A stretch of DNA of 64,000 bases, from NCBI RefSeq assembly GCF_900115615.1, contig NZ_FOXB01000008.1, forward strand, positions 1 through 64,000, written 5' to 3'. Shown in pieces: positions 1-64,000 of this stretch; position 1 is the first letter of the stretch; each line of letters begins with the position of its first letter. Below the pieces are notes generated by a model. It worked only from the letters and a program-made list of their open reading frames with translations. It was not told the DNA's origin and did not search any database. The position numbers and the translations under genes were made by a program. The DNA comes from Hydrogenimonas thermophila. Its GTDB lineage: Bacteria; Campylobacterota; Campylobacteria; Campylobacterales; Hydrogenimonadaceae.

Positions 1-2
1 TG

Positions 3-80
3 ATAACAATTATCTATGCCATCTTTAAAAACAATGAACCTTATAACCCCTCTCGTGTTTTTGCTATGGTTAGACAGTGA
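3..80 (+). CDS. C-terminal end of a possible IS110-type transposase (5' end outside window)
   Basis: An open frame enters from the left edge and stops at TGA 78-80. Its last residues include IIYAIFKNNEPYNP. From memory this resembles the C-terminus of IS110/IS1111-type DEDD transposases, which often carry a run like MRKLLxIxYGxLKxxxPFxP near the end. Only 25 residues are visible, with no catalytic residue, so the call rests on a short tail. The inverted repeats directly downstream fit an insertion-sequence end. It could equally be the tail of an unrelated protein. Confidence 0.35.
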   Translation: MTIIYAIFKNNEPYNPSRVFAMVRQ

Positions 81-154
81 TAAGTTAAAGAACTAAAGCT
101 AATTTACTTCAAATTGATGATGGAATTGTAATAGTGCCATCACCTTTTAATTGT

Positions 155-307
155 CAATCAAACCAACTTAGTTTGATTGTAAAAGCACTCTAATCTAAAG
201 TTATAATTTTAGATTAAACTCTTAAAAGTGCTTTCAAAATCAAACTCATTTCAAGAGAAAAATCTCTTGAAAATTGGTTGTTTTTAAAATAGCTTTAAAA
301 AGCTATT
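155..307. repeat. Nested inverted repeats, possible structured RNA or IS end
   Basis: No gene is visible between 81 and 357. The stretch instead holds several inverted repeats: 155-163 with 171-179 (9 bp); 171-178 with 238-245 (8 bp); 182-189 with 227-234 (8 bp); 191-199 with 208-216 (9 bp); 249-258 with 263-272 (10 bp); 288-296 with 299-307 (9 bp). Arm 171-178 can pair either leftwards or rightwards, so two folds compete. The 171-245 set is a nested long hairpin. The last hairpin is followed by a T-rich run. Confidence 0.6.
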
Positions 308-323
308 GCTTTTTTATTTTTTT
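288..323 (+). terminator. Candidate intrinsic terminator
   Basis: A 9-bp stem (288-296 / 299-307) is followed on the plus strand by a T-rich tract at about 310-323. This would end transcription coming from the left-edge gene. The stem is AT-rich, so it would be weak. A second inverted repeat (326-333 / 346-353) lies just past the stop of the minus-strand ligase gene but lacks a U-tract in that direction. Confidence 0.4.
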
Positions 324-357
324 GTCCTTTTTAAGTTATTTTTTATAAAAAGGCTAA

Positions 358-1155
358 TTAGATGTTATCTCTTACTCTTAAAAATACAGGAAATCTAGGT
401 TTTCCTTTTTTAGTAAACTCTTTGTACTTAAATGTAATGATTGTACCAATTTTAGGTGGATGTTCTCTAAAAGCATTGCTAAGCCCTGAGCCTATCTTAA
501 AGCGTGTACCATCTTTTAATTGACATTCAATCGCTCCAACTTTTCCACGAAACTTACCTTTACCCTCTGTATAACCAACAATCTCGCACTCCGTATCGTG
601 AAAACGTTTGACTTTAAGTGCTTTGGATGTTCGCTTGCCAATATATGGAGTATTCGGAACTCTTACTACAACACCCTCTCCACCATTTTGTTCTACCTCA
701 TCTAAAAATCTTTTCAAATCATCTTTTGATCTTATTGGAAGTTGAGTAATAATCTTAATTACTTCACCTTCATACGATTTTATTTTGGCAAGTCGTTCAA
801 ACAGATTACCTTTGGCATTTGGTACATCAAAGATATAATGTTTAATCTTTTTCCAATCACTACTAGGTCTTTTATCTCGAACAGTTGAAGAGATAAACTC
901 AAAATCTCCTCTTTTACTCCAAAGCTCACCATCAATAGCAAATGGTGGATAATCTTTTATAAACCAGCTAGGAGCGTGAATTACTTTTCCGCTTCTTGTC
1001 AATAACTGCTTACCATCCCAATAAGCTCTAATCCCATCAAGCTTCTCACTCATAACCCATCCAGTAATATTCTGATCTGTATAGACTTTTAAAAGTAAAA
1101 GGTTTGGTTTTGAAGCAAAGAGTAAAATGGGAAGTAGTAGCAATAGGAGTCTCAT
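358..1155 (-). CDS. Periplasmic ATP-dependent DNA ligase (Lig E type)
   Basis: Joins nicked DNA by the AMP-lysine mechanism. The 265 residues begin with a hydrophobic leader (about 1-17) typical of a signal peptide, so the enzyme is probably exported. Ligase motifs are visible: motif I EKLDGIR with catalytic K38, DGE at 75-77, GEGVVVR around 159-165 and LKVKRF around 180-185, followed by an OB-fold. This is the minimal Lig E architecture (adenylation plus OB domain, no extra domains) known from Haemophilus, Neisseria and Campylobacter, where it has been tied to DNA uptake. The start is supported by AAAGGA upstream. It lies 9 bp after the nucleotidyltransferase gene, probably in one transcript with it. 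Confidence 0.88.
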   Translation of the reverse strand: MRLLLLLLPILLFASKPNLLLLKVYTDQNITGWVMSEKLDGIRAYWDGKQLLTRSGKVIHAPSWFIKDYPPFAIDGELWSKRGDFEFISSTVRDKRPSSDWKKIKHYIFDVPNAKGNLFERLAKIKSYEGEVIKIITQLPIRSKDDLKRFLDEVEQNGGEGVVVRVPNTPYIGKRTSKALKVKRFHDTECEIVGYTEGKGKFRGKVGAIECQLKDGTRFKIGSGLSNAFREHPPKIGTIITFKYKEFTKKGKPRFPVFLRVRDNI

Positions 1156-1164
1156 TAATTTCCT

Positions 1165-1545
1165 TTATTTATTGTATTTTGTAAATACTCTTGAAACTTC
1201 ATCTTCACTACCTTTTAATATGATAAAACTATCTTTTATACTATCAATTATACAGCTATTCGCACAACTTAGATCAACAATATCAAAATCACACTCATCC
1301 AAATCAAAAATTTCTCCTATCAAGTCATAAGCTTTTGCCTTTACTCCCCAGCCATCATCAGCCTTTTCATCCATTAACAACGCAAAATCATAATCACTTC
1401 TTAAATGCTCTTTTCCCTCTGCTCTACTTCCAAAAAGTAGTGCTACTTTAACAAAGGAAAGCCTTTTATCATTGAAGAACTTTTTTAAAGTCTCTATATC
1501 TAACTTCTTTGTGGTACCATAAATCCTACTCTTTTCATAAAACAT
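1165..1545 (-). CDS. MNT-type minimal nucleotidyltransferase (MntA-like), no partner
   Basis: A 126-residue protein with the polymerase-beta type motif FGSRAEGKEHLRSDYDFALL at about residues 38-57 (GSRAEG followed by SDYDF) and a further acidic position in DFDIVDLS. Such MntA proteins usually neutralise a HEPN toxin (HepT) by AMPylation. No HEPN gene adjoins this copy: the ligase gene follows directly and the SNF2 helicase gene precedes it. Translation starts at ATG 1545 behind GGTAAGG. It may be an orphan antitoxin or serve another nucleotidyl-transfer role. Confidence 0.75.
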   Translation of the reverse strand: MFYEKSRIYGTTKKLDIETLKKFFNDKRLSFVKVALLFGSRAEGKEHLRSDYDFALLMDEKADDGWGVKAKAYDLIGEIFDLDECDFDIVDLSCANSCIIDSIKDSFIILKGSEDEVSRVFTKYNK

Positions 1546-1558
1546 AAAACCTTACCGC

Positions 1559-4500
1559 CTACTTTCCAAACAGGCTCTCAAGCTCTTCATCACTCATCTT
1601 GCCTATCCAGCTTTCACCTACACTTACGCTAAGGTTTTGAAGCTCCTCTTTTGCTTTGATCATCTTGTCAATCTTCTCTTCAAAACTGTTTTGCGTAATA
1701 AACCTGAAAACATTGACATTTTTTGTCTGCCCTATCCTGAATGCTCTGTCGGTTGCTTGGTTTTCAACAGCCGGATTGAACCACAAATCGTAGTGAATGA
1801 CATTGTTGGCACTTGTTAAATTAAGCCCTACTCCACCTGCCTTTAAAGAGAGTATGAAAATCTTTTTATCCTTATCGTTGTTAAAGCTCTCTACCAATTC
1901 ATCTCTTTTTGACTTGCTTAAACTACCCTTCAAATATAGTGGTTCTAAAAGTAGTTCTCTTTTTATAATCTCTTCTAAAATATCTCCCATTTGGGTATAT
2001 TGGGTAAAGATGAGCACCTTTTCATCTCTCTCTATTATTGTCTCTAAAAGTTCAAGCAGAAGTTTCGATTTGCCTGAAAGTTTGTAGTCAAGATCATAAG
2101 AGTTATCAAAGTTTTTTGGATGGTTGCAAATCTGTTTAAGCGATATGAGCAGTTTAAAGATGAGTCCGCTTCTATCTTTTGAGTCACTCTTTTTAATATT
2201 GTCCATCATCTCTTCAAGAAAACTTCCATACAGAGCCGCCTGCTCTTTCTCCATTGTAATATATTGATCAATAACTATCTTTTGAGGCAGATCATTTATG
2301 ATCGTCTTATCTGTCTTTAAGCGTCTTAGCATAAATGGAGCGGTAATATTTTTTAGACGCTTTGCAATCTCTTGGTTTTTGTTTATCTCTATCTCTTTGG
2401 CATACTCTTTTTGAAAATCTTTTAGACTCTTTAGATATCTTGGAATAGCAAAATCGAAAATACTCCAAAGCTCACTTAAGTTATTTTCAACAGGTGTTCC
2501 ACTAAGTGCCACTCTATAACGAGACTTAATAGCTTTTACGCTTTGTGCAGTTGATGTCAAAGGATTTTTTATATTTTGCGCCTCATCTATGACTATCATA
2601 TCAAACTTTTGCTCTTTAAACTTCTCTAAATCCCTTCTTAAAATCTGATATGAAGTCAAAATGATGTCACTATCTTTAAACTCCCTACCCTTTCCATAAT
2701 ATATCGAATAGCTTAGAGTCGGTGCAAACTTCTCAATCTCTTTTGACCAATTGTTTAGCAAAGTTGTAGGTACTACAACCAAAACAGGTTTTTTAACCAA
2801 CTTCTCTTGCTTTAAAAAAAGCATAACCGCTATTGCCTGAAGTGTTTTACCAAGCCCCATATCATCGGCTAAGATCACTCCAAAACCATTTAAAAGATTA
2901 TTGACAGCCCATAAAAATCCACTTTTTTGATACTCTCTTAAAGTCGCTCTCACAGGTGGTAAAGAGTACTCTTTGAGTTTGAAAATATCATCTATGAAAA
3001 CTTTTAGAGTCTCATCCAGTTCCAAATCATCATTGAAATTAAGATGTAGCAGATCAAACTTGCTCAACTTTTTATGTTTTTGCATCTGTTTAAAGATGTA
3101 ATCGACCTCTTTAGGATCGAGATAGATAAACTGCTCTTTAAATTTAACAAGCTTTTTACCACTCTTTAAAAGCTCTTCAAACTCCTCTTTTGAAACCTCT
3201 TTATCACCAATTGCAAGGAAAAAGTCATACTCTAAAAGTTTATCAAGGCTCAAAAAGGTGGTTAAGTTTTGGGACTTCACTGTTGCTCTGATTTTTAGTT
3301 TTGGACGCAGAAGCTTTTGCAACTCTTTTGGAATAACCACACCAATTCCAAGATCTTGTATGATCTCCTTTTGCTCCAAAATAAACTTTTCAAGCCTCTC
3401 AAAATCTAAAATAACCTCTTTTTGTTTTGTTAAACTCTCTATCTCTTGAAGTGTGTCAGCAAATTTAACAATCAGTTTATAGACTGTAATTCTACTCTTC
3501 TCATCATCTATCTTATGGATATTTTTACCATTTGCCAAAAACTGCATAGTGTAGTCATTATCTCTGTTCTCTATGACAATGGTAAACTTTATATTGCTAT
3601 GCAGAATATCAAAAATAGAGAAGTAGCGATCAAGACTTTTTAAGCTATCTCTTAACTCAAAACTCTCTGTAACTCTTTTACCTCTAAAAAGAAGATCAAA
3701 AAGAGTCTCATATATCCTGTCACCTTTACCCTTTTTCATAGGGAAGTTCAAGGCTTTGGTTAGCTCACTCAAAAATATTGAGAGCAAAATCTCATTGGTC
3801 GACTTTGGAGCCAATGCCTTTTTATCGACATATAGCACCTCTGGAGTTAACTTTTGTAACTCAAGTAACTGCTTTTGAATACTTAAAGGTGATAGAAGCG
3901 GTTTTGCAATCGCTATGTAACTTCTATTATCTTTTAAAATATCAAAAACAAATCCGTTTGCATTTGAGAGCAGATAAGCAACCCTGAAAAAGTGGTAAAA
4001 GTAGTTAAACTTCTCATTACCTTCACTACTTGAAAATGCCAAAAAGAGCCTTGCAAACTCTAAAATAGAGAGTTCAAGAGTATCACTTTCTTTACCAAAA
4101 AATTTCTCAATACTCTCTCTTGTTAAAAGAGAGTGAGTTATTTCGATCCTGTAATCTAAAATATTTTTAGAGCTTACTACTTTAAAATCTGCCGTTTTAA
4201 ACACTCTCTCAATCAACTCAATATGCTCATTTTGATCAGGGTAAACAACAGTAGCCAAAAATCTGTTTGCAAATTTATAAAAATCACCTAAAACTTTATG
4301 AAAGTCTATAGATACAAATGATGGATTTGGTTGAAGTTTTGAGAGAATAAACTCTTTAAAATAATTAAACTTTATAATATCAATCTCTTCATTTACTACT
4401 GTTTGACCTTGACTCTCTTCAAGCTCAAATGGGTATGCTATGTCTAACTCATTCTCTATTTTGTAGTGGTTTATTAGCTCAACACCTCTTATCTCAAAGA

Positions 4501-4966
4501 GTAAAAATGGATTATTGTCTATCATTGAGGTTAAAACAAAATATACTCCTGCCATATGTTTACAAGGATCACCCCAATCAGGACAACTGCAACTTCTTTT
4601 TAATTCACTAAAATCTTTGGGAAAGAGTTCTATGCCTTCGATTTTGAGCAGTTCTAAAAGTGTTGATGGAAGCTCACCATTAATGATAGAAGCTAAAATA
4701 AGCGGGTTTGAATCGATAATAGAGTAGATTTTTTCTATCTCTTTAGAAGAGAGCGGATTGAACTTTAGTTTTACATTGTAGTATGGGTCCCAATTACCTC
4801 TGACCTTAGCTTTTATCTCATTTTTGTTAACAGATAGATCATAAACTTTTCCGCTACTTGCATAACTTCTTCCTCTGCCAACCCTTGCATCATAGCTATA
4901 TAACCTATTTAGTGCATCAAGAAAGTAACCGCCCCATACACTCTTTCCATAAACTGGTCTTGCCAT
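1559..4966 (-). CDS. SNF2/RapA-type ATPase with SWIM zinc finger
   Basis: A 1135-residue Swi2/Snf2 translocase. The N-terminal part has a SWIM zinc-binding motif (C126, C128, C135, H137; C-x-C-x6-C-x-H). The central part is little conserved. The C-terminal ATPase core shows Walker A DDMGLGKT (about 700-708), the DEAQ box (about 790), LSGTPVENN, and motifs V/VI AGGVGLNLTSAN and QATDRAFRIGQ. Bacterial SWIM-SNF2 proteins remodel nucleoprotein or RNA-polymerase complexes and some sit in defence islands; the exact role here is unknown. The gene is followed after 13 bp by the nucleotidyltransferase gene, so the two are probably co-transcribed. Confidence 0.88.
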   Translation of the reverse strand: MARPVYGKSVWGGYFLDALNRLYSYDARVGRGRSYASSGKVYDLSVNKNEIKAKVRGNWDPYYNVKLKFNPLSSKEIEKIYSIIDSNPLILASIINGELPSTLLELLKIEGIELFPKDFSELKRSCSCPDWGDPCKHMAGVYFVLTSMIDNNPFLLFEIRGVELINHYKIENELDIAYPFELEESQGQTVVNEEIDIIKFNYFKEFILSKLQPNPSFVSIDFHKVLGDFYKFANRFLATVVYPDQNEHIELIERVFKTADFKVVSSKNILDYRIEITHSLLTRESIEKFFGKESDTLELSILEFARLFLAFSSSEGNEKFNYFYHFFRVAYLLSNANGFVFDILKDNRSYIAIAKPLLSPLSIQKQLLELQKLTPEVLYVDKKALAPKSTNEILLSIFLSELTKALNFPMKKGKGDRIYETLFDLLFRGKRVTESFELRDSLKSLDRYFSIFDILHSNIKFTIVIENRDNDYTMQFLANGKNIHKIDDEKSRITVYKLIVKFADTLQEIESLTKQKEVILDFERLEKFILEQKEIIQDLGIGVVIPKELQKLLRPKLKIRATVKSQNLTTFLSLDKLLEYDFFLAIGDKEVSKEEFEELLKSGKKLVKFKEQFIYLDPKEVDYIFKQMQKHKKLSKFDLLHLNFNDDLELDETLKVFIDDIFKLKEYSLPPVRATLREYQKSGFLWAVNNLLNGFGVILADDMGLGKTLQAIAVMLFLKQEKLVKKPVLVVVPTTLLNNWSKEIEKFAPTLSYSIYYGKGREFKDSDIILTSYQILRRDLEKFKEQKFDMIVIDEAQNIKNPLTSTAQSVKAIKSRYRVALSGTPVENNLSELWSIFDFAIPRYLKSLKDFQKEYAKEIEINKNQEIAKRLKNITAPFMLRRLKTDKTIINDLPQKIVIDQYITMEKEQAALYGSFLEEMMDNIKKSDSKDRSGLIFKLLISLKQICNHPKNFDNSYDLDYKLSGKSKLLLELLETIIERDEKVLIFTQYTQMGDILEEIIKRELLLEPLYLKGSLSKSKRDELVESFNNDKDKKIFILSLKAGGVGLNLTSANNVIHYDLWFNPAVENQATDRAFRIGQTKNVNVFRFITQNSFEEKIDKMIKAKEELQNLSVSVGESWIGKMSDEELESLFGK

Positions 4967-4982
4967 ACATAAACCTATTAAT

Positions 4983-6128
4983 TTAAATCATTTTTAAAAA
5001 AGCCTCTGCAGTATAGAATGATCCAAAGACTAAAAACTCTTCCTCTTCATTTATGCTTTTAAAATCACAGTATGGAATGTTTAATTCTTCTACAATACTC
5101 TTTAACCTATCTATAGCCATTTGTCGCTGGGTTTGGATAGGAATTATCTCTACACGTTTGATTACTGGAGATAAAATAGAAAGAATTGTTTTTGCATCTT
5201 TATCTTCAAGCGTATTGTAAACTAAAACGACTTTTTTGCCTTTCAATGCTTTTACAATAGCAGATGCCGCCAGCTCATTATGCCCTACATCCAAAATAAC
5301 GTTTGTTGCTATCTTTTCAAAACGCCCTCTAAGCTCAACCCTTTCAGGAAGAGTGCCAAAATCATCAAACCCTAAAAGTTTCATTGCTGCAACTGCTGTT
5401 AAAGCATTATCTTTTAAGTAGTCAGCCCAACCATTAGTTGCTAAATTCTTATAAATTTCATCACGCTCATTAGAATTTAAAATCTCTTGAGTCAAGTAGA
5501 TTTCATATCCTTTTTCAGTTGCAATGTGTTTAGCTACCTCTAAAACAATCTCAGGCTGATTTGGTGAAAGGAGTGCCTTTTTGTCTATACTTCTTAGTTT
5601 AGTAGCAGCAATCTCTTCAAGACTATCTCCTAAAAACTGCTGATGATCCTTGCCTATTGGTACAATGATACTCAAATCTTTTTCTACAACATTTGTTGCA
5701 TCAAACTCACCACCAAGACCTGCTTCAAGAACAATGTAATCACACCTTTCAAATGCTGCAAGAGCCAAAAGTGTCGTATATTCAAAATAGCTTAAAGAGT
5801 TAGCAACATTTTCAGGCAAAAGTGAAAAAACCCTCTTATGTGCTTGCTCCAATCTTTCATCATCAATATCTCTACCATTTATCCATATACGTTCATTGAA
5901 TTTTAGAATATGAGGAGAAGTATAGTGTCCAACACTAACTCCTTTTGAAAGTAACAAAGAAGAGAGAATCCGTCCTGTAGATCCTTTACCATTGGTTCCA
6001 ACAAGATGAATAACTTTACCAAGCTTGATATGCGGTTTTATATACTCATATGCTTTAGGCATACGGCTAAGATCTATTACATCATAATAGAGTGGTTTAC
6101 TATTTAAAAACTTTTCAAGTAATATCAA
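4983..6128 (-). CDS. folC: Bifunctional dihydrofolate / folylpolyglutamate synthase
   Basis: An ATP-dependent Mur-ligase family enzyme that adds glutamate to dihydropteroate and folates in the cytoplasm. The 381 residues carry the P-loop GTNGKGSTGR (about 44-53), the YTSPHILKFNER motif, and the central LEAGLGGEFDATN signature. Length is normal for Campylobacterota FolC. The start overlaps the stop of the upstream GGDEF gene by 4 bp (ATGA), implying translational coupling. The order leuS - lptE - GGDEF gene - folC is a recognisable Campylobacterota block. Confidence 0.93.
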   Translation of the reverse strand: MILLEKFLNSKPLYYDVIDLSRMPKAYEYIKPHIKLGKVIHLVGTNGKGSTGRILSSLLLSKGVSVGHYTSPHILKFNERIWINGRDIDDERLEQAHKRVFSLLPENVANSLSYFEYTTLLALAAFERCDYIVLEAGLGGEFDATNVVEKDLSIIVPIGKDHQQFLGDSLEEIAATKLRSIDKKALLSPNQPEIVLEVAKHIATEKGYEIYLTQEILNSNERDEIYKNLATNGWADYLKDNALTAVAAMKLLGFDDFGTLPERVELRGRFEKIATNVILDVGHNELAASAIVKALKGKKVVLVYNTLEDKDAKTILSILSPVIKRVEIIPIQTQRQMAIDRLKSIVEELNIPYCDFKSINEEEEFLVFGSFYTAEAFLKMI

Positions 6129-7657
6129 TTTACTACCTTGTTTCTTCCACCCTTTTTTGCTTTATACAAATTTTCATCGGCTTGCTTTAACATAGACTCA
6201 ATTGAACTATGATTTGCTCTATCTGCTACCCCGCCACTTACTGTAATAGGAATACGGGTATCTTTGTACATAAATTTACTCTTTTTAACTATTTCACGAA
6301 GTTTTTCGGCAAACTGTAATGCACCCTTCTTGTCAGTTTTTGGCAAAACTACCAAGAATTCCTCACCACCCCACCGACCAACAAAATCAAGGTCCCTACT
6401 ATATCTGCGAAGCAATTTTCCAAATGATGCCAATATAACATCACCAGCATCGTGACCATATGTATCATTTACAGATTTAAAGTGATCTATATCAAATAAA
6501 ACAACAGCATAATTGTCACCATACCGTTTATATGCTGACTCCTGCTTAGATATAAAATCATCTATAGCACGACGATTAGGTAAATTCGTCAAAGGATCTG
6601 TTGTAGATCTCTTTCGCTCCTTACGCAATGCCTCTTCTAAAATTTTAACTCGTTTTCTAAGTGCATTTACCTCTTCATGAGAATTATGCATCTCTTCATT
6701 AAGATTTTTGGTTTCGCTCTCTAGTGAATTGGCTATGGCAATAAGCTTTGCATGTATTACTTCGAATGAATCAGCCTTTAAATCTATACTTCCAAGTTCT
6801 CCCTGTATTGCACGTATAGCTTTATGATTATTATCACCCCAGTTTATGACATTTACTAAAGTTGAACTAATGTGCTCAATTACAGAGTCAAGCTCTGTTA
6901 TCTGCTTAACAACTGCTTTTTTGTCAAGTTCTATTCTCTTTTGTATCATATACTTCAAATCATCTATCATAGCTTTTGATGTTAGCAATTCAGGATTAGA
7001 GCGGATCTGATTACTAACTGTTGCTAATTCATCATCCATTCCAGAAGCAATAGATGGTGTCATTGAGGCTATCACTATTTGTGCTACCTCTTGTAAAGAG
7101 ATATCACTCTTTTTACTCTTAATACACTCTATAATAGCATCAACCATTGCTTCTAAATCACTTTTATCAACCTTACAGTATATATCAAGTCTATCAAGAA
7201 AAGAGTCATCATAGTCAATAACAAAATTGTTCCAATGATCTCTTATAGCATCTATCTCTACTTTATCTAAAAATGAAGCAATTTTATCTCTATCTACTTT
7301 TGCCATTTTAGAAGCTGTACGATCATGTAATAGTTCTATGACTTGCAATAGACGCTTAGTCAACAGAACATATGCCTGAATGATTTCCCCACTCTTTTTT
7401 GCATCAGTACGAGTTAACTCTGCTGCAAGAAGCCGAACCAATTGATCCACATTCTGAACATCACGCTTTTTTACCATCTTTTTTATATCAGAAGGAAGCT
7501 GGTTAACAAACTTCTCAAACTTTTGGCAATCTTCTACTATTACTTTTGCTCTTTTAGCTTCTTGACAAAAATATTCACTATAAACATCAGGAGTGAGTGT
7601 CAAATTTCTCTGTTTAATCTGTTGTAACGTTTTACGAATAATATCTTGTATTGTCAT
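6125..7657 (-). CDS. Diguanylate cyclase with uncharacterised N-terminal helical region
   Basis: A 510-residue protein predicted to make cyclic di-GMP. The C-terminal GGDEF domain has the active-site motif GGEEF at 430-434 and an RxxD inhibitory site (RDLD) six residues upstream, so product inhibition is likely. About 330 residues before it are mostly helical, end in a probable coiled coil (about 305-340) and match no sensor domain I recognise; there is no clear membrane segment or receiver domain. It sits between lptE and folC, overlapping lptE's start region by 4 bp upstream and folC by 4 bp downstream. The input signal cannot be read from the sequence. Confidence 0.88.
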   Translation of the reverse strand: MTIQDIIRKTLQQIKQRNLTLTPDVYSEYFCQEAKRAKVIVEDCQKFEKFVNQLPSDIKKMVKKRDVQNVDQLVRLLAAELTRTDAKKSGEIIQAYVLLTKRLLQVIELLHDRTASKMAKVDRDKIASFLDKVEIDAIRDHWNNFVIDYDDSFLDRLDIYCKVDKSDLEAMVDAIIECIKSKKSDISLQEVAQIVIASMTPSIASGMDDELATVSNQIRSNPELLTSKAMIDDLKYMIQKRIELDKKAVVKQITELDSVIEHISSTLVNVINWGDNNHKAIRAIQGELGSIDLKADSFEVIHAKLIAIANSLESETKNLNEEMHNSHEEVNALRKRVKILEEALRKERKRSTTDPLTNLPNRRAIDDFISKQESAYKRYGDNYAVVLFDIDHFKSVNDTYGHDAGDVILASFGKLLRRYSRDLDFVGRWGGEEFLVVLPKTDKKGALQFAEKLREIVKKSKFMYKDTRIPITVSGGVADRANHSSIESMLKQADENLYKAKKGGRNKVVN

Positions 7658-8220
7658 AACACAGTTCCTCGCATTGACATAAGCGAAACAAATGAGTCAA
7701 TAGCCTTTTCTGCTCCAAACCTGATAGCTTCAAAGCGTTTAGCATCAGATATAACTGCATTTGGTTCTATTGGAAAATCATAATAACCTACTACTTTCTC
7801 AAACCCTTTTTTACCATTTACTATATAGCTTATGTTTAGTGTTACTTTAGCCCTGTAAAATATTGCATATCCATTTGAATCATATTGAATAGGACTAAAA
7901 GAAACTCTTTCAAACTTTACTTTCAATTGTGTTGTAGCATCTTTTTTAGATGTTAATTTTGCATTGAAACGACTAATAACAGCTTCATTAAGAGCATCTT
8001 TGACTAAGACGGCATTTTCAGGATCTCTTAAATAGACATCTACATCTACATATACTTTGTCTGTAAAGACTTTTTTAGTGTATTCAGTCATTGGTTTGTA
8101 GCCACAACCAGAAAGCACTATTGCAAATAGTATAATATTGAATGTTGAATGTTGAATGTTGAATGGTATTTTTTTAATTATGCTTTTAATTATTTGCCAC
8201 ACTTTTAACTCTTTTACCAT
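7654..8220 (-). CDS. lptE: LPS-assembly outer-membrane lipoprotein LptE
   Basis: An 188-residue lipoprotein with lipobox LSGC (acylated Cys39) followed by GYKP, the usual LptE opening. LptE plugs the LptD barrel that inserts LPS in the outer membrane. Identification relies on the lipobox, size and position just after leuS, the standard place for lptE/rlpB. The start at ATG 8220 has AAAGGT upstream. Residues about 19-28 are encoded by four 7-bp repeats (8138-8165), which lengthen the n-region of the signal peptide. Without them the leader would be of ordinary length. Confidence 0.75.
   Translation of the reverse strand: MVKELKVWQIIKSIIKKIPFNIQHSTFNIILFAIVLSGCGYKPMTEYTKKVFTDKVYVDVDVYLRDPENAVLVKDALNEAVISRFNAKLTSKKDATTQLKVKFERVSFSPIQYDSNGYAIFYRAKVTLNISYIVNGKKGFEKVVGYYDFPIEPNAVISDAKRFEAIRFGAEKAIDSFVSLMSMRGTVL
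8138..8165 (-). repeat. Four perfect heptamers inside lptE
   Basis: On the plus strand the unit TTGAATG occurs four times without interruption at 8138, 8145, 8152 and 8159. In the coding direction this reads as ATTCAAC, ATTCAAC, ATTCAAC, ATTCAAT. The tract encodes part of the lipoprotein signal peptide (PFNIQHSTFN). Confidence 0.95.
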
Positions 8221-8233
8221 TTTCTACCTTTAT

Positions 8234-8268
8234 TTTCATCATTCATAATTCATAATTCAACATTCACA
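8234..8268 (-). repeat. Heptamer tract between leuS and lptE
   Basis: Five degenerate 7-bp units in register on the plus strand: TTTCATC, ATTCATA, ATTCATA, ATTCAAC, ATTCACA. The tract fills most of the 54-bp gap between the leuS stop and the lptE start, and lies within about 70 bp of the tract inside lptE. Confidence 0.85.
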
Positions 8269-8274
8269 ATTAAT

Positions 8275-10719
8275 CTATTTAACAACTAAGTTGACCAATT
8301 TGTTCGGTACAACAATCTCTTTAACGATAGTTTTACCCTCCAACCATTTAGGAACAGCTGATTTTGCTATCTCTATAATCTCTTCTTTGCTTGTACCTGG
8401 TGCAACTTCAATCTGCGCTCTTGGCTTTCCATTGATTGAGACAGCCATAGGAATTGTATCAACTTCAAAAACCTCTTCTTTAACTTCGACAGAATCAAAG
8501 TTATTACACTTGAAGAGTTGCTCACTTAGTTCCCAAGCAATATGTGGAACAATTGGTTCAAGTAGATTTAAAATTATCCACATACCCTCTTGCCAAACTT
8601 GTGGATTTTTCTGTTTATCAAGTGCATTCAAGCTTTCCATTGTTGCAGCTATCAGTGTATTGAAAGTAAAGCGTTCACCATAAACCTCTTCACCTTTTTT
8701 GAGAGCTTCATAAACCTTTTTACGTGCCTCTTTCTCTACTTTGTCTAATGATTTATGATCAATCTCAGGTAGTGTTTCACACGGCTCACACTTCTGTGCA
8801 CGATCATAGAGTTTTCTTAAAAATCGGTGTGCACCTTCAACGGCACTGTCATTCCACTCCAACTCTTGTGTTGGAGGTGCAGCAAAGAGAATGAATAGGC
8901 GTGCGGTATCGGCTCCATACTGCTCAATCAGTGCATCAGGGTCAACCACATTGCCCTTTGATTTACTCATCTTTGCACCATCTTTAAGAACCATACCTTG
9001 TGTTAAGAGACGTTTAAATGGCTCGTCAACATTTACATAACCTAAATCTCGTAAGACTTTAGTGAAGAAGCGAGCATAGAGCAGGTGTAAAATTGCATGT
9101 TCGATACCACCGATATATTGATCAACTGGCATCCAGTAGTCATTATCCTCTTGTGTAAAGGCGACCTCTTCCCACAAACGTCTTGGCGTCGCATATCGCA
9201 GGAAGTACCAGCTTGACTGGATAAAGGTATCAAGTGTATCAGTTTCACGTGTTGCTTTACCGCCACACTTTGGACAAGTACACTCTTTCCAAGTAGGATG
9301 ATGATCAAGCGGGTTTCCTTCTCCAGTAATTTCAACATCATCAGGCAGTGTCACTGGAAGATTGGCTTTACTTTCAGGCACTACACCACATGTTGGACAG
9401 TGGATCATTGGAATTGGCGCACCCCAATATCGCTGACGGCTTACACCCCAATCTTTCAAACGGAAATTGATAACCTTTTTACCAAGTCCCTTCTCTTCAA
9501 ACCACTTAATAATTGCATCACGCGCCTCTTGCCCAAAGAGACCATCAAACTCACCACACCCTTTTAGAACACCATCTTCAGTGTAAGCTTCATTTTCAGG
9601 CAGTTCACCCTCTTTTGGGAAAACAACTGGTTGAATTGGCAAGCCATATTTTTTTGCAAAATCATAATCACGTGTATCATGCGCAGGAACCGCCATAACA
9701 GCACCGCTTCCATATTCCATCAAAACAAAGTTGGCAACCCAAATCGGAACCTTCTTGCCTGTCATTGGATGGATAGCATTGATGCCAAGCGACACACCCT
9801 CTTTTTCAGCCATATTACGCTCACGCACAGGCATTCTCTGCATCGCTTCAATTTTGGCTTTTACTTCATCATCAAGCAGCCCTTTTTCGATCAACACCTT
9901 AACAAGCGGATGCTCCGGTGCAACGGCAGCGTAACTTACACCGCAAATTGTATCAGGACGTGTTGTAAAGACTTCAAAACTTTCACATCCCGTTTTATCT
10001 TTACTCTCTTCATCAAGTTTGAAAGCAAACTCAAGCCCCGTACTCTTACCGATCCAGTTTCTCTGCATTGCAATAACTTGGCTTGGCCAACCACCTTCAA
10101 GCTTTTTCAAATCTTCAAGCAGTTCATCGGCATAGTCGGTAATTTTGATGTAGTACTGATACATCTCTTTTTGCACAATAGGCGTATCACAGCGCCAACA
10201 GCATCCATCAATTACCTGCTCATTGGCAAGGACTGTTTGATCATGCGGACACCAGTTTAGATACCCTTTTTTACGATAAACCAGCCCCTTCTCCCACATA
10301 TCAATAAAGAAGGCTTGCTCATATTTTGTATAGAGTGGATCACAGGTAGCAAACTCTCTCTCTTTAGAAAAAGAAAGACCTAGTGAAGCCAACTCTTTGC
10401 GCATATAGTCGATATTCTCATACGTCCACTTCTTTGGATGCACCTTATTCTTAATCGCTGCATTTTCTGCTGGCATTCCAAAAGCATCCCAACCAATTGG
10501 ATGCAAAACATTATGTCCCTTCTTACGCCAGTAGCGCGCCAATGCATCACCAATCGCATAGTTGCGCACATGCCCCATATGAATACGCCCGCTAGGATAC
10601 GGGAACATACTCAACACATACTTTTTAGGCCTTGACTTATCTTCACTTGGTTCAAAACTATTGTTCTCGTCCCAAAACTTCTGCCACTTCTTTTCGATCT
10701 CTGATGGATTATACTTCAT
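8275..10719 (-). CDS. leuS: Leucyl-tRNA synthetase
   Basis: A class Ia synthetase that charges tRNA-Leu. The 814 residues include the HIGH-type motif [14 protein letters not shown] (about 41-54), a CP1 editing domain with the TTRPDT threonine-rich motif, zinc-binding-type Cys pairs (CPTC and CPKC), and [13 protein letters not shown] near residue 580. Length is normal for bacterial LeuRS. ATG at 10719 is in context with the conserved start [13 protein letters not shown]. Downstream are lptE and folC on the same strand. Confidence 0.97.
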
Positions 10720-10761
10720 AACTTCTCACTCACTTTTTTTCTTCTAAAGTAAAAAATCAAG

Positions 10762-10777
10762 TGTTATCGCAATAACA
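10762..10777. promoter_or_regulatory. Inverted repeat upstream of leuS
   Basis: Perfect 6-bp arms TGTTAT / ATAACA around CGCA, 43 bp upstream of the leuS start. It could be an operator, or a weak hairpin at the end of the broken HEPN gene. Nothing further supports either reading. Confidence 0.3.
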
Positions 10778-10786
10778 TTTAATTTT

Positions 10787-10964
10787 CTACTTTTTGACTT
10801 CATCACTCTCTATCTCTAAAACATCACATACTTTATTAAAAAGTATTTCAGTAAAAAGTAAAACCTCTTGAACCTCCTCTTTAGGAGGAAGCATATAATT
10901 TGGGTTAGGATAAAGCTCCTCTTTAAAATAGTATGAGCCACTCTTTAGCTGCTCTTTTATTCAT
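10787..10964 (-). pseudogene. Remnant of a HEPN-domain (HepT-like) toxin gene
   Basis: An ATG at 10964 overlaps the stop of the nucleotidyltransferase gene and gives MNKRAAKEWL, a typical HEPN-protein N-terminus, but that frame stops after 13 codons. A second frame, shifted by one, then encodes about 55 residues to TAG 10787-10789, containing SYYFKEELYPNPNYMLPP and EEVQEVLLFTEILF, which look like a HEPN C-terminus. The middle of the usual domain of about 120 residues, with its RX4-6H motif, is absent. I read this as an internally deleted, frame-broken HEPN partner of the intact MNT gene. Confidence 0.6.
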
Positions 10965-11277
10965 AAAGAACCTTAGCCTTCTTCTCTAACTCTACACGAT
11001 AAAAGTAGTCATCACGATCTTTTATCATATCTTCAGAAGCTACTATAATATCAAAACCTATTCTATATTTCTCAATAAGTTTTCTAATTTTTCTTCTTAT
11101 TTTAAGCTTATAGTCTCTAAATTCTTCTTTTGGTAAATTTTTAATGATAAAAAGATCAATATCACTCTCCTCATTTGGTTTACCATAAGCAAAACTACCA
11201 AAAAGCAAAACCTTTTCAGGTTGGAGTGGCTTTAAGTGTTCAACTATTTCTACTTTAAGAGTATTAATATCAACCAT
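10957..11277 (-). CDS. MNT-type nucleotidyltransferase (MntA-like antitoxin)
   Basis: A 106-residue minimal nucleotidyltransferase with FGSFAYGKPNEESDIDLFII at about residues 26-45 (GS...SDID active-site pattern) and a third acidic position in GFDIIVAS. ATG 11277 follows AAGGAG. MntA/HepT pairs are toxin-antitoxin modules in which MntA AMPylates HepT. Here the following HEPN gene overlaps the MNT stop, as in functional pairs, but is broken. The antitoxin half therefore seems to have outlived its toxin. Confidence 0.8.
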   Translation of the reverse strand: MVDINTLKVEIVEHLKPLQPEKVLLFGSFAYGKPNEESDIDLFIIKNLPKEEFRDYKLKIRRKIRKLIEKYRIGFDIIVASEDMIKDRDDYFYRVELEKKAKVLYE

Positions 11278-11325
11278 TTTACCACTCCTTATGAAAACTC
11301 TATGTGTAAAATAAAAAACTAAATC

Positions 11326-12297
11326 CTACACAACGCCTTGCTCATACATAGCGCGCATCTTCTCTTTCTCTTGCTCACGTTTTTTCTTCTCTGCCAATTT
11401 TTTACGATAATTTTCTACATCAAATCCCATCATCATCAACAGTGGTGATGCAATGAAAATGGAGCTGTATGTACCAACAATAATACCAACTAGCAACGTA
11501 AAGCTAAAGCCGTGAATAATCTCTCCACCCATTAAAAAGAGTGTAAGCACAACAAAGAAAGTAGTAAGAGATGTTAGTGTTGTACGAGAAAGTGTTCTTG
11601 TAACTGACTCATCTATGACATCAGCTAACTTAGAGCTTTTAACAGTTGTAAGCCCCTCTCTAATACGGTCAAAAACAATGATTGTATCGTTCAATGAGTA
11701 ACCTAAAATTGTAAGCAGAGCTGCCAAAATGTCAAGATTAACCTCAACATTAAACAGAACCAATGCTCCCATAGCTATAGAGACATCATGAACAAGTGCC
11801 ATAACTGAAGCTATTGCAAAACGCCACTCAAATCTAAAGCTTACATAGATCAAAATTCCAGCAATTGCAAGAACAAGAGCCATAATACCCTTTTCTCGCA
11901 ACTCATTACCAACTTTAGGTCCAACCATATCAACGCGTCTTACCTCAAATTTGCCAGTTCCTTCTAAAAGTTTACGCGCTTCATCACCTATGTCAGTTCC
12001 AAGTTTTTTACTGCTTGTACGAACTTTTATGACAATTTCATCATCACTTCCAAAGAAATTTACAGATGCGCCCTCAAAGACTTTTGAAGTTTTGATTGCT
12101 TCACGCACTTTTTCTATTGGTGCTTTACCCTCATATTTTACTTGAACAACTGTACCACCAGCAAAGTCAATACCGTAATTAAACCCTTTAGTAAAAATGA
12201 GTAGTAAAGAGGCTACTACAGCTACCATTGATATAGCAAAAAATATCTTCGACTTGGACATCAAAGGGATCGGTTTTTTATATCTAAACAGTTCCAT
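11326..12297 (-). CDS. secF: Protein translocase subunit SecF
   Basis: Inner-membrane partner of SecD that uses the proton or sodium gradient to drive late steps of Sec export. The 323 residues have a first membrane segment at about 18-38, the periplasmic start GIDFAGGTVVQV, and five further segments from about residue 135, with the conserved LGYSLNDTIIVFDRIRE. The gene follows secD by 2 bp in the yajC-secD-secF order. Confidence 0.96.
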   Translation of the reverse strand: MELFRYKKPIPLMSKSKIFFAISMVAVVASLLLIFTKGFNYGIDFAGGTVVQVKYEGKAPIEKVREAIKTSKVFEGASVNFFGSDDEIVIKVRTSSKKLGTDIGDEARKLLEGTGKFEVRRVDMVGPKVGNELREKGIMALVLAIAGILIYVSFRFEWRFAIASVMALVHDVSIAMGALVLFNVEVNLDILAALLTILGYSLNDTIIVFDRIREGLTTVKSSKLADVIDESVTRTLSRTTLTSLTTFFVVLTLFLMGGEIIHGFSFTLLVGIIVGTYSSIFIASPLLMMMGFDVENYRKKLAEKKKREQEKEKMRAMYEQGVV

Positions 12298-12299
12298 TT

Positions 12300-13862
12300 T
12301 TACACCCCTTTAATCCCAAACCAAAGGTTCAGTTTATTCTTATCAATTCTATTTTCAATCATTTGCCAAATGCCATGTGTTCCAAGAATAGCAGTAAGCA
12401 TAGATGCCAAAATACCAATGCTCATAGTAATAGCAAATCCTTTAATAGGACCAGTTCCGTAAGCATAGAGTACAACAGCAGCAATCAAAGTTGTAATATT
12501 GGCATCCAAAATAGCACTAAATGCATTTGCATACCCCTGTTCTATCGCTTTTGCAACACTTTTGCCTTCATAAAGCAGCTCACGTATACGCTCATTGATA
12601 ATAACGTTGGCATCAACTGCCATACCGACAGTTAAGACTATACCTGCCATACCAGGCAGTGTCAAAGTTGCTCCAAAGAGTGACATAATTGCCAAAATCA
12701 AAAAGAGGTTTACTATCAATGCCACATCTGCAACAGCTCCCGCTATACCGTAGTAAAGAACCATAAAGATAACAACAGCAACAAAACCTGCTATAAGTGC
12801 TATCATAGATGCTTTAATACTATCAGCTCCAAGACTTGGACCAACGCTTCTTTTTTCTTCCATAAACACAGGAGCAAGCAAAGCACCACTTCTTAAAGCA
12901 ATAGCCACATCGTGTGCCTCTTTTACTGTAAAACCACCACTTATCTGTCCACTGCCGCCGCCGATGCGTTCACGAATAACAGGAGCGCTATAAACTCTGT
13001 TATCAAGTACAACAGCTAAACGTTTTCCAACATTTTTCCCGGTAAAATCGCCAAAAATCTGTGCACCTTGGGAATTGAGTGTAAAGTTGATAACAGGCTG
13101 GTTGTTTTGATCAAAAGCAACCCTTGCATCAGTCAGCATAGAACCATCTAAAATAGGAATCTCTTTTACAAGATATTTGCGATTAGGGTTTTGAGCGCCT
13201 TTTAAAATGACATCACCATATTGAGAAGCCTCTGATGGAGTCATACTATCAACATTTGCAGCACGGTCTTCATCTATTGCCATCAGTTGCAAATGTGCAG
13301 CTTTGGCAATTAGCTCACGTATACGCTGCTCTTGCTCAGGTGTTTTAATACCCGGTACTTCAACCAATATTTTGTCTTCACCTTGCTTGGCAACTGTAGG
13401 CTCTGCCAAACCAAACTGATCCAACCGGTTACGAATTGTATCTACTGCTTGGGTAATTGCATACTTTTTGACAGATTCAACCTCTTTAGGCGTTAATGAA
13501 ATACTATATTTAAGACCATCTTTTTGAACTGCTATACCCTCTATCTTTTTTAATATTTCATCCATTTTAGGCATATCATCTTTGTCAAGAAGTTCAAAAA
13601 GAACTTTACCTTCTTTAACTTTGAATTCATCAATAATTAGATCTTCATCTTCAGCGGCATACTTTATAGATGATGCCAAAGATTTTATTTTGGATTTGAT
13701 TGCTTCATCAGTATCAACCCCAAGAAGCATATGCAATCCACCCTGAAGATCAAGACCCAGTGTAATTTTTGGACCATTTAAGCCAACTAGAGTTGGCGCA
13801 GAGAGCGCCAACCCAAAAATTGCTGCAGCTATAAAGATAATTACACGATAATTAAGCTTCAT
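12300..13862 (-). CDS. secD: Protein translocase subunit SecD
   Basis: An RND-type membrane protein working with SecF and YajC at SecYEG. It has an N-terminal membrane segment, the conserved GLDLQGGLHMLLGVD, a large periplasmic P1 domain, and a C-terminal bundle with GMAVDANVIINERIRE. I place the start at ATG 13862 rather than the TTG two codons upstream, giving 520 residues. It overlaps the end of yajC by 11 bp. Confidence 0.96.
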   Translation of the reverse strand: MKLNYRVIIFIAAAIFGLALSAPTLVGLNGPKITLGLDLQGGLHMLLGVDTDEAIKSKIKSLASSIKYAAEDEDLIIDEFKVKEGKVLFELLDKDDMPKMDEILKKIEGIAVQKDGLKYSISLTPKEVESVKKYAITQAVDTIRNRLDQFGLAEPTVAKQGEDKILVEVPGIKTPEQEQRIRELIAKAAHLQLMAIDEDRAANVDSMTPSEASQYGDVILKGAQNPNRKYLVKEIPILDGSMLTDARVAFDQNNQPVINFTLNSQGAQIFGDFTGKNVGKRLAVVLDNRVYSAPVIRERIGGGSGQISGGFTVKEAHDVAIALRSGALLAPVFMEEKRSVGPSLGADSIKASMIALIAGFVAVVIFMVLYYGIAGAVADVALIVNLFLILAIMSLFGATLTLPGMAGIVLTVGMAVDANVIINERIRELLYEGKSVAKAIEQGYANAFSAILDANITTLIAAVVLYAYGTGPIKGFAITMSIGILASMLTAILGTHGIWQMIENRIDKNKLNLWFGIKGV

Positions 13863-14136
13863 CCTCAATCTTTCTTGCTACATAATCTGGAACAATTTTA
13901 ACAATAGTTTCGTCATTAAGCTTGACTTTGATAAAATCCTCTTCAGGTTTAACCACTTCGGCAATCAAACCGCCTGTGGTAACTATCTTGTCACCTTTTT
14001 TTAAAGAAGCAACCATCTCTTTGTGCTGTTTCGCCTGCTTTTGTTGAGGGCGAATCACCAAAAAGTAGAAGATTGCAAACAAAACGAGAAGCGGAAACAA
14101 TGAAGCTAAAATATTACCCTGTTCAGCACCTTGCAT
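13852..14136 (-). CDS. yajC: Preprotein translocase accessory subunit YajC
   Basis: A 94-residue single-span membrane protein with the signature FLVIRPQQKQAKQHKEM after the membrane helix, then a small cytoplasmic beta domain. It is first gene of yajC-secD-secF. ATG 14136 has AAAGGA upstream. Its start is only 15 bp from that of the divergent lnt, so the promoters of the two genes must lie inside each other's reading frames. Confidence 0.94.
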   Translation of the reverse strand: MQGAEQGNILASLFPLLVLFAIFYFLVIRPQQKQAKQHKEMVASLKKGDKIVTTGGLIAEVVKPEEDFIKVKLNDETIVKIVPDYVARKIEDEA

Positions 14137-14151
14137 ATGTTATCCTTTAAT

Positions 14152-15378
14152 ATGAAAAATTTGATACGCTATTTTAGCACTCCTACAATAAGTTTAGGCT
14201 TTTTTTCTTCACTTTTTTCCTCTGCCTTTATATATATGCACCACTTTAATATTCATTTGCCTTTACTTCAGGCACTATTAGGCATTGTAGCACTCTGGTT
14301 TTGGCTTAAACTTTCTCCAAAAGAAATGTTTTGGAGCGGCTTTTTTACAGCAATTTTTTGGTTTTACTGGATAGCTCTTAGCTTTCGTTACTATGATTTA
14401 AATTGGATGATTCCGTTTGTTATTGTAGGAATAGGAATTATATTCGGTATTTTATTTAGATTAATAGCAGCATTTCCTCATATCTTACTTCGAGCAGTTG
14501 CAATAGGTTTAATAGAGTACCTGCATCCACTAGGATTTGACTGGTTCCGCCCTGCTTTAATGTTTACAAATTCAGCTTTAGGCGATCATATATGGCAACT
14601 ATGGATCATAATATCATCCTTAACCATATTTATAATGATAAAACAAAAAACAAGATACCTAGCCCTGTTATTGATCCTTCTATCGATCCAATATTCAACA
14701 TTTAACACTCAAAATTCAACATTAAATATTCAACTGGTTAACACAAACATAGATCAAGATAAAAAGTGGGATCCAAGATATCTTCATCCAATTGTAGAGT
14801 TAAATATGCAAGCAATTCAAAATGCTCTCAATAACAAAAAAAAGGCTGTAATATTACCAGAAAGTGCTTTCCCGCTTTTTTTAAACTATGAAATAGAGCT
14901 AATGAAAAAATTACTTGATTTAAGCAATAACATCACTATTATAACAGGTGCTCTTTATGCAGAAAATGGAAAGTCTTATAACTCAACATACCTTTTTAAA
15001 GATGGAAAAGTACGAGTTATGCATAAAGTAATTTTGGTTCCGTTTGGGGAAGAGGTTCCACTTCCAAAATGGATGGCTAAATGGATAAACGATCTCTTTT
15101 TTGATGGTGCAAGCGACTATGCTACAGCAAGAGATGTTAGTGATTTTAAAATGATCGGTAAGCTCTTTAGAAATGCAATTTGCTATGAAGCTACCAGTGA
15201 TAAACTTTTTGAAGGAGATCCAAAATATATGGTTGCAATCAGTAACAACAAGTGGTTTACCCCTTCAATAGAGCCAACTCTTCAGCATCTGCTTCTTCAA
15301 ATGCAAAGCAACCGTCACAGCACAACCATTTTTCACTCTACAAATGGACCAATTACTGGAATTATAGTGCCTCATTGA
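14152..15378 (+). CDS. lnt: Apolipoprotein N-acyltransferase
   Basis: Adds the third acyl chain to lipoproteins at the outer face of the inner membrane. Several N-terminal membrane segments (to about residue 178) precede a nitrilase-type domain with the Glu-Lys-Cys triad: E237 in LPESAFPLF, K292 before VILVPFGEEVP, and C344 in ICYEATSD. The ATG at 14152 is preferred to one 7 codons upstream that lies in yajC. At 408 residues it is shorter than the E. coli enzyme, as I recall for Campylobacterota. Codons 181-195 come from a six-unit heptamer tract just before the first strand of the nitrilase domain. Confidence 0.88.
   Translation: MKNLIRYFSTPTISLGFFSSLFSSAFIYMHHFNIHLPLLQALLGIVALWFWLKLSPKEMFWSGFFTAIFWFYWIALSFRYYDLNWMIPFVIVGIGIIFGILFRLIAAFPHILLRAVAIGLIEYLHPLGFDWFRPALMFTNSALGDHIWQLWIIISSLTIFIMIKQKTRYLALLLILLSIQYSTFNTQNSTLNIQLVNTNIDQDKKWDPRYLHPIVELNMQAIQNALNNKKKAVILPESAFPLFLNYEIELMKKLLDLSNNITIITGALYAENGKSYNSTYLFKDGKVRVMHKVILVPFGEEVPLPKWMAKWINDLFFDGASDYATARDVSDFKMIGKLFRNAICYEATSDKLFEGDPKYMVAISNNKWFTPSIEPTLQHLLLQMQSNRHSTTIFHSTNGPITGIIVPH
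14693..14734 (+). repeat. Six heptamers inside lnt
   Basis: Six consecutive 7-bp units in register: ATTCAAC, ATTTAAC, ACTCAAA, ATTCAAC, ATTAAAT, ATTCAAC. The 42 bp equal 14 codons, so the reading frame is kept. They encode the linker between the last membrane helix and the catalytic domain. Confidence 0.93.
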
Positions 15379-15432
15379 TGATTTATATAGTTTTTTCATA
15401 ACCTTCCATTTACTTTTCTTATGCTAACATCA

Positions 15433-15502
15433 GTTAGATAAGAGTTAGGAATTAGGAGTTAGGGAATTTCCAAGCTCTGAACTCTGAACTCCGAACTCCA
15501 AA
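15433..15502. repeat. Palindromic heptamer element between lnt and cysK
   Basis: Ten 7-bp units in register. The left half holds GTTAGAT, AAGAGTT, AGGAATT, AGGAGTT and AGGGAAT; the right half TTCCAAG, CTCTGAA twice, CTCCGAA and CTCCAAA. The halves are roughly reverse complements, so the element can fold back (for example 15455-15460 with 15487-15492). It occupies most of the lnt-cysK gap and ends next to the ribosome-binding site of cysK. Confidence 0.9.
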
Positions 15503-15517
15503 AAAAGGAGTAACTAA

Positions 15518-16435
15518 ATGAATATTGCAAATGATATATCTGAATTAATTGGAAAAACACCTCTTGTAAAACTAAACTTTGCAAGTAAAGAGACAGGTTG
15601 CACTATTTTAGGCAAATGTGAATTTATGAACCCTGGTGGATCTGTAAAAGACAGAATTGGGAAAAATATGATTGAAGAGGCTCTAAAACGAGGTCTTATT
15701 AATGAAAACAGTACAGTTATTGAGCCTACCAGCGGCAATACAGGAATTGCTCTTGCAAGCATCTGTGCAGCAAAAGGAATAAAACTCATACTTACAATGC
15801 CTGAATCTATGAGCCTGGAGCGTAGAAAACTTCTTTCTGCTCTTGGAGCAAAGCTGGAGTTGACTCCGGCAAAAGATGGGATGAAAGGTGCCATTAAAAG
15901 AGCTGAAGAGCTTCATAAGACAATAGAAAACTCTATTATTCTACAGCAGTTTGAAAACCCGGATAATCCAGATATTCACCGAAAAACTACAGCAAAAGAG
16001 ATTTTAAGAGACACAGAGGAAAATGTTGATATTTTTGTAGCAGCAGTAGGAACAGGAGGAACTATAACAGGTACCGGTGAAGTTTTAAAAGAGTCTTTGC
16101 CAGATATTAAAATTGTTGCAGTTGAACCAAAAGAGTCTCCAGTACTTATAGGTGGTAAACCAGGTCCTCATAAAATTCAAGGAATAGGTGCAGGTTTTAT
16201 TCCAAAGATTTTAAATACAAAAATTTATGATGAAGTTATAGAAGTAAGTAATGAAGATGCTTATGAGACAAGTCGTCGCATTGCAAAAGAGGAAGGAATC
16301 TTAGTAGGTATCTCTGCAGGTGCCAATGTATATGCCGCTATGCAGGTTGCAAAACGTCCTGAAAACAGGGGGAAAATAGTTGTTACTATACTTTGTGATA
16401 CAGGGGAGAGATATTTAAGTACTGAACTATTTTAG
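15518..16435 (+). CDS. cysK: Cysteine synthase (O-acetylserine sulfhydrylase)
   Basis: A PLP enzyme making cysteine from O-acetylserine and sulfide. The 305 residues show the PLP lysine motif [10 protein letters not shown] (Lys44), the substrate loop [12 protein letters not shown], the phosphate-binding [11 protein letters not shown], and the C-terminal GISAGAN. GGAGTAACTAA precedes ATG 15518. It is flanked on both sides by palindromic heptamer elements. It could be named cysK or cysM; sequence alone favours an OASS-A-like enzyme. Confidence 0.93.
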
Positions 16436-16496
16436 GAGTTAAGGGTTAAGAATTAGGACTTAAGGTATTTCCGAACTCTGAACTCCTAACTCAATA
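16434..16496. repeat. Palindromic heptamer element between cysK and the aminotransferase gene
   Basis: Nine 7-bp units in register starting within the cysK stop codon: AGGAGTT, AAGGGTT, AAGAATT, AGGACTT, AAGGTAT, TTCCGAA, CTCTGAA, CTCCTAA, CTCAATA. Outer arms 16432-16440 and 16481-16489 pair perfectly over 9 bp. Same plan as the element at 15433. Confidence 0.92.
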
Positions 16497-16509
16497 TAAT
16501 GGAGTCATT

Positions 16510-17082
16510 ATGCTAGTTGAGACTATATCTATATTAGATGGCAAAGCTTTACATTTGGGTTATCATCAGGAACGCTTAAATAGAAGTCAAAAAGCTCTTT
16601 TTAGTAGCTTTACTCATATTAGTTTAGATAAAATTATAAAACCTCCATCAAGCAATAGACAACTTAAATGTAGAGTTATTTATGCAAATGGGTTGGTAGA
16701 TGTAAGTTACTCAACATACAACCCAAGAGTAGTTAAAAATCTAAAACTTATTGAATCAAATATCGACTACTCATTTAAATATAGCAATAGAGAAGAGTTA
16801 AATGAACTGTTTGCCCAAAAAGGCAATGCTGATGATATCTTGATAGTCAAAAATGGTCTAATAACAGATACAAGCATTGCAAACATTGCTTTTTGGGATG
16901 GATATAAATGGATTACTCCAAAATCACCTCTTTTAAAAGGTACTACAAGAGAACGTTTGCTAAGAAATGGTTTTCTCATTCAAAGAGATATATTTATAGA
17001 TGAAATTGAAAAATTTGAATTATTTGCTCTGATGAATGCAATGATTGGATTTAAACCTATTAAAAATGGTACAATTTCATAA
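16510..17082 (+). CDS. Class IV aminotransferase-like protein (aminodeoxychorismate lyase candidate)
   Basis: A 190-residue PLP fold-type IV protein. The end of the fold is recognisable in DILIVKNGLITDTSIANIAF and TPKSPLLKGTTRERLL, both characteristic of PabC/IlvE/Dat relatives. It is shorter than typical PabC (about 270), but such short versions occur in Campylobacterota, where they are thought to serve p-aminobenzoate synthesis. ATG 16510 has TGGAGT upstream. The next gene starts 16 bp after its stop. Confidence 0.72.
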   Translation: MLVETISILDGKALHLGYHQERLNRSQKALFSSFTHISLDKIIKPPSSNRQLKCRVIYANGLVDVSYSTYNPRVVKNLKLIESNIDYSFKYSNREELNELFAQKGNADDILIVKNGLITDTSIANIAFWDGYKWITPKSPLLKGTTRERLLRNGFLIQRDIFIDEIEKFELFALMNAMIGFKPIKNGTIS

Positions 17083-17098
17083 AAAAAGAGGTACCAAA

Positions 17099-17551
17099 GT
17101 GCTAATCGATATGATAAAAGAGCGTGAATTTCAAGAGATAATGGATGCACATATTAAAGATATCCTTTTTTACCTTCTTGAAAGTGATCAGCCATTTGGA
17201 TTGCTTTGTAACTTGAAATATGTAACCTTTGACCCTCCACTACCAGAAGAGTTAGCTGAACTACTACAAGAAGTAACACTTTTTATGATTGCAGGATACA
17301 CTTTTGAAAGTTTTGAGATAGAAGATAATATTATATTTTTTGAAGCTGGTTTTGGACCGGAAAACTTTGGAAGTGTAGTAAGTATGCCTGTTTTAGCTAT
17401 TTTACAGCTACTTGTAGAAGAGACACCAATTTTAATAAATATGGCACAACCTATGACAGATTTTAAAACTGAAAAAGAAGACTCAGGTGTAAAAAGCTCT
17501 CTTGAAAACTTTTTAAACAATCCAGAAAATAGAAAATTTCTTAAAAAGTAG
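17099..17551 (+). CDS. Conserved protein of unknown function
   Basis: I do not recognise a family. I prefer the GTG start at 17099 because AGAGG lies about 7 bp upstream; longer starts overlap the aminotransferase gene. The product of about 150 residues is acidic and soluble, with mixed helix and strand, an N-terminal region IKEREFQEIMDAHIKDILFY and a C-terminal charged tail ending FLKK. There is no signal peptide, membrane segment or metal motif. It is probably co-transcribed with the aminotransferase. The stop lies inside a heptamer element. Confidence 0.7.
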   Translation: MLIDMIKEREFQEIMDAHIKDILFYLLESDQPFGLLCNLKYVTFDPPLPEELAELLQEVTLFMIAGYTFESFEIEDNIIFFEAGFGPENFGSVVSMPVLAILQLLVEETPILINMAQPMTDFKTEKEDSGVKSSLENFLNNPENRKFLKK

Positions 17552-17604
17552 GGTTTGGAGTTAAGAGTTAAGAAATTTCCCAACTCCTAACTCCTGATGC
17601 CTAA
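17549..17604. repeat. Palindromic heptamer element filling a convergent gap
   Basis: Eight 7-bp units in register: TAGGGTT, TGGAGTT, AAGAGTT, AAGAAAT, TTCCCAA, CTCCTAA, CTCCTGA, TGCCTAA. It begins in the stop codon of the plus-strand gene and ends in the stop codon of the minus-strand LysR gene, so it makes up the whole convergent intergenic space. GGAGTT at 17557-17562 can pair with AACTCC at 17582-17587. It may act as a two-way terminator, but has no long T-run. Confidence 0.92.
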
Positions 17605-18506
17605 CACTTATGCTGCTGAAGATAATTGACTACATTTTCAATAAATGCGTCATGTTTACCCTCTTTAGAGTATGCAATATATAGTTTTCTTTTAATGCGG
17701 TGACCTCTAATTCTTGATTCAAAAAGTTGTCCATTTTCAATCTCATCAGCTATTGCAACATGTGAAATAAACGATACAACAGGCGGTTTTCCATCCTCTT
17801 TATCAGCTTTCAAAATAGTAGCTTTAAGTGTAGCAGAGCTGTCAACTTCATATAGAACATCAAGGTTTTTACACTCAACACCTATCTCTTCAAATACATC
17901 TTTTACCATGCGTCTTGTATGTGACGCTTCATCACGGCAAATCCATCTGAAATTATTCAAATCTTCCGGCTTTAGTGTTTTAGGAAGTGGCTGGTTACTG
18001 AAAACTACCAACTCATCTTCAAGCCACTCTCTATAAATAATATCATCTTTAAATATTGGAGACTCAATAAGACCTAGATCAATTTGTTTGTTAAGAATAT
18101 CATCAATAACCTGTTCAGAAACCTCAACTTTTACCTGAACATCGTTTCGTATAGCATTTTTTATGTTATTTAAACATTTTCCAGGAATTATGAAGTTACC
18201 TATAGTAAAAGATGCACCTATTCTAAAAGTAATCTCTTTATTTATTATTTTTATCAGATCTCTTTCTGCATTTCCTATACATTTTTCTAAACGTACAGCT
18301 ATACGATAAAGATCTTCTCCCTCTTTTGTTAATATGACACCATTTTTTTTGCGCTCAATTATTTTGCAATCGAGATATTTTTCGATAAACTTAATCTGCT
18401 GGGTAACTGCAGGTTGAGAGATACCTAGCTTGGCAGAAGCTTTTGAAAAACTGCGTTCACGAATGACTGTCAAAAAAGTTTCAAGTTTAGCAAAGTCCTT
18501 CAGCAT
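17601..18506 (-). CDS. LysR-family transcriptional regulator
   Basis: A 301-residue regulator: N-terminal winged helix-turn-helix (about 4-62, with RSFSKASAKLGISQPAVTQQ) and a periplasmic-binding-like effector domain from about 90. The ligand is unknown. It is divergent from pcrA across a 189-bp gap and convergent with the gene of unknown function. LysR proteins often act on divergent neighbours and on themselves; a palindrome at 18622-18637 is a candidate site. Confidence 0.92.
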   Translation of the reverse strand: MLKDFAKLETFLTVIRERSFSKASAKLGISQPAVTQQIKFIEKYLDCKIIERKKNGVILTKEGEDLYRIAVRLEKCIGNAERDLIKIINKEITFRIGASFTIGNFIIPGKCLNNIKNAIRNDVQVKVEVSEQVIDDILNKQIDLGLIESPIFKDDIIYREWLEDELVVFSNQPLPKTLKPEDLNNFRWICRDEASHTRRMVKDVFEEIGVECKNLDVLYEVDSSATLKATILKADKEDGKPPVVSFISHVAIADEIENGQLFESRIRGHRIKRKLYIAYSKEGKHDAFIENVVNYLQQHKC

Positions 18507-18621
18507 AACTATTCCTTAAGATTTTTATTTGTTATTCTACCAGATAAATATTGCAAAATCAATAATTTTTTGTTATTTCACTAACTTTTCACTTGAAATA
18601 TAAAAACTTGAAATTCTTATC

Positions 18622-18637
18622 TTTGACAAAAGTCAAA
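18622..18637. promoter_or_regulatory. Palindrome in the LysR-pcrA divergent gap
   Basis: Perfect inverted repeat TTTGAC-AAAA-GTCAAA. It lies 116 bp upstream of the LysR gene and about 12 bp ahead of the pcrA -10 element. LysR proteins favour interrupted dyads (T-N11-A), which this could contain, but a link to this LysR is inference. Confidence 0.35.
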
Positions 18638-18646
18638 TTTATTTTT

Positions 18647-18655
18647 TGCTATACT
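18647..18655 (+). promoter_or_regulatory. Candidate pcrA promoter (extended -10)
   Basis: TGCTATACT matches an extended -10 element 40 bp upstream of the pcrA start. TTGACA at 18623-18628 is 21 bp further upstream, too far for a normal -35. Campylobacterota sigma70 promoters usually lack a firm -35, so the -10 is the stronger evidence. Confidence 0.5.
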
Positions 18656-18695
18656 AAATAGAATTCATCATATTAATAAGTAGCAGAAACAAATT

Positions 18696-20741
18696 ATGGA
18701 AAAAATATTAGAACAGTTAAACCCCGAGCAGCGTGAAGCTGCATCACATATAGATGGACCTATGCTTATTTTAGCAGGTGCAGGCAGTGGAAAGACAAAA
18801 ACAATTACAACAAGACTTGCATATTTACTATCTATAGGCATTGATCCGGCAAATACATTAACGCTTACTTTTACAAATAAAGCAGCATCAGAGATGAGAG
18901 AGCGTGCTCTTTCTATGATAGATAATCCAATCTACCCTCCACTTTTATGCACATTCCATAAATTTGGTCTGCTCTTTTTAAAATTCAATATAGAAAAACT
19001 TGGACGCAAAAATGACTTTGTTGTCATAGACACAGATGATAAAAAGCGAATTATTAAAAATATAAATAAAGAATTGCCTACATCTTTAGTTGCCAGTGAA
19101 ATATCTAGATATAAAAACTCTTTGGTTAAACCAGATGAAGCCATTGCTCAGGCAACACAGCCAAATTACAAAATGATTGCTTCTATTTATAGAACTTATC
19201 AAGACTATTTATTGGAAAACAATCTTGTAGATTTTGATGATCTTCTTATGCTGACATATGACTTGCTTGAACAAGATTCTAATCTTAGAAAAGATATCAG
19301 TAACCGCTATCAATACATAATGGTAGATGAGTATCAAGATACAAATGAACTACAACTGCAACTTCTTAAAAAGTTATGTGATACTCATACAAACCTATGT
19401 GTAGTTGGAGATGATGATCAGAGTATTTATGGATGGCGTGGTGCAAATATAAAAAATATTCTCGAATTTTCCAATATGTTTGATAATACAAAAGTTATAA
19501 AACTAGAAAGCAACTATCGCTCTACCAAGGAGATACTTGAAGCTGCAAATCTGCTTATAGATCACAATCGCAACCGCCTTGGAAAAAGGTTGGTAAGTAC
19601 AAGAGGCAGCGGAAAACCTATAACTCTCTTTCAAAGCAGTGATGAAAATGAAGAGTCAGATAAAATCGCACGGGCTATCAAAGAGTTAATAGATAGCGGT
19701 GTGTCAGCTGGTGAGATAGCTGTTCTTTATAGAATCAATGCGCTCTCAAGGTCACTTGAAGAAGGGTTAAACCGTGCAGGAATAGCATATCAGATGGTAG
19801 GCGGTGTAAGATTTTATGAACGTGCTGAAATAAAAGATGCAATAAGTTATTTGCGAATCATAGCAAACAGCCACGACGATTTTAGTTTTAAAAGAGTCAT
19901 AAACAGACCAAAACGCGGAATTGGCAAAGCCACAATAGAAAAAATTGAAAAAGCTGCATATGAAAAACGTTTGTCAATCTTCCAGTTTTTAAGCGAAACA
20001 CCAAAAGACGAGCTATCAAAACTGCTTAGTAAAAAAGCTTATGCTTCTGTTATACAGTTAATCAATGATCTTGAAACTCTGCAAGAGACTCTAAACCGTT
20101 CAACAATGGATTTTATAGAAATTTTAGACAATATAATAGGATTGAAAGAGTACTACAGCTCTATGCCTGACGGTATGGAGCGTGTTTTAAACTTAGATGA
20201 ATTTTATGGACTATTCCGTGATACAATCAAAAAAAATCCTCAAATAAGCCTAGATGAATTTTTAAATGAGATATCTCTACAAAGTGATCAAGATCAAATT
20301 AATGGAGAGCAAATTTCTATTATGAGTGTACACGCATCAAAAGGATTGGAGTTTGCTCACCTCTTTGTCATAGGAATGGAAGAGGAGTTTTTTCCACTTC
20401 TTGGAGACGGATGCGACATTGAAGAGGAGAGAAGACTCGGATATGTAGCTATGACACGAGCTAAAGAGACTTTGACACTCTCAACTGTTCAAAGCCGATT
20501 TCACAAAGGAAGAAGAAAACATCTTGAAAAAAGCCGCTTTCTTACTGAGGCAGGACTTCTTAAAGGCTCTTTGGTTTTAGAAAAATCTACCAACTATAAA
20601 AAAGGTGACTTAGTCAAGCACAAACTGTTTGGAATGGGTCGTGTTCTTGAGGTAACCCGCTCTGGACGTAATTTCAAATTAAAGATCAATTTTGGCGGGA
20701 ATCACAGAGAGATACTGTCATCTTTTGTAGAAAAGATTTAA
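18696..20741 (+). CDS. UvrD/PcrA-type 3'-5' DNA helicase
   Basis: A superfamily 1A helicase of 681 residues for repair and replication restart. Motifs: Walker A AGAGSGKTKTI (about 28-38), TFTNKAASEMRER, Walker B VDEYQDTN, GDDDQSIYGWRGA, LESNYRST, VHASKGLEF and VAMTRAKETL. The C-terminal 55 residues (KKGDLVKHKLFGMGRVLEV) look like the tudor-like RNA-polymerase-binding fold of PcrA/UvrD. It is first gene of pcrA-truB-csrA-ispE-smpB, an order I recall from Campylobacter, where the gene is called uvrD, pcrA or rep. Confidence 0.93.
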   Translation: MEKILEQLNPEQREAASHIDGPMLILAGAGSGKTKTITTRLAYLLSIGIDPANTLTLTFTNKAASEMRERALSMIDNPIYPPLLCTFHKFGLLFLKFNIEKLGRKNDFVVIDTDDKKRIIKNINKELPTSLVASEISRYKNSLVKPDEAIAQATQPNYKMIASIYRTYQDYLLENNLVDFDDLLMLTYDLLEQDSNLRKDISNRYQYIMVDEYQDTNELQLQLLKKLCDTHTNLCVVGDDDQSIYGWRGANIKNILEFSNMFDNTKVIKLESNYRSTKEILEAANLLIDHNRNRLGKRLVSTRGSGKPITLFQSSDENEESDKIARAIKELIDSGVSAGEIAVLYRINALSRSLEEGLNRAGIAYQMVGGVRFYERAEIKDAISYLRIIANSHDDFSFKRVINRPKRGIGKATIEKIEKAAYEKRLSIFQFLSETPKDELSKLLSKKAYASVIQLINDLETLQETLNRSTMDFIEILDNIIGLKEYYSSMPDGMERVLNLDEFYGLFRDTIKKNPQISLDEFLNEISLQSDQDQINGEQISIMSVHASKGLEFAHLFVIGMEEEFFPLLGDGCDIEEERRLGYVAMTRAKETLTLSTVQSRFHKGRRKHLEKSRFLTEAGLLKGSLVLEKSTNYKKGDLVKHKLFGMGRVLEVTRSGRNFKLKINFGGNHREILSSFVEKI

Positions 20742-20744
20742 GCA

Positions 20745-21569
20745 ATGAGTAGTAACCGTCTATTTGTTGCCCGCAAACCTATGTTTATAGGTTCAAATAA
20801 ATTTTTATCACAAATCAAACGAAAATATGGTGTTAAAAAAGCAGGATTTTCAGGAACTCTAGACCCATTTGCCTGCGGTGTGCTGATAATTGCTTTTGGT
20901 CAATATACCAAACTTTTCAGATTTTTAAAGAAGAGTCCAAAAACATATAGAGCTACTCTTTGGCTTGGAGTATCCAGCCCAACACTAGACATTGAAAAAA
21001 TTAACAAAATAGAGAATATTCCTCCTTTTGAAAAAAATCTCATTTACGATGTAGCATCTTCATTTGAAGGTATTTTTACATACTATCCGCCAAAATTCTC
21101 TGCAAAACGAGTAGATGGAAAACGAGCTTATGATTTAGCAAGAGAGGGAAAGTCTGTTGAACTATCCCAAATTTCATCAACTATTTACTCTATTAAAATA
21201 ATAAATTACAATCACCCTTTTGTTACTTTTGAGGCAACGGTAAGCGAAGGAACATATATTAGATCTCTAGCAGAAGCTATTGCCAAAAAGCTTGGATGCA
21301 GTGGAACGTTAAGTTATCTTGAGCGCATTCACGAAGGCTCATTTGTTTATGAGAATGAAAAACCTCTTAATCCACTGGAGTATCTACAACCACCATTAAA
21401 TCGTTATTTGGGAAATCCAAATGATCTCATTTTAGGTAAAAAATTATCAGCCAATCAGTTTGAAATATCCAAGCCTGGAATATATACCGTAGTTTTTGAT
21501 AAATATTTTGCTATTATAGAGATAAAAGATTCAGTCTACTATCTGCTCAATAAGGTACAATTATGCTAG
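20745..21569 (+). CDS. truB: tRNA pseudouridine-55 synthase
   Basis: Makes pseudouridine 55 in the T-loop of tRNA. The 274 residues contain the catalytic-aspartate motif GFSGTLDPFACGVL, KTYRATLWLG, YYPPKFSAKRVDGKRAYDLAR and GTYIRSLAEAIA. The start lies 3 bp after the helicase stop and the end overlaps csrA by 7 bp. Confidence 0.94.
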   Translation: MSSNRLFVARKPMFIGSNKFLSQIKRKYGVKKAGFSGTLDPFACGVLIIAFGQYTKLFRFLKKSPKTYRATLWLGVSSPTLDIEKINKIENIPPFEKNLIYDVASSFEGIFTYYPPKFSAKRVDGKRAYDLAREGKSVELSQISSTIYSIKIINYNHPFVTFEATVSEGTYIRSLAEAIAKKLGCSGTLSYLERIHEGSFVYENEKPLNPLEYLQPPLNRYLGNPNDLILGKKLSANQFEISKPGIYTVVFDKYFAIIEIKDSVYYLLNKVQLC

Positions 21570-21799
21570 TATTAACACGAAAAGTTGATGATGCCATACG
21601 TATTGGCAATGATATTGTTATTACAATTATATCTATCGATAAAAAAAATGTTCGCATAGGAATTGATGCCCCTGAAGATGTAATGATACTGCGTGAAGAG
21701 CTTGTTCGTGCAGTAGCTGAAGAGAATATAAAAGCTTCAGGAAAAGCAGAACTAGGAATACTAAACAGCTTGAAAGAGAAATTAAAAAAGAAACCTTAA
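21563..21799 (+). CDS. csrA: Carbon storage regulator CsrA
   Basis: A 78-residue RNA-binding translational regulator. It has the canonical start MLVLTRKVDDAIRIG and the RNA-contact region near REELVRAVAEEN, with a longer charged C-terminus than the 61-residue E. coli form, as usual in Campylobacterota. It overlaps truB by 7 bp. In relatives CsrA controls flagellin and metabolic mRNAs; the fliW partner is not in this window. Confidence 0.95.
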   Translation: MLVLTRKVDDAIRIGNDIVITIISIDKKNVRIGIDAPEDVMILREELVRAVAEENIKASGKAELGILNSLKEKLKKKP

Positions 21800-21817
21800 C
21801 ATACAGGAAATTGACTG

Positions 21818-22591
21818 GTGAAGATAAAAGCTCCTGCAAAAGTAAATATATTTTTAAAAATCACCGGCAGTAGAGGTAATTACCATACTCTGCGTTCCAG
21901 ATTTTTGAGAGTAGATGAACTTTATGACACTGTTACATTTACCAAAAAAAATAGTAATGCAAATCCATATAATGGCTTCAGTTTAGAGTGCAATGTAAAC
22001 CTTCCTGGAAAAAATACAATCTCTTTTGCTTATGAACTACTTTGCGAAAAGTTTGATATTGTAAAAAAGTTTTTTAAAGATTATAAAGTTACACTGGACA
22101 AAAAGATCCCAGCTGGAGCTGGACTTGGCGGTGGAAGCTCTGATGCAGCTGCCTTTTTAAACCTATGCAATGAAGTTTGTGAACTAAACTTGAGCTTGAA
22201 TGAACTTGCAAAAATAGGTGAAAAGATTGGAGCTGATGTTCCATTTTTTGTTTATAATTACAAAAGTGCAAATGTTGAAGGAATTGGAGAGATTGTAACT
22301 CCATTTGAAGAGGAACCGCCAAAACTAAAACTCTTTACTCCTCAAATCCACTGCGATACAGTAAAAGTGTACAAAACATTTAGAAAAGAGTTTTTTCACA
22401 TTGCAGATAAAATGAGTGGAGCTAAATGGCTTGAAACTGACTCTACAACACTTTTAAAAGAGCACGATAGAGAGAGTTTAAATGATCTTTTCCCTGCAGC
22501 AATAAGCGCCTATCCTGAGTTGAAAACTTTTATTAAACCAGACTACTTTTTCAGTGGCAGTGGAAGCACATTTTTCAAACTTGTAGTATAA
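21818..22591 (+). CDS. ispE: 4-diphosphocytidyl-2-C-methyl-D-erythritol kinase
   Basis: A GHMP kinase of the non-mevalonate isoprenoid pathway. It has the ATP-binding loop [18 protein letters not shown] at about residues 92-109 and a C-terminal GSGSTFF. Translation starts at GTG 21818 with AGGAAA upstream. Its 257 residues are at the short end for IspE. Confidence 0.93.
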
Positions 22592-22598
22592 TTCCACT

Positions 22599-23057
22599 AT
22601 GTCAATTAAAATAGTAACCAAAAACAAAAAAGCCTTTCATGATTATGAAATTTTAGAAAAACTTGAAGCAGGTATTGAGCTGCTTGGAAGTGAAGTCAAA
22701 TCGATTCGAATGGGTCGGGTAAATCTCAAAGACAGCTATGTACGCATCATAAAAGGTGAAGTCTGGGTATTTGGTATGCATATATCTTTTCTTGAGAGTA
22801 CCAACCCTCACTATAAACCAGATGAAAAACGCCCAAGAAAACTGCTTTTGCATAGAAAACAGATAGATAAATGGTATGGAAGGGTAAAACAAGAAGGTCT
22901 TGCAATAGTACCTTTAATGCTCTATTTCAATGAACGCAACAAGGCAAAACTTCAAATTGCTTTGGCAAAAGGTAAAAAGCTTCACGATAAAAGAGAGACT
23001 CTTAAAAGAAAAACCGCTGAGCGTGAAGCCCAGACGGCAATGAAGTACAGATATTAG
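22599..23057 (+). CDS. smpB: SsrA (tmRNA)-binding protein SmpB
   Basis: A 152-residue partner of tmRNA in trans-translation. Conserved blocks: [39 protein letters not shown], and a basic C-terminal tail ([16 protein letters not shown]) that enters the ribosomal A site. It is last gene of the pcrA-to-smpB cluster. Its stop codon overlaps that of a small minus-strand gene. Confidence 0.95.
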
Positions 23058-23146
23058 TGCTTTTTGAGCTGAAAAATAGCCCAAGTCGGTGCAATGCCGA
23101 CCGCAGCTAAAGCATAGATAGATGCAACAATCTCCATCGGTGTCAT
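23054..23146 (-). CDS. 30-residue single-span membrane peptide
   Basis: A small open frame convergent with smpB: starts [20 protein letters not shown] and ends FQLKKH, one hydrophobic helix with a positive C-terminal end. A strong AGGGGA lies 8 bp before ATG 23146, and the longer frame from ATG 23164 would bury it. Stop codons of this gene and smpB overlap. Single-span peptides of this kind often accompany respiratory or transport complexes, but I recognise no family. Confidence 0.5.
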
Positions 23147-23278
23147 TACAACTTCCCCTTTCATATAAATAAATGTAAAATAGGATTACTATTTTCTCTA
23201 TTTCACACTTAAAGTTCACCTAAAATACTTATTTTTAGAGCAATTTTTAATCAGTATTTTTGATATTTATATGAAAGT

Positions 23279-24076
23279 TTATTTTGACTTATCCTGTGTC
23301 AGTTTTTTTGCTTTTTTTACAGGGATTTTTGTAAAGTCTATCAATGATTCTGTAGTTGTCACTTCATCTGGAATATTTTTTAAACCAATTTCCAATACTT
23401 TGGCAGCTGTTACTGCATCAGCATAAGCTCTATGGTGTACAAGAGTATTGATATCTAAAACAATATTCAAATGACCCAATCCATAACGCTCAGCCTCTAT
23501 TGTTCGTCGTGCTAACTCTATTGTACAGAGTTTGCGGTTTCCAAGCACACCTAGTCCAAAACGCTCAAAAGAGTGGGATATAAAGTTATAGTCAAACGAT
23601 ACATTATGAGCTACAAATAAAGCATCGCCTAAAAAGGCTTTAAATTCAGGAAGCATTTTAGAAAGTGGAGGAGCATCTTCCAAATCCTCTGGATTAATAC
23701 CTGTTATTTCACTTATCTGATATGGCAAATAGCTGCAGGCGGCAAATGATTCAAAGCGATCAATAACCTCTCCATTTTTCCATTTTAATGCACCAATCTC
23801 AATTATCTGTGATCGCATAGGCTGACTGCCATTTGTTTCAATATCAACAACACAAAAGACCTCTTCTTGCCATGGCCTAAAAGAGGTTTTAAGAAGTACC
23901 TCATCCCCTTCAATATCAATCGGTACTCCAGATGCAATAACAAGCTCCATTAATGTATCGACATCTTCAAAAAGAGAGTCACGTGTCTTTAAAATCAACT
24001 CTCTAAACCTGTCAATCTCCATCCTGCCGCCACTCTTTTTCATTGCAGCTACAATATTGTCGATTAGAGGGCGCAT
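23279..24076 (-). CDS. DnaQ-like 3'-5' exonuclease (Pol III epsilon family)
   Basis: A DEDDh exonuclease of 265 residues. Exo I is VVDIETNG (about 76-83), Exo II lies near AHNVSFDYNFI, and Exo III near HRAYADA with the catalytic His. About 70 residues precede Exo I and may form a small helical domain. It could be the proofreading subunit or a separate repair exonuclease. The start overlaps the trpF stop by 13 bp. Confidence 0.87.
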   Translation of the reverse strand: MRPLIDNIVAAMKKSGGRMEIDRFRELILKTRDSLFEDVDTLMELVIASGVPIDIEGDEVLLKTSFRPWQEEVFCVVDIETNGSQPMRSQIIEIGALKWKNGEVIDRFESFAACSYLPYQISEITGINPEDLEDAPPLSKMLPEFKAFLGDALFVAHNVSFDYNFISHSFERFGLGVLGNRKLCTIELARRTIEAERYGLGHLNIVLDINTLVHHRAYADAVTAAKVLEIGLKNIPDEVTTTESLIDFTKIPVKKAKKLTQDKSK

Positions 24077-24675
24077 ACTGCTTCCTTGGCTCTTTTAATA
24101 AAAGATCTTACTTTTTCAGGATCTTTTTTCCCTTTTTCAAGCTCTACACCGCTGCTGACATCAACACCGTAAAAACCGTAACGTACTACTTCAGCAACAT
24201 TTTCAGGTGTTAAACCACCTGCAAGTATTATCTTTGAGCAGTCAATGCCGCTAAACCATTCAATATTTAACCTTTTGCCAACACCACCGTAACTTTCACA
24301 ATATGCATCTACTAAACGATAAGAAGATGAAAATTTCAATACATCTTTAGGCTCTTTTGCTCGAATAACAGGCAATACTTTAGTATTTAGACTTTTTAAG
24401 TAGTGCTCATCTACATCAAAATGTATCTGTGCAGTGCTCATGCCAGCAACTTTACATACTTCATCAACCTCTTTGGCAGAACAGTTAACAAAAAGACCAA
24501 CTCGCTCTACAAAAGGAGGAAGTCTATCTACAATTGAACGAGCAATGTCAGATGTAATGAAACGTGGAGACTTCTCATAAAAGACAAAGCCCAAAGCATC
24601 TGCACCAGCTTCAACAGCTACCATTGCATCATCATAAGAAGTAATTCCACAAATCTTGACTCGTATATTATGCAT
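24064..24675 (-). CDS. trpF: Phosphoribosylanthranilate isomerase
   Basis: A TIM-barrel enzyme of tryptophan synthesis, 203 residues. The N-terminal RVKICGITSYDDAMVAVEAGADALGF segment holds the catalytic Cys (KICG) and LAGGLTPENV is the phosphate-binding loop; the C-terminus has GVDVSSGVE. Other trp genes are not adjacent. Confidence 0.94.
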   Translation of the reverse strand: MHNIRVKICGITSYDDAMVAVEAGADALGFVFYEKSPRFITSDIARSIVDRLPPFVERVGLFVNCSAKEVDEVCKVAGMSTAQIHFDVDEHYLKSLNTKVLPVIRAKEPKDVLKFSSSYRLVDAYCESYGGVGKRLNIEWFSGIDCSKIILAGGLTPENVAEVVRYGFYGVDVSSGVELEKGKKDPEKVRSFIKRAKEAVCAL

Positions 24676-24709
24676 TTACCTAACCTCTAACTCTTAGCCC
24701 CTAACACTT
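24675..24709 (-). repeat. Heptamer tract between rpe and trpF
   Basis: Five 7-bp units in register: TTTACCT, AACCTCT, AACTCTT, AGCCCCT, AACACTT. It fills the 25-bp gap between trpF and rpe and runs into the last codons of rpe. Only one orientation is present, unlike the palindromic elements at 15-17 kb. Confidence 0.8.
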
Positions 24710-25342
24710 TAAACTATTAATTGCTTCTGGTATACTATGATGTTTAAAAACATAACTTCCTGCAACAACAACATCTACACCTGCCCTCTTTAAATCTTGC
24801 ACATTCTCATTATTTACTCCACCATCAACCTCTATGAGACATTTTGGGTTTCGTTTTTCTATTAAATCTTTCATACGTTTTACTTTTTCAAGTACACTTG
24901 GTATGAATTTCTGACCTCCAAAACCTGGGTTTACGCTCATTAAAAGAACCATATCCAAATCTTCAAGCAGGTACTCTATGCTTTCAGGTCGAGTATGTGG
25001 ATTTAGTACAATAGCAGGTCTTATTCCCAATCCTCTTATCTTTTGAATCAAACGATGCGGATGTTTCTCTTCTTCAATATGAAAAGAGATAAAACCAGGT
25101 TTTATAGGAGCAAAAAGATCTACAAAAAAAGTATTATTTTCTACCATCAAATGTATATCAAGAGGTTTTGTAGCTGCTTTTGCAACTGCTTCAACCACTA
25201 CTGGTCCTATAGTTAGGTTTGGTACAAAATGTCCATCCATAACATCAACGTGAACAAAGTCACATCCACCTTCACAAATTGCTTTGACATCTCTAGCCAA
25301 ATTTCCAAAATCACATGAGAGAATACTTGGAGCAACTAACAT
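24701..25342 (-). CDS. rpe: Ribulose-phosphate 3-epimerase
   Basis: A TIM-barrel epimerase of the pentose phosphate pathway, 213 residues. Motifs: APSILSCDFGNL, VHVDVMDGHFVPNLTIGP (metal ligands His and Asp), VNPGFGGQKF and EVDGGVN. Adjacent to trpF and dnaQ-like genes on the same strand. Confidence 0.95.
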   Translation of the reverse strand: MLVAPSILSCDFGNLARDVKAICEGGCDFVHVDVMDGHFVPNLTIGPVVVEAVAKAATKPLDIHLMVENNTFFVDLFAPIKPGFISFHIEEEKHPHRLIQKIRGLGIRPAIVLNPHTRPESIEYLLEDLDMVLLMSVNPGFGGQKFIPSVLEKVKRMKDLIEKRNPKCLIEVDGGVNNENVQDLKRAGVDVVVAGSYVFKHHSIPEAINSLKC

Positions 25343-25364
25343 ATTTAGCCTTTCAATGCTATTT

Positions 25365-26762
25365 TTATGGATTCAAAAAGAATGTGAAAGGATAATGATC
25401 AAAACTAAAATTAACCTGAACTCCTTGAATATTTCCTAATGTATTTTTTAACTCCTCTGTTGATGCATATCTACGAGGCAGTGTTATTGTTACATTTACA
25501 CCTTTTTCTTGAAGTATGCTTTTAGATTTACCAGCAACAATATTGACCAATTCACCCAATGCATCCTCTAAAACTTCTTTATCATCACTCTCTTCGCCTA
25601 TTAAAAGTTTACAAGCATTTTTTACTAATTCATTTGACATTATAAGAGTAATCATTCCATCTATATCACCATAAAAAGCAATTGAACTTGCCATAGCATC
25701 TTTAAGCTTTGGCTCATAAGTCTGAATATTCATACCCTCTTTTACTACAGTCAGATTTGTCATCATTTGCAATGTGCCTATTGTTGCATCTACAAATATA
25801 GGTAATTTTGAAACAAGAGCTTTAGTCAATTTATTTTTGTCTTTCTTTACTATTCCTCCTCCACCACCAGTCATTGATAAAACAGTTTTATCTGTAAAAA
25901 ACTCTGTCTCATTTTCAAAAAACATTATGCCGGCATCTTCAAGCTCTTGTACAAACCTTTTTGGAGTCTTTTCCATATCTAATCCGACAATAGCAATTAA
26001 TGCCCCATACTCTGCGCCAGCAGTAGAAAGTTTTGAAAAGAAATTTGTTGCATGAATGTTCAATGAACTAACCCTTGTAGCATCAAACATAAAAAGTTGA
26101 AATCCTACTTTCAGACAGTTTTGATGATAAACAATATCAAACTGTTCAGAAATAGATCCATCTAGAAAACCTTTAAGGTAGTAAATTACACAATTACCTT
26201 TTGTTCTGGCTGCTATCTTATTGCTCATCCAGCCCAAATATGTCATATGTACAACATGTTTAAATTTGTCTTTATCTTCTAATCTCTTATAATACTCTTC
26301 TTCATTTTGTACAACAACAGGGTTATATCCACGGTCAAATATCTCTATTGCCTGCATACTGCGTTGAGTTGAATCTTCATGATAAACTAATACATTTTCA
26401 TTATCTTTAGCCTCTTCACCTCCAGCAAAAAGAAGCGCAATATCAACTGTTTTAAAAAGACTAAATGGTACTTGCTGATCAAAAAACTTAAAAAAAGCTT
26501 TATACTGTTCATAATTATAATCACAAAACCCAATAGTAACATTCATCTCTTTATGCATCTTTTGCATAATATCAAGAAGGCTGGTTACTCCGTTTTTGTT
26601 AAAAAAGATAACCTTTTTTAGTGATACAAGTACCATTGAAACATTCAAACTCTTTGTAGTTTGCATGTCTTGAATGGTAATTACCTGCATAGCACTTATT
26701 CCATCTAAAAAACCTTGCGGTGTAAAAAGTGCAATTCTTTGCTTTTTAACAACTGGTCTCAT
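25365..26762 (-). CDS. Protein with C-terminal CheX-like phosphatase domain
   Basis: A 465-residue cytoplasmic protein. The last 140 residues resemble CheX/CheC phosphatases: the active-site pair appears in GELVNIVAGK (Glu ... Asn) after the DALG segment. The first 320 residues look like alpha/beta STAS-type units, for example the TPQGFLDG opening and a related YYLKGFLDGS segment near residue 195. A role in dephosphorylating CheY-like regulators is likely by family. It overlaps the HDOD gene by 4 bp, so the two should be made together. Confidence 0.75.
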   Translation of the reverse strand: MRPVVKKQRIALFTPQGFLDGISAMQVITIQDMQTTKSLNVSMVLVSLKKVIFFNKNGVTSLLDIMQKMHKEMNVTIGFCDYNYEQYKAFFKFFDQQVPFSLFKTVDIALLFAGGEEAKDNENVLVYHEDSTQRSMQAIEIFDRGYNPVVVQNEEEYYKRLEDKDKFKHVVHMTYLGWMSNKIAARTKGNCVIYYLKGFLDGSISEQFDIVYHQNCLKVGFQLFMFDATRVSSLNIHATNFFSKLSTAGAEYGALIAIVGLDMEKTPKRFVQELEDAGIMFFENETEFFTDKTVLSMTGGGGGIVKKDKNKLTKALVSKLPIFVDATIGTLQMMTNLTVVKEGMNIQTYEPKLKDAMASSIAFYGDIDGMITLIMSNELVKNACKLLIGEESDDKEVLEDALGELVNIVAGKSKSILQEKGVNVTITLPRRYASTEELKNTLGNIQGVQVNFSFDHYPFTFFLNP

Positions 26763-27556
26763 TCAACACCCACTATATCTTGAAATTGACTAACTACTTC
26801 AGAAACATACTGTGGCTTAAATTCTATAAAAGAGTTAGCTCCTGCTTCAAGCATTACTGGTCGGCTAAGTTCGTAGAAAAGAAGTAGATGAAGATATTTT
26901 GACAATCTGCACTTAATCTCTTCAGAACTACAATCTTTTTTTGCAAAAGAGAGTTTGACAAGATCAATTACATTAGGATCTACTTCCCAAATTTTTGCAA
27001 CTGAAACTACAATAGAGTCAAATCTCACTTTTGCTACACGCTCTAAAATTGTATCGAGGTCCAAATCTTCAACCTGTCTAATCAAGGCTATATCATCTGC
27101 ATGGTCTCCAAAAATTCCATCAGCTACAACCAACCCTGCACTCATTATTGCCGAAGCACTCAAAAAAAACTCATCTGCATTTTCTGCTTTAACTATTTTT
27201 TCCCAACGATTCATCATGGATGCTTGAAACTGAATAAAATCATCTCTACTTAACTTAAAAAAATTCCACTTTTTTGGAGCCATTGAGTGAACCATAAAAG
27301 CATAAAGAAGCTGTTTTACTCTTGCAATACCTAAAATAGAGAATATTTGCGAAGGATCTGTTACCTCATTTCGAAAACCAAATGCTGCACTGTTGACAAT
27401 TTGCTTTAAATAATAGATAATTGCCGGATCGGTAGCTGCGGCTTTGGAAGCTCCAGCAAGATCTCCATTTTCAAGAGCCTCAAAACTTTTTTTTAGTGCT
27501 TCAGATAGAGGAGGAACTTTTTTTAGATACTCTGCAATCTGCTGCTGCGTGACCAT
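26759..27556 (-). CDS. HDOD-domain signalling protein
   Basis: A 265-residue protein with an HDOD domain over most of its length (KKVPPLSEALKKSFEAL at the start; QIVNSAAFGFRNEV and SILGIARVKQLL in the core). HDOD proteins lack the catalytic His-Asp pair of HD phosphohydrolases and act in signalling. It is coupled to the CheX-like gene downstream. ATG 27556 has AAGG upstream; a -10-like element lies 32 bp further up. Confidence 0.85.
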   Translation of the reverse strand: MVTQQQIAEYLKKVPPLSEALKKSFEALENGDLAGASKAAATDPAIIYYLKQIVNSAAFGFRNEVTDPSQIFSILGIARVKQLLYAFMVHSMAPKKWNFFKLSRDDFIQFQASMMNRWEKIVKAENADEFFLSASAIMSAGLVVADGIFGDHADDIALIRQVEDLDLDTILERVAKVRFDSIVVSVAKIWEVDPNVIDLVKLSFAKKDCSSEEIKCRLSKYLHLLLFYELSRPVMLEAGANSFIEFKPQYVSEVVSQFQDIVGVE

Positions 27557-27587
27557 AACATAGCCTTGTAATTAATAATTTAGTTAT

Positions 27588-27593
27588 AGTATA
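27588..27593 (-). promoter_or_regulatory. Candidate -10 for the HDOD / CheX-like pair
   Basis: TATACT on the minus strand, 32 bp upstream of ATG 27556, within an AT-rich divergent gap to rpmB. No clear -35 is seen. Confidence 0.4.
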
Positions 27594-27740
27594 TTTTATC
27601 GTAAAATATTTCAAATTTTGTTTCAAGAAAAAATTAAATAGATGACTTTTTTTTGAAAAGTTTCTTAATTTAAGCTAGTTCTATGCTTCTTTTCAATAGA
27701 ATTAGCCAACTTTTTATCACTCAATTTTAAAGGTCAAATC

Positions 27741-27932
27741 ATGGCACGAAAATGTTCTGTAACAGGTAAAGGACCAATGAGTGGCTATAATGTTAGCCAT
27801 GCTCATAACAAAACAAAAAGACGCTTTTTGCCAAATCTTCGTACTGTACGCATTACTCTCGAAGATGGTACACGCAAAAAGATTAAAGTTGCGGCTTCTA
27901 CGCTTCGTACAATGAAAAAACAGGGCGCATAA
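27741..27932 (+). CDS. rpmB: Ribosomal protein bL28
   Basis: A 63-residue large-subunit protein with the standard [20 protein letters not shown] start and a basic C-terminus. AAAGG lies 7 bp upstream of ATG. Monocistronic by position. Confidence 0.96.
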
Positions 27933-27944
27933 TCCCCTGTGAAT

Positions 27945-27965
27945 GCCAAAGGTCACACCTTTGGC
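27945..27965 (+). terminator. Hairpin after rpmB
   Basis: Perfect 8-bp stem GCCAAAGG / CCTTTGGC with a 5-nt loop, 12 bp after the rpmB stop. The following TTACTCT is a poor U-tract, so it may be a weak or Rho-assisted terminator. Confidence 0.5.
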
Positions 27966-28039
27966 TTACTCTAAACCTCCTTATAACCCTTCATATTTTA
28001 CAATTTCAAATCAATACTGTAACACTCTAGGAGTCTATT

Positions 28040-29227
28040 ATGTTTACACTTATGTCTATTGACGGTGGCGTATGTGCACCAAATGGCTTTTTTGCCGATG
28101 GAAAGTCTGTAGGGCTAAAACCAGATAATCAAAAAGACTTAGCATTTATATATTCAGATACACTATGTAGCGTCAAAGCTATCTTTACTACCAACAAATT
28201 CCAAGCAGCGCCTATTTTACACTTTAAAAAACACTCAGTCCAAAAGACAAATTTTGTACTAATCAATTCTAAAAATGCAAATGCAATGACAGGAGAGAAA
28301 GGTATAGAAGATATCGAACAGATATTAGAGTCTGCTTGTAACAGATTTAAAGATATACAAAACCCTGTTATGAGCTCTACCGGTGTCATAGGAGTCCCTC
28401 TTCCAAAAGAAAAAATTATTAAAGGTCTAGAGAGCTTTGAGCTTGAAAAAAAAGATGGCAACTCTGCTGCAACTGCTATTATGACAACAGACAGTTATGA
28501 AAAGCAAATAGCTTTTGAAGTCAAACTAGAATCAGGAGAGAGTTTTAAAATAGGTGCTATGGCAAAAGGAGCAGGAATGATCAACCCTGCAATGGCAACT
28601 ATGTTATGCTTTATTACTACAGATGCAGCAATACCTGATGATGAGATGGAAAAAGTTTTAAAAATAAGTGCTGAAGTTACATTTAATGCAATTAGTGTAG
28701 ATGGAGATACATCAACAAATGACACTGTAATGCTTTTAGCCAATAAAAAGTCTGGTGTTTATGACAAAGAGGCTTTTTCACATGCTCTTGAAAGAGTTAT
28801 GCACGAACTAGCACTAAAGATTGTATCTGACGGTGAAGGTGCAACAAAATGTGTAGCTTTCAAAATAACAGGTGCTGTAAATGATGAAGAAGCGGCTATT
28901 GCTGCAAAAGCTTTAACTAACTCTTTACTTGTAAAAACTGCACTATATGGTGAAGACCCTAACTGGGGAAGAGTTGCATCTACTATTGGTGCAAGTGGCA
29001 TAACTTGTGATCCTTCAACACTTACCATAACTTTTGGAGATGTTACCGTATATAATAAAGGCGAAATTCTTTTTGATGAAGAGATGGAAAACAAAGCTGC
29101 AAAAGTAATGAAAAAAGATGCCTTCTCTATACATTGTGATATTGGGTTGGGAAATGGTTCTTTTACAGCCTATGGTTGTGATTTAGGCTATGAATATGTC
29201 AAAATCAATGCTGATTACAGAACATAA
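28040..29227 (+). CDS. argJ: Bifunctional glutamate N-acetyltransferase / N-acetylglutamate synthase
   Basis: Arginine-synthesis enzyme that recycles the acetyl group between N-acetylornithine and glutamate. The 395-residue precursor self-cleaves at the conserved A-T-M-L site in [15 protein letters not shown] (about residues 183-197), making Thr the nucleophile. The C-terminus has GDPNWGR-like [16 protein letters not shown] sits 8 bp before ATG 28040. Confidence 0.95.
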
Positions 29228-29274
29228 TAAGCAAAATTTGAATATAATCTGAAAAATTTCATTAGGAGAATAAT

Positions 29275-29502
29275 ATGCTTCACGAATACCGCGACATCAT
29301 TAGCAAACTTAAAGTAGAGAATGCACACTTTGCAAAAATTTTTGAGCGTCACAATGAGCTAGATAAAATTGTTACAGAGGTAGAAGAGGGTCGCCAGCAC
29401 ATGAGTGATCTTGAACTTGAAAAATTAAAGAAAGAGAAACTTCGCTTAAAAGATGAAGCTTATAAAATGATTCTTGACTATAAAAAAGAGCATAATCTTT
29501 AA
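29275..29502 (+). CDS. DUF465 / YdcH-family coiled-coil protein
   Basis: A 75-residue, highly charged helical protein with the DUF465 pattern (HFAKIFERHNELDKIV, then LEKLKKEKLRLKDEAYKMI). Function is unknown in the family. AGGAG precedes ATG 29275. A perfect palindromic terminator follows. Confidence 0.88.
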   Translation: MLHEYRDIISKLKVENAHFAKIFERHNELDKIVTEVEEGRQHMSDLELEKLKKEKLRLKDEAYKMILDYKKEHNL

Positions 29503-29511
29503 TATACAACT

Positions 29512-29539
29512 ATAAACACCGGGTTAACCCGGTGTTTAT
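29512..29539. terminator. Bidirectional terminator between the DUF465 gene and accA
   Basis: A perfect 28-bp palindrome: half-site ATAAACACCGGGTT (29512-29525) is followed directly by its reverse complement (29526-29539). It sits between convergent genes and gives an AT-flanked GC core in both directions, the usual form of a two-way intrinsic terminator. Confidence 0.85.
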
Positions 29540-29551
29540 TTAATAAATAAC

Positions 29552-30499
29552 TTACTTCTCTTCAGCTTCTGTAAAAGCACCAAAGCTCATCATTTTGTCA
29601 TATCTTTGCTTCATTCTCTCACTCTTATCTAATTCTTGCAAAGATTTAACTTGAGAAAGAAAGTACTCTTTTACAGCTTTTGCAGCCCCCTCTTTGTCAC
29701 GATGAGCTCCAGTTAAAGGTTCATCTATAATCTCATCAATCAACTCCATTTTCAAAAGCTCATCAGGAGTGATTTTTAATGCTTTTGTTGCCTGTTCAAC
29801 TTTTGCCGGATCATTCCACAAAATAGCAGCACAACCTTCAGGTGAAATAACACTAAAAACTGAGTAACGCATCATTGCAAGCTTGTCTGCAACTCCAATT
29901 GCCAACGCACCACCACTACCACCTTCTCCAATTACAACAGAGACTGTAATCGTATCAAGACGGCTAAGTTCAAGCAGATTTCTAGCAATCGCTTCACTTT
30001 GACCTCTCTCTTCAGCTCCAATTCCAGGGTATGCACCAGGAGTGTCTATAAGCATTAATATAGGTAAACCAAACTTTTCAGCCAATTTTGCCGCTCTTAA
30101 TGCTTTTCTGTAACCCTCTGGATGTGGCATACCAAAATTACGTTTAATCTTATTTTTGGTTCCACGCCCTTTCTGTTCACCTATAACTAAGCACTTCTGA
30201 TCGCCTATATAACCCAAATAACATATAATAGCAAGGTCATCCCTAAATGTTCTGTCACCATGAATTTCAATGGCATCTCTCATTAAAATTCTTATATAGT
30301 CAAGTGCATATGGACGATCAGGGTGTCTTGCAAGCTGAAGTTTTTGATAATCAGAGAGGTTTTTGTATATTTTAGAGAGCTCTTTTTCAAGATCCTTTTC
30401 AAGAATAACAATGGCTTCCGTATCGCCACGGACTTTTGCCGCGGCTATCTCATCTTCAATCTCTTTGAGCTTCTCTTCAAACGGAAGGTATGTAGCCAC
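29552..30499 (-). CDS. accA: Acetyl-CoA carboxylase carboxyltransferase subunit alpha
   Basis: Half of the carboxyltransferase that makes malonyl-CoA. The 315 residues include [11 protein letters not shown], the GDRTFRDD and [12 protein letters not shown] segments, [16 protein letters not shown] and [12 protein letters not shown]. It follows fabF by 1 bp in the gpmI-fabG-acpP-fabF-accA run. Confidence 0.96.
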
Positions 30500-30500
30500 A

Positions 30501-31724
30501 TTAAACCTTTTTAAATATTACAACACCATTGGTGCCGCCAAATCCAAAAGAGTTACTCATAACTGTATTAAGAGAAGCTTCTCGTGGTGTATTTGGCACA
30601 TAATCAAGATCACAATCAGGATCAGGAGTTTCATAATTTATTGTTGGAGGAATTATGCTGTCACGCATAGCCATTAGAGAAACAACCGCTTCAATAGCAC
30701 CTGCTGCACCAAGGCAGTGTGCTGTCTGTCCCTTGGTAGAGCTGACTGGAGGGCAATTCTCTTTACCACCAAAAGCCTTTTTTATAGCCATTGTTTCATA
30801 CCAGTCATTATATTTGGTACTTGTGCCGTGTGCATTAATATAGTCAACTTTAGGATTTCCTGCCATTGTAAGGGCAGCTTTCATTGCTCTATATGCACCT
30901 TCACCTTCAGGAGCTGGTGTTGTAATATGATTTGCATCACCACTTTCACCAAATCCTATCAATTCGCCATAAATATTTGCACCACGTGCAACAGCAGCTT
31001 CATACTCTTCAAGTACAAGTGCGCCTGCTCCTTCACCCATAACAAAGCCACCACGACTAGCATCAAATGGACGAGAAGCTTTCTGCGGTTCATCATTAAG
31101 AGTAGAAAGAGCTTTCATAGCTGCAAATCCACCAATACCAACAGGGCAGATAGCAGCTTCAGCTCCAACAACAAGCATTCTGTCTGCACCACCAAGCATT
31201 ATTGTTTTTGCAGCTTCACTAATAGCGTGAGTTCCAGCAGCACAAGCTGTAACACTTGCAAGATTTGGTCCTCTTAAAGAGTGTTCTATTGAGACAAATC
31301 CTCCAAGCATATTTACAAGAGAAGATGGAATAAAAAATGGAGAGATTCTTCTTGGACCTCTATTCTCGCATACAACAGCATTTCTTTCAATATTTGCCAA
31401 TCCACCAATTCCTGATGCACAGGAAATTCCAAAGCTATCTCTCTCTACACTATCATCTATCCCTGCATCTGCTATGGCTTCTGATGCTGCTTTCAAACCA
31501 AGTTGAATGAAGCGATCGGCCTTTTTAACCTCCTTGGGATCCATTACAGTAGTTGGATCAAAGCCTTTTACTTCTGCTGCGATCTGAACGCTTTGATTAC
31601 TAGCGTCAAACAAAGTAATTCTTTCAATGCCACATTGTCCATCAAGTATGGCTTTAAAAGAACTCTCTTTATCGTTTCCTACCGCATTGATCATTCCAAG
31701 TCCGGTTACGACCACTCGCCTCAC
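30501..31724 (-). CDS. fabF: 3-oxoacyl-[ACP] synthase II
   Basis: Condensing enzyme of fatty-acid elongation, 407 residues. Catalytic Cys in [10 protein letters not shown], first His in [11 protein letters not shown], second His in [11 protein letters not shown], and C-terminal [10 protein letters not shown]. Downstream of acpP with a 56-bp gap containing a hairpin. Confidence 0.97.
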
Positions 31725-31753
31725 ATAATCTCCTTTGATTCTAAATGATAAGC

Positions 31754-31770
31754 CCCGCTTAGCAAGCGGG
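31754..31770 (-). terminator. Hairpin between acpP and fabF
   Basis: A 7-bp GC-rich stem CCCGCTT / AAGCGGG with a 3-nt loop. There is no U-tract on the minus strand, so it is more likely an attenuator or an mRNA processing/stability element that lets acpP outnumber fabF. Confidence 0.45.
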
Positions 31771-31780
31771 TATAATATTG

Positions 31781-32011
31781 TTACTTATTCTCTTCAATAT
31801 ACTTAACTGCATCACCTACAGTTTGAATCTTTTCTGCCTGATCATCTGGAATTTCAATATTGAATTTCTCTTCAAGTGCCATTACAAGTTCAACAACATC
31901 TAGGCTGTCAGCGCCAAGATCCTCTACGAATTTAGACTCCATTTTTACTTCGTCTGGATTGACGTTAAGCTGTTCTACAACTACCTCTTTTACGTCGTCA
32001 AAAAGTGCCAT
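31781..32011 (-). CDS. acpP: Acyl carrier protein
   Basis: A 76-residue acidic protein; the start at ATG 32011 is chosen because GGAG lies 9 bp upstream and it gives the standard [11 protein letters not shown]. The phosphopantetheine serine is in [13 protein letters not shown]. It lies between fabG and fabF, the usual bacterial order. Confidence 0.97.
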
Positions 32012-32085
32012 TACAATCTCCTTTAAAATGAATTGCATTATGGTAGCAAAATTATCTTTAAATAAATAGTAATTCAATGCTACTT

Positions 32086-32832
32086 TTATGCCATATTCAT
32101 TCCACCATTTACTTTTAAAGTCTCTCCTGTAATGTAACTTGCATGATCACTGAGTAAAAATGCTATTGCTTCAGCCACCTCTTTTGGATTTCCAAATCTT
32201 GAAAGAGGAATTCTGTCTATAAATGACTGCTTGATCTCATCTTTAAGCTCATCTGTCATATCTGTCTTGATGAAACCTGGAGTGACTGTATTAAAACGTA
32301 TATTTCGTGCAGCACCTTCTAATGCAAAACTTTTAGTCATTGCTATCAAACCACCTTTACTTGCACTATAGTTTGTTTGACCTGCATTACCTGTTTCACC
32401 TACAATTGATGCAACATTTACAACAGCACCAAAACGCTTTTTACCCATTACTTTTATCGCTTCACGACAGCCTACAAATGCTGATGTAAGATTTGCTCTT
32501 ATAACCTCTTCAAACTCATCTACTTTCATTCTCATTGCAAGTTTATCTTTAGTGATTCCTGCGTTGTTGACAATATAACTCAACTCTCCATCAGCATCTA
32601 CAATAGTTTTAATTCCTTCAACATAAGCTGCTTCATCACTTACATCAAAACCTATAACAGCAGCTTCACCACCTGCTTCTTCAATCTCTGCTTTTACCTT
32701 GTCAGCTGCTTCAGCACCACTTCTGTAATTTATCCATACTTTTAAACCAAAACCAGCCAAGACCTTTGCAATCTCTGCACCAATTCCACGACTAGCACCT
32801 GTAACCAAAACATTTTTACCGCTAAATTTCAC
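32086..32832 (-). CDS. fabG: 3-oxoacyl-[ACP] reductase
   Basis: A short-chain dehydrogenase, 248 residues. NADPH-binding [10 protein letters not shown] (about 12-21), [14 protein letters not shown], the Ser of [11 protein letters not shown] and the YSASKGG catalytic motif. Gap of 12 bp after gpmI; acpP follows. Confidence 0.96.
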
Positions 32833-32844
32833 TAAATTCTCCTT

Positions 32845-34320
32845 TTAAACAATCGGTTCATCCATCTCTTCAGGTATTGGGAGTTCCATTAACTTCAATA
32901 CTGTTGGAGCAATATTGCTTAATTTTCCAGGTTTTACCTCATCAACACCTTCAGCCATTACAAAACACCATACATCACCAACTGTATGATTGGTTAGAAT
33001 TTTACCATTTTCATCAACCATCTCTTCACAATTTCCATGATCAGAGGTTAATACAAGTGCATAATCTTTCTCTTTTGCCTTCTCTACTATGCGTCCCAGC
33101 TCATGATCAACAGCTTCAACTGCTTTGATTGCTGCTTCATAGTTTCCTGTATGCCCGACCATATCACCATTTGCAAAGTTTACAACAATAAAATCATACT
33201 CTTCATCCATTGCAGTTAGTACAGCATCGCCAACTTCAGGTGCACTCATTTCAGGTTTCATATCGTAAGTTTTGACTTTAGGGCTTGGAATTAAAACACG
33301 AGACTCATTAATTACAGGCTCTTCTACTCCACCATTAAAGAAAAATGTTACATGAGCATACTTTTCTGTCTCTGCTGTATGAAGTTGAGTCAAACCAGCT
33401 TTAGAAATAACTTCTGCAAGTGTGTTTTTCGGTACCTCTTTTCTAAAAAGAACAGGATAAGGGAATGATTTATCATACTCTGTAGCTGTTGCAATATGTA
33501 CATGAATCTTTTTACGCTCAAAACCATCAAATTTTGGATCACCAATAGTCGTAACTATTTCACGCATACGATCGCTTCTAAAGTTCATAAAAAGAACACT
33601 GTCACCCTCTTTTATACCTTCATATCCTTCAAAAGCAACAGGCTCTATAAACTCATCTGTTTCATCTTTTTCATAACTTGCCTTAACATACTCCAGTGGA
33701 GTCACGTTAACTTTTGGAGAAGCTTCAACTATTGCTCTATATCCCTTCTTTACACGCTCCCAGCGCTGATCGCGATCCATTGTATAGAAACGTCCACCAA
33801 GTGTAGCAATTGTGATTTTATCATTTAAAATTTCTTCAATCTGCTTTAAATAGTCAGGTGCACTGACAGGAGAGACATCACGCCCATCAGTAATAAGATG
33901 CAAAAAAACTTCTTTGCCTGCTTCGCTAGCTATCTTTGCTACGCCTATTATATGATCTATATGTGAATGCACACCACCATCACTCATTAAGCCTACAAGA
34001 TGCAGTCTGTTACTCTTGTTTAATAGCTCTTGCAGTACTTCATTACTTTTTAAGCTTCCATCTTCAAGTGCCAATGAAATCTTAACAAGATCTTGGTAAA
34101 GTACACGTCCACTACCTATGGTCATATGTCCTACTTCAGAGTTACCCATCTGACCATCAGGAAGCCCGACATGTAAGCCATAAGTATGAATCAATGTATG
34201 AGGAACTTCTTTGAATAATTTGTCATAAGTAGGTTTTTTTGCTGCTTCAAATGCATTGGCTTTAGAGTTAGGTTTATAACCTATTCCATCAGTAATTATA
34301 AGGATTGCTTTTTTTGACAC
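32845..34320 (-). CDS. gpmI: 2,3-bisphosphoglycerate-independent phosphoglycerate mutase
   Basis: A manganese-dependent glycolytic mutase of the alkaline-phosphatase superfamily, 491 residues. N-terminal metal region [13 protein letters not shown], the phospho-serine motif [14 protein letters not shown], and C-terminal metal sites in [12 protein letters not shown] and [11 protein letters not shown]. It starts the fab/acc run and is divergent from mraY. Confidence 0.96.
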
Positions 34321-34430
34321 TTTAATATCCTCTATTTCTATTTAATTTTATCCAGCTTTATGCGCAACTATATTAAAATACCGCTTTTAAACTTCTAAAA
34401 AAATAATAACATAGTATAGGTTTTAAAAAA

Positions 34431-35495
34431 ATGCTTTATTGGTTCTATCGACACCTTGATGTAAATCTTTTTCAATATATAACAGTACGAGCCGGTTTTG
34501 CTTTTCTTATAGCATTCATTCTGACAATATATCTTATGCCTCTTTTTATACGATGGGCAAAAATAAAAAAGGCTAGTCAGCCAATCAATAAGTTTGCACC
34601 AAAAGCTCATTTGAAAAAGAGTGATACACCTACAATGGGTGGTTTAGTATTTATTTTTTCAACTACTATAGCTACTCTTTTAAGTGCAAATTTAAGCAAT
34701 CCATATACTGTTGGAGCATTAATTACACTAATACTCTTTTGTGCACTTGGACTTAGTGATGATTATGGCAAAGTGATGACTAAAAACAATCTAAAAGGTC
34801 TATCGGCACGAACAAAGTTTTTTATACAATTCATTTTAGGGCTTGGAATTGGAATCTTTCTTATAGGGTATATTGATTTTGATACTAACTTTTATGTGCC
34901 ATTTGTAAAGTTTCCTCTATTTAATATGGGGTGGGGAGCAGCAATATTTTGGTCTTTAGTAATTGTAGCTGCAAGTAATGCAGTAAATCTTACTGACGGT
35001 CTTGATGGTTTGGCTACCGTACCTTCTGTTTTTGCTCTCTTTTCATTGGGAGTCATAGTTTATGTTACCGGAAATGCTGTATTAAGCCACTATCTTCTTT
35101 GGCCCAAAATTATAGGGGTAGGTGAAGTGGCTGTTGTTGCATCAGCTCTAATTGGTGCATTAATAGGATTTTTATGGTACAACTGCAATCCTGCTGAAGT
35201 TTTTATGGGTGACAGTGGAAGTTTATCTGTAGGTGCTTTTTTAGGCTATATGGCTATTTTGGGAAAGAGTGAAATTCTTCTTATTCTAATAGGTGCTATA
35301 TTTGTTATTGAGACAGTTTCAGTTATTGCTCAAGTTGGTAGCTATAAACTGCGTGGCAAACGCATCTTTTTAATGGCACCTATACACCACCATTTTGAGA
35401 TGAAAAAGTGGGCAGAAAATAAGATCATCGTAAGATTTTGGATTATTGCTTTTATAGCAAACCTTATTGCACTTACAACTCTCAAGATTAGATAA
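34431..35495 (+). CDS. mraY: Phospho-N-acetylmuramoyl-pentapeptide transferase
   Basis: A polytopic inner-membrane enzyme making lipid I. The 354 residues include the conserved [21 protein letters not shown] with the Asp pair, [27 protein letters not shown] and MAPIHHHFE motifs and about ten membrane segments. Its stop overlaps the murD start (TAATG). Confidence 0.97.
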
Positions 35496-36739
35496 TGAAC
35501 AGATTAACTCTTTTTGGATATGCAAAAACAACCAAAGCTATTGCCAAACGCTTTGGTCCAGCAACTTTTTTTGATGATAAAATTACAGTCCCACATAAAG
35601 ATGATGAAGGAAACACTCTTTTACCTCCATCTCTTTTTGACCCCGAAAAGAGCAAACTAGAGATCCCAAGCCCAGGTTTTCCTCCAACCCATCCACTAAT
35701 CAAAAAATCAAAAAACCTAATAAGCGAATATGACCTCTTTCTATCTGATATTGCAAAAACAGTTATCCAGCATCCAACATCCAACATCCAACATTTACCA
35801 TTCACCATCTGGATCTCCGGCACAAACGGTAAAACTACCACTACTCAAATGGTTACACATCTTTTAAAAGAGAGAGGAGCAATAAGCGGTGGTAACATAG
35901 GAGTACCTCTAGCTGAAATGGGTGCAAATAGTCCAATTTGGGTACTAGAAACCAGTTCTTTTACTCTTCACTATACAAAGTATGCAAAGCCAGACCTATA
36001 TCTTTTATTGCCTATTACACCTGATCATCTAGCTTGGCATGGAAGTAAAGAGAATTATATTGCCGACAAACTCTCCCCACTAAAAAATATGCAAGAAGGA
36101 GAGGCTGTTATGTTGCCAAAAGAGTTTGCCAATAGCCATACAAATGGATTTAAAATTCCATACAATTCATACTCTGATTTATCAGACTACTTTGGTATAG
36201 ATGTAAAAAGAGTAAATTTTGAAGGAGCATTTTTGCTCGATGCAGTTTTGGCTCTTGGAGTATCAAAAATTCTTTTTGATGAGATTGACTATGATAAAAT
36301 AAACTCGTTCAAACTAGACCCACACCGTCAAGAAAAAATAGTTGACAATCAGGGCAGATTATGGGTAAACGACTCCAAAGCAACAAATATTGATGCAACA
36401 ATTCAAGCACTTTTACCATTTAAAGATAAAAAAATTCTTCTAATACTTGGAGGAGATGACAAAGGAGTTGATCTAACACCACTCTTTTGTGCTTTAAAAG
36501 CTTATAATATAACTATTTTTGCAATTGGTAAAAATAGTGAAAAGATTGCTGAACTATCAAACAAATACAGCATAGAATGTAATATAGAAAAAACAGTTGA
36601 TAATGCTGTAGCTGCTATAAATAGAGTTTTAGATTTAAATTCTGTTGCCATTCTCTCTCCCGCAGCTGCTAGTTTAGATCAATTTTCATCTTATGCAGAG
36701 AGAGGAAACATTTTCAAAGAACTCATCAGGAGTTTTTAA
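35495..36739 (+). CDS. murD: UDP-N-acetylmuramoyl-L-alanine--D-glutamate ligase
   Basis: Cytoplasmic Mur ligase adding D-Glu to the peptidoglycan precursor, 414 residues. P-loop SGTNGKTTTTQ lies near residues 107-117, ETSSFTLHYT follows, and the C-terminal domain has WVNDSKATNIDATI. Residues about 91-104 (VIQHPTSNIQHLPF) are encoded by a six-unit heptamer tract just before the strand leading to the P-loop. Confidence 0.93.
   Translation: MNRLTLFGYAKTTKAIAKRFGPATFFDDKITVPHKDDEGNTLLPPSLFDPEKSKLEIPSPGFPPTHPLIKKSKNLISEYDLFLSDIAKTVIQHPTSNIQHLPFTIWISGTNGKTTTTQMVTHLLKERGAISGGNIGVPLAEMGANSPIWVLETSSFTLHYTKYAKPDLYLLLPITPDHLAWHGSKENYIADKLSPLKNMQEGEAVMLPKEFANSHTNGFKIPYNSYSDLSDYFGIDVKRVNFEGAFLLDAVLALGVSKILFDEIDYDKINSFKLDPHRQEKIVDNQGRLWVNDSKATNIDATIQALLPFKDKKILLILGGDDKGVDLTPLFCALKAYNITIFAIGKNSEKIAELSNKYSIECNIEKTVDNAVAAINRVLDLNSVAILSPAAASLDQFSSYAERGNIFKELIRSF
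35765..35806 (+). repeat. Six heptamers inside murD
   Basis: Six 7-bp units in register: ATCCAGC, ATCCAAC three times, ATTTACC, ATTCACC. The 42 bp equal 14 codons and keep the frame, the same length as the tract in lnt. They encode the segment between the UDP-binding domain and the ATPase domain. Confidence 0.93.
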
Positions 36740-36751
36740 GGATAGTTCCTA

Positions 36752-36757
36752 TATAAT
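36752..36757 (+). promoter_or_regulatory. Candidate -10 for tRNA-Phe
   Basis: A consensus TATAAT ends 18 bp before the tRNA, so transcription would start about 11 bp upstream of the mature 5' end. No convincing -35 is seen. It starts only 13 bp after the murD stop. Confidence 0.5.
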
Positions 36758-36775
36758 TTCGACCACTTAAACAAA

Positions 36776-36851
36776 GGCCAGATAGCTCAGTCGGTAGAGC
36801 AGCAGACTGAAAATCTGCGTGTCGGCAGTTCGATTCTGCCTCTGGCCACCA
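36776..36851 (+). tRNA. tRNA-Phe (anticodon GAA)
   Basis: A complete 76-nt cloverleaf: acceptor GGCCAGA pairs with TCTGGCC, D-arm GCTC...GAGC, anticodon loop CTGAAAA with GAA, and T-arm with GTTCGATTC. The 3' CCA is encoded in the DNA. Confidence 0.97.
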
Positions 36852-36929
36852 CTTCTAAAAATTCTCTTATTTCAATATCTCATCAAGCTATATAGGTTTT
36901 CAACAACCAAAATCAATAACAATATAACT

Positions 36930-37526
36930 CTATCTGTTTCTTTTTTTCTCTTTTTTTAATTCATACATCCGTTGGTCTGCAATATCTATTAAATCCTCTA
37001 TTGTTGTACCATCTTTTGGGAATATAGCAACACCATAAGATGCAGAAATATTGTACTTTTCAAACTTTGCCTCAATTTTACCTACAATTCTTTCAAGATA
37101 CTTATCAATATCAAACATACTCTCTTTAATTTTAGAGCTATCCAAAAAAACTATAAATTCATCTCCACCTAGGCGTGCAACAATATCATAACTCCTAAAC
37201 GATTTTTTTAATATATTTGCAACCTTTTTTAGTACTTTATCTCCCTCTTTATGACCAAAAGTATCATTTACATACTTAAAATTATCCAAATCAAAAAAAA
37301 TCACATATGCATAATTGTTTTCTTCATCTCTAATATGTTTTTGCAATGATTTATCTGCAAACTCAATAAGATAACTCCTATTATATAAACCTGTTAATGG
37401 ATCTCTAATTGCCATTTTAAATCGCTCTTCCAACTCTTTTTTTTGGAAAGCAATTACTTCATCATATCTTTTTGTTACTTCATTTAAAATATTTCTTAAC
37501 AGTTGAATTTTTTTAAGTTCTCTCAT
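36930..37526 (-). CDS. GGDEF diguanylate cyclase, short form
   Basis: A 198-residue protein: a helical N-terminal coiled-coil piece (about 1-38), then a full GGDEF domain with DPLTGLYNR, FFDLDNFKYVND and active-site GGDEF preceded by an RSYD inhibitory site. It has no sensor of its own, and its start overlaps the stop of the FIST gene by 4 bp, so the FIST protein probably supplies its input. Confidence 0.9.
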   Translation of the reverse strand: MRELKKIQLLRNILNEVTKRYDEVIAFQKKELEERFKMAIRDPLTGLYNRSYLIEFADKSLQKHIRDEENNYAYVIFFDLDNFKYVNDTFGHKEGDKVLKKVANILKKSFRSYDIVARLGGDEFIVFLDSSKIKESMFDIDKYLERIVGKIEAKFEKYNISASYGVAIFPKDGTTIEDLIDIADQRMYELKKEKKRNR

Positions 37527-38674
37527 AGCTCCCTCATTGCAACCAGTAATGATGTTTCATTATAAAGCTTAATTTTTTTAAACTTTTTATCTGGTCCAAT
37601 TTCGCCAAATGTAAAAAAGCCAAATAGATTTGTGCCTAAAATATCACTATAAATTTTAGGCTCTTCTATCGATTTATCTTCCATAATATATTGTCTTGCA
37701 ATACATGAAAAGTTAAAAGCAATTTCCGATTCATCTACCCTTTTCTTCAATCTTACTGCTGCATTTTTATCCTCATCTATTAAATCTTCTGGTATTGCAA
37801 AAGAGAGTTTAAACTTATCTCCATTTTTAATAGGACCAAACAGAACAACGTGATCATCTCTAATCTCTTTAATAGTTCTTAATGTTGCTACATATCCACT
37901 CTGGTCATCAATCATATAGAGTGGTGCATACCATAGATGCTTCACTTCAGGATTTTTTATACCTCTTAATATTCTATTTACTACTTCTATAAACTTTTTA
38001 CTATTTACAACACTGTATAAATCATACCCATTTGTCTCTTCAGCTTCATATGTCACACCATATGGCTGAAATCCAAGTGATACCTCTATAGCACCTTTTA
38101 CATTTTCAAAAGTAACAATCACCAATCCATTTTTAATGACTTTGCCACCTGTAAATTGGTATGTTAATGTTTCTCCATTTACATCAAATCCAGATGATAT
38201 ACCACCTACAAAATTTGAAACAACATCATTTTCAACCATTTTAGAAAGGTTATCTAAAAATGTTCCAAATCTACCATTTGCCAAACCAGCCAACAATATA
38301 TGAAAAGAGTTCCTGTTATTATTTAAATAATTAGAACATATATCTAAAACATTTCCATTTACATTATTCTCTATATCCTCAACATAAAAAACTTTGACAT
38401 TACCTCTATTTTGAAACTTAATGCAACACATAACTATTGAGTTTTGATGAATTTCATTATTTTTAAAAGAATTGATAGCGTGAAATGCAACATACTTGTC
38501 TGTATTGAAAAATTTATCTATTGATGGAATTATTTCATCTATAGAGAATGATGGATGTATTGCAAAGAAGTAAAAATTGCAACTATTTTTGAAATCTTTT
38601 TTCATACTTTTATATAGCTCTTCCATACATAGCTCAACACTATGCTGATGACTTACATAAATTTTAGATTTCAT
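37523..38674 (-). CDS. FIST-domain sensory protein
   Basis: About 383 residues with FIST N and FIST C domains, predicted small-molecule sensors often tied to c-di-GMP or chemoreceptor proteins. ATG 38674 is preferred (AAGGA upstream) over an upstream in-frame start. Recognisable segments are VVSNFVGGISSGFDVNGETL, the YGVTYEAEETNGYDLYS region and a C-terminal NFSCIARQYIM followed by LFGFFTFGEIGP. It is soluble with no membrane span and is coupled to the following GGDEF gene. Confidence 0.85.
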   Translation of the reverse strand: MKSKIYVSHQHSVELCMEELYKSMKKDFKNSCNFYFFAIHPSFSIDEIIPSIDKFFNTDKYVAFHAINSFKNNEIHQNSIVMCCIKFQNRGNVKVFYVEDIENNVNGNVLDICSNYLNNNRNSFHILLAGLANGRFGTFLDNLSKMVENDVVSNFVGGISSGFDVNGETLTYQFTGGKVIKNGLVIVTFENVKGAIEVSLGFQPYGVTYEAEETNGYDLYSVVNSKKFIEVVNRILRGIKNPEVKHLWYAPLYMIDDQSGYVATLRTIKEIRDDHVVLFGPIKNGDKFKLSFAIPEDLIDEDKNAAVRLKKRVDESEIAFNFSCIARQYIMEDKSIEEPKIYSDILGTNLFGFFTFGEIGPDKKFKKIKLYNETSLLVAMREL

Positions 38675-38797
38675 ATAGTTCCTTAAAATTAGAAACAATA
38701 AGAAACTTTACTAGTTCTTTTTGTTTGTCTATTTTAAAAATTTATAATTATAGTTAATAATTAATATTTTTATATTATTCTTCAATAATAAAAATAT

Positions 38798-38817
38798 CAA
38801 CTTGTTACAACAAGTTG
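38798..38817. promoter_or_regulatory. Palindrome upstream of the XRE gene
   Basis: CAACTTG-TTACAA-CAAGTTG, 7-bp perfect arms, 82 bp upstream of the XRE start and 124 bp upstream of the divergent FIST gene. It is the best operator candidate for the adjacent XRE repressor. A similar TTGTTAC recurs near 38868. The rest of the 38675-38898 gap is very AT-rich with no gene. Confidence 0.4.
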
Positions 38818-38898
38818 TATTGTAAATAATTTCTGAATACTATTATCAACTTTGTTATGGTAATGTATTGTTACACCGTGTAGAGGGGTATTTAAAGA

Positions 38899-39153
38899 AT
38901 GAAAGACATCAGTTCTCTTCCTAAAGATTACATTGATAATCTTTATAAAAATATTGGAGCTAATGTTAAGTATTACAGAATGAAAAAAGGAATAAGTCAA
39001 CTTGATTTAGCACATGCTATAGGGCATAAATCTGTATCTATAATATCTTGTGGAGAAATATATTACAATCGTCAACATTTTAATATAGAGCATCTTGCTA
39101 AAATTGCATATGTTCTTGATATCGATATATGTGACTTATTTGAGTTACACTAA
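38899..39153 (+). CDS. XRE/Cro-type DNA-binding protein
   Basis: An 84-residue one-domain regulator. The helix-turn-helix (about 22-80) has MKKGISQLDLAHAIGHKS, then NIEHLAKIAYVLDIDICDLF. A strong AGAGGGG precedes ATG 38899. It faces away from the FIST-GGDEF pair, so it may control that pair and itself. No toxin or phage gene adjoins it. Confidence 0.88.
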   Translation: MKDISSLPKDYIDNLYKNIGANVKYYRMKKGISQLDLAHAIGHKSVSIISCGEIYYNRQHFNIEHLAKIAYVLDIDICDLFELH

Positions 39154-39190
39154 AATAGATTATGGCTTTAGTTTTTAGAATCATCTGCTT

Positions 39191-41569
39191 TCACTCTAAA
39201 CTCAAAGCATCTTTACACAACTCTTTCCAAGGTGTATTGATATTAATCTTTATACACTCTTTAAATGCCTCTTTTGCTTTTTTTGAGTTTCCTGTCTGCA
39301 TATAAAGATCTCCTAACTGATATAGCCAACGTGGTTTCTGTTTTTGCCCTAATGAAATTTCACTCATAGATTGAGCTATTTTCAATGCCTTTTTAGGCTT
39401 ATTTAGTGTTTTATATAGCTTTATAGCTTCAAATTCAGCCCAAGGAGAGTATGGGTAAACTTTAACTCTATTTTGAAGGTTTATCAATTTTTCCAACATC
39501 CATAATTGCTGAATTTTATCACCAGATTTTTGGGCAATCTCAACCCCTTTTCTCAAATATTCTGTAAGACGTATATCTGTTGGGTATTTTTCAAGAAGTT
39601 TTTTGATCCATACAAAATAGTCACTGTAACGCTCCATATTGTATAAAATCCAAGCTTTATCCCAATCATGTGTTTTACAAACTGCATTTTTATTTATGCT
39701 AAGCAATGCATCTAAATCTTGCAAAGCTTTATATGCTTCTATAGCATTCTCTCTTTTTCTTAGTAGATGAACAGTCCTGCATAACCATAAAACTCTTTGA
39801 TCTATATTTTTATCTTGTAAATGTTTTTTTGCAACTTCAAGTGCTTTATCATACTTAGCATACTCATTAAAACAAGAAAAAAGAAAATTATCATAACTAT
39901 TACCTGGATCAAAATTATATGTATCAATCTGATACAAAGCATCTTCACAAGAGTTTAATTTTACTGCCTCTTTAAATTTTATATCTACAACATTTTTTAA
40001 TACTTTTAATGCCTCTTCCTTTAATTTTTCATCTTTAATATTGTCAATATCTGGTTTTAGCTTCAAAATTTCATCATAACGTTTTAATTTGAAAAGAATT
40101 TTTAACTTTGCTACAAGAGCTTTTTGAGCAATAGATTCATCTGAATATGATTTTATTAACTCATCATACTTTTTGAGCGCTTCAGTAATATTTACATCAT
40201 TTCCATCAACAAATAGTGCATCAACTTTTTCTTTTGCATCATCACTAAAACGACCAAACGGATACTCTTTTAAGTAACGCTCATACCACTTTAATGCCTT
40301 TTTAAAGTCTCCACTAGCATTGTACCACTCTGCTATTTCATATAGAGTTTCTTCATATATCGTATTTAATTTTTTTATCTTTTTTAATAGAGCACGATTT
40401 ATCTCTATTGCAAGCTTATAGCGATTTCTAGAAGCTAACTGCTGTGCAATAAGATGAGCATCTTCTATATCTTTTAATAAAAATTCCGGATTTTTATCCC
40501 ACAGTTTTTTAAGATAAAACACTGCTTTATCTGTTTTTCCCTGATCAAGATATCTTATAGCTAGTTTATATGCAGCTAAAGAAGCTACTTCAAGATCTTT
40601 AGCATCATAAAGTGCCTCAAGATAAAGATTTATAGCATCTTTCATTTTACTGCTCATATAGAGTTGATCTGCAAGATAAATGCGTCCTAAATTTGCATAT
40701 TTTGTACCTGGGTGTTCATGTATAAGACGGTCAAAAAAGTAGCTTGCATCACTAATAAACCCCATAGCACTATGAACACGAGCCAATATCAAAAGAACTT
40801 CAGGCAAATATTCATCTGATGTATAATGCTTTATAAACTGTTTTCCTAATTCAATGATTTTATCTGCATTCTCTTTCATATCCATAGCAGCAAGAGCTTT
40901 AATCTCATATCTTAAAAAATCTGTTTCAAAGATAGATTTAGGATGAATCTCTCTTGCCTCTTTTGCCATATCATAAGCTTTTGAATATTTACCCGCAGCA
41001 AAAGCCTCTTTAATTGCTATAAAACGCTCTACATCACGATTATTTTTTATAAAAACAGGATCACCATTTAAGTCAACTGCACCAATACTTGGCAAAGCAA
41101 AATCTCTCCAATCTATAGGAAACGATAAATGCTCTACAAAATATTTCTTTTTACCTAAAAATGGTAAACTTTTTTCAAAACCTACTATAATCCAATGTTT
41201 AGAAGTTTCTGGAAAATCTGGTTTGATTACTGAATTTTCATATATTACTGGAGGCAATGGAAAGAGTCTAGACTTTTTTGTAGGAGCTATTTTTAGTATA
41301 AATCTACTATTTTTAACTTCATAAGATATTTTAAAAAAATCTGTTTTTACAATAGAGAAGAGATCTTTAGGTACAAGTGGTAATGTACACTGGTACTCTT
41401 TTATATGACCCTCTACAATTTTATAAGGATAACATTTAAATGAAATATTATCTTTTAAATCTAATATTGTATATGCCGATCCACTCTCCATACCTCGTTT
41501 TATGTCAATAGTTAGGGCATGAAGAGCAGTTGTAAATAGTATTAAAGGCAACCAGATTAGATATCTGAT
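39191..41569 (-). CDS. pflA: Flagellar motor scaffold protein PflA (TPR-rich, exported)
   Basis: A large periplasmic protein made of TPR-like helical repeats from about residue 170 to the end; the first part is beta-rich. PflA forms part of the extra periplasmic disk of the Campylobacterota flagellar motor. Identification rests on size (786-792 residues), TPR content and position after nuoN, as in C. jejuni (Cj1565c after nuoN Cj1566c). The only standard start in frame is TTG 41551, inside the signal peptide and 24 bp from AGGAG. ATC at 41569 sits 6 bp from AGGAG and would give RYLIWLPLILFTTALHA, a full leader. Confidence 0.8.
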   Translation of the reverse strand: MRYLIWLPLILFTTALHALTIDIKRGMESGSAYTILDLKDNISFKCYPYKIVEGHIKEYQCTLPLVPKDLFSIVKTDFFKISYEVKNSRFILKIAPTKKSRLFPLPPVIYENSVIKPDFPETSKHWIIVGFEKSLPFLGKKKYFVEHLSFPIDWRDFALPSIGAVDLNGDPVFIKNNRDVERFIAIKEAFAAGKYSKAYDMAKEAREIHPKSIFETDFLRYEIKALAAMDMKENADKIIELGKQFIKHYTSDEYLPEVLLILARVHSAMGFISDASYFFDRLIHEHPGTKYANLGRIYLADQLYMSSKMKDAINLYLEALYDAKDLEVASLAAYKLAIRYLDQGKTDKAVFYLKKLWDKNPEFLLKDIEDAHLIAQQLASRNRYKLAIEINRALLKKIKKLNTIYEETLYEIAEWYNASGDFKKALKWYERYLKEYPFGRFSDDAKEKVDALFVDGNDVNITEALKKYDELIKSYSDESIAQKALVAKLKILFKLKRYDEILKLKPDIDNIKDEKLKEEALKVLKNVVDIKFKEAVKLNSCEDALYQIDTYNFDPGNSYDNFLFSCFNEYAKYDKALEVAKKHLQDKNIDQRVLWLCRTVHLLRKRENAIEAYKALQDLDALLSINKNAVCKTHDWDKAWILYNMERYSDYFVWIKKLLEKYPTDIRLTEYLRKGVEIAQKSGDKIQQLWMLEKLINLQNRVKVYPYSPWAEFEAIKLYKTLNKPKKALKIAQSMSEISLGQKQKPRWLYQLGDLYMQTGNSKKAKEAFKECIKININTPWKELCKDALSLE

Positions 41570-41600
41570 CTTTCACTCCTGACTTTAATTAGGCAGCAGA

Positions 41601-43088
41601 TTAAAATCCGCTTGCCTGAACGTAATTTGTTATGAATTCTAACATAGGTTCAACAGCCAATACTGCAAAAACTGTTAAAACTACAGAAAATCCAATGATT
41701 GTTTGTAACGGCTTAGAAGCATTTCTCATATAGACCGTCCCATCATTTTCTGCTGGATCTTTCAAGAACATATAAACAATTAGTTTTAAATAGTAGTATG
41801 CTGAAATTGCACTGTTAATTGCCATAATAAGAGCTAAAATAATATAGTCACTATTAACTGCTGCACTCATAATATATAGTTTTCCCCAGAAAAGTGAAAA
41901 AGGAGGCACACCAGCTAAAGAGAGCATAAAAAGAGCCATAACTACAGCACCTACAGGCATAATCTGGATCATACCAGAAAATTTCTCATATGGATGGTCA
42001 AAACGTTCATGCCAAATAGAGGCTTTATGACGAGAGACCCATAGCATTGCAAATGCACCAAGGTTTGTAAATAAAAAGAGTATCCAGTAAAGGAAAAGTG
42101 CACTGTTAGCTTGAGTAGTTCCTATCATAATAGCAGCCATTACAAAACCGGCATGCGAAATTGAACTGAATGCAAGCATTCGTTTAACATCTTTTTGAAC
42201 AAGAGCCATAATATTTGCAAGAGTCATTGTAACAACTACAGCTGCATAAAGGATATCTCTAACCCATACAACATCAAGATGGATCATAAACTCAAACAGT
42301 CGCATAGCAACTACAAAGCCAGCAATTTTAGGTACAACAGACATATAACCTGCTAAAGCTGCATTTGCACCTTCATAAACATCTGGTGTCCATGTATGGA
42401 ATGGAACCATAGATAGTTTAAATCCAATTGCAGCAATGATAAATGATGCAGCAACAAGAAGAACAGTCATATTTACAAAATTACTGTCTACAAGAACTTC
42501 TGCAATTTTATAAATTTCAACACTGCCGGTAAGAGCATAAAAGAGCATTGAACCCATAACATAGAAGCCTGCTGCCAATGCACCCATAACAAAGTACTTG
42601 ATTGCTGCTTCAAAAGATTTTTCACGGTTATGAAGCGCAATAAGTGTATATAGTGACAAACTTGCAGTCTCAAGACCAACAAAGATTAAAATAAGGTTGT
42701 CGCTTGCAACCATAAACTGAAAACCAGCAACCATGAAAAGGAAGAGTGCAAAAAACTCAGGGTAACTATACTCATGGAAACGCTTGGAGGTTAATGCAAG
42801 CGGTATAAAAAGCATTGATGCTGCCAAGATGATGATCTGTGAGAGTACAGCAAGACCATCAATCAACATAATATCAAAAAATCCACGCTCTCCGATCTGC
42901 TGACCAAATACAACACCTAAATCTACAAATATAATAAGGACACTCAACATTACATAGAGTGTCTTGTCTAGATCTTTTTTAATTAGATCTATAACCAAAA
43001 TGCCGAGTCCACCGGCAATCGCTACAAGCATAGGAGCAAGTGTTCCTAAGTTCAGCGATTCCAAACTTACTGAAATTGGCTCTAACAT
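41601..43088 (-). CDS. nuoN: Complex I antiporter-like subunit NuoN
   Basis: A 495-residue polytopic membrane subunit of the proton-pumping arm. Around 14 membrane helices; conserved [17 protein letters not shown] and the [18 protein letters not shown] motif. It is the last nuo gene, sharing one base with the nuoM stop. pflA follows after a 31-bp gap. Confidence 0.96.
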
Positions 43089-44614
43089 TATTTCGCCTCC
43101 CTTTCGATTACCGTTGGTTTAATAACTTCTTTTGCTTCAGCGGTAATCGCTTTTTTATGCATAAATGATACCAGTGCCTCTACACTTGTATTGATTGGTT
43201 CTAAAACAGGTTTTGGATAGACACCAAGCCAAACAGTTACAAGAACCAGTGTCCAAAGTGCCATACTCTCTTTTCCATTTAAATCTTTTAAATCTTTATT
43301 TTTCTCATTAACAACTTCACCGAAGAATGACTTTTTATAAAGAGTAAGCATATAGACTGCACCAAGAATGATACTAGTACCTGCTAAAATTGTCATAGTA
43401 TGTGATACTTGATAAAAACCTGCCAAGCTTAGAAACTCACCAACAAAGCTCATTGTAAGAGGAAGACCAACAGATGCCATAACCATAATACCCATGATTG
43501 TTGCATACTGAGGCATTACTTTTGCAAGTCCGCCAAACTCACTCATAAGTTTAGTATGTCGTCTGTCATAGATGACTCCAACAAGCATAAAGAGAGCACC
43601 ACTAACAACACCGTGGCTTAGCATAAAAAATACTGAACCAGAAATTCCTTCAGGGTTCATTGCAAAAGTACCAAGAACAATAACACCCATGTGTGAAATA
43701 GAACTATATGCAACAACCTGTTTCATATCTTCCTGAGCATAAGCAACCATCGCCGTGTAGATGATCATAATTAGAGAAAGAACTGCAACAGGATAGATCA
43801 TATAGACAGATGCATCCGGGAACATTGGAAGAGGCAGACGAACAAGACCATATGTACCCATCTTAAGCAATACTGCTGCAAGAATTACTGAACCAATAGT
43901 TGGTGCTTGACCGTGTGCATACGGAAGCCAAGTATGGAATGGGAACATAGGTACCTTAATAGCAAGACCAATGAAAAATGCAATGAATAGCCAGAACTGA
44001 TAATTCTCAGGCAGAATCAATCTGTGCCACTCTGTAATAGAGAAGCTCCATACACCAGTTGCTTGATGATAAAGATATGCCATAACAAGCATACCTACAA
44101 GCATGATTAATGAACCTGCAAATGTATAGAGGAAAAACTTGATAGCTGCATATATTCTAAGATTTCCACCCCATGCACCAATGATATATAGCATTGGAAC
44201 AAGCGAAAGCTCCCAGAATACATAGAACAAGATAGCATCAAGAGAAACAAAGACACCAACCATTGTCATCTCTAAGAATAGTAAAGAGATGATCATATTT
44301 TTAATATCTTTCTCTATAGACAATGCTATCAAACCGATAGTTGTAATAAATGTCGAAAGAATGACAATGAAAAGAGAGATGCCGTCTACACCCAAATAGT
44401 AACTGATTCCAAAACTAGGGATCAACGGAACAAGTTCTACAAACTGCATTCCTGCATAACTACTGTCAAAACTGAACCATAACCACAGTGAGAGCAGGAA
44501 TTCAATTGCAGCCACTGAGATACCATATGCCCGGATCGACTCTTTAGAGACGACAAAACCAAGCAAGCCGGCAATTGCCGGAAAGAAAACCAAGACTGAT
44601 AAAATGTGATCCAT
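43088..44614 (-). CDS. nuoM: Complex I antiporter-like subunit NuoM
   Basis: A 508-residue membrane subunit. The conserved [20 protein letters not shown] segment (key Glu) and [20 protein letters not shown] identify it, with a Lys-containing helix around [20 protein letters not shown]. It lies 9 bp after nuoL. Confidence 0.97.
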
Positions 44615-44623
44615 ACCTACTCC

Positions 44624-46480
44624 TTAACGCACGGGACTGTAAAAGATGGCTGCAAGTAGCAGAATGAGCAGACCCACTCCCATCCAGCGCAGCATATTTG
44701 AAAGGTTACCGCTTTGAACAACACGAGAAACCATACCAGATTTGTAAATAGATGTTGCAATAAAGTCAACGGTTGCATCGACAATCTTAAGGTCCATATC
44801 TTTCCAGAAGATTCTTGACAACTCTGCATACGGTTTGCAGATATAATCGTTATAAATCTGTGGAATATAGTACTGGTTGAATAGCAACTTATAAATAAAT
44901 GTATCTTCCCAGCTTTTGCTGAAGCCGCCTTTGCTATATTTATAGACTGCAACTGCAATACCGCTAATTGCAATACCCAAAGTCACAGCAACTAAAGTCC
45001 AGAATGTTCCTGTTGAAACGTGATACTCTTCAATTGGAAGTACATACGAAACCATATGCAAGAAACTATGTTCAAAGAAACCTGCAATAACCGCAAGAAC
45101 AGCTAAAGGTGCCATAGCCCACAGCATAAATCTGTACGCTTCATGCGGATGGAAACCAAAGATTTTATAACGCTCTTCACCAAAGAATACAAGCATAACA
45201 AGACGGAAGCTATAGAATGCAGTCAATCCTGCAGTAACCCACAATACTGTCCACAATACATAGTGATCTGTTGAGAATGCTGCTTCTAAAATCTTATCTT
45301 TTGAGAAGAATCCAGCAAATGGATAGATACCTGCAAGTGCCAAAGAAGCTAGTGTCATCAAAATCATTGTCCACTTCATCTTTTTAGCAAGACCACCCAT
45401 TTTGAAGATATCAAGCTCATCATCCATAGCGTGCATAACATTACCTGCACCAAGGAATAGAAGTGCTTTAAAGAAAGCGTGTGTCATAAGGTGGAAAAGT
45501 GCAATCCAGTAGGCACCAAGACCAGCAGCAACAAACATGTAACCAAGCTGTGAAAGAGTTGAGTATGCAATAATGCGTTTCAAGTCACGGTTAACAAGAG
45601 CCATTGATGCAGCAAATAGAGCAACAAATGCACCTAAACTTGCTACAAAAAGGCTTACTTCTGGTACTTCACCATAAAGAGGGTTTGCACGAATAACAAG
45701 ATAAACACCTGCTGTAACCATTGTTGCAGCGTGGATAAGTGCAGAAACAGGTGTTGGACCCTCCATCGCATCTGCAAGCCAAGTGTGTAGTGGGAACTGT
45801 GCAGATTTACCCATAGCACCGATAAACAAGAATGCAGTAACCATGATCAACAGTGTATGATCTTTATCTGCAACTTGTGCAAAAACTTCATCATACTGAA
45901 GGCTTCCAAAGTTCCAGTAAACAAGGAAGATACCAATAAGCATACCAAGGTCAGCAATTCTGTTCATAATAAATGCTTCATTTGCTGCCCAAGACGCGCT
46001 CTCTTTATGGTACCAGAACCCGATCAATGCCCAAGAACAGAGACCAACACCTTCCCAACCGATGAATAGACCGGCAAAGTTGTCACTCATAACTAGTACC
46101 ATCATAGAGAAAACAAAAGCTGAAAGCCATGCGAAGAATCTGTTAAAAGATTTGTCGTGGCTCATATACCCCATTGAGTAGACATGAACTACTGTAGATA
46201 CTGTCGTAACAACAAACATCATAGTAGCAGTTACCTGGTCAACCAAAAACCCAAATGGAATATAAAGCCCACCAGCATGGATCCAGTCCATCATTTTTAC
46301 ATGTACTACTTCTCCATGCATAACATGAAGTAATAGAGCAACAGAACTAACCCAAGAGACAAACAGCAGCGTTGATGTCGCAATACCGGTAACTAAAGTT
46401 TTCGGACGATTTGCGAAGAGTGCTGCAAAGAGTGATCCGACAAGCGGAGCAAATAGTGCTATATAAAGATACTTTTCCAT
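44624..46480 (-). CDS. nuoL: Complex I antiporter-like subunit NuoL
   Basis: A 618-residue membrane subunit at the distal end of the pump arm. Conserved GLFIGWEGVGLCSWALIGFW, SAQFPLHTWLADAMEGPTPV and NRDLKRIIAYSTLSQLGYM are present; a C-terminal extension with the long lateral helix and a last membrane span follows. Gap of 11 bp after nuoK. Confidence 0.97.
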   Translation of the reverse strand: MEKYLYIALFAPLVGSLFAALFANRPKTLVTGIATSTLLFVSWVSSVALLLHVMHGEVVHVKMMDWIHAGGLYIPFGFLVDQVTATMMFVVTTVSTVVHVYSMGYMSHDKSFNRFFAWLSAFVFSMMVLVMSDNFAGLFIGWEGVGLCSWALIGFWYHKESASWAANEAFIMNRIADLGMLIGIFLVYWNFGSLQYDEVFAQVADKDHTLLIMVTAFLFIGAMGKSAQFPLHTWLADAMEGPTPVSALIHAATMVTAGVYLVIRANPLYGEVPEVSLFVASLGAFVALFAASMALVNRDLKRIIAYSTLSQLGYMFVAAGLGAYWIALFHLMTHAFFKALLFLGAGNVMHAMDDELDIFKMGGLAKKMKWTMILMTLASLALAGIYPFAGFFSKDKILEAAFSTDHYVLWTVLWVTAGLTAFYSFRLVMLVFFGEERYKIFGFHPHEAYRFMLWAMAPLAVLAVIAGFFEHSFLHMVSYVLPIEEYHVSTGTFWTLVAVTLGIAISGIAVAVYKYSKGGFSKSWEDTFIYKLLFNQYYIPQIYNDYICKPYAELSRIFWKDMDLKIVDATVDFIATSIYKSGMVSRVVQSGNLSNMLRWMGVGLLILLLAAIFYSPVR

Positions 46481-46491
46481 TGACGCTCCCT

Positions 46492-46794
46492 TTACCCGTG
46501 CATTGATTGCATAGAATCAATATCAAGCGTACCACGTCGCTTGTACCATACAATCATAAGACCTAAACCGACAGCAACTTCACTTGCCGCAACAGCAACA
46601 ATGAAGAATGCAAACATTTGACCGGTCAGATCGCCATAAAATTTTGAGATTGCCGCAAATCCTATGTTTACTGCATTAAGCAGTATCTCTGTTGAAAATA
46701 GCAGCAAAAGCAGATTTTTTCTACGATATACACCTACCAAACCTATACAAAAGAGTATGGCTGAAAGGATCAGATAGTGGCTGAGTGTTATCAT
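46492..46794 (-). CDS. nuoK: Complex I subunit NuoK
   Basis: A 100-residue, three-helix membrane subunit. Conserved GLVGVYRRKNLLLLLFSTEILLNAVN-type sequence with the channel Glu, and AASEVAVGLGLMI. It overlaps nuoJ by 4 bp. Confidence 0.96.
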   Translation of the reverse strand: MITLSHYLILSAILFCIGLVGVYRRKNLLLLLFSTEILLNAVNIGFAAISKFYGDLTGQMFAFFIVAVAASEVAVGLGLMIVWYKRRGTLDIDSMQSMHG

Positions 46795-47348
46795 TTGGCA
46801 CCCTTTTCTTGGAATTCATCTTCTACTTTTAGTGTAAGACTCTCATCCATCTTTTTGCCTGCAAGAACAATACCTGCGATCATAGCTACAAGAAGCATAA
46901 CTGCAGCTACTTCAAATGGAACAAGATATTTTGTAAAGAGGACAATACCTACTGCTTGAGGGTTTTCAACACCTTCAACCATAGGGTATAGTGCTGTAAT
47001 ATGGTCAGATACAATTGGTGCCACAAGTGCAATAACCATTAAAAGTGCAGCCATACCACTTAAAAGAAATACAAGTTTAGGAGCTTTAATCTCCTCTTTG
47101 ACTTCACGTGTTGTATCAAAAAACATCATACCAAAGGCATAAAGTGCCATTACCGCACCGGTATAGACAATTATCTGAACAACACCGAGAAAGTCGGCAT
47201 CGAGCAGAAAGAAAAATCCGGAAATCATAATCATCCCTGCAGCCAATGCACTCATAGAGTAGAGTGCATTCTTACTCAATACGGTAATACTGAACATTAC
47301 AATTGTCACCGCACTGAAGAGATAAAATGCTATTGTTTCAAACATCAT
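46791..47348 (-). CDS. nuoJ: Complex I subunit NuoJ
   Basis: A 185-residue membrane subunit with five helices. Conserved ALYSMSALAAGMIMISGFFF and QIIVYTGAVMALYAFGMMFF (the pi-bulge helix region). The C-terminus is hydrophilic and charged. Seven bp after nuoI. Confidence 0.95.
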   Translation of the reverse strand: MMFETIAFYLFSAVTIVMFSITVLSKNALYSMSALAAGMIMISGFFFLLDADFLGVVQIIVYTGAVMALYAFGMMFFDTTREVKEEIKAPKLVFLLSGMAALLMVIALVAPIVSDHITALYPMVEGVENPQAVGIVLFTKYLVPFEVAAVMLLVAMIAGIVLAGKKMDESLTLKVEDEFQEKGAK

Positions 47349-47355
47349 CCAATCC

Positions 47356-47970
47356 TTAATACGCCAATGGCGTTTTCTTTATGCGCTCATCCGCATTCGG
47401 GCTGACAGCACCAAATCCAGGGAACTCATCCTGCTTACCCTCTTTTAGGAAATCAAGAGGTGTGAGCATGTCATCTTTAAGCACGAAGTGCGCACGCTGT
47501 TCACTTGCATTCTCATATCGTGGTCCGTGAACAATTGCAAGTTCAGGACATACCTCTGCACAGTAACCGCAGAAGATACAGCGACCAAGGTTAATAGTAT
47601 ATTCAGTAACCTCTTTACGCTGATTTTCATCATATCTAGTATCCATTCGAATACAGTTTGCAATACAGATCTTTTCACACAATCCACAACCAATACATCT
47701 TTCATAACCACTCTCAAGCAGTCTATAGAGTTTATGAACAGCTCGGTATCGTGGAGAGATAGGTAGTTTCTCTTTTGGATACTGAACAGTGTGGATGTTG
47801 AACTTCACCATTTCACGGAAAACAACCCATAAACCTACAAAAAGCTCACCTTTGAATGTTCGCTTTACAACCTGTTTAAATTTTTCTAAAGGTTTTACAG
47901 GCGGTTTGTCAACTGGAATATACGTATAGTTTTGCATAACATTTCTATCTTTGAATTGTTCAAGACTCAT
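47356..47970 (-). CDS. nuoI: Complex I 2x[4Fe-4S] subunit NuoI
   Basis: Carries clusters N6a and N6b next to the quinone site. Start at ATG 47970 (AAGGAG upstream) gives 204 residues. Two CxxCxxCxxxC motifs: CIGCGLCEKIC and CIFCGYCAEVC, each followed by a fourth Cys or CP. A longer frame from 48021 would run through the upstream hairpins and is rejected. Confidence 0.96.
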   Translation of the reverse strand: MSLEQFKDRNVMQNYTYIPVDKPPVKPLEKFKQVVKRTFKGELFVGLWVVFREMVKFNIHTVQYPKEKLPISPRYRAVHKLYRLLESGYERCIGCGLCEKICIANCIRMDTRYDENQRKEVTEYTINLGRCIFCGYCAEVCPELAIVHGPRYENASEQRAHFVLKDDMLTPLDFLKEGKQDEFPGFGAVSPNADERIKKTPLAY

Positions 47971-47997
47971 TATTTTACTCCTTAATTTCGGTACTCG

Positions 47998-48032
47998 GAG
48001 TTTTTGGATGCAAGTTTGCATACCAAAAACTC
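47998..48032 (-). repeat. Hairpin 1 in the nuoH-nuoI gap
   Basis: A long imperfect palindrome: GAGTTTTTGG (47998-48007) pairs with CCAAAAACTC (48023-48032), and ATGCAA (48008-48013) with TTGCAT (48016-48021) inside it, with one unpaired A at 48022 and a 2-nt loop. The stem is 16 bp. It abuts hairpin 2 with no spacer. Confidence 0.88.
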
Positions 48033-48082
48033 GTAAAATGCTAAAAAAGTGAAGTAGTTCACTTTTTCTTTACGCATTTTAC
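48033..48082 (-). repeat. Hairpin 2 in the nuoH-nuoI gap
   Basis: Outer arms GTAAAATGC (48033-48041) and GCATTTTAC (48074-48082), inner arms of 10 bp (48044-48053 with 48058-48067) around a GTAG loop. The nuoH-nuoI gap is 116 bp while all other nuo gaps are 11 bp or less, so these two structures account for the extra length. Possible roles are mRNA processing or stability, or a small repeat insertion. Confidence 0.88.
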
Positions 48083-48086
48083 CCCC

Positions 48087-49082
48087 TTACATCATCAATA
48101 CGATGCCGGTAACGACAACGTTAATTACAGCGATTGGCATCAATACTTTCCAACACAACCACATCAACTGATCTGGTCTAATGTGAGGCCATGCAGCACG
48201 TGTCCAAAGGAAGAAAAAGAATAGGAACGATACTTTAAGTACAATAGCCAATCCTCCAGGAATGAATCCCCAGTCATTAAAGCCGCCTAAGAAGATCAAA
48301 CTTGCCAAGAATGCAAGAGTGATCATGTTTGCATACTCACCGATGAAGAACATACCCCATCTCATACCCGAATACTCTGTCGCATAACCAGAAACGATCT
48401 CTGCTTCATGCTCAAGAAGGTCAAATGGTGTACGGTTTGTCTCTGCAAATCCTGCAATTAAGAAAAGAACAAATGCAACTGGCTGTGTCCATACGATCCA
48501 GTCACTGAAACCACCTGATTGATAGTTATTGATATCTATCAGTGAAAGCGATCCGACAAGCATAAGTGGAGCCAAGATGCTAAGACCTGTTACAACTTCA
48601 TAACTAAGTAGCTGAATAGCAGTACGAGCTGCACCAAGAAGTCCCCATTTGTTTGCACTTGCCATACCTGCAAGAAGCGGTGCAAAAAGTCCGCTTGCCA
48701 TAACACCAAGAACAAACAGAACACCAACATTAATATCAGCAATGATTGGGTGTACAGTCACTCCAAAGAGTTCAAACTCAGGAAATAGAGGAACTGCAGC
48801 TAATGCAATAAAAGCCGTAGCCGCTCCAATTACAGGAGCAATCATAAAGATTGGCTTTACAGAGTTTTGAGGGACAATATCCTCTTTTGTAAAGAGTTTG
48901 ATACCATCCGCCAATACTTGAAGCAAACCATATGGACCAACATGCATTGGACCAAGTCTTCTTTGCATAAATGCAAGTACCTTACGCTCAAGATATGTTC
49001 CAAATCCTGCAAGAGCTGAGAATAGCCCCAGCACAACAAGGATTTTGATAATCGTTGCGATTACAAATTCAGTTAATGTCAT
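48087..49082 (-). CDS. nuoH: Complex I subunit NuoH
   Basis: The 331-residue membrane subunit that forms the quinone chamber. Conserved ERKVLAFMQRRLGPMHVGPYG, SLSLI, ETNRTPFDLLEHEAEIVSGY and RPDQLMWLCWKVLMP. Three bp after the second nuoG. Confidence 0.97.
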   Translation of the reverse strand: MTLTEFVIATIIKILVVLGLFSALAGFGTYLERKVLAFMQRRLGPMHVGPYGLLQVLADGIKLFTKEDIVPQNSVKPIFMIAPVIGAATAFIALAAVPLFPEFELFGVTVHPIIADINVGVLFVLGVMASGLFAPLLAGMASANKWGLLGAARTAIQLLSYEVVTGLSILAPLMLVGSLSLIDINNYQSGGFSDWIVWTQPVAFVLFLIAGFAETNRTPFDLLEHEAEIVSGYATEYSGMRWGMFFIGEYANMITLAFLASLIFLGGFNDWGFIPGGLAIVLKVSFLFFFFLWTRAAWPHIRPDQLMWLCWKVLMPIAVINVVVTGIVLMM

Positions 49083-49085
49083 GGC

Positions 49086-51569
49086 TTACACCTTTTCTAC
49101 GTTTACGTTTTGGAATCGGTTAGATGCAAAGAGTTTGTCAGCATCAATACCAGGATCAAAATCCGGTACCATAACAATCTCTCCACCGATAAATTTATCG
49201 ATTTCAACCTCTAATTCCACCGTTTCACCAGATATTGTCACTTTAACTCTATCACCAGCACTTAGACCCAGCTTCTCACACTTTTCAGCTGAAACATAAA
49301 GCTTAGCGTCAGTTGCTATTTCATGAGCTTTTTTCGTAAATTCATTGAATTGCAAAACAGGATTACAGCGATATGCAATCTCTCCATTTAATGCATTTGA
49401 TTCATCAATTTTATCAACTTTTACCTTGACAGAACGAACCTTTTTATCTTCTAAAAGGTATCCTCGTACCTCTTCTCCACTGTTTGTATAGTGGTTTGGA
49501 AGGTCATCAAAGTTAAGTGTTTTAAATCCTTTAGACTCAGGCAATGCTGCCGTATAGTCTACTGTTAACTCTGCTTCCAATCCTAATGCATTTGCTAAAT
49601 CATTTAGAGTGTAGCCTTTATAAGGAAGAGCAACATTTGTAGGAACAACTCGCTTATCTGCAATTGTCATTGTGCCCTCTTGCTGGTTAATTGATGGCAT
49701 GTCAAGGTCACCGTTACCACTGGCGCTAAGTACAAAATCACCTTTTGCATTGTAACCAATGACATACTCTCCAGCTTTTTCATCAAGATCACAAATCAAG
49801 CTTACTCCAAGAGTATTTGTTTTACTTGGCAAGATAAGCACTTTAAAGTTTGTACACTGTTCAATTAAACCGGCAAGTTTTGCAAGATTCTCTGCTTTAG
49901 GATGGTTAATTAAATCTTCACCAAGAATAATAGAGAATTTCTCTTTTTTAGCAAGCATTTTAACCATCTTATCAGAGAAATCTTCAGGTGCTCCAAGAAT
50001 GTCAAGAAGTCCGTTAAGATCTACTTCTACCTCTTTTTTCACTTTCTTAGGAACCATTTTGGTTACCTCTTCAGTAACCTCTTTCTCTTCACCAGTCTCT
50101 TCGTCTTTCACTTTTTTAGTTACTTTTTCGGTTACTTTCTCTTTTATTGTCTCTTCAACTGTCTTTTTGCCTTTCTTATGGAACTTAGACAGATAGTTTA
50201 CAACCTCTTTAGGAAGTTTCTCTTTATCTCCAAAGAGATCCAAAATAAGATAGAGTGCCGCCTCTTCCAAACCAGGCTTATGGTTAATGCAGATAAGGTT
50301 TTTGCCAAATCCTTCAATAACTGGGTCTTTAACAGGATGGAAATAAAGCCCTGCACCCTTGTTCATTTTGATTGCATTGTTAAATGCATATCTTGCACGA
50401 GGGTTGTCACTTTTCAATTGTGCACCAATACTTACAACAAAGTCACTGTTATGAACATCACTCAAATCACCACTGTAAAGAGAGTTACCAGTTACTTTTG
50501 AAAATGTTTTTAAGAAGTTATGGTAACGTCTTGCATCTTCATTTATCAATTTATAACCATACTTCTCTTTAAGTCTATTAAGGATCAATGCCTCTTCATT
50601 TGTAATGACTGAAGAGAAACGGATGGTATCAGCTTTCTTAAATGCCTCTAAAGCTTTTTGGAAAGCTTCTTCATCTTTACCTTCTGTTCTGTTTTCAAAA
50701 TCATAACCAAATCGTCCAGCACCACAAAGAGAGACATAGTTCCACTCATTTTTAACTCTGTAGATTTTTGGTTCCGGATTGTCAATACTTGTATGCTTGA
50801 CATCATAATATAGTTGACAACCTGCACTACAGTGAGCACAAGATGCTGGAATAGATGTTAATTCCCAAGCATTTGATGTATACTGAAAATCGCTGCTTAC
50901 TAAAGCACCGACTGGACATACTGCTATACACTCGCCACAATCTGTACACTCAAGTGTATCACCGCTTGTTGGTCCAATCAGTGATTTATTAAGCTTGTTC
51001 CACATTGCATAAGCATCTTTAGGCATCTCATTTTTAAGCTCTTTGTCAAGAGGGTCACCTCCTCTTGGTACTGTTTTAAGCGCTGAATCACCAATCATAT
51101 CTTTACAAACAGTTACACAGCGCTCACAAACAATACAAAGAGCTGGATCATAGTGTATGAGTCCCCAGTCCTGCGCTACACGATGGGTATCTTTAATAGC
51201 ATAGTGCTGTTCATCAACACCCATCTCAAGTGTATAGTTTTGAAGTTCACACTCACCTGACTGATCGCACACACCACACTCTAGTGGATGGTTTACATCA
51301 TAAACCTCCATAATAGCACGGCGCTCTTTTGCAATATTTTCAGTAAGAGTGGTGATTTCCATTCCATCTTTTGCTTTTGCATTACAAGCATAGACTTGCT
51401 TTCCGTCAGCCTCTACAAGACAAATTCGGCAAGCAAGAGTAGGACTACACCGTGTAAGGTAGCAGATAGCAGGAATGAAAATACCGTTAGCACGTGCGAT
51501 ATTGAGAATATATTCACCCTCTTTCGCTTTACACTCTTTCCCGTCTATTTTGATTGTTATATCACTCAT
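49086..51569 (-). CDS. nuoG: Complex I Fe-S subunit NuoG, second copy
   Basis: An 827-residue peripheral-arm subunit. N-terminal [2Fe-2S] domain (C36, C47, C50, C62), the His/Cys motif HPLECGVCDQSGEC, two ferredoxin-type clusters (CIVCERCVTVC; CTDCGECIAVC), then an N7-type cluster (CAHCSAGC ... CGAGRFGYDF) and a molybdopterin-oxidoreductase-like domain without cofactor ligands. A Lys/Glu-rich insert (about 470-516, with KEKVTEKVTKKV) is absent from the other NuoG. The two copies are adjacent and clearly paralogous. Confidence 0.93.
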   Translation of the reverse strand: MSDITIKIDGKECKAKEGEYILNIARANGIFIPAICYLTRCSPTLACRICLVEADGKQVYACNAKAKDGMEITTLTENIAKERRAIMEVYDVNHPLECGVCDQSGECELQNYTLEMGVDEQHYAIKDTHRVAQDWGLIHYDPALCIVCERCVTVCKDMIGDSALKTVPRGGDPLDKELKNEMPKDAYAMWNKLNKSLIGPTSGDTLECTDCGECIAVCPVGALVSSDFQYTSNAWELTSIPASCAHCSAGCQLYYDVKHTSIDNPEPKIYRVKNEWNYVSLCGAGRFGYDFENRTEGKDEEAFQKALEAFKKADTIRFSSVITNEEALILNRLKEKYGYKLINEDARRYHNFLKTFSKVTGNSLYSGDLSDVHNSDFVVSIGAQLKSDNPRARYAFNNAIKMNKGAGLYFHPVKDPVIEGFGKNLICINHKPGLEEAALYLILDLFGDKEKLPKEVVNYLSKFHKKGKKTVEETIKEKVTEKVTKKVKDEETGEEKEVTEEVTKMVPKKVKKEVEVDLNGLLDILGAPEDFSDKMVKMLAKKEKFSIILGEDLINHPKAENLAKLAGLIEQCTNFKVLILPSKTNTLGVSLICDLDEKAGEYVIGYNAKGDFVLSASGNGDLDMPSINQQEGTMTIADKRVVPTNVALPYKGYTLNDLANALGLEAELTVDYTAALPESKGFKTLNFDDLPNHYTNSGEEVRGYLLEDKKVRSVKVKVDKIDESNALNGEIAYRCNPVLQFNEFTKKAHEIATDAKLYVSAEKCEKLGLSAGDRVKVTISGETVELEVEIDKFIGGEIVMVPDFDPGIDADKLFASNRFQNVNVEKV

Positions 51570-51574
51570 TTTGA

Positions 51575-53836
51575 TTATCCCACTTCTTCAATTTTGCTTT
51601 GACTATACCGATAGATTGAAGATAGCAAATCTTCTCTCAACCCAAGGTCAAAGGTTGGATTGAGTGCAATTGTCCCTTTTAAATCTGGGTCTATTTTAAA
51701 CACTCTCTCCATCTCTACACCCTCTACATTCAACCTGACTCGCACACCCTCTTTCAGCTTTGCAGCCATTGCAAATTGTGCAGAACCATAAAGTATTGGC
51801 TCCTCTTTGCTTAGCTGAGATGCTTTATATGTCTGTGGACCAAACTGAAGTACCGGGTCACAACGGTAAAGAATGGCTCCGTTAAACTCTGGAAGGTCAG
51901 CTACCTCTTCAAGAGTTGAGTCTACTGAATGCTTCATACGTTTAAGTTCATACCCACGTACTTCACCATCTTGGTTGGTAAAATAGTATGGAATATCATC
52001 AAAACGAACTGCTTCAAAGCCTCTTTCTTGAGGAAGTTTTTCTGTATAATCAATCGTATATCTTGCTTCAACACCAAGTGCATTAGCCAAGTCGTTTAGC
52101 ACATAACCATTGAAAGGAAGAGCTACATTTGTTGGCACTACACGTTTGTTTAGAGTAGTAAATGTACCCTCCTGCTGATTAAGTGCTGGCATATCAAGAT
52201 CACCATCTCCCAAAGAGCTTAAAACAAAATCACCAGGTGCGTTGTATCCGATGACATACTCTCCTGCCTTTTCATCAAGGTCACATATAAGAGCAACACC
52301 CAAAGAGTTTGTTTTAGGAGCTACAGGTAGTACACTCATACCGCCAAAACGCTCAAAAAGTGCTGCAAAACGTGCTATCTGTTCAGCTCTTGAATGATTT
52401 ATGCAATCTTCCCCAATGACTACTGCTATACGTTTACAGCGTTTTAAAGTTTTTTGAATCTCTTCAAGTTCCTCTTCACCGACATTGCTTTCAGCACTTA
52501 GATATCCATCATCTAAATCATTTAAATAATTCTCAATCTTTTTAATATCTACCTTGCCTTCAAGCATTGTCTTGGCAAGCATTGCAATAACACCCTCTTC
52601 TGTTCCAACCTCATATTTGACAAACTGGGTTACAACATTTTGCATCTGCTTATCTTCCATTGGATGCATATAGATAACACGGGCGTTATGGCGTTTTGAT
52701 GCCATTGTTATGTGATAACGAACAGCTGGATTATCAGTAAGGATGCGTGAACCTATAACAATAACTCCATCAGCATCAGCAAGTGATTCCAACGATCCAT
52801 TAAATAGAGTCTTGCCGCTCATTGTCGCATAACTCTCAAGGAACTTTTGATACTTTCTTGCATCTTCATTGAGAAGTTTGTAACCATACTTCTCTTTAAG
52901 TTTTTGCAAGATCATCGCCTCTTCATTTGTTATGCGACTTGTAAAGCGGATTGTGTCAGCCTTTTTAAAGCTTTCAATTGCTTTATTGAAAGCCTCTTTA
53001 TCCTTACCTTCAACACGATTTTCAAAGTCAAATCCAAAGCGTCCGGCACCACATAGAGTAGAAAACTCAAACTCATTGGTTACACGATAAAGCTTTTTCT
53101 CACTTGCTTCACAAGCTCCAGCATACTTTCTCTCATAATATAGTGAACATCCTGCACTACAATGAGCACAGCTTGCCGGAATCTTTTCAAGCTCCCAAGC
53201 ATTTGCAGAATACTGAAAGTTTGTACTTGTCAAAGCACCAACAGGACATACAGCTACACACTCTCCACAGTTGGTACACTCAAGCTCTTCTGTTCCCTTA
53301 GGCTGAATTTTAGAACCATATCCACCATAATGAATCTCAATAGCATCATCACCAATTACTTCATTACATACGTGTACACACTTTTCACACAAAATACAAA
53401 GAGATTCATCATAACCAATGAAATCCCATTTTTTAAGATCGCGCTTATGCTCTTTTGCTGAAAACTCTTGAGTGTCAACACCAAACTCAAGTGTTTTGTT
53501 TTGCAAGTCACAAGCACCACTTTTATCACAGACACCACACTCTAAAGGATGGTTAACATCATATAGCTTCATAATATTTTGTCGATGGCTGAAGAGTTCT
53601 GCTGAATTAGTACGAACTTCCATACCATCTAAAGCAGGAGCCTGACAACTTAAAATAAAACCATCTGCTCCTTCAACTTCAACAACACAAAGTCGGCATG
53701 AAGCTATAGGCTTAACTTTAGTCAAATAACACATTGTAGGAATATAGAGTCCTGCACGGCGTGCTGCCTGCAGAATCGTATCTCCCTTTTTAGCTTCAAT
53801 TCTCTGTCCGTCAATTGTTAGTGTAATCATGGACAC
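51575..53836 (-). CDS. nuoG: Complex I Fe-S subunit NuoG, first copy
   Basis: A 753-residue NuoG paralogue with the same cluster set: N-terminal [2Fe-2S], HPLECGVCDKSGAC, CILCEKCVHVC, CTNCGECVAVC, and the N7-type CAHCSAGC with CGAGRFGFDF. The C-terminal part shares long near-identical stretches with its neighbour (for example DLDEKAGEYVIGYNA). It lacks the Lys/Glu-rich insert. Tandem duplication is the simplest origin; whether both are in one complex or alternate is open. Confidence 0.93.
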   Translation of the reverse strand: MSMITLTIDGQRIEAKKGDTILQAARRAGLYIPTMCYLTKVKPIASCRLCVVEVEGADGFILSCQAPALDGMEVRTNSAELFSHRQNIMKLYDVNHPLECGVCDKSGACDLQNKTLEFGVDTQEFSAKEHKRDLKKWDFIGYDESLCILCEKCVHVCNEVIGDDAIEIHYGGYGSKIQPKGTEELECTNCGECVAVCPVGALTSTNFQYSANAWELEKIPASCAHCSAGCSLYYERKYAGACEASEKKLYRVTNEFEFSTLCGAGRFGFDFENRVEGKDKEAFNKAIESFKKADTIRFTSRITNEEAMILQKLKEKYGYKLLNEDARKYQKFLESYATMSGKTLFNGSLESLADADGVIVIGSRILTDNPAVRYHITMASKRHNARVIYMHPMEDKQMQNVVTQFVKYEVGTEEGVIAMLAKTMLEGKVDIKKIENYLNDLDDGYLSAESNVGEEELEEIQKTLKRCKRIAVVIGEDCINHSRAEQIARFAALFERFGGMSVLPVAPKTNSLGVALICDLDEKAGEYVIGYNAPGDFVLSSLGDGDLDMPALNQQEGTFTTLNKRVVPTNVALPFNGYVLNDLANALGVEARYTIDYTEKLPQERGFEAVRFDDIPYYFTNQDGEVRGYELKRMKHSVDSTLEEVADLPEFNGAILYRCDPVLQFGPQTYKASQLSKEEPILYGSAQFAMAAKLKEGVRVRLNVEGVEMERVFKIDPDLKGTIALNPTFDLGLREDLLSSIYRYSQSKIEEVG

Positions 53837-53840
53837 ATCC

Positions 53841-55844
53841 TTATACCGCTGTCATTGCGATGTAGTAGCATCGCATACAGCGTTCAGCTTCAGCTATAGC
53901 TTCTTCCTGTGTAAAGCCAAGATTGACTTCACGGTTATTGTCACGTCTCTCTTCAACTGACAACTTTTCACTCACTTGTCTTGGTAATCCAGGCAACCAA
54001 CCTGTAACTTTCTCATTTTTATTGTAAACACGCAATTTTCTAAGATGATCTTCCATTATCTCTTCATCTGTTAGTGTAATTTCACCCGTTCTTACATAAC
54101 GTGAAATGACTGATGCTGCACGTTTTGCCTGACCTACAGCATTAACGATTGTCATTGGTCCATACTCACAGTCACCTGCTGCAAAAAGCCCTTTTCGGCT
54201 TGTCATATAGTCACGTCCATTTGTTTTGAGTGTTCCCCAGCTTGTAAGCTCTAGCTCCCACTCTTCAGGAAGAAGACTCAAATCAGCAGACTGACTTACC
54301 GCAGGGATCAAATAATCACACTCAATTATGAAATCAGCACCCTCTATCTTTACAAGTTTCGGTCGTCCGCCGTCTGGATCTGGTACAAGCTCAAAACGGT
54401 TACACTTAAGAGCTTTAAGACGACCATTTTCATCTTCAAGAATCTCTTCTACAGCAGAGTGGAATATAAACTCAACACCCTCTTCTACAGCTTCGTGATA
54501 CTCTTCATATGTTGTATTTCGGATGATTGTCTTCTCATCCCTTCTATAGAGCATTATAACCTTCTCTGCATTGGCTCGAACAGAACATCTTACAACGTCC
54601 ATAGATGTAAATCCACCACCAACACAGACAACAGTTTTTCCTGTCAAATCAACCGGTTTTCCAATACCATATTTGACATAGAGGTTAATCTCATCCAAAA
54701 AGCTGATAGCCCCCCAGTAACCCGGCATATCTTCACGCTCATTTTTTGCACGAACTTTTTTAGAAAGGCGTGTACCAAATGAAAGGAGTGTTGCGTCATA
54801 CTCTTTATCAAACTTTCTGAGCATATCTGCATCTACTCTTGTATTCATTATGAAGTTGGTACCTACACTCTTTGCAAGCTCGATATCTTTATTATATTTA
54901 TCAACAGGCATTCGATACTCTGGAACACCCACTGCAACTTCACCACCAAGAACAGGAAGCTCTTCATAAACATCACACTGAATACCTTCAAGACCCAAGT
55001 AATAAGCTGCTGTCAAGCCGGCAGGACCTGCACCGACAATTGCAACTTTTTTATCTATTTTCTCTTTTGCAGGCTCTTTTGGATGAAGCCACTCAAGACC
55101 GTGATCAGTCTCATAATCTGCACCTAAACGCTTCAACTCCATAATCGAAATCGGCTCATCAAGGTTTGCACGTCGACACTCATCTTCACAAGGGTGTGGA
55201 CATACACGGCCGCAAGTATGTGCTAGTGGCATTGTCTTACGTGTTGCCTGAAGTGAGTCATCATAACGCAAGTCACGTACACCTTCAATATATGCAGGAA
55301 TGTCTACATGCGTAGGACAAGCATCCATACAAGGTGCTGTAACTTTTGCAATGTAATTAATCTCATCAAGATGATAATCTTTGCTCGGTTTTTTGTTTTC
55401 AATAAGGTCCATAAATGTATCGTGATAATGCTCGAGCATATCTAAAAGCGGTTTTGGAACTGTTCGTCCAATTTCACATTTAGAGGTCTCCATCATTGTT
55501 CTAGAAACCTCTTTTAAATGCTCAAGGTCACTTACTTCACCTTCACCACGAGCAATTTTATCCATCAAGTCATATAAAATTCGTCCACCCCATCGTCCAG
55601 GTGCACAACGTCCACAAGCTTCAGAATATTGCTGATAAGTTGCCGCATACTCTGTTCCAAGCCGGACTACATCAACCTCTTCATCGAAAATTGCAAATCC
55701 ATCCCAGCCTATGAATGCTTTTGCATTTCTATCTGCTTCATACTGCTCTGGCAACTTATATTCCGACTCAACCCATTCAGATTCCGGCTTGCCACGGTTA
55801 TCAATAAACTCACCGCGCCAGGTCGAAAAAACTACTCGAGCCAC
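53841..55844 (-). CDS. Fusion of NuoF C-terminal Fe-S domain with GltD-like flavoprotein
   Basis: A 667-residue protein in the nuoF place. Residues about 60-150 match the NuoF C-terminal domain, but the N3 cluster motif C-x2-C-x2-C reads C77, C80, G83: the third cysteine is glycine; C123 is kept. Residues 165-650 resemble the NADPH-oxidoreductase part of GltD/NfnB: CMDAC and CGRVCPHPCEDEC Fe-S motifs (C172, C176, C211, C215, C219, C223), FAD site GAGPAGL (271-277), second nucleotide site GGGFTSMD (409-416), and a C-terminal RCMRC. The FMN/NADH domain of NuoF is missing. By position it is the electron-input subunit; Campylobacter and Helicobacter have other proteins here (Cj1574c, HP1265). Confidence 0.8.
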   Translation of the reverse strand: MARVVFSTWRGEFIDNRGKPESEWVESEYKLPEQYEADRNAKAFIGWDGFAIFDEEVDVVRLGTEYAATYQQYSEACGRCAPGRWGGRILYDLMDKIARGEGEVSDLEHLKEVSRTMMETSKCEIGRTVPKPLLDMLEHYHDTFMDLIENKKPSKDYHLDEINYIAKVTAPCMDACPTHVDIPAYIEGVRDLRYDDSLQATRKTMPLAHTCGRVCPHPCEDECRRANLDEPISIMELKRLGADYETDHGLEWLHPKEPAKEKIDKKVAIVGAGPAGLTAAYYLGLEGIQCDVYEELPVLGGEVAVGVPEYRMPVDKYNKDIELAKSVGTNFIMNTRVDADMLRKFDKEYDATLLSFGTRLSKKVRAKNEREDMPGYWGAISFLDEINLYVKYGIGKPVDLTGKTVVCVGGGFTSMDVVRCSVRANAEKVIMLYRRDEKTIIRNTTYEEYHEAVEEGVEFIFHSAVEEILEDENGRLKALKCNRFELVPDPDGGRPKLVKIEGADFIIECDYLIPAVSQSADLSLLPEEWELELTSWGTLKTNGRDYMTSRKGLFAAGDCEYGPMTIVNAVGQAKRAASVISRYVRTGEITLTDEEIMEDHLRKLRVYNKNEKVTGWLPGLPRQVSEKLSVEERRDNNREVNLGFTQEEAIAEAERCMRCYYIAMTAV

Positions 55845-56074
55845 TATTTTTTCCTTCTCACTACAATGGTCCAGTCAGCTTCATTGAACTTGAGCGAGTT
55901 CAATAACTCATGTCCAGCCTCTTTGACCATATCAGCTGTTTTTTGAATAGGGCTGAAGTCACCTATCTCAAATAGGAAAATTGCCACTTCACCAGGTTTT
56001 GTTCCATTATCTAACAATTCCATCATACGATCATAGAAATCATCGTGTAAATGGCGTAAATCGTAACGTACCAT
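55844..56074 (-). CDS. Small NuoE-position subunit (HP1264 / Cj1575c-like)
   Basis: 76 residues from ATG 56074, which has GGGAG upstream and avoids overlapping nuoD. It opens MVRYDLRHLHDDFYDRMMEL and has no cysteines, so it cannot hold the NuoE [2Fe-2S] cluster. Small proteins of this size occupy the NuoE place in Helicobacter and Campylobacter and are needed for complex I there. It shares one base with the next gene. Confidence 0.78.
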   Translation of the reverse strand: MVRYDLRHLHDDFYDRMMELLDNGTKPGEVAIFLFEIGDFSPIQKTADMVKEAGHELLNSLKFNEADWTIVVRRKK

Positions 56075-56084
56075 TATCTCCCCC

Positions 56085-57311
56085 TTATCTGTCGATTTCG
56101 CCGAAGACGATATTTGTACTACCAATAATCGTAACAATATCCGCAATATAAGTTCCAGGCAGTAAGTCTTGTAAAATTCCGCAGTGCCAGAAACTTGGTG
56201 CTCTCATTTTCAATCGATATGGATATGGATCTCCTTGAGAGTTGATGTAGAACCCAAGCTCACCTTTTGGACTCTCCGTAGGCACATAAACTTCACCTAC
56301 CGGTGGACGCATTCCTTGAGTTACAAGCACAAAGTGCTGCATTAAAGAGTAGTTTTGCGTCATAATATCTTCTTTAGGAGCCGAAATATATTGTGGCGCA
56401 TGTGCCATTAACTCTGGTGGAGTATCATCATACATTGAGATCAATTGCTGAATAATGCGAACAGACTGACGCATCTCTTCCATATAAAGCTTGTAACGTC
56501 CATAGCTGTCACAAGCATCAGTTACAGGAATATCAAATTCAAGCTCATCGTAAAGCTCATATGGCTCCTCTTTACGGATGTCATACTCTATGCCTGAACC
56601 ACGAAGCATAATTCCTGTACATCCCCAGCTTTTAGCCATTTCTGGTGGAACTACACCGACACCTTCAAGACGCATACGCCAGATGCGGTTTTCTGTCAAA
56701 AGATCTTCATAATCTTTAATGTTTTTAGGAAGCTCATTAACAAATTTTGCCAATGCACCAAGCCATCCTTCAGGAAGATCAAGTGGAACACCACCAATAC
56801 GCACAGCTGAATGTGTCAAACGTGCACCACAGTAATCTTCCATTAAGTCCATAGCAAATTCACGCTCTCTAAAGCAGTATAGGAACACACTCATAGCACC
56901 AACGTCAAGTGCGTGTGTTGCCAACCAGAAGAGATGTGAAATGATACGGTTAAGCTCCAAAAGAATTGTACGAATAACTTTTGCACGTCTTGGAACTTCA
57001 AGACCGATCAACTTCTCAACAGCTAAAGCAAAACCATAGTTGTTTGATGTTGCAGCGATGTAGTCCATACGGTCAGTTGTTGGCAAGAACTCATTGTAGA
57101 TCATGTTCTCTGCCATCTTCTCCATACCACGGTGGAGATATCCAATATCCGGAACCGCACGAACCACCTGCTCACCATCAAGCTCAAGAATTAGACGGAG
57201 CTGTCCGTGTGCTGAAGGGTGCTGCGGCCCGAAGTTGATAACCATATGGTTATCTTCTCGTTCAAACTCCAGGTTTTCAAAAAACGGTCGTAATTTATTG
57301 GTTTGTTGCAT
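56085..57311 (-). CDS. nuoD: Complex I 49-kDa subunit NuoD
   Basis: Start at ATG 57311 (AAGGGG upstream, after the nuoC stop) gives 408 residues. [13 protein letters not shown]-like opening ([14 protein letters not shown]), [12 protein letters not shown], and the C-terminal [18 protein letters not shown] are hallmark quinone-site regions. Like other NuoD it lacks the hydrogenase cysteines. Confidence 0.97.
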
Positions 57312-57321
57312 CCGCGTCCCC

Positions 57322-58122
57322 TTACTTTCTCTTATCAAGCACTTTTGGCGCTTTGTTGAATTTTTCAATCATAAAGACACCCTCTTCTTCTTGATACTGA
57401 ACAGGTGTTGCTGCACCTTCATCAACTGGAGCACCTTTTGGTACTTCATGACCAAGACGGGCAAAACGTTCAGTATCATAACGGTCAACTCGAGCAGGAT
57501 CTCGGTTTTCTGGTCCAATGATATCACGTGCCTCTTTACCGAAAATCTTATCAACTTCATACCACTGAGCAAACTCATCACCTTCAAGGGGATAAGTTTT
57601 ACGAAGTGGATGACCTTCCCAATCATCTGGCATAATAAGTCGTTTAAGATATGGATGGTTGTTAACTTTAACACCCATTAAATCCCACATCTCACGCTCT
57701 GCCCAGTCAGCACTTCTATAAAGAGGATTTACACTTTCAATTGCCTGAAACTCATCTACAAAACATTTCACACGAATACGTTTTGCGGTACTAAGGTTAA
57801 GAATTTGATAGAAAATCTCAAAACCACCACGCTGTGCAAGGAAATCGACTGCACTCATCTCAGAGAGCATTTCATAGCCGCGTTCCTCTTTTAAAGTACG
57901 AAGTACTTCAACATTGTTTTCAGGATTAATGTAAATTACAAGCTGATCACGCTGGATATAAGCTTTAAGTACTTCACATTTTGCTTTTACAGCTGCCAAA
58001 TCTTCAGCATAAACGCCTTCGCTTGGTACAGGCTCTTCTGGTACACGAGGTGCTACCCAGAAGCGGTCTGTATAGTAGGCTTTTTTCTGTACATTATCTT
58101 TGGGAATATATGGTCTCATCAT
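57322..58122 (-). CDS. nuoC: Complex I 30-kDa subunit NuoC
   Basis: A 266-residue subunit with the signature [14 protein letters not shown] and [11 protein letters not shown]. An extra N-terminal region of about 40 residues and a C-terminal tail make it longer than the minimal fold. It overlaps nuoB by 4 bp. Confidence 0.95.
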
Positions 58123-58628
58123 ACCAACCTTTTAGGCTTTTGAGATTTGTTAGCAGACTCACGTCGAATCTTCTGTTGAAGAAGCATTACCGCATACTGC
58201 AGTGTCTCTGGACGTGGTGCACAACCAGGAAGATAAAGATCAACCGGAATTACACGGTCACACCCTTGAACAGTTGCATATGTATTGAACATACCTCCTG
58301 TATTGGCACAACTTCCCATAGAGATAACCCATTTAGGCTCTGTCATCTGATCATAAAGACGGCGAATGAACTCAGCATGTTTTTTTGTAAGAGTTCCAGC
58401 AACAATCATTACATCTGCTTGACGAGGTGATGCTCTAAAAATTGTACCAAAACGGTCAAAGTCATATCGGCTTGCACCTGATGCCATCATTTCGATTGCA
58501 CAGCATGCCAATCCATAAGTTAATGCCCAAACTGAATTACTTCGTCCCCAGTTTAGGATCTTATCAACAGTAGTCAATGCAACAGGCAGACCGCCGCTTT
58601 GTGTGTAGTTTACTTGATGCTGTGCCAT
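58119..58628 (-). CDS. nuoB: Complex I subunit NuoB (cluster N2)
   Basis: A 169-residue subunit with the N2 cluster ligands: tandem C42/C43 in LACCAIE, C107 in MGSCANTGG and C136 in LPGCAPRPE. It overlaps nuoA by 19 bp. Confidence 0.97.
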
Positions 58629-58999
58629 TCAAGTGCTCCTTTCTTCCATGCATAAATAAATCCTATTGCTAGCAATAGAATAAATAGAATCATTTCAGCA
58701 AAACCGAACCATCCTAAGACTTTAAAGTCGATTGCCCATGGAAACATAAAGATAATTTCCACATCAAAAAGTATGAAAAGAAGGGCAAACAGATAGAACT
58801 GTGCCGAAATTGTATTTGGCTGTTTTGTTACTTCAGGCCCGCACTCATAAATAGTGAGTTTGAGCTTCTCAGTATCCAGCCTTGCCAGTTTGCGACTAAC
58901 AAACCTTGCAGCAAACAGTGTTGCGCTGAATGCACCAAATGTGATCAGCAGCAGCATAAAGGCACCGAAATACGGATGATCCACTACCATATGTGTCAT
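58610..58999 (-). CDS. nuoA: Complex I subunit NuoA
   Basis: A 129-residue, three-helix membrane subunit with the conserved [31 protein letters not shown] region. First gene of the nuo operon. AAGGGG precedes ATG 58999. Confidence 0.96.
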
Positions 59000-59014
59000 C
59001 TAAAACCCCTTTTT

Positions 59015-59031
59015 AAGCCTAAATCAGGCTT
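59015..59031 (-). promoter_or_regulatory. Leader hairpin before nuoA
   Basis: AAGCCT / AGGCTT 6-bp stem with a 5-nt loop, just upstream of the nuoA ribosome-binding site. In the minus direction it lies in the nuo leader. In the plus direction it is followed by a T-run, so it could stop antisense transcription. Confidence 0.4.
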
Positions 59032-59043
59032 ATTTTTTGTGTC

Positions 59044-59072
59044 TACATACCAATGTTATGGTAGTGTAACAA
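59044..59072 (-). promoter_or_regulatory. Candidate nuo promoter
   Basis: On the minus strand TTGTTA (59072-59067) and TATGTA (59049-59044) are 17 bp apart, about 45 bp from the nuoA start. Both elements are imperfect. The 345-bp gene-less stretch 59000-59344 also holds a TGTTTC / GAAACA repeat (59127-59143); I see no gene in it. Confidence 0.35.
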
Positions 59073-59289
59073 ATAAACTTTAAATGAATACTGATTCGGA
59101 ATTTAAAACTTTTATAAGTAGTTAATTGTTTCACATGGAAACACGCAAATATTTTATTCATCATATTAAATCTAAATAATAAATAAATTTGAAGTTTTTA
59201 GAGGGTTTGTCGCTATTATTTATATTGTTTTTTGTAAATTATCTGTTTTTTAGTAGATTAATAAGCTAGCCTGTAAGAAGATTACTACA

Positions 59290-59321
59290 GTCCAACTCTT
59301 GCTAACAGACAAGAATTGGAC
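59290..59321 (-). repeat. Inverted repeat after the hydrogenase genes
   Basis: 12-bp arms GTCCAACTCTTG and CAAGAATTGGAC with one mismatch and an 8-nt loop, 23 bp past the echF stop. There is no clear U-tract on the minus strand, so terminator function is only possible. It would separate hydrogenase from nuo transcription. Confidence 0.5.
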
Positions 59322-59344
59322 AAACTTTACTTCATATGATTTTA

Positions 59345-59890
59345 CTATTTATTGGCTTCAGCTTGCTGCTTAGCTTCCGCCTCTTTTTTAACTTTAGCTT
59401 CTTGCTGTTTTTTAAGCTTCTTAAGCCTTTTATGTTCAGCTAACTTTTCACGACTTTCACGAGCACGTTTTTCAAACTCATCCCACTTTTTATCGAAATC
59501 TTTTGCCTCTTCTATACGATTAACGAAGTATCCAAGTTTTTTGTCTTTTGGTAATGTTTCATTTCGTCCAAGAGGTGGTAATCTTGTTTCTGACTGAACC
59601 AGACACCCCTCGTCAGCTTTTGGACAAGCATCAACACATGCATGGCAATAGATGCAAAGATAAGGGTTATAACTATACTCGCGTTTATTATTCTCGACAT
59701 CAACAATCTCAAAAAGAATTGCACCTGGAGGACAAATATCTTCACATTTGTCACAAAAAATACATAACTCCTCATCATAAAGAATCGTCCCCTTGTACCC
59801 CTTTGGCTCTGGTGACGGCGTATGAGGGTAACCAATTGTTTCCGGTTTTTTAGTTAGGTTTTTCAATGACTCTATAAACATCTTTACCAT
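59345..59890 (-). CDS. echF: Ech-type hydrogenase ferredoxin-like subunit (EchF)
   Basis: A 181-residue 2x[4Fe-4S] protein, related to NuoI and HycF, that passes electrons between ferredoxin and the hydrogenase small subunit. Cluster motifs CIFCDKCEDIC (C43-C53) and CIYCHACVDAC (C79-C89). The last 50 residues are a Lys/Ala/Glu-rich helical tail, which is unusual for the family. AAGG precedes ATG 59890. Confidence 0.85.
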   Translation of the reverse strand: MVKMFIESLKNLTKKPETIGYPHTPSPEPKGYKGTILYDEELCIFCDKCEDICPPGAILFEIVDVENNKREYSYNPYLCIYCHACVDACPKADEGCLVQSETRLPPLGRNETLPKDKKLGYFVNRIEEAKDFDKKWDEFEKRARESREKLAEHKRLKKLKKQQEAKVKKEAEAKQQAEANK

Positions 59891-59899
59891 GGCATCACC

Positions 59900-60985
59900 T
59901 TATCGTGCAGTACATGAAAGACATGGATCAAAGCTAAGAACAATAGCCTGCGCATCTGAGTATTTTGAACCAACAAACAGCTCTTTAAGCACAGGAACAT
60001 TTGCATAGGTTGGTACCCTTACTCTCACACGCTCCATTACCTTTGTTCCATTTCCCTTAACATAGTAGAAACACTCACCTCTTGGTGCTTCAACGCGAAT
60101 AAATGTTTCACCTTTTGGACGTCCTTTAACCTTCACTTTAATATCACCTTCACCAAGTCCGTCAAGAACATTTAAACAGATCTCAATAGAGTTAAGCACC
60201 TCGTCAAATCGCACCATATTTCTTGCCCAGACATCACCTTCTGTCCGTAACTGCATCTTATAACCAAGCTCTTCATAAGGCAAGAAATCAAACTCTGCTC
60301 TTGCATCTGTTTTTAGTCCACTTGCTCTAGCAATAGGACCGGCAGTGTTATATTTTTTTGCCATCTCATATGTAACTACACCCACTCCTTTAGTCTTTAG
60401 TCCTAAAGTGTAGTCAGTCTCAAAAAACTCCATTAACTTCAAGACATGATCACGAAGTTCTTTGAGTCGAGTGCGGATCATCTTTTCATTTTCAACAGTT
60501 AAATCTCTACTGACACCACCGATTGTATAGTAGTCATACTGTACTCGGTTACCTGTAATAATCTCAAGAATTTCTGTCGAAATTTCTCGATATTTTACTG
60601 TTTGCATAAAGAGATTTTCATATCCGCAAACCTCTGCAACATGACCATTTGCCAACATATGTGAGTGGATACGATCTAACTCTACAACTAAAGTACGCAA
60701 GTAGTCGATCTTTTTATTTGTCTCAACACCAAGCAGTTTTTCAACTCCGTGTATATAAGCCGATGCGTGTGTAATAGAGCAAAAACCACAAACCCGTGCT
60801 AGTAGATACTGGACATTATTGAAGTTAAACTTTGTAACAGCAGCTTGCTCGATCCCTCTGTGAACATACCCTACATCAACGGCTACATCGGTAATAATCT
60901 CATTTTCTGTTTGAAAAACAAAGCTTACCGGCTCAGGAATAGCAATATGCTGAGAACCAAATACAACCTTAATCTTATTTCCCAT
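59900..60985 (-). CDS. echE: Group 4 [NiFe]-hydrogenase large subunit (EchE)
   Basis: The 361-residue catalytic subunit, related to NuoD but with all four NiFe cysteines: C66 and C69 in RVCGFCSITHA, C355 and C358 in DPCLSC. The chain ends CTAR, right where maturation proteases cut related subunits such as HycE, so no C-terminal extension exists. AAAGGAG supports ATG 60985, which overlaps echD by 11 bp. By family it produces or oxidises H2 with ferredoxin, coupled to ion movement. Confidence 0.9.
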   Translation of the reverse strand: MGNKIKVVFGSQHIAIPEPVSFVFQTENEIITDVAVDVGYVHRGIEQAAVTKFNFNNVQYLLARVCGFCSITHASAYIHGVEKLLGVETNKKIDYLRTLVVELDRIHSHMLANGHVAEVCGYENLFMQTVKYREISTEILEIITGNRVQYDYYTIGGVSRDLTVENEKMIRTRLKELRDHVLKLMEFFETDYTLGLKTKGVGVVTYEMAKKYNTAGPIARASGLKTDARAEFDFLPYEELGYKMQLRTEGDVWARNMVRFDEVLNSIEICLNVLDGLGEGDIKVKVKGRPKGETFIRVEAPRGECFYYVKGNGTKVMERVRVRVPTYANVPVLKELFVGSKYSDAQAIVLSFDPCLSCTAR

Positions 60986-61346
60986 TATATGTCTCCTTTC
61001 TCAGCGGTGCTTGCGGTGCTTCCGGCTCTAAGAACATACCTCTTACAGCATTTTCAATATTCAGATCAAACATATCTGCCAAATCCCACTCACTTAACCA
61101 AGTACATGGAATAATCTCAACCAAAGAAGGAATAACTGAATCGTATGCTACTCCTTCTGCTCTGAAAACATAGATCTTATTCTTTACACCATATTCAGAA
61201 AAGATCCAATCAATTGTCAAAGAGTCGCCATTATCAACAGCATTGACAGTTACATAGTGGTATTTATTTTCATCATACCACGCTTTAATCTCATCTTTGA
61301 CACTCTCAAGTGTCACCTCTTTCATTATCAAATCTGGATTAATCAT
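60975..61346 (-). CDS. echD: Ech hydrogenase 30-kDa-like subunit (EchD)
   Basis: A 123-residue, NuoC-like subunit with no cofactor. Start at ATG 61346 has AGGAG 6 bp upstream inside echC. Recognisable by SLVEIIPCTWLSEWDLADMF, a short form of the NuoC signature. It overlaps both neighbours. Confidence 0.78.
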   Translation of the reverse strand: MINPDLIMKEVTLESVKDEIKAWYDENKYHYVTVNAVDNGDSLTIDWIFSEYGVKNKIYVFRAEGVAYDSVIPSLVEIIPCTWLSEWDLADMFDLNIENAVRGMFLEPEAPQAPLRKETYNGK

Positions 61347-61818
61347 CAACAACTCCTATCTGCTTTAACAGCTCGTCGCTCTCTCCTACAAGATACTCTT
61401 TCTCTTTGCTTTTCTTTTCCCAAATCTCAACTGCTTCAATCAAACCATCAATCAGCGCTTCAATTCTTGGAGTACATCCAGGAATCCAAACATCAACAGG
61501 GATGATCCCATTTACGCCATTTTCAACATGATACAGGTCTCTAAAAACACCACCACCATGCGTACAAGCTCCCATTGCAACAACAACTTTTGGCTCAGGC
61601 ATTTCAAGATAGAGTCGTCGAAGTACATCTCTACATCTCAAAGTTACAGGACCAGTTACAAGTAAAATATCTGATTGCTTTGGATTACCACGGTTGAGCA
61701 TACCAAAACGTTCAATATCAAACTTTGGTCCAAGTGCAGCTAAAATCTCAATATCACATCCGTTACATCCACCCGTGTTGTAGTGCAAAATCCACGGAGA
61801 CTTTTTTCTTAAACCCAT
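61339..61818 (-). CDS. echC: Ech hydrogenase small subunit (EchC)
   Basis: A 159-residue NuoB-type subunit with one proximal [4Fe-4S] cluster: C18 and C21 in GGCNGCDIE, C85 in GACTHGGG, C115 in PGCTPRIE. The CxxC (instead of the NuoB CC pair) is diagnostic of hydrogenase small subunits. It shares one base with echB. Confidence 0.9.
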   Translation of the reverse strand: MGLRKKSPWILHYNTGGCNGCDIEILAALGPKFDIERFGMLNRGNPKQSDILLVTGPVTLRCRDVLRRLYLEMPEPKVVVAMGACTHGGGVFRDLYHVENGVNGIIPVDVWIPGCTPRIEALIDGLIEAVEIWEKKSKEKEYLVGESDELLKQIGVVDD

Positions 61819-62651
61819 TATTTGCCTCCCAATGCCAAAAAGAAGATATTAAATATTGAAAGAGGAATCAGAACAAACCAAGAGAATTGCAACATTCTTT
61901 TATAGTCTAACCGTGCAGTCGAGTTGTCAATAGCAACAACTAACAAGAATGTAAAAATAACTAGAAGTGCACCTACAAAATAGTTGCTTCCTCCAAACAA
62001 GAAAATCAAGAAATAGACATAAACATACTCAATCCATCGACCTGTGTAGACTGCTTCATAAAATGGACCGCTATACTCAATATCTGGTCCGCCAATAATC
62101 TCTTGATGTGCTTCTGCAACATCAAAAGGAGACTTATGCAAAAGCATAGGAAGAGTTCCTACAAATGCAAGAAACACCAAAGGTAACTGAAGCAAAGGAA
62201 TACCATCATAAGATAAAATTTTTGCAATATCAAAACTTCCAGTTACAAGGTAAAGTGCAACAACCATTAAAATAATAACCGGTTCATAAGAGATAAGATG
62301 TATCAACTCTCTCATAGCACCCATAATACTGTAAGAACTTCTTACACTAAATGCACCAATAGTCAAAGCTAAAATTGAAATGATATGGAAAAAAATGGCA
62401 ATTAGAAGATTGTTTCCTAGCATCAATACTGCCATTGCAAACCAGGTAGAGATAAAATACATTACCCCCATAGATGCATGGAATGAGTGAACCATTAAAG
62501 GTCTTTTTTCCATTAGCTTAACAAAGTCATAGAATGGCTGCAGTACAGGCGGCCCCATTCTGCTTTGCATTCTTGCACGAACGACTCGCTCAATACCAAA
62601 TATCAATCCTCCAATAATTGGAGCAAAAAGTGTCAATAGTACCGCACTCAT
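61818..62651 (-). CDS. echB: Ech hydrogenase membrane subunit (EchB, NuoH-like)
   Basis: A 277-residue polytopic protein with ERVVRARMQSRMGPPVLQPF, HKSPFDVAEAHQEIIGGPDI and the ending RLDYKRMLQFSWFVL; these are the NuoH/HycD-family loops that contact the peripheral subunits. It overlaps echA by 4 bp. Confidence 0.9.
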   Translation of the reverse strand: MSAVLLTLFAPIIGGLIFGIERVVRARMQSRMGPPVLQPFYDFVKLMEKRPLMVHSFHASMGVMYFISTWFAMAVLMLGNNLLIAIFFHIISILALTIGAFSVRSSYSIMGAMRELIHLISYEPVIILMVVALYLVTGSFDIAKILSYDGIPLLQLPLVFLAFVGTLPMLLHKSPFDVAEAHQEIIGGPDIEYSGPFYEAVYTGRWIEYVYVYFLIFLFGGSNYFVGALLVIFTFLLVVAIDNSTARLDYKRMLQFSWFVLIPLSIFNIFFLALGGK

Positions 62652-64000
62652 AGTAGTTGTCCTCCTAAAACCAACACAAGTAAGAAGAGTGTCACTGCAA
62701 AAACATTGATCTTCTCTTCATATTTTGAGATAAAGTTAAAGTCATAACTCTCAGCTTCTCTTGGATATATCTCTCCACAATTGTAAGGATGTGTCTGATC
62801 AACTTTAAGCTTGACAAACAGTGGTGCCGCATGAATAATAAGAAGCAAGATAAGTGCACCTATAATTTGCCAGAAATAGAGTGTCGAATCTCCAACTACT
62901 AGAGACAATCCGTCTGCATAGATATTTGCATGACCAGCAATAGGAGTAGCTATATCCATAATAAAGTTACCTATAAATGGAGAAATAAATACTGTCATTA
63001 CAACCAACCAAAGGTAGTACCAGATTGATACATACAAAAAGTTTTTATCCATAGGTGAAAAATCAATCTTACTAAATCGGTGATGTTTAATAGCTACACC
63101 TAAAACTTTTATGTAGAGTACACTCAAAAAGACACCACCCGTTGTAACAAGAAGAATAAGCATCACAAATCCACCGGAAGATAGAAAGTTACTTGCCTCT
63201 TCGATCATAAGCCACTTTCCGATGAATGTACCAAAAGGGATAAATGTCATGTTAAGGAAACCAAAGAAGATAAACAAAAGAGTAAATGGAGCTCTCTCAA
63301 AGAGTCTGTTCATATCTTTAATATATTTAACATTATAAAGCTTTTCAAGAATTCCAGCTTCAACAAATAAGAACCCTTTTGCAAAACCGTGGAAGATTAT
63401 TAACATAATCGAAACCGCAACAGCAGTTGGTGTACCAACAGCAGCTGCAAGCATCATCAATCCAAGTAAAGAGATCGTTGAGTAAGCAAGAATTCTTTTA
63501 AAGTTATCTTGTGTTAGTGCAAAAACTGCAGCAGCAACAAATACAAAACCAGTTGTTAAAATCAAAAGTTTTGAAAGAAGTGTATCTTGAATAATAGGAG
63601 AGATTCTCAAGATCAAAAATGGAGCAATTTTAACCATTGTAGCTGAATGTAGAATCGCACTAACAGGCGTAGGTGCAACCATCGCTCCAAGTAACCATTT
63701 ATGAAATGGTAGTTGAGCACCTTTGACAAGGGCTGCTATAGAAAGAAAGCCAAAAGCTGCCATTGACATTGTAGCTGGATCCATAGCTAAAAGATCTGTA
63801 AAGTGGTAAACACCAAAATCTTTAACCATAAGAATTATGGCAAAAAGGATTGCAACACCACCAATTTGGTTCATCCAAAGTGCCAATGTAGAGTTGTTAA
63901 TAGCAACTTCATCTTTTCTAAAACCAATGAGTACCAATGAAGCAAGTGTTGTAGTTTCAAAGAGTGCAAAGAACCACTCAACATTGTTGGCACTTACGGC
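62648..64000 (-). CDS. echA: Ech hydrogenase antiporter-like subunit (EchA), 5' part outside window
   Basis: An Mrp/NuoL-type ion-translocating membrane protein of at least 450 residues. The frame is open to the right edge (codons NNVEWFFALFETTTLAS precede a TTG that is not a real start). Conserved: LVKGAQLPFHKWLLGAMVAPTPVS-type helix, TQDNFKRILAYSTISLLGLM. The order A-B-C-D-E-F matches ech operons of archaea and clostridia. It could also be called HyfB-like. Confidence 0.85.
   Translation of the reverse strand, partial: AVSANNVEWFFALFETTTLASLVLIGFRKDEVAINNSTLALWMNQIGGVAILFAIILMVKDFGVYHFTDLLAMDPATMSMAAFGFLSIAALVKGAQLPFHKWLLGAMVAPTPVSAILHSATMVKIAPFLILRISPIIQDTLLSKLLILTTGFVFVAAAVFALTQDNFKRILAYSTISLLGLMMLAAAVGTPTAVAVSIMLIIFHGFAKGFLFVEAGILEKLYNVKYIKDMNRLFERAPFTLLFIFFGFLNMTFIPFGTFIGKWLMIEEASNFLSSGGFVMLILLVTTGGVFLSVLYIKVLGVAIKHHRFSKIDFSPMDKNFLYVSIWYYLWLVVMTVFISPFIGNFIMDIATPIAGHANIYADGLSLVVGDSTLYFWQIIGALILLLIIHAAPLFVKLKVDQTHPYNCGEIYPREAESYDFNFISKYEEKINVFAVTLFLLVLVLGGQLL

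Follow-up and report, generated by a model that had tools for sequence, protein, structure and literature searches.

Tandem NuoG paralogues accompany a NuoF/GltD fusion in complex I of Campylobacterales and may form an extended input arm

Introduction

The usual description of complex I has a single NuoG and, as its head, a NuoEF module that oxidises NADH. In the nuoXY-type complex I of Campylobacter, Helicobacter, and Sulfurospirillum, the genes are ordered nuoABCD–E-like–x–G–HIJKLMN, and flavodoxin/ferredoxin-linked activity has been reported for enzymes of this type (PMC6682613). NUO-2 of Nitrospina gracilis and Kuenenia is a complex I variant with an extra [4Fe-4S] cluster in NuoG and an altered NuoF, and it has been proposed to serve reverse electron flow (PMC3578206). 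In the Stn transhydrogenase (StnABC) of Sporomusa ovata and in Nso, which are soluble and have no membrane arm, a GltD-like NADPH domain feeds a NuoG-like domain.

Here we describe a nuo operon in a 64,000-nucleotide stretch of Hydrogenimonas thermophila DNA (the window). It contains two NuoG paralogues, G1 and G2, behind a fusion of NuoF and GltD parts (F/GltD). The locus shares its general gene order, the PF16514 NuoE-like subunit, and an orthologue of G2 with the nuoXY-type enzymes, but these have no F/GltD fusion and their middle gene encodes a truncated G1 of 235-350 aa. Like canonical complex I (E. coli NuoEFG, Thermus Nqo1-3), it has the NuoG fold, the N1b, N4, N5, and N7 ligands, NuoI, NuoB, and the membrane arm; unlike canonical complex I, it has two NuoG subunits with an extra [4Fe-4S] motif each and a GltD-like head, and it lacks the NuoF FMN/NADH domain, N1a, and a complete N3 motif. 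Stn and Nso also differ from the locus in that GltD is fused to NuoG rather than to NuoF, there is one NuoG, and an FMN-bearing NuoF-like subunit is retained. In NUO-2, which resembles the locus in its extra NuoG cluster and altered NuoF, NuoF2 has added ferredoxin-like clusters, there is one NuoG, and a GltD fusion is not described. We found no discussion of the tandem NuoG pair, or of the origin of the G1 remnants described below, in the literature searched, and an earlier mention in older papers is possible.

Results

The window contained a full nuo operon on the minus strand, which ran from nuoA to nuoN (58999 to 41601) in the order nuoABCD–E-like–F/GltD–G1–G2–HIJKLMN. The genes were as follows.

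58610..58999, minus strand, nuoA
58119..58628, minus strand, nuoB
57322..58122, minus strand, nuoC
56085..57368, minus strand, nuoD (start codon uncertain)
55844..56074, minus strand, NuoE-like small subunit, PF16514 (start inferred from the Pfam match)
53841..55844, minus strand, NuoF/GltD fusion, 667 aa
51575..53836, minus strand, G1, first NuoG paralogue, 753 aa, GTG start
49086..51569, minus strand, G2, second NuoG paralogue, 827 aa, ATG start
48087..49082, minus strand, nuoH
47356..47970, minus strand, nuoI, two 4Fe-4S motifs (start set by homology)
46791..47348, minus strand, nuoJ
46492..46794, minus strand, nuoK
44624..46480, minus strand, nuoL
43088..44614, minus strand, nuoM
41601..43088, minus strand, nuoN

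The spacers across F/GltD, G1, G2, and nuoH were 4, 5, and 3 bp, the 5-bp spacer being the one between G1 and G2. A PF16514 gene was located between nuoD and G1 and canonical nuoEF was absent, which is the arrangement of the epsilonproteobacterial (nuoX/PF16514) type. Directly upstream of nuoA, a group-4 [NiFe]-hydrogenase (Ech-Hyf-like) cluster occupied 59345-63937 on the minus strand and ran on to the end of the window. It included a large subunit (59900-60985, motifs CGFC and DPCLSC), a small subunit (61339-61818), NuoC-, NuoH-, and antiporter-like subunits, and a two-[4Fe-4S] protein. Just downstream of nuoN, a 786-aa TPR-repeat protein with a DUF7494 domain was encoded on the same strand (39191-41551).

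An earlier note on this DNA had placed two tandem NuoG paralogues at 49086-53836, and these coordinates proved exact. NF006305 has a curated NuoG cut-off of 591 bits, which G1 (892.7 bits) and G2 (1211.7 bits) both exceeded. PF13510 and PF10588, which represent the N-terminal [2Fe-2S] domain and the His-Cys3 N5 region, were found in both. The molybdopterin-like lobe was recognised through PF00384 in G1 and through a full-length NF006305 match in G2. In G1, the Fe-S half covered about residues 1-290, the C-terminal molybdopterin-like lobe covered about residues 278-753, and residues 351-500 and 650-750 were G1-specific stretches. The best structural matches of an AlphaFold model of G1 were NuoG and formate dehydrogenase chains; the C-terminal lobe was modelled confidently (mostly >90 from residue 278), the Fe-S half was poor, and the model was uninformative on contacts. 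We found no third full NuoG of the same family in the genome.

The full Fe-S ligand sets, including N7, that the note had reported were present in each paralogue. In G1, the ligands were C36/C47/C50/C64 for N1b, H96/C100/C103/C109 for N5, C147/C150/C153 and C197 for N4, and C223/C226/C230/C262 for N7. In G2, they were C36/C47/C50/C62 for N1b, H94/C98/C101/C107 for N5, C145/C148/C151 and C218 for N4, and C244/C247/C251/C282 for N7. The N1b, N5, and N4 ligands were 100% conserved in an alignment of 63 G1 and 84 G2 sequences. Conservation of the N7 ligands was 89% in G1 (n = 63) and 64% in G2 (n = 84); they were missing from 30 of the 84 G2 sequences (L031, L034, L044, L050, and others), in which the main-path ligands were invariant. 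This loss of N7 from G2 is in line with the position of N7 off the main path. Each paralogue also had a four-Cys [4Fe-4S] motif that the note had not mentioned, located in a ferredoxin-like domain (C157/187/190/193 in G1 and C155/208/211/214 in G2). The motif resembles that of HydA/HoxU-type relatives, in keeping with the NCBIfam matches.

Values of dN/dS against the nearest relative were 0.033 for G1 and 0.034 for G2, which indicated strong purifying selection, so neither paralogue was decaying, as the note had supposed. The closest named relatives of G1 were in Hydrogenimonas MAGs (76-92% identity). The NF006305 scores and conserved ligands ruled out a chance resemblance or a pseudogene. A recent or decaying duplication was ruled out by the dN/dS values and by the Fe-S halves, which separated cleanly into two paralogue groups over the order.

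The F/GltD fusion retained only the N3 domain of NuoF (PF10589, residues 74-145), and a Pfam search did not find the NuoF FMN/NADH-binding domain in it. The C-terminal part was a GltD-like FAD/NAD(P)H domain (PF14691 and PF07992) that carried the motifs GxGPAG and GGGxTSMD...YRR and eight invariant Cys residues (n = 61 aligned), such that the FAD/NADPH motifs and two [4Fe-4S] ligand sets were present. The nearest chains to this domain were of the StnC type and DpdA/NfnL, and by sequence the structures most closely related to the fusion were 8oh5, 9bov, and 9n5u (Stn/Nso). In the N3-type site, CGRCxPG and C123 were found in 61/61 sequences (invariant Cys 77, 80, and 123), and the third Cys of the N3 motif was replaced by Gly relative to HydB in every one of the 61 fusions. 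The motif was thus incomplete, with three of four Cys residues, and the link from GltD to G1 would differ from a standard N3. There was no Cys in the NuoE-like PF16514 protein and hence no N1a cluster. With the FMN/NADH domain, a full N3, and N1a all missing, the input differs from an ordinary NADH module. NADPH is the probable nucleotide of the fusion, judging from its GltD family membership and its YRR motif, and the GltD head suggests that complex I here is NAD(P)H-linked rather than flavodoxin/ferredoxin-linked.

We searched 120 genomes of the order, including MAGs, with NF006305, extracted the nuo loci, and scored gene order by script. Seven cassettes that were incomplete or broken by contig ends (L048, L058, L159, L170, L171, L172, and L178) were excluded from the counts, which left 82 whole cassettes. 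Sixty of these contained the F/GltD fusion together with a full-length G1. The other 22 had no fusion, and their G1 was a remnant of 235-483 aa without the Fe-S half. Exceptions to the co-occurrence of the fusion and the G1 Fe-S half numbered 0/82. A Helicobacter-family genome outside the sample (L193) was concordant, with the fusion and a 799-aa G1. G1 or its remnant was present in 82/82 whole cassettes; the premise of the earlier note, a requirement for one NuoG in each complex I, was therefore inapt for the operons of this order. The main-path clusters of G2 were retained in all genomes, and G2 was orthologous to the sole complete NuoG of the remnant-type genomes. In a phylum-wide sample of Campylobacterota, the fusion was listed only in Campylobacterales.

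Both traits were inferred to change jointly six times on the best tree, for which NuoD, H, I, L, M, and N were used (76 rows). Four of these joint changes were on well supported branches, and all four pairs were concordant; a sign test on them was not significant (p = 0.125) because there were too few changes. The strength of the co-occurrence is the total lack of exceptions rather than the sign test.

Three loci (L081, L082, and L190) had F/GltD with a single NuoG composed of a G1 front and a G2 tail, the junction being inside a near-identical repeat. They were not treated as counter-examples because they probably reflect repeat collapse during assembly or a deletion. In some Arcobacteraceae-type MAGs (L116, L117, L118, and L138), the nuo operon stopped after G1 and G2 was at a separate site. 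A loss of G2 in these genomes was ruled out by finding the gene there. ATP-citrate lyase, a reverse-TCA marker that implies ferredoxin demand, was found in 50 of 60 fusion-bearing genomes and in 4 of 22 others (raw Fisher p = 8.5e-8); after correction for kinship, about two of four independent pairs agreed. Autotrophy as the driver of the fusion was thus weak after this correction and is a hint only.

The remnants are truncated G1 proteins by homology. A remnant profile matched G1 with E = 1.7e-84 and 33% identity and G2 with E = 1.8e-39 and 17% identity, where the E-values of these script-run profile searches relate to small databases. The signature LDxGYLSAESxxxEEE (LDxGYLSAESNVGEEE) was found in G1 and the remnants and in 0/84 G2 sequences, and a variant, GYLASE, was read by eye in three remnants. 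Short remnants aligned to about residues 346-507 and 640-750 of G1, with the Fe-S half missing. An intermediate form of 466 aa (L050) covered residues 277-751 of G1. Truncated forms occurred in complete chromosomes and are therefore not assembly breaks. For six of seven remnants tested, there was no credible Pfam family, and NCBIfam gave weak NuoG matches. The remnants were located between the NuoE-like gene and nuoG, and from this position we tentatively take them to be NuoY (HP1265, Cj1574c). In Campylobacterota, genes at that place are termed nuoY and are said to take the place of nuoF (PMC6682613).

Gene conversion between G1 and G2 is confined to two mid/C-terminal core segments. Two clean paralogue groups, with one label change, were seen for residues 1-240 (Fe-S half) and for the G1-specific stretches 351-500 and 650-750; there were five label changes in 251-350 and eight in 505-640. 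In 9 of 57 genomes (examples are L026-L030, L142, L143, and L166), several of which were complete chromosomes, codons 505-610 of the genome's own G1 and G2 were 97-100% identical in DNA, with flanks of 55-65% identity. None of the 57 genomes had >90% identity between the Fe-S halves. Conversion in shared core segments and never in the Fe-S half indicated that G1 and G2 were kept distinct there and in the G1-specific parts. Segment 505-640 was also the part missing from the short remnants. The near-identical segment is a candidate cause of collapsed short-read assemblies in MAGs.

Discussion

Because the G1 Fe-S half tracks the GltD fusion while the main path of G2 stays intact, serial wiring is the simplest reading. 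We put the probability at roughly 60% that these operons encode a single complex I whose input arm is extended and in which electrons pass from NADP(H) through the GltD flavoprotein to G1, G2, and NuoI. The earlier note had offered a longer wire among its possibilities; this option, tied to the GltD-like subunit, is favoured by the strict co-occurrence in 82/82, the six joint changes, and the constant main path of G2. A dimeric input arm with the GltD-like subunit, which the note had also offered, may apply in place of a serial one. We infer the serial order from the pattern of gene loss rather than from geometry.

The flavoprotein, with its NuoF-derived N3 domain, would bind NAD(P)H (NADPH being the likeliest form) and exchange electrons with the Fe-S half of G1 through FAD, two [4Fe-4S] clusters, and then the N3-type site. 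G1 would hand electrons to G2, whose Fe-S half would occupy the ordinary NuoG position and feed NuoI, then NuoB, and then quinone. The reverse path, powered by the proton-motive force, would make NADPH, and autotrophs may run it in this direction. The Fe-S half of G1 would serve the GltD head only, and its C-terminal lobe would act as a scaffold fixing the input module onto G2 and the NuoE-like subunit. In some lineages the GltD head would have been lost, probably with a switch to flavodoxin or ferredoxin, and there the G1 Fe-S half would have disappeared and a trimmed C-terminal lobe been retained. In the solved Stn complex, electrons from the GltD FAD exit through the cluster chain of the NuoG-like domain, and the FdhF-like lobe is required for assembly and not for electron flow (PMC10482914). 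By analogy, the role of this lobe fits a scaffold role for the C-terminal lobe of G1, which is kept without the Fe-S half.

Alternatively, G1 and G2 might lie side by side in a parallel or branched arm, with G1 serving NADP(H) through GltD, G2 accepting ferredoxin or flavodoxin directly, and the two ports meeting at NuoI or at the extra cluster of G2. Remnant-type genomes use G2 alone, and flavodoxin or ferredoxin use has been reported for those studied experimentally (PMC6682613, PMC4585668); moreover, the extra [4Fe-4S] motif of G2 is invariant (n = 84) in both genome types, so a direct G2 port could predate the loss of GltD. We nevertheless consider a branched arm unlikely. Where one complete NuoG feeds the quinone module it is always G2, so electrons from G1 must pass G2 or a rebuilt NuoI contact, and no second contact site was evident in this analysis. 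It is very improbable that two complex types are formed, an option also raised in the earlier note, with G1 and G2 as alternative subunits of an NADP(H)-linked and a ferredoxin-linked complex I in the same cell. The complete main-path ligand set in each paralogue and the split operon of some Arcobacteraceae, with G2 elsewhere, would suit such an arrangement, but there was a single nuo set in the 60 cassettes, G1 and G2 share an operon with a 5-bp gap, and recent conversion was seen in 9/57 genomes only and never in the Fe-S half, which argues that the two are kept different and are not interchangeable. In addition, the C-terminal lobe of G1 stays beside G2 without any Fe-S half in genomes with one complete NuoG, and it cannot serve as an alternative NuoG there.

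GltD-like and NuoG-like parts are known from bifurcating enzymes, and R311 of the fusion, the equivalent of NfnL R201, is conserved. The GltD FAD might then split NADPH electrons to ferredoxin and quinone, or the reverse, with the doubled NuoG providing high- and low-potential branches, and the frequency of ATP-citrate lyase in fusion-bearing genomes would agree with this. Bifurcation is improbable, however, given that the FMN NuoF-like and [2Fe-2S] NuoE-like subunits of the Stn/HydBC-type module are both absent, and with them the FMN domain responsible for bifurcation in HydBC/StnAB, and that the lyase association is weak after kinship correction. R311 is undiagnostic because the same arginine occurs in DpdA and in StnC, whose FAD reportedly does not bifurcate (PMC10482914). 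A related and similarly speculative idea is a two-port input module, possibly bi- or confurcating, in which the GltD head would handle NADP(H) and the NuoG clusters ferredoxin, both being exchanged with quinone and the proton-motive force, and of which the Campylobacter/Helicobacter complex I would be a stripped derivative. If so, autotrophs would obtain from a single machine both the NADPH and the reduced ferredoxin that their reverse TCA cycle requires.

The double-NuoG complex I is a variant of a known machine and not a local oddity. If the serial arrangement is correct, a bacterial order whose widespread members oxidise sulfur and hydrogen equips complex I with a second NuoG subunit and an NADP(H)-type flavoprotein, which would be a natural lengthened electron wire. 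The unexplained subunit in the NuoF position of Campylobacter- and Helicobacter-type complex I would then derive from a NuoG paralogue of which the scaffold lobe was kept and the Fe-S half lost.
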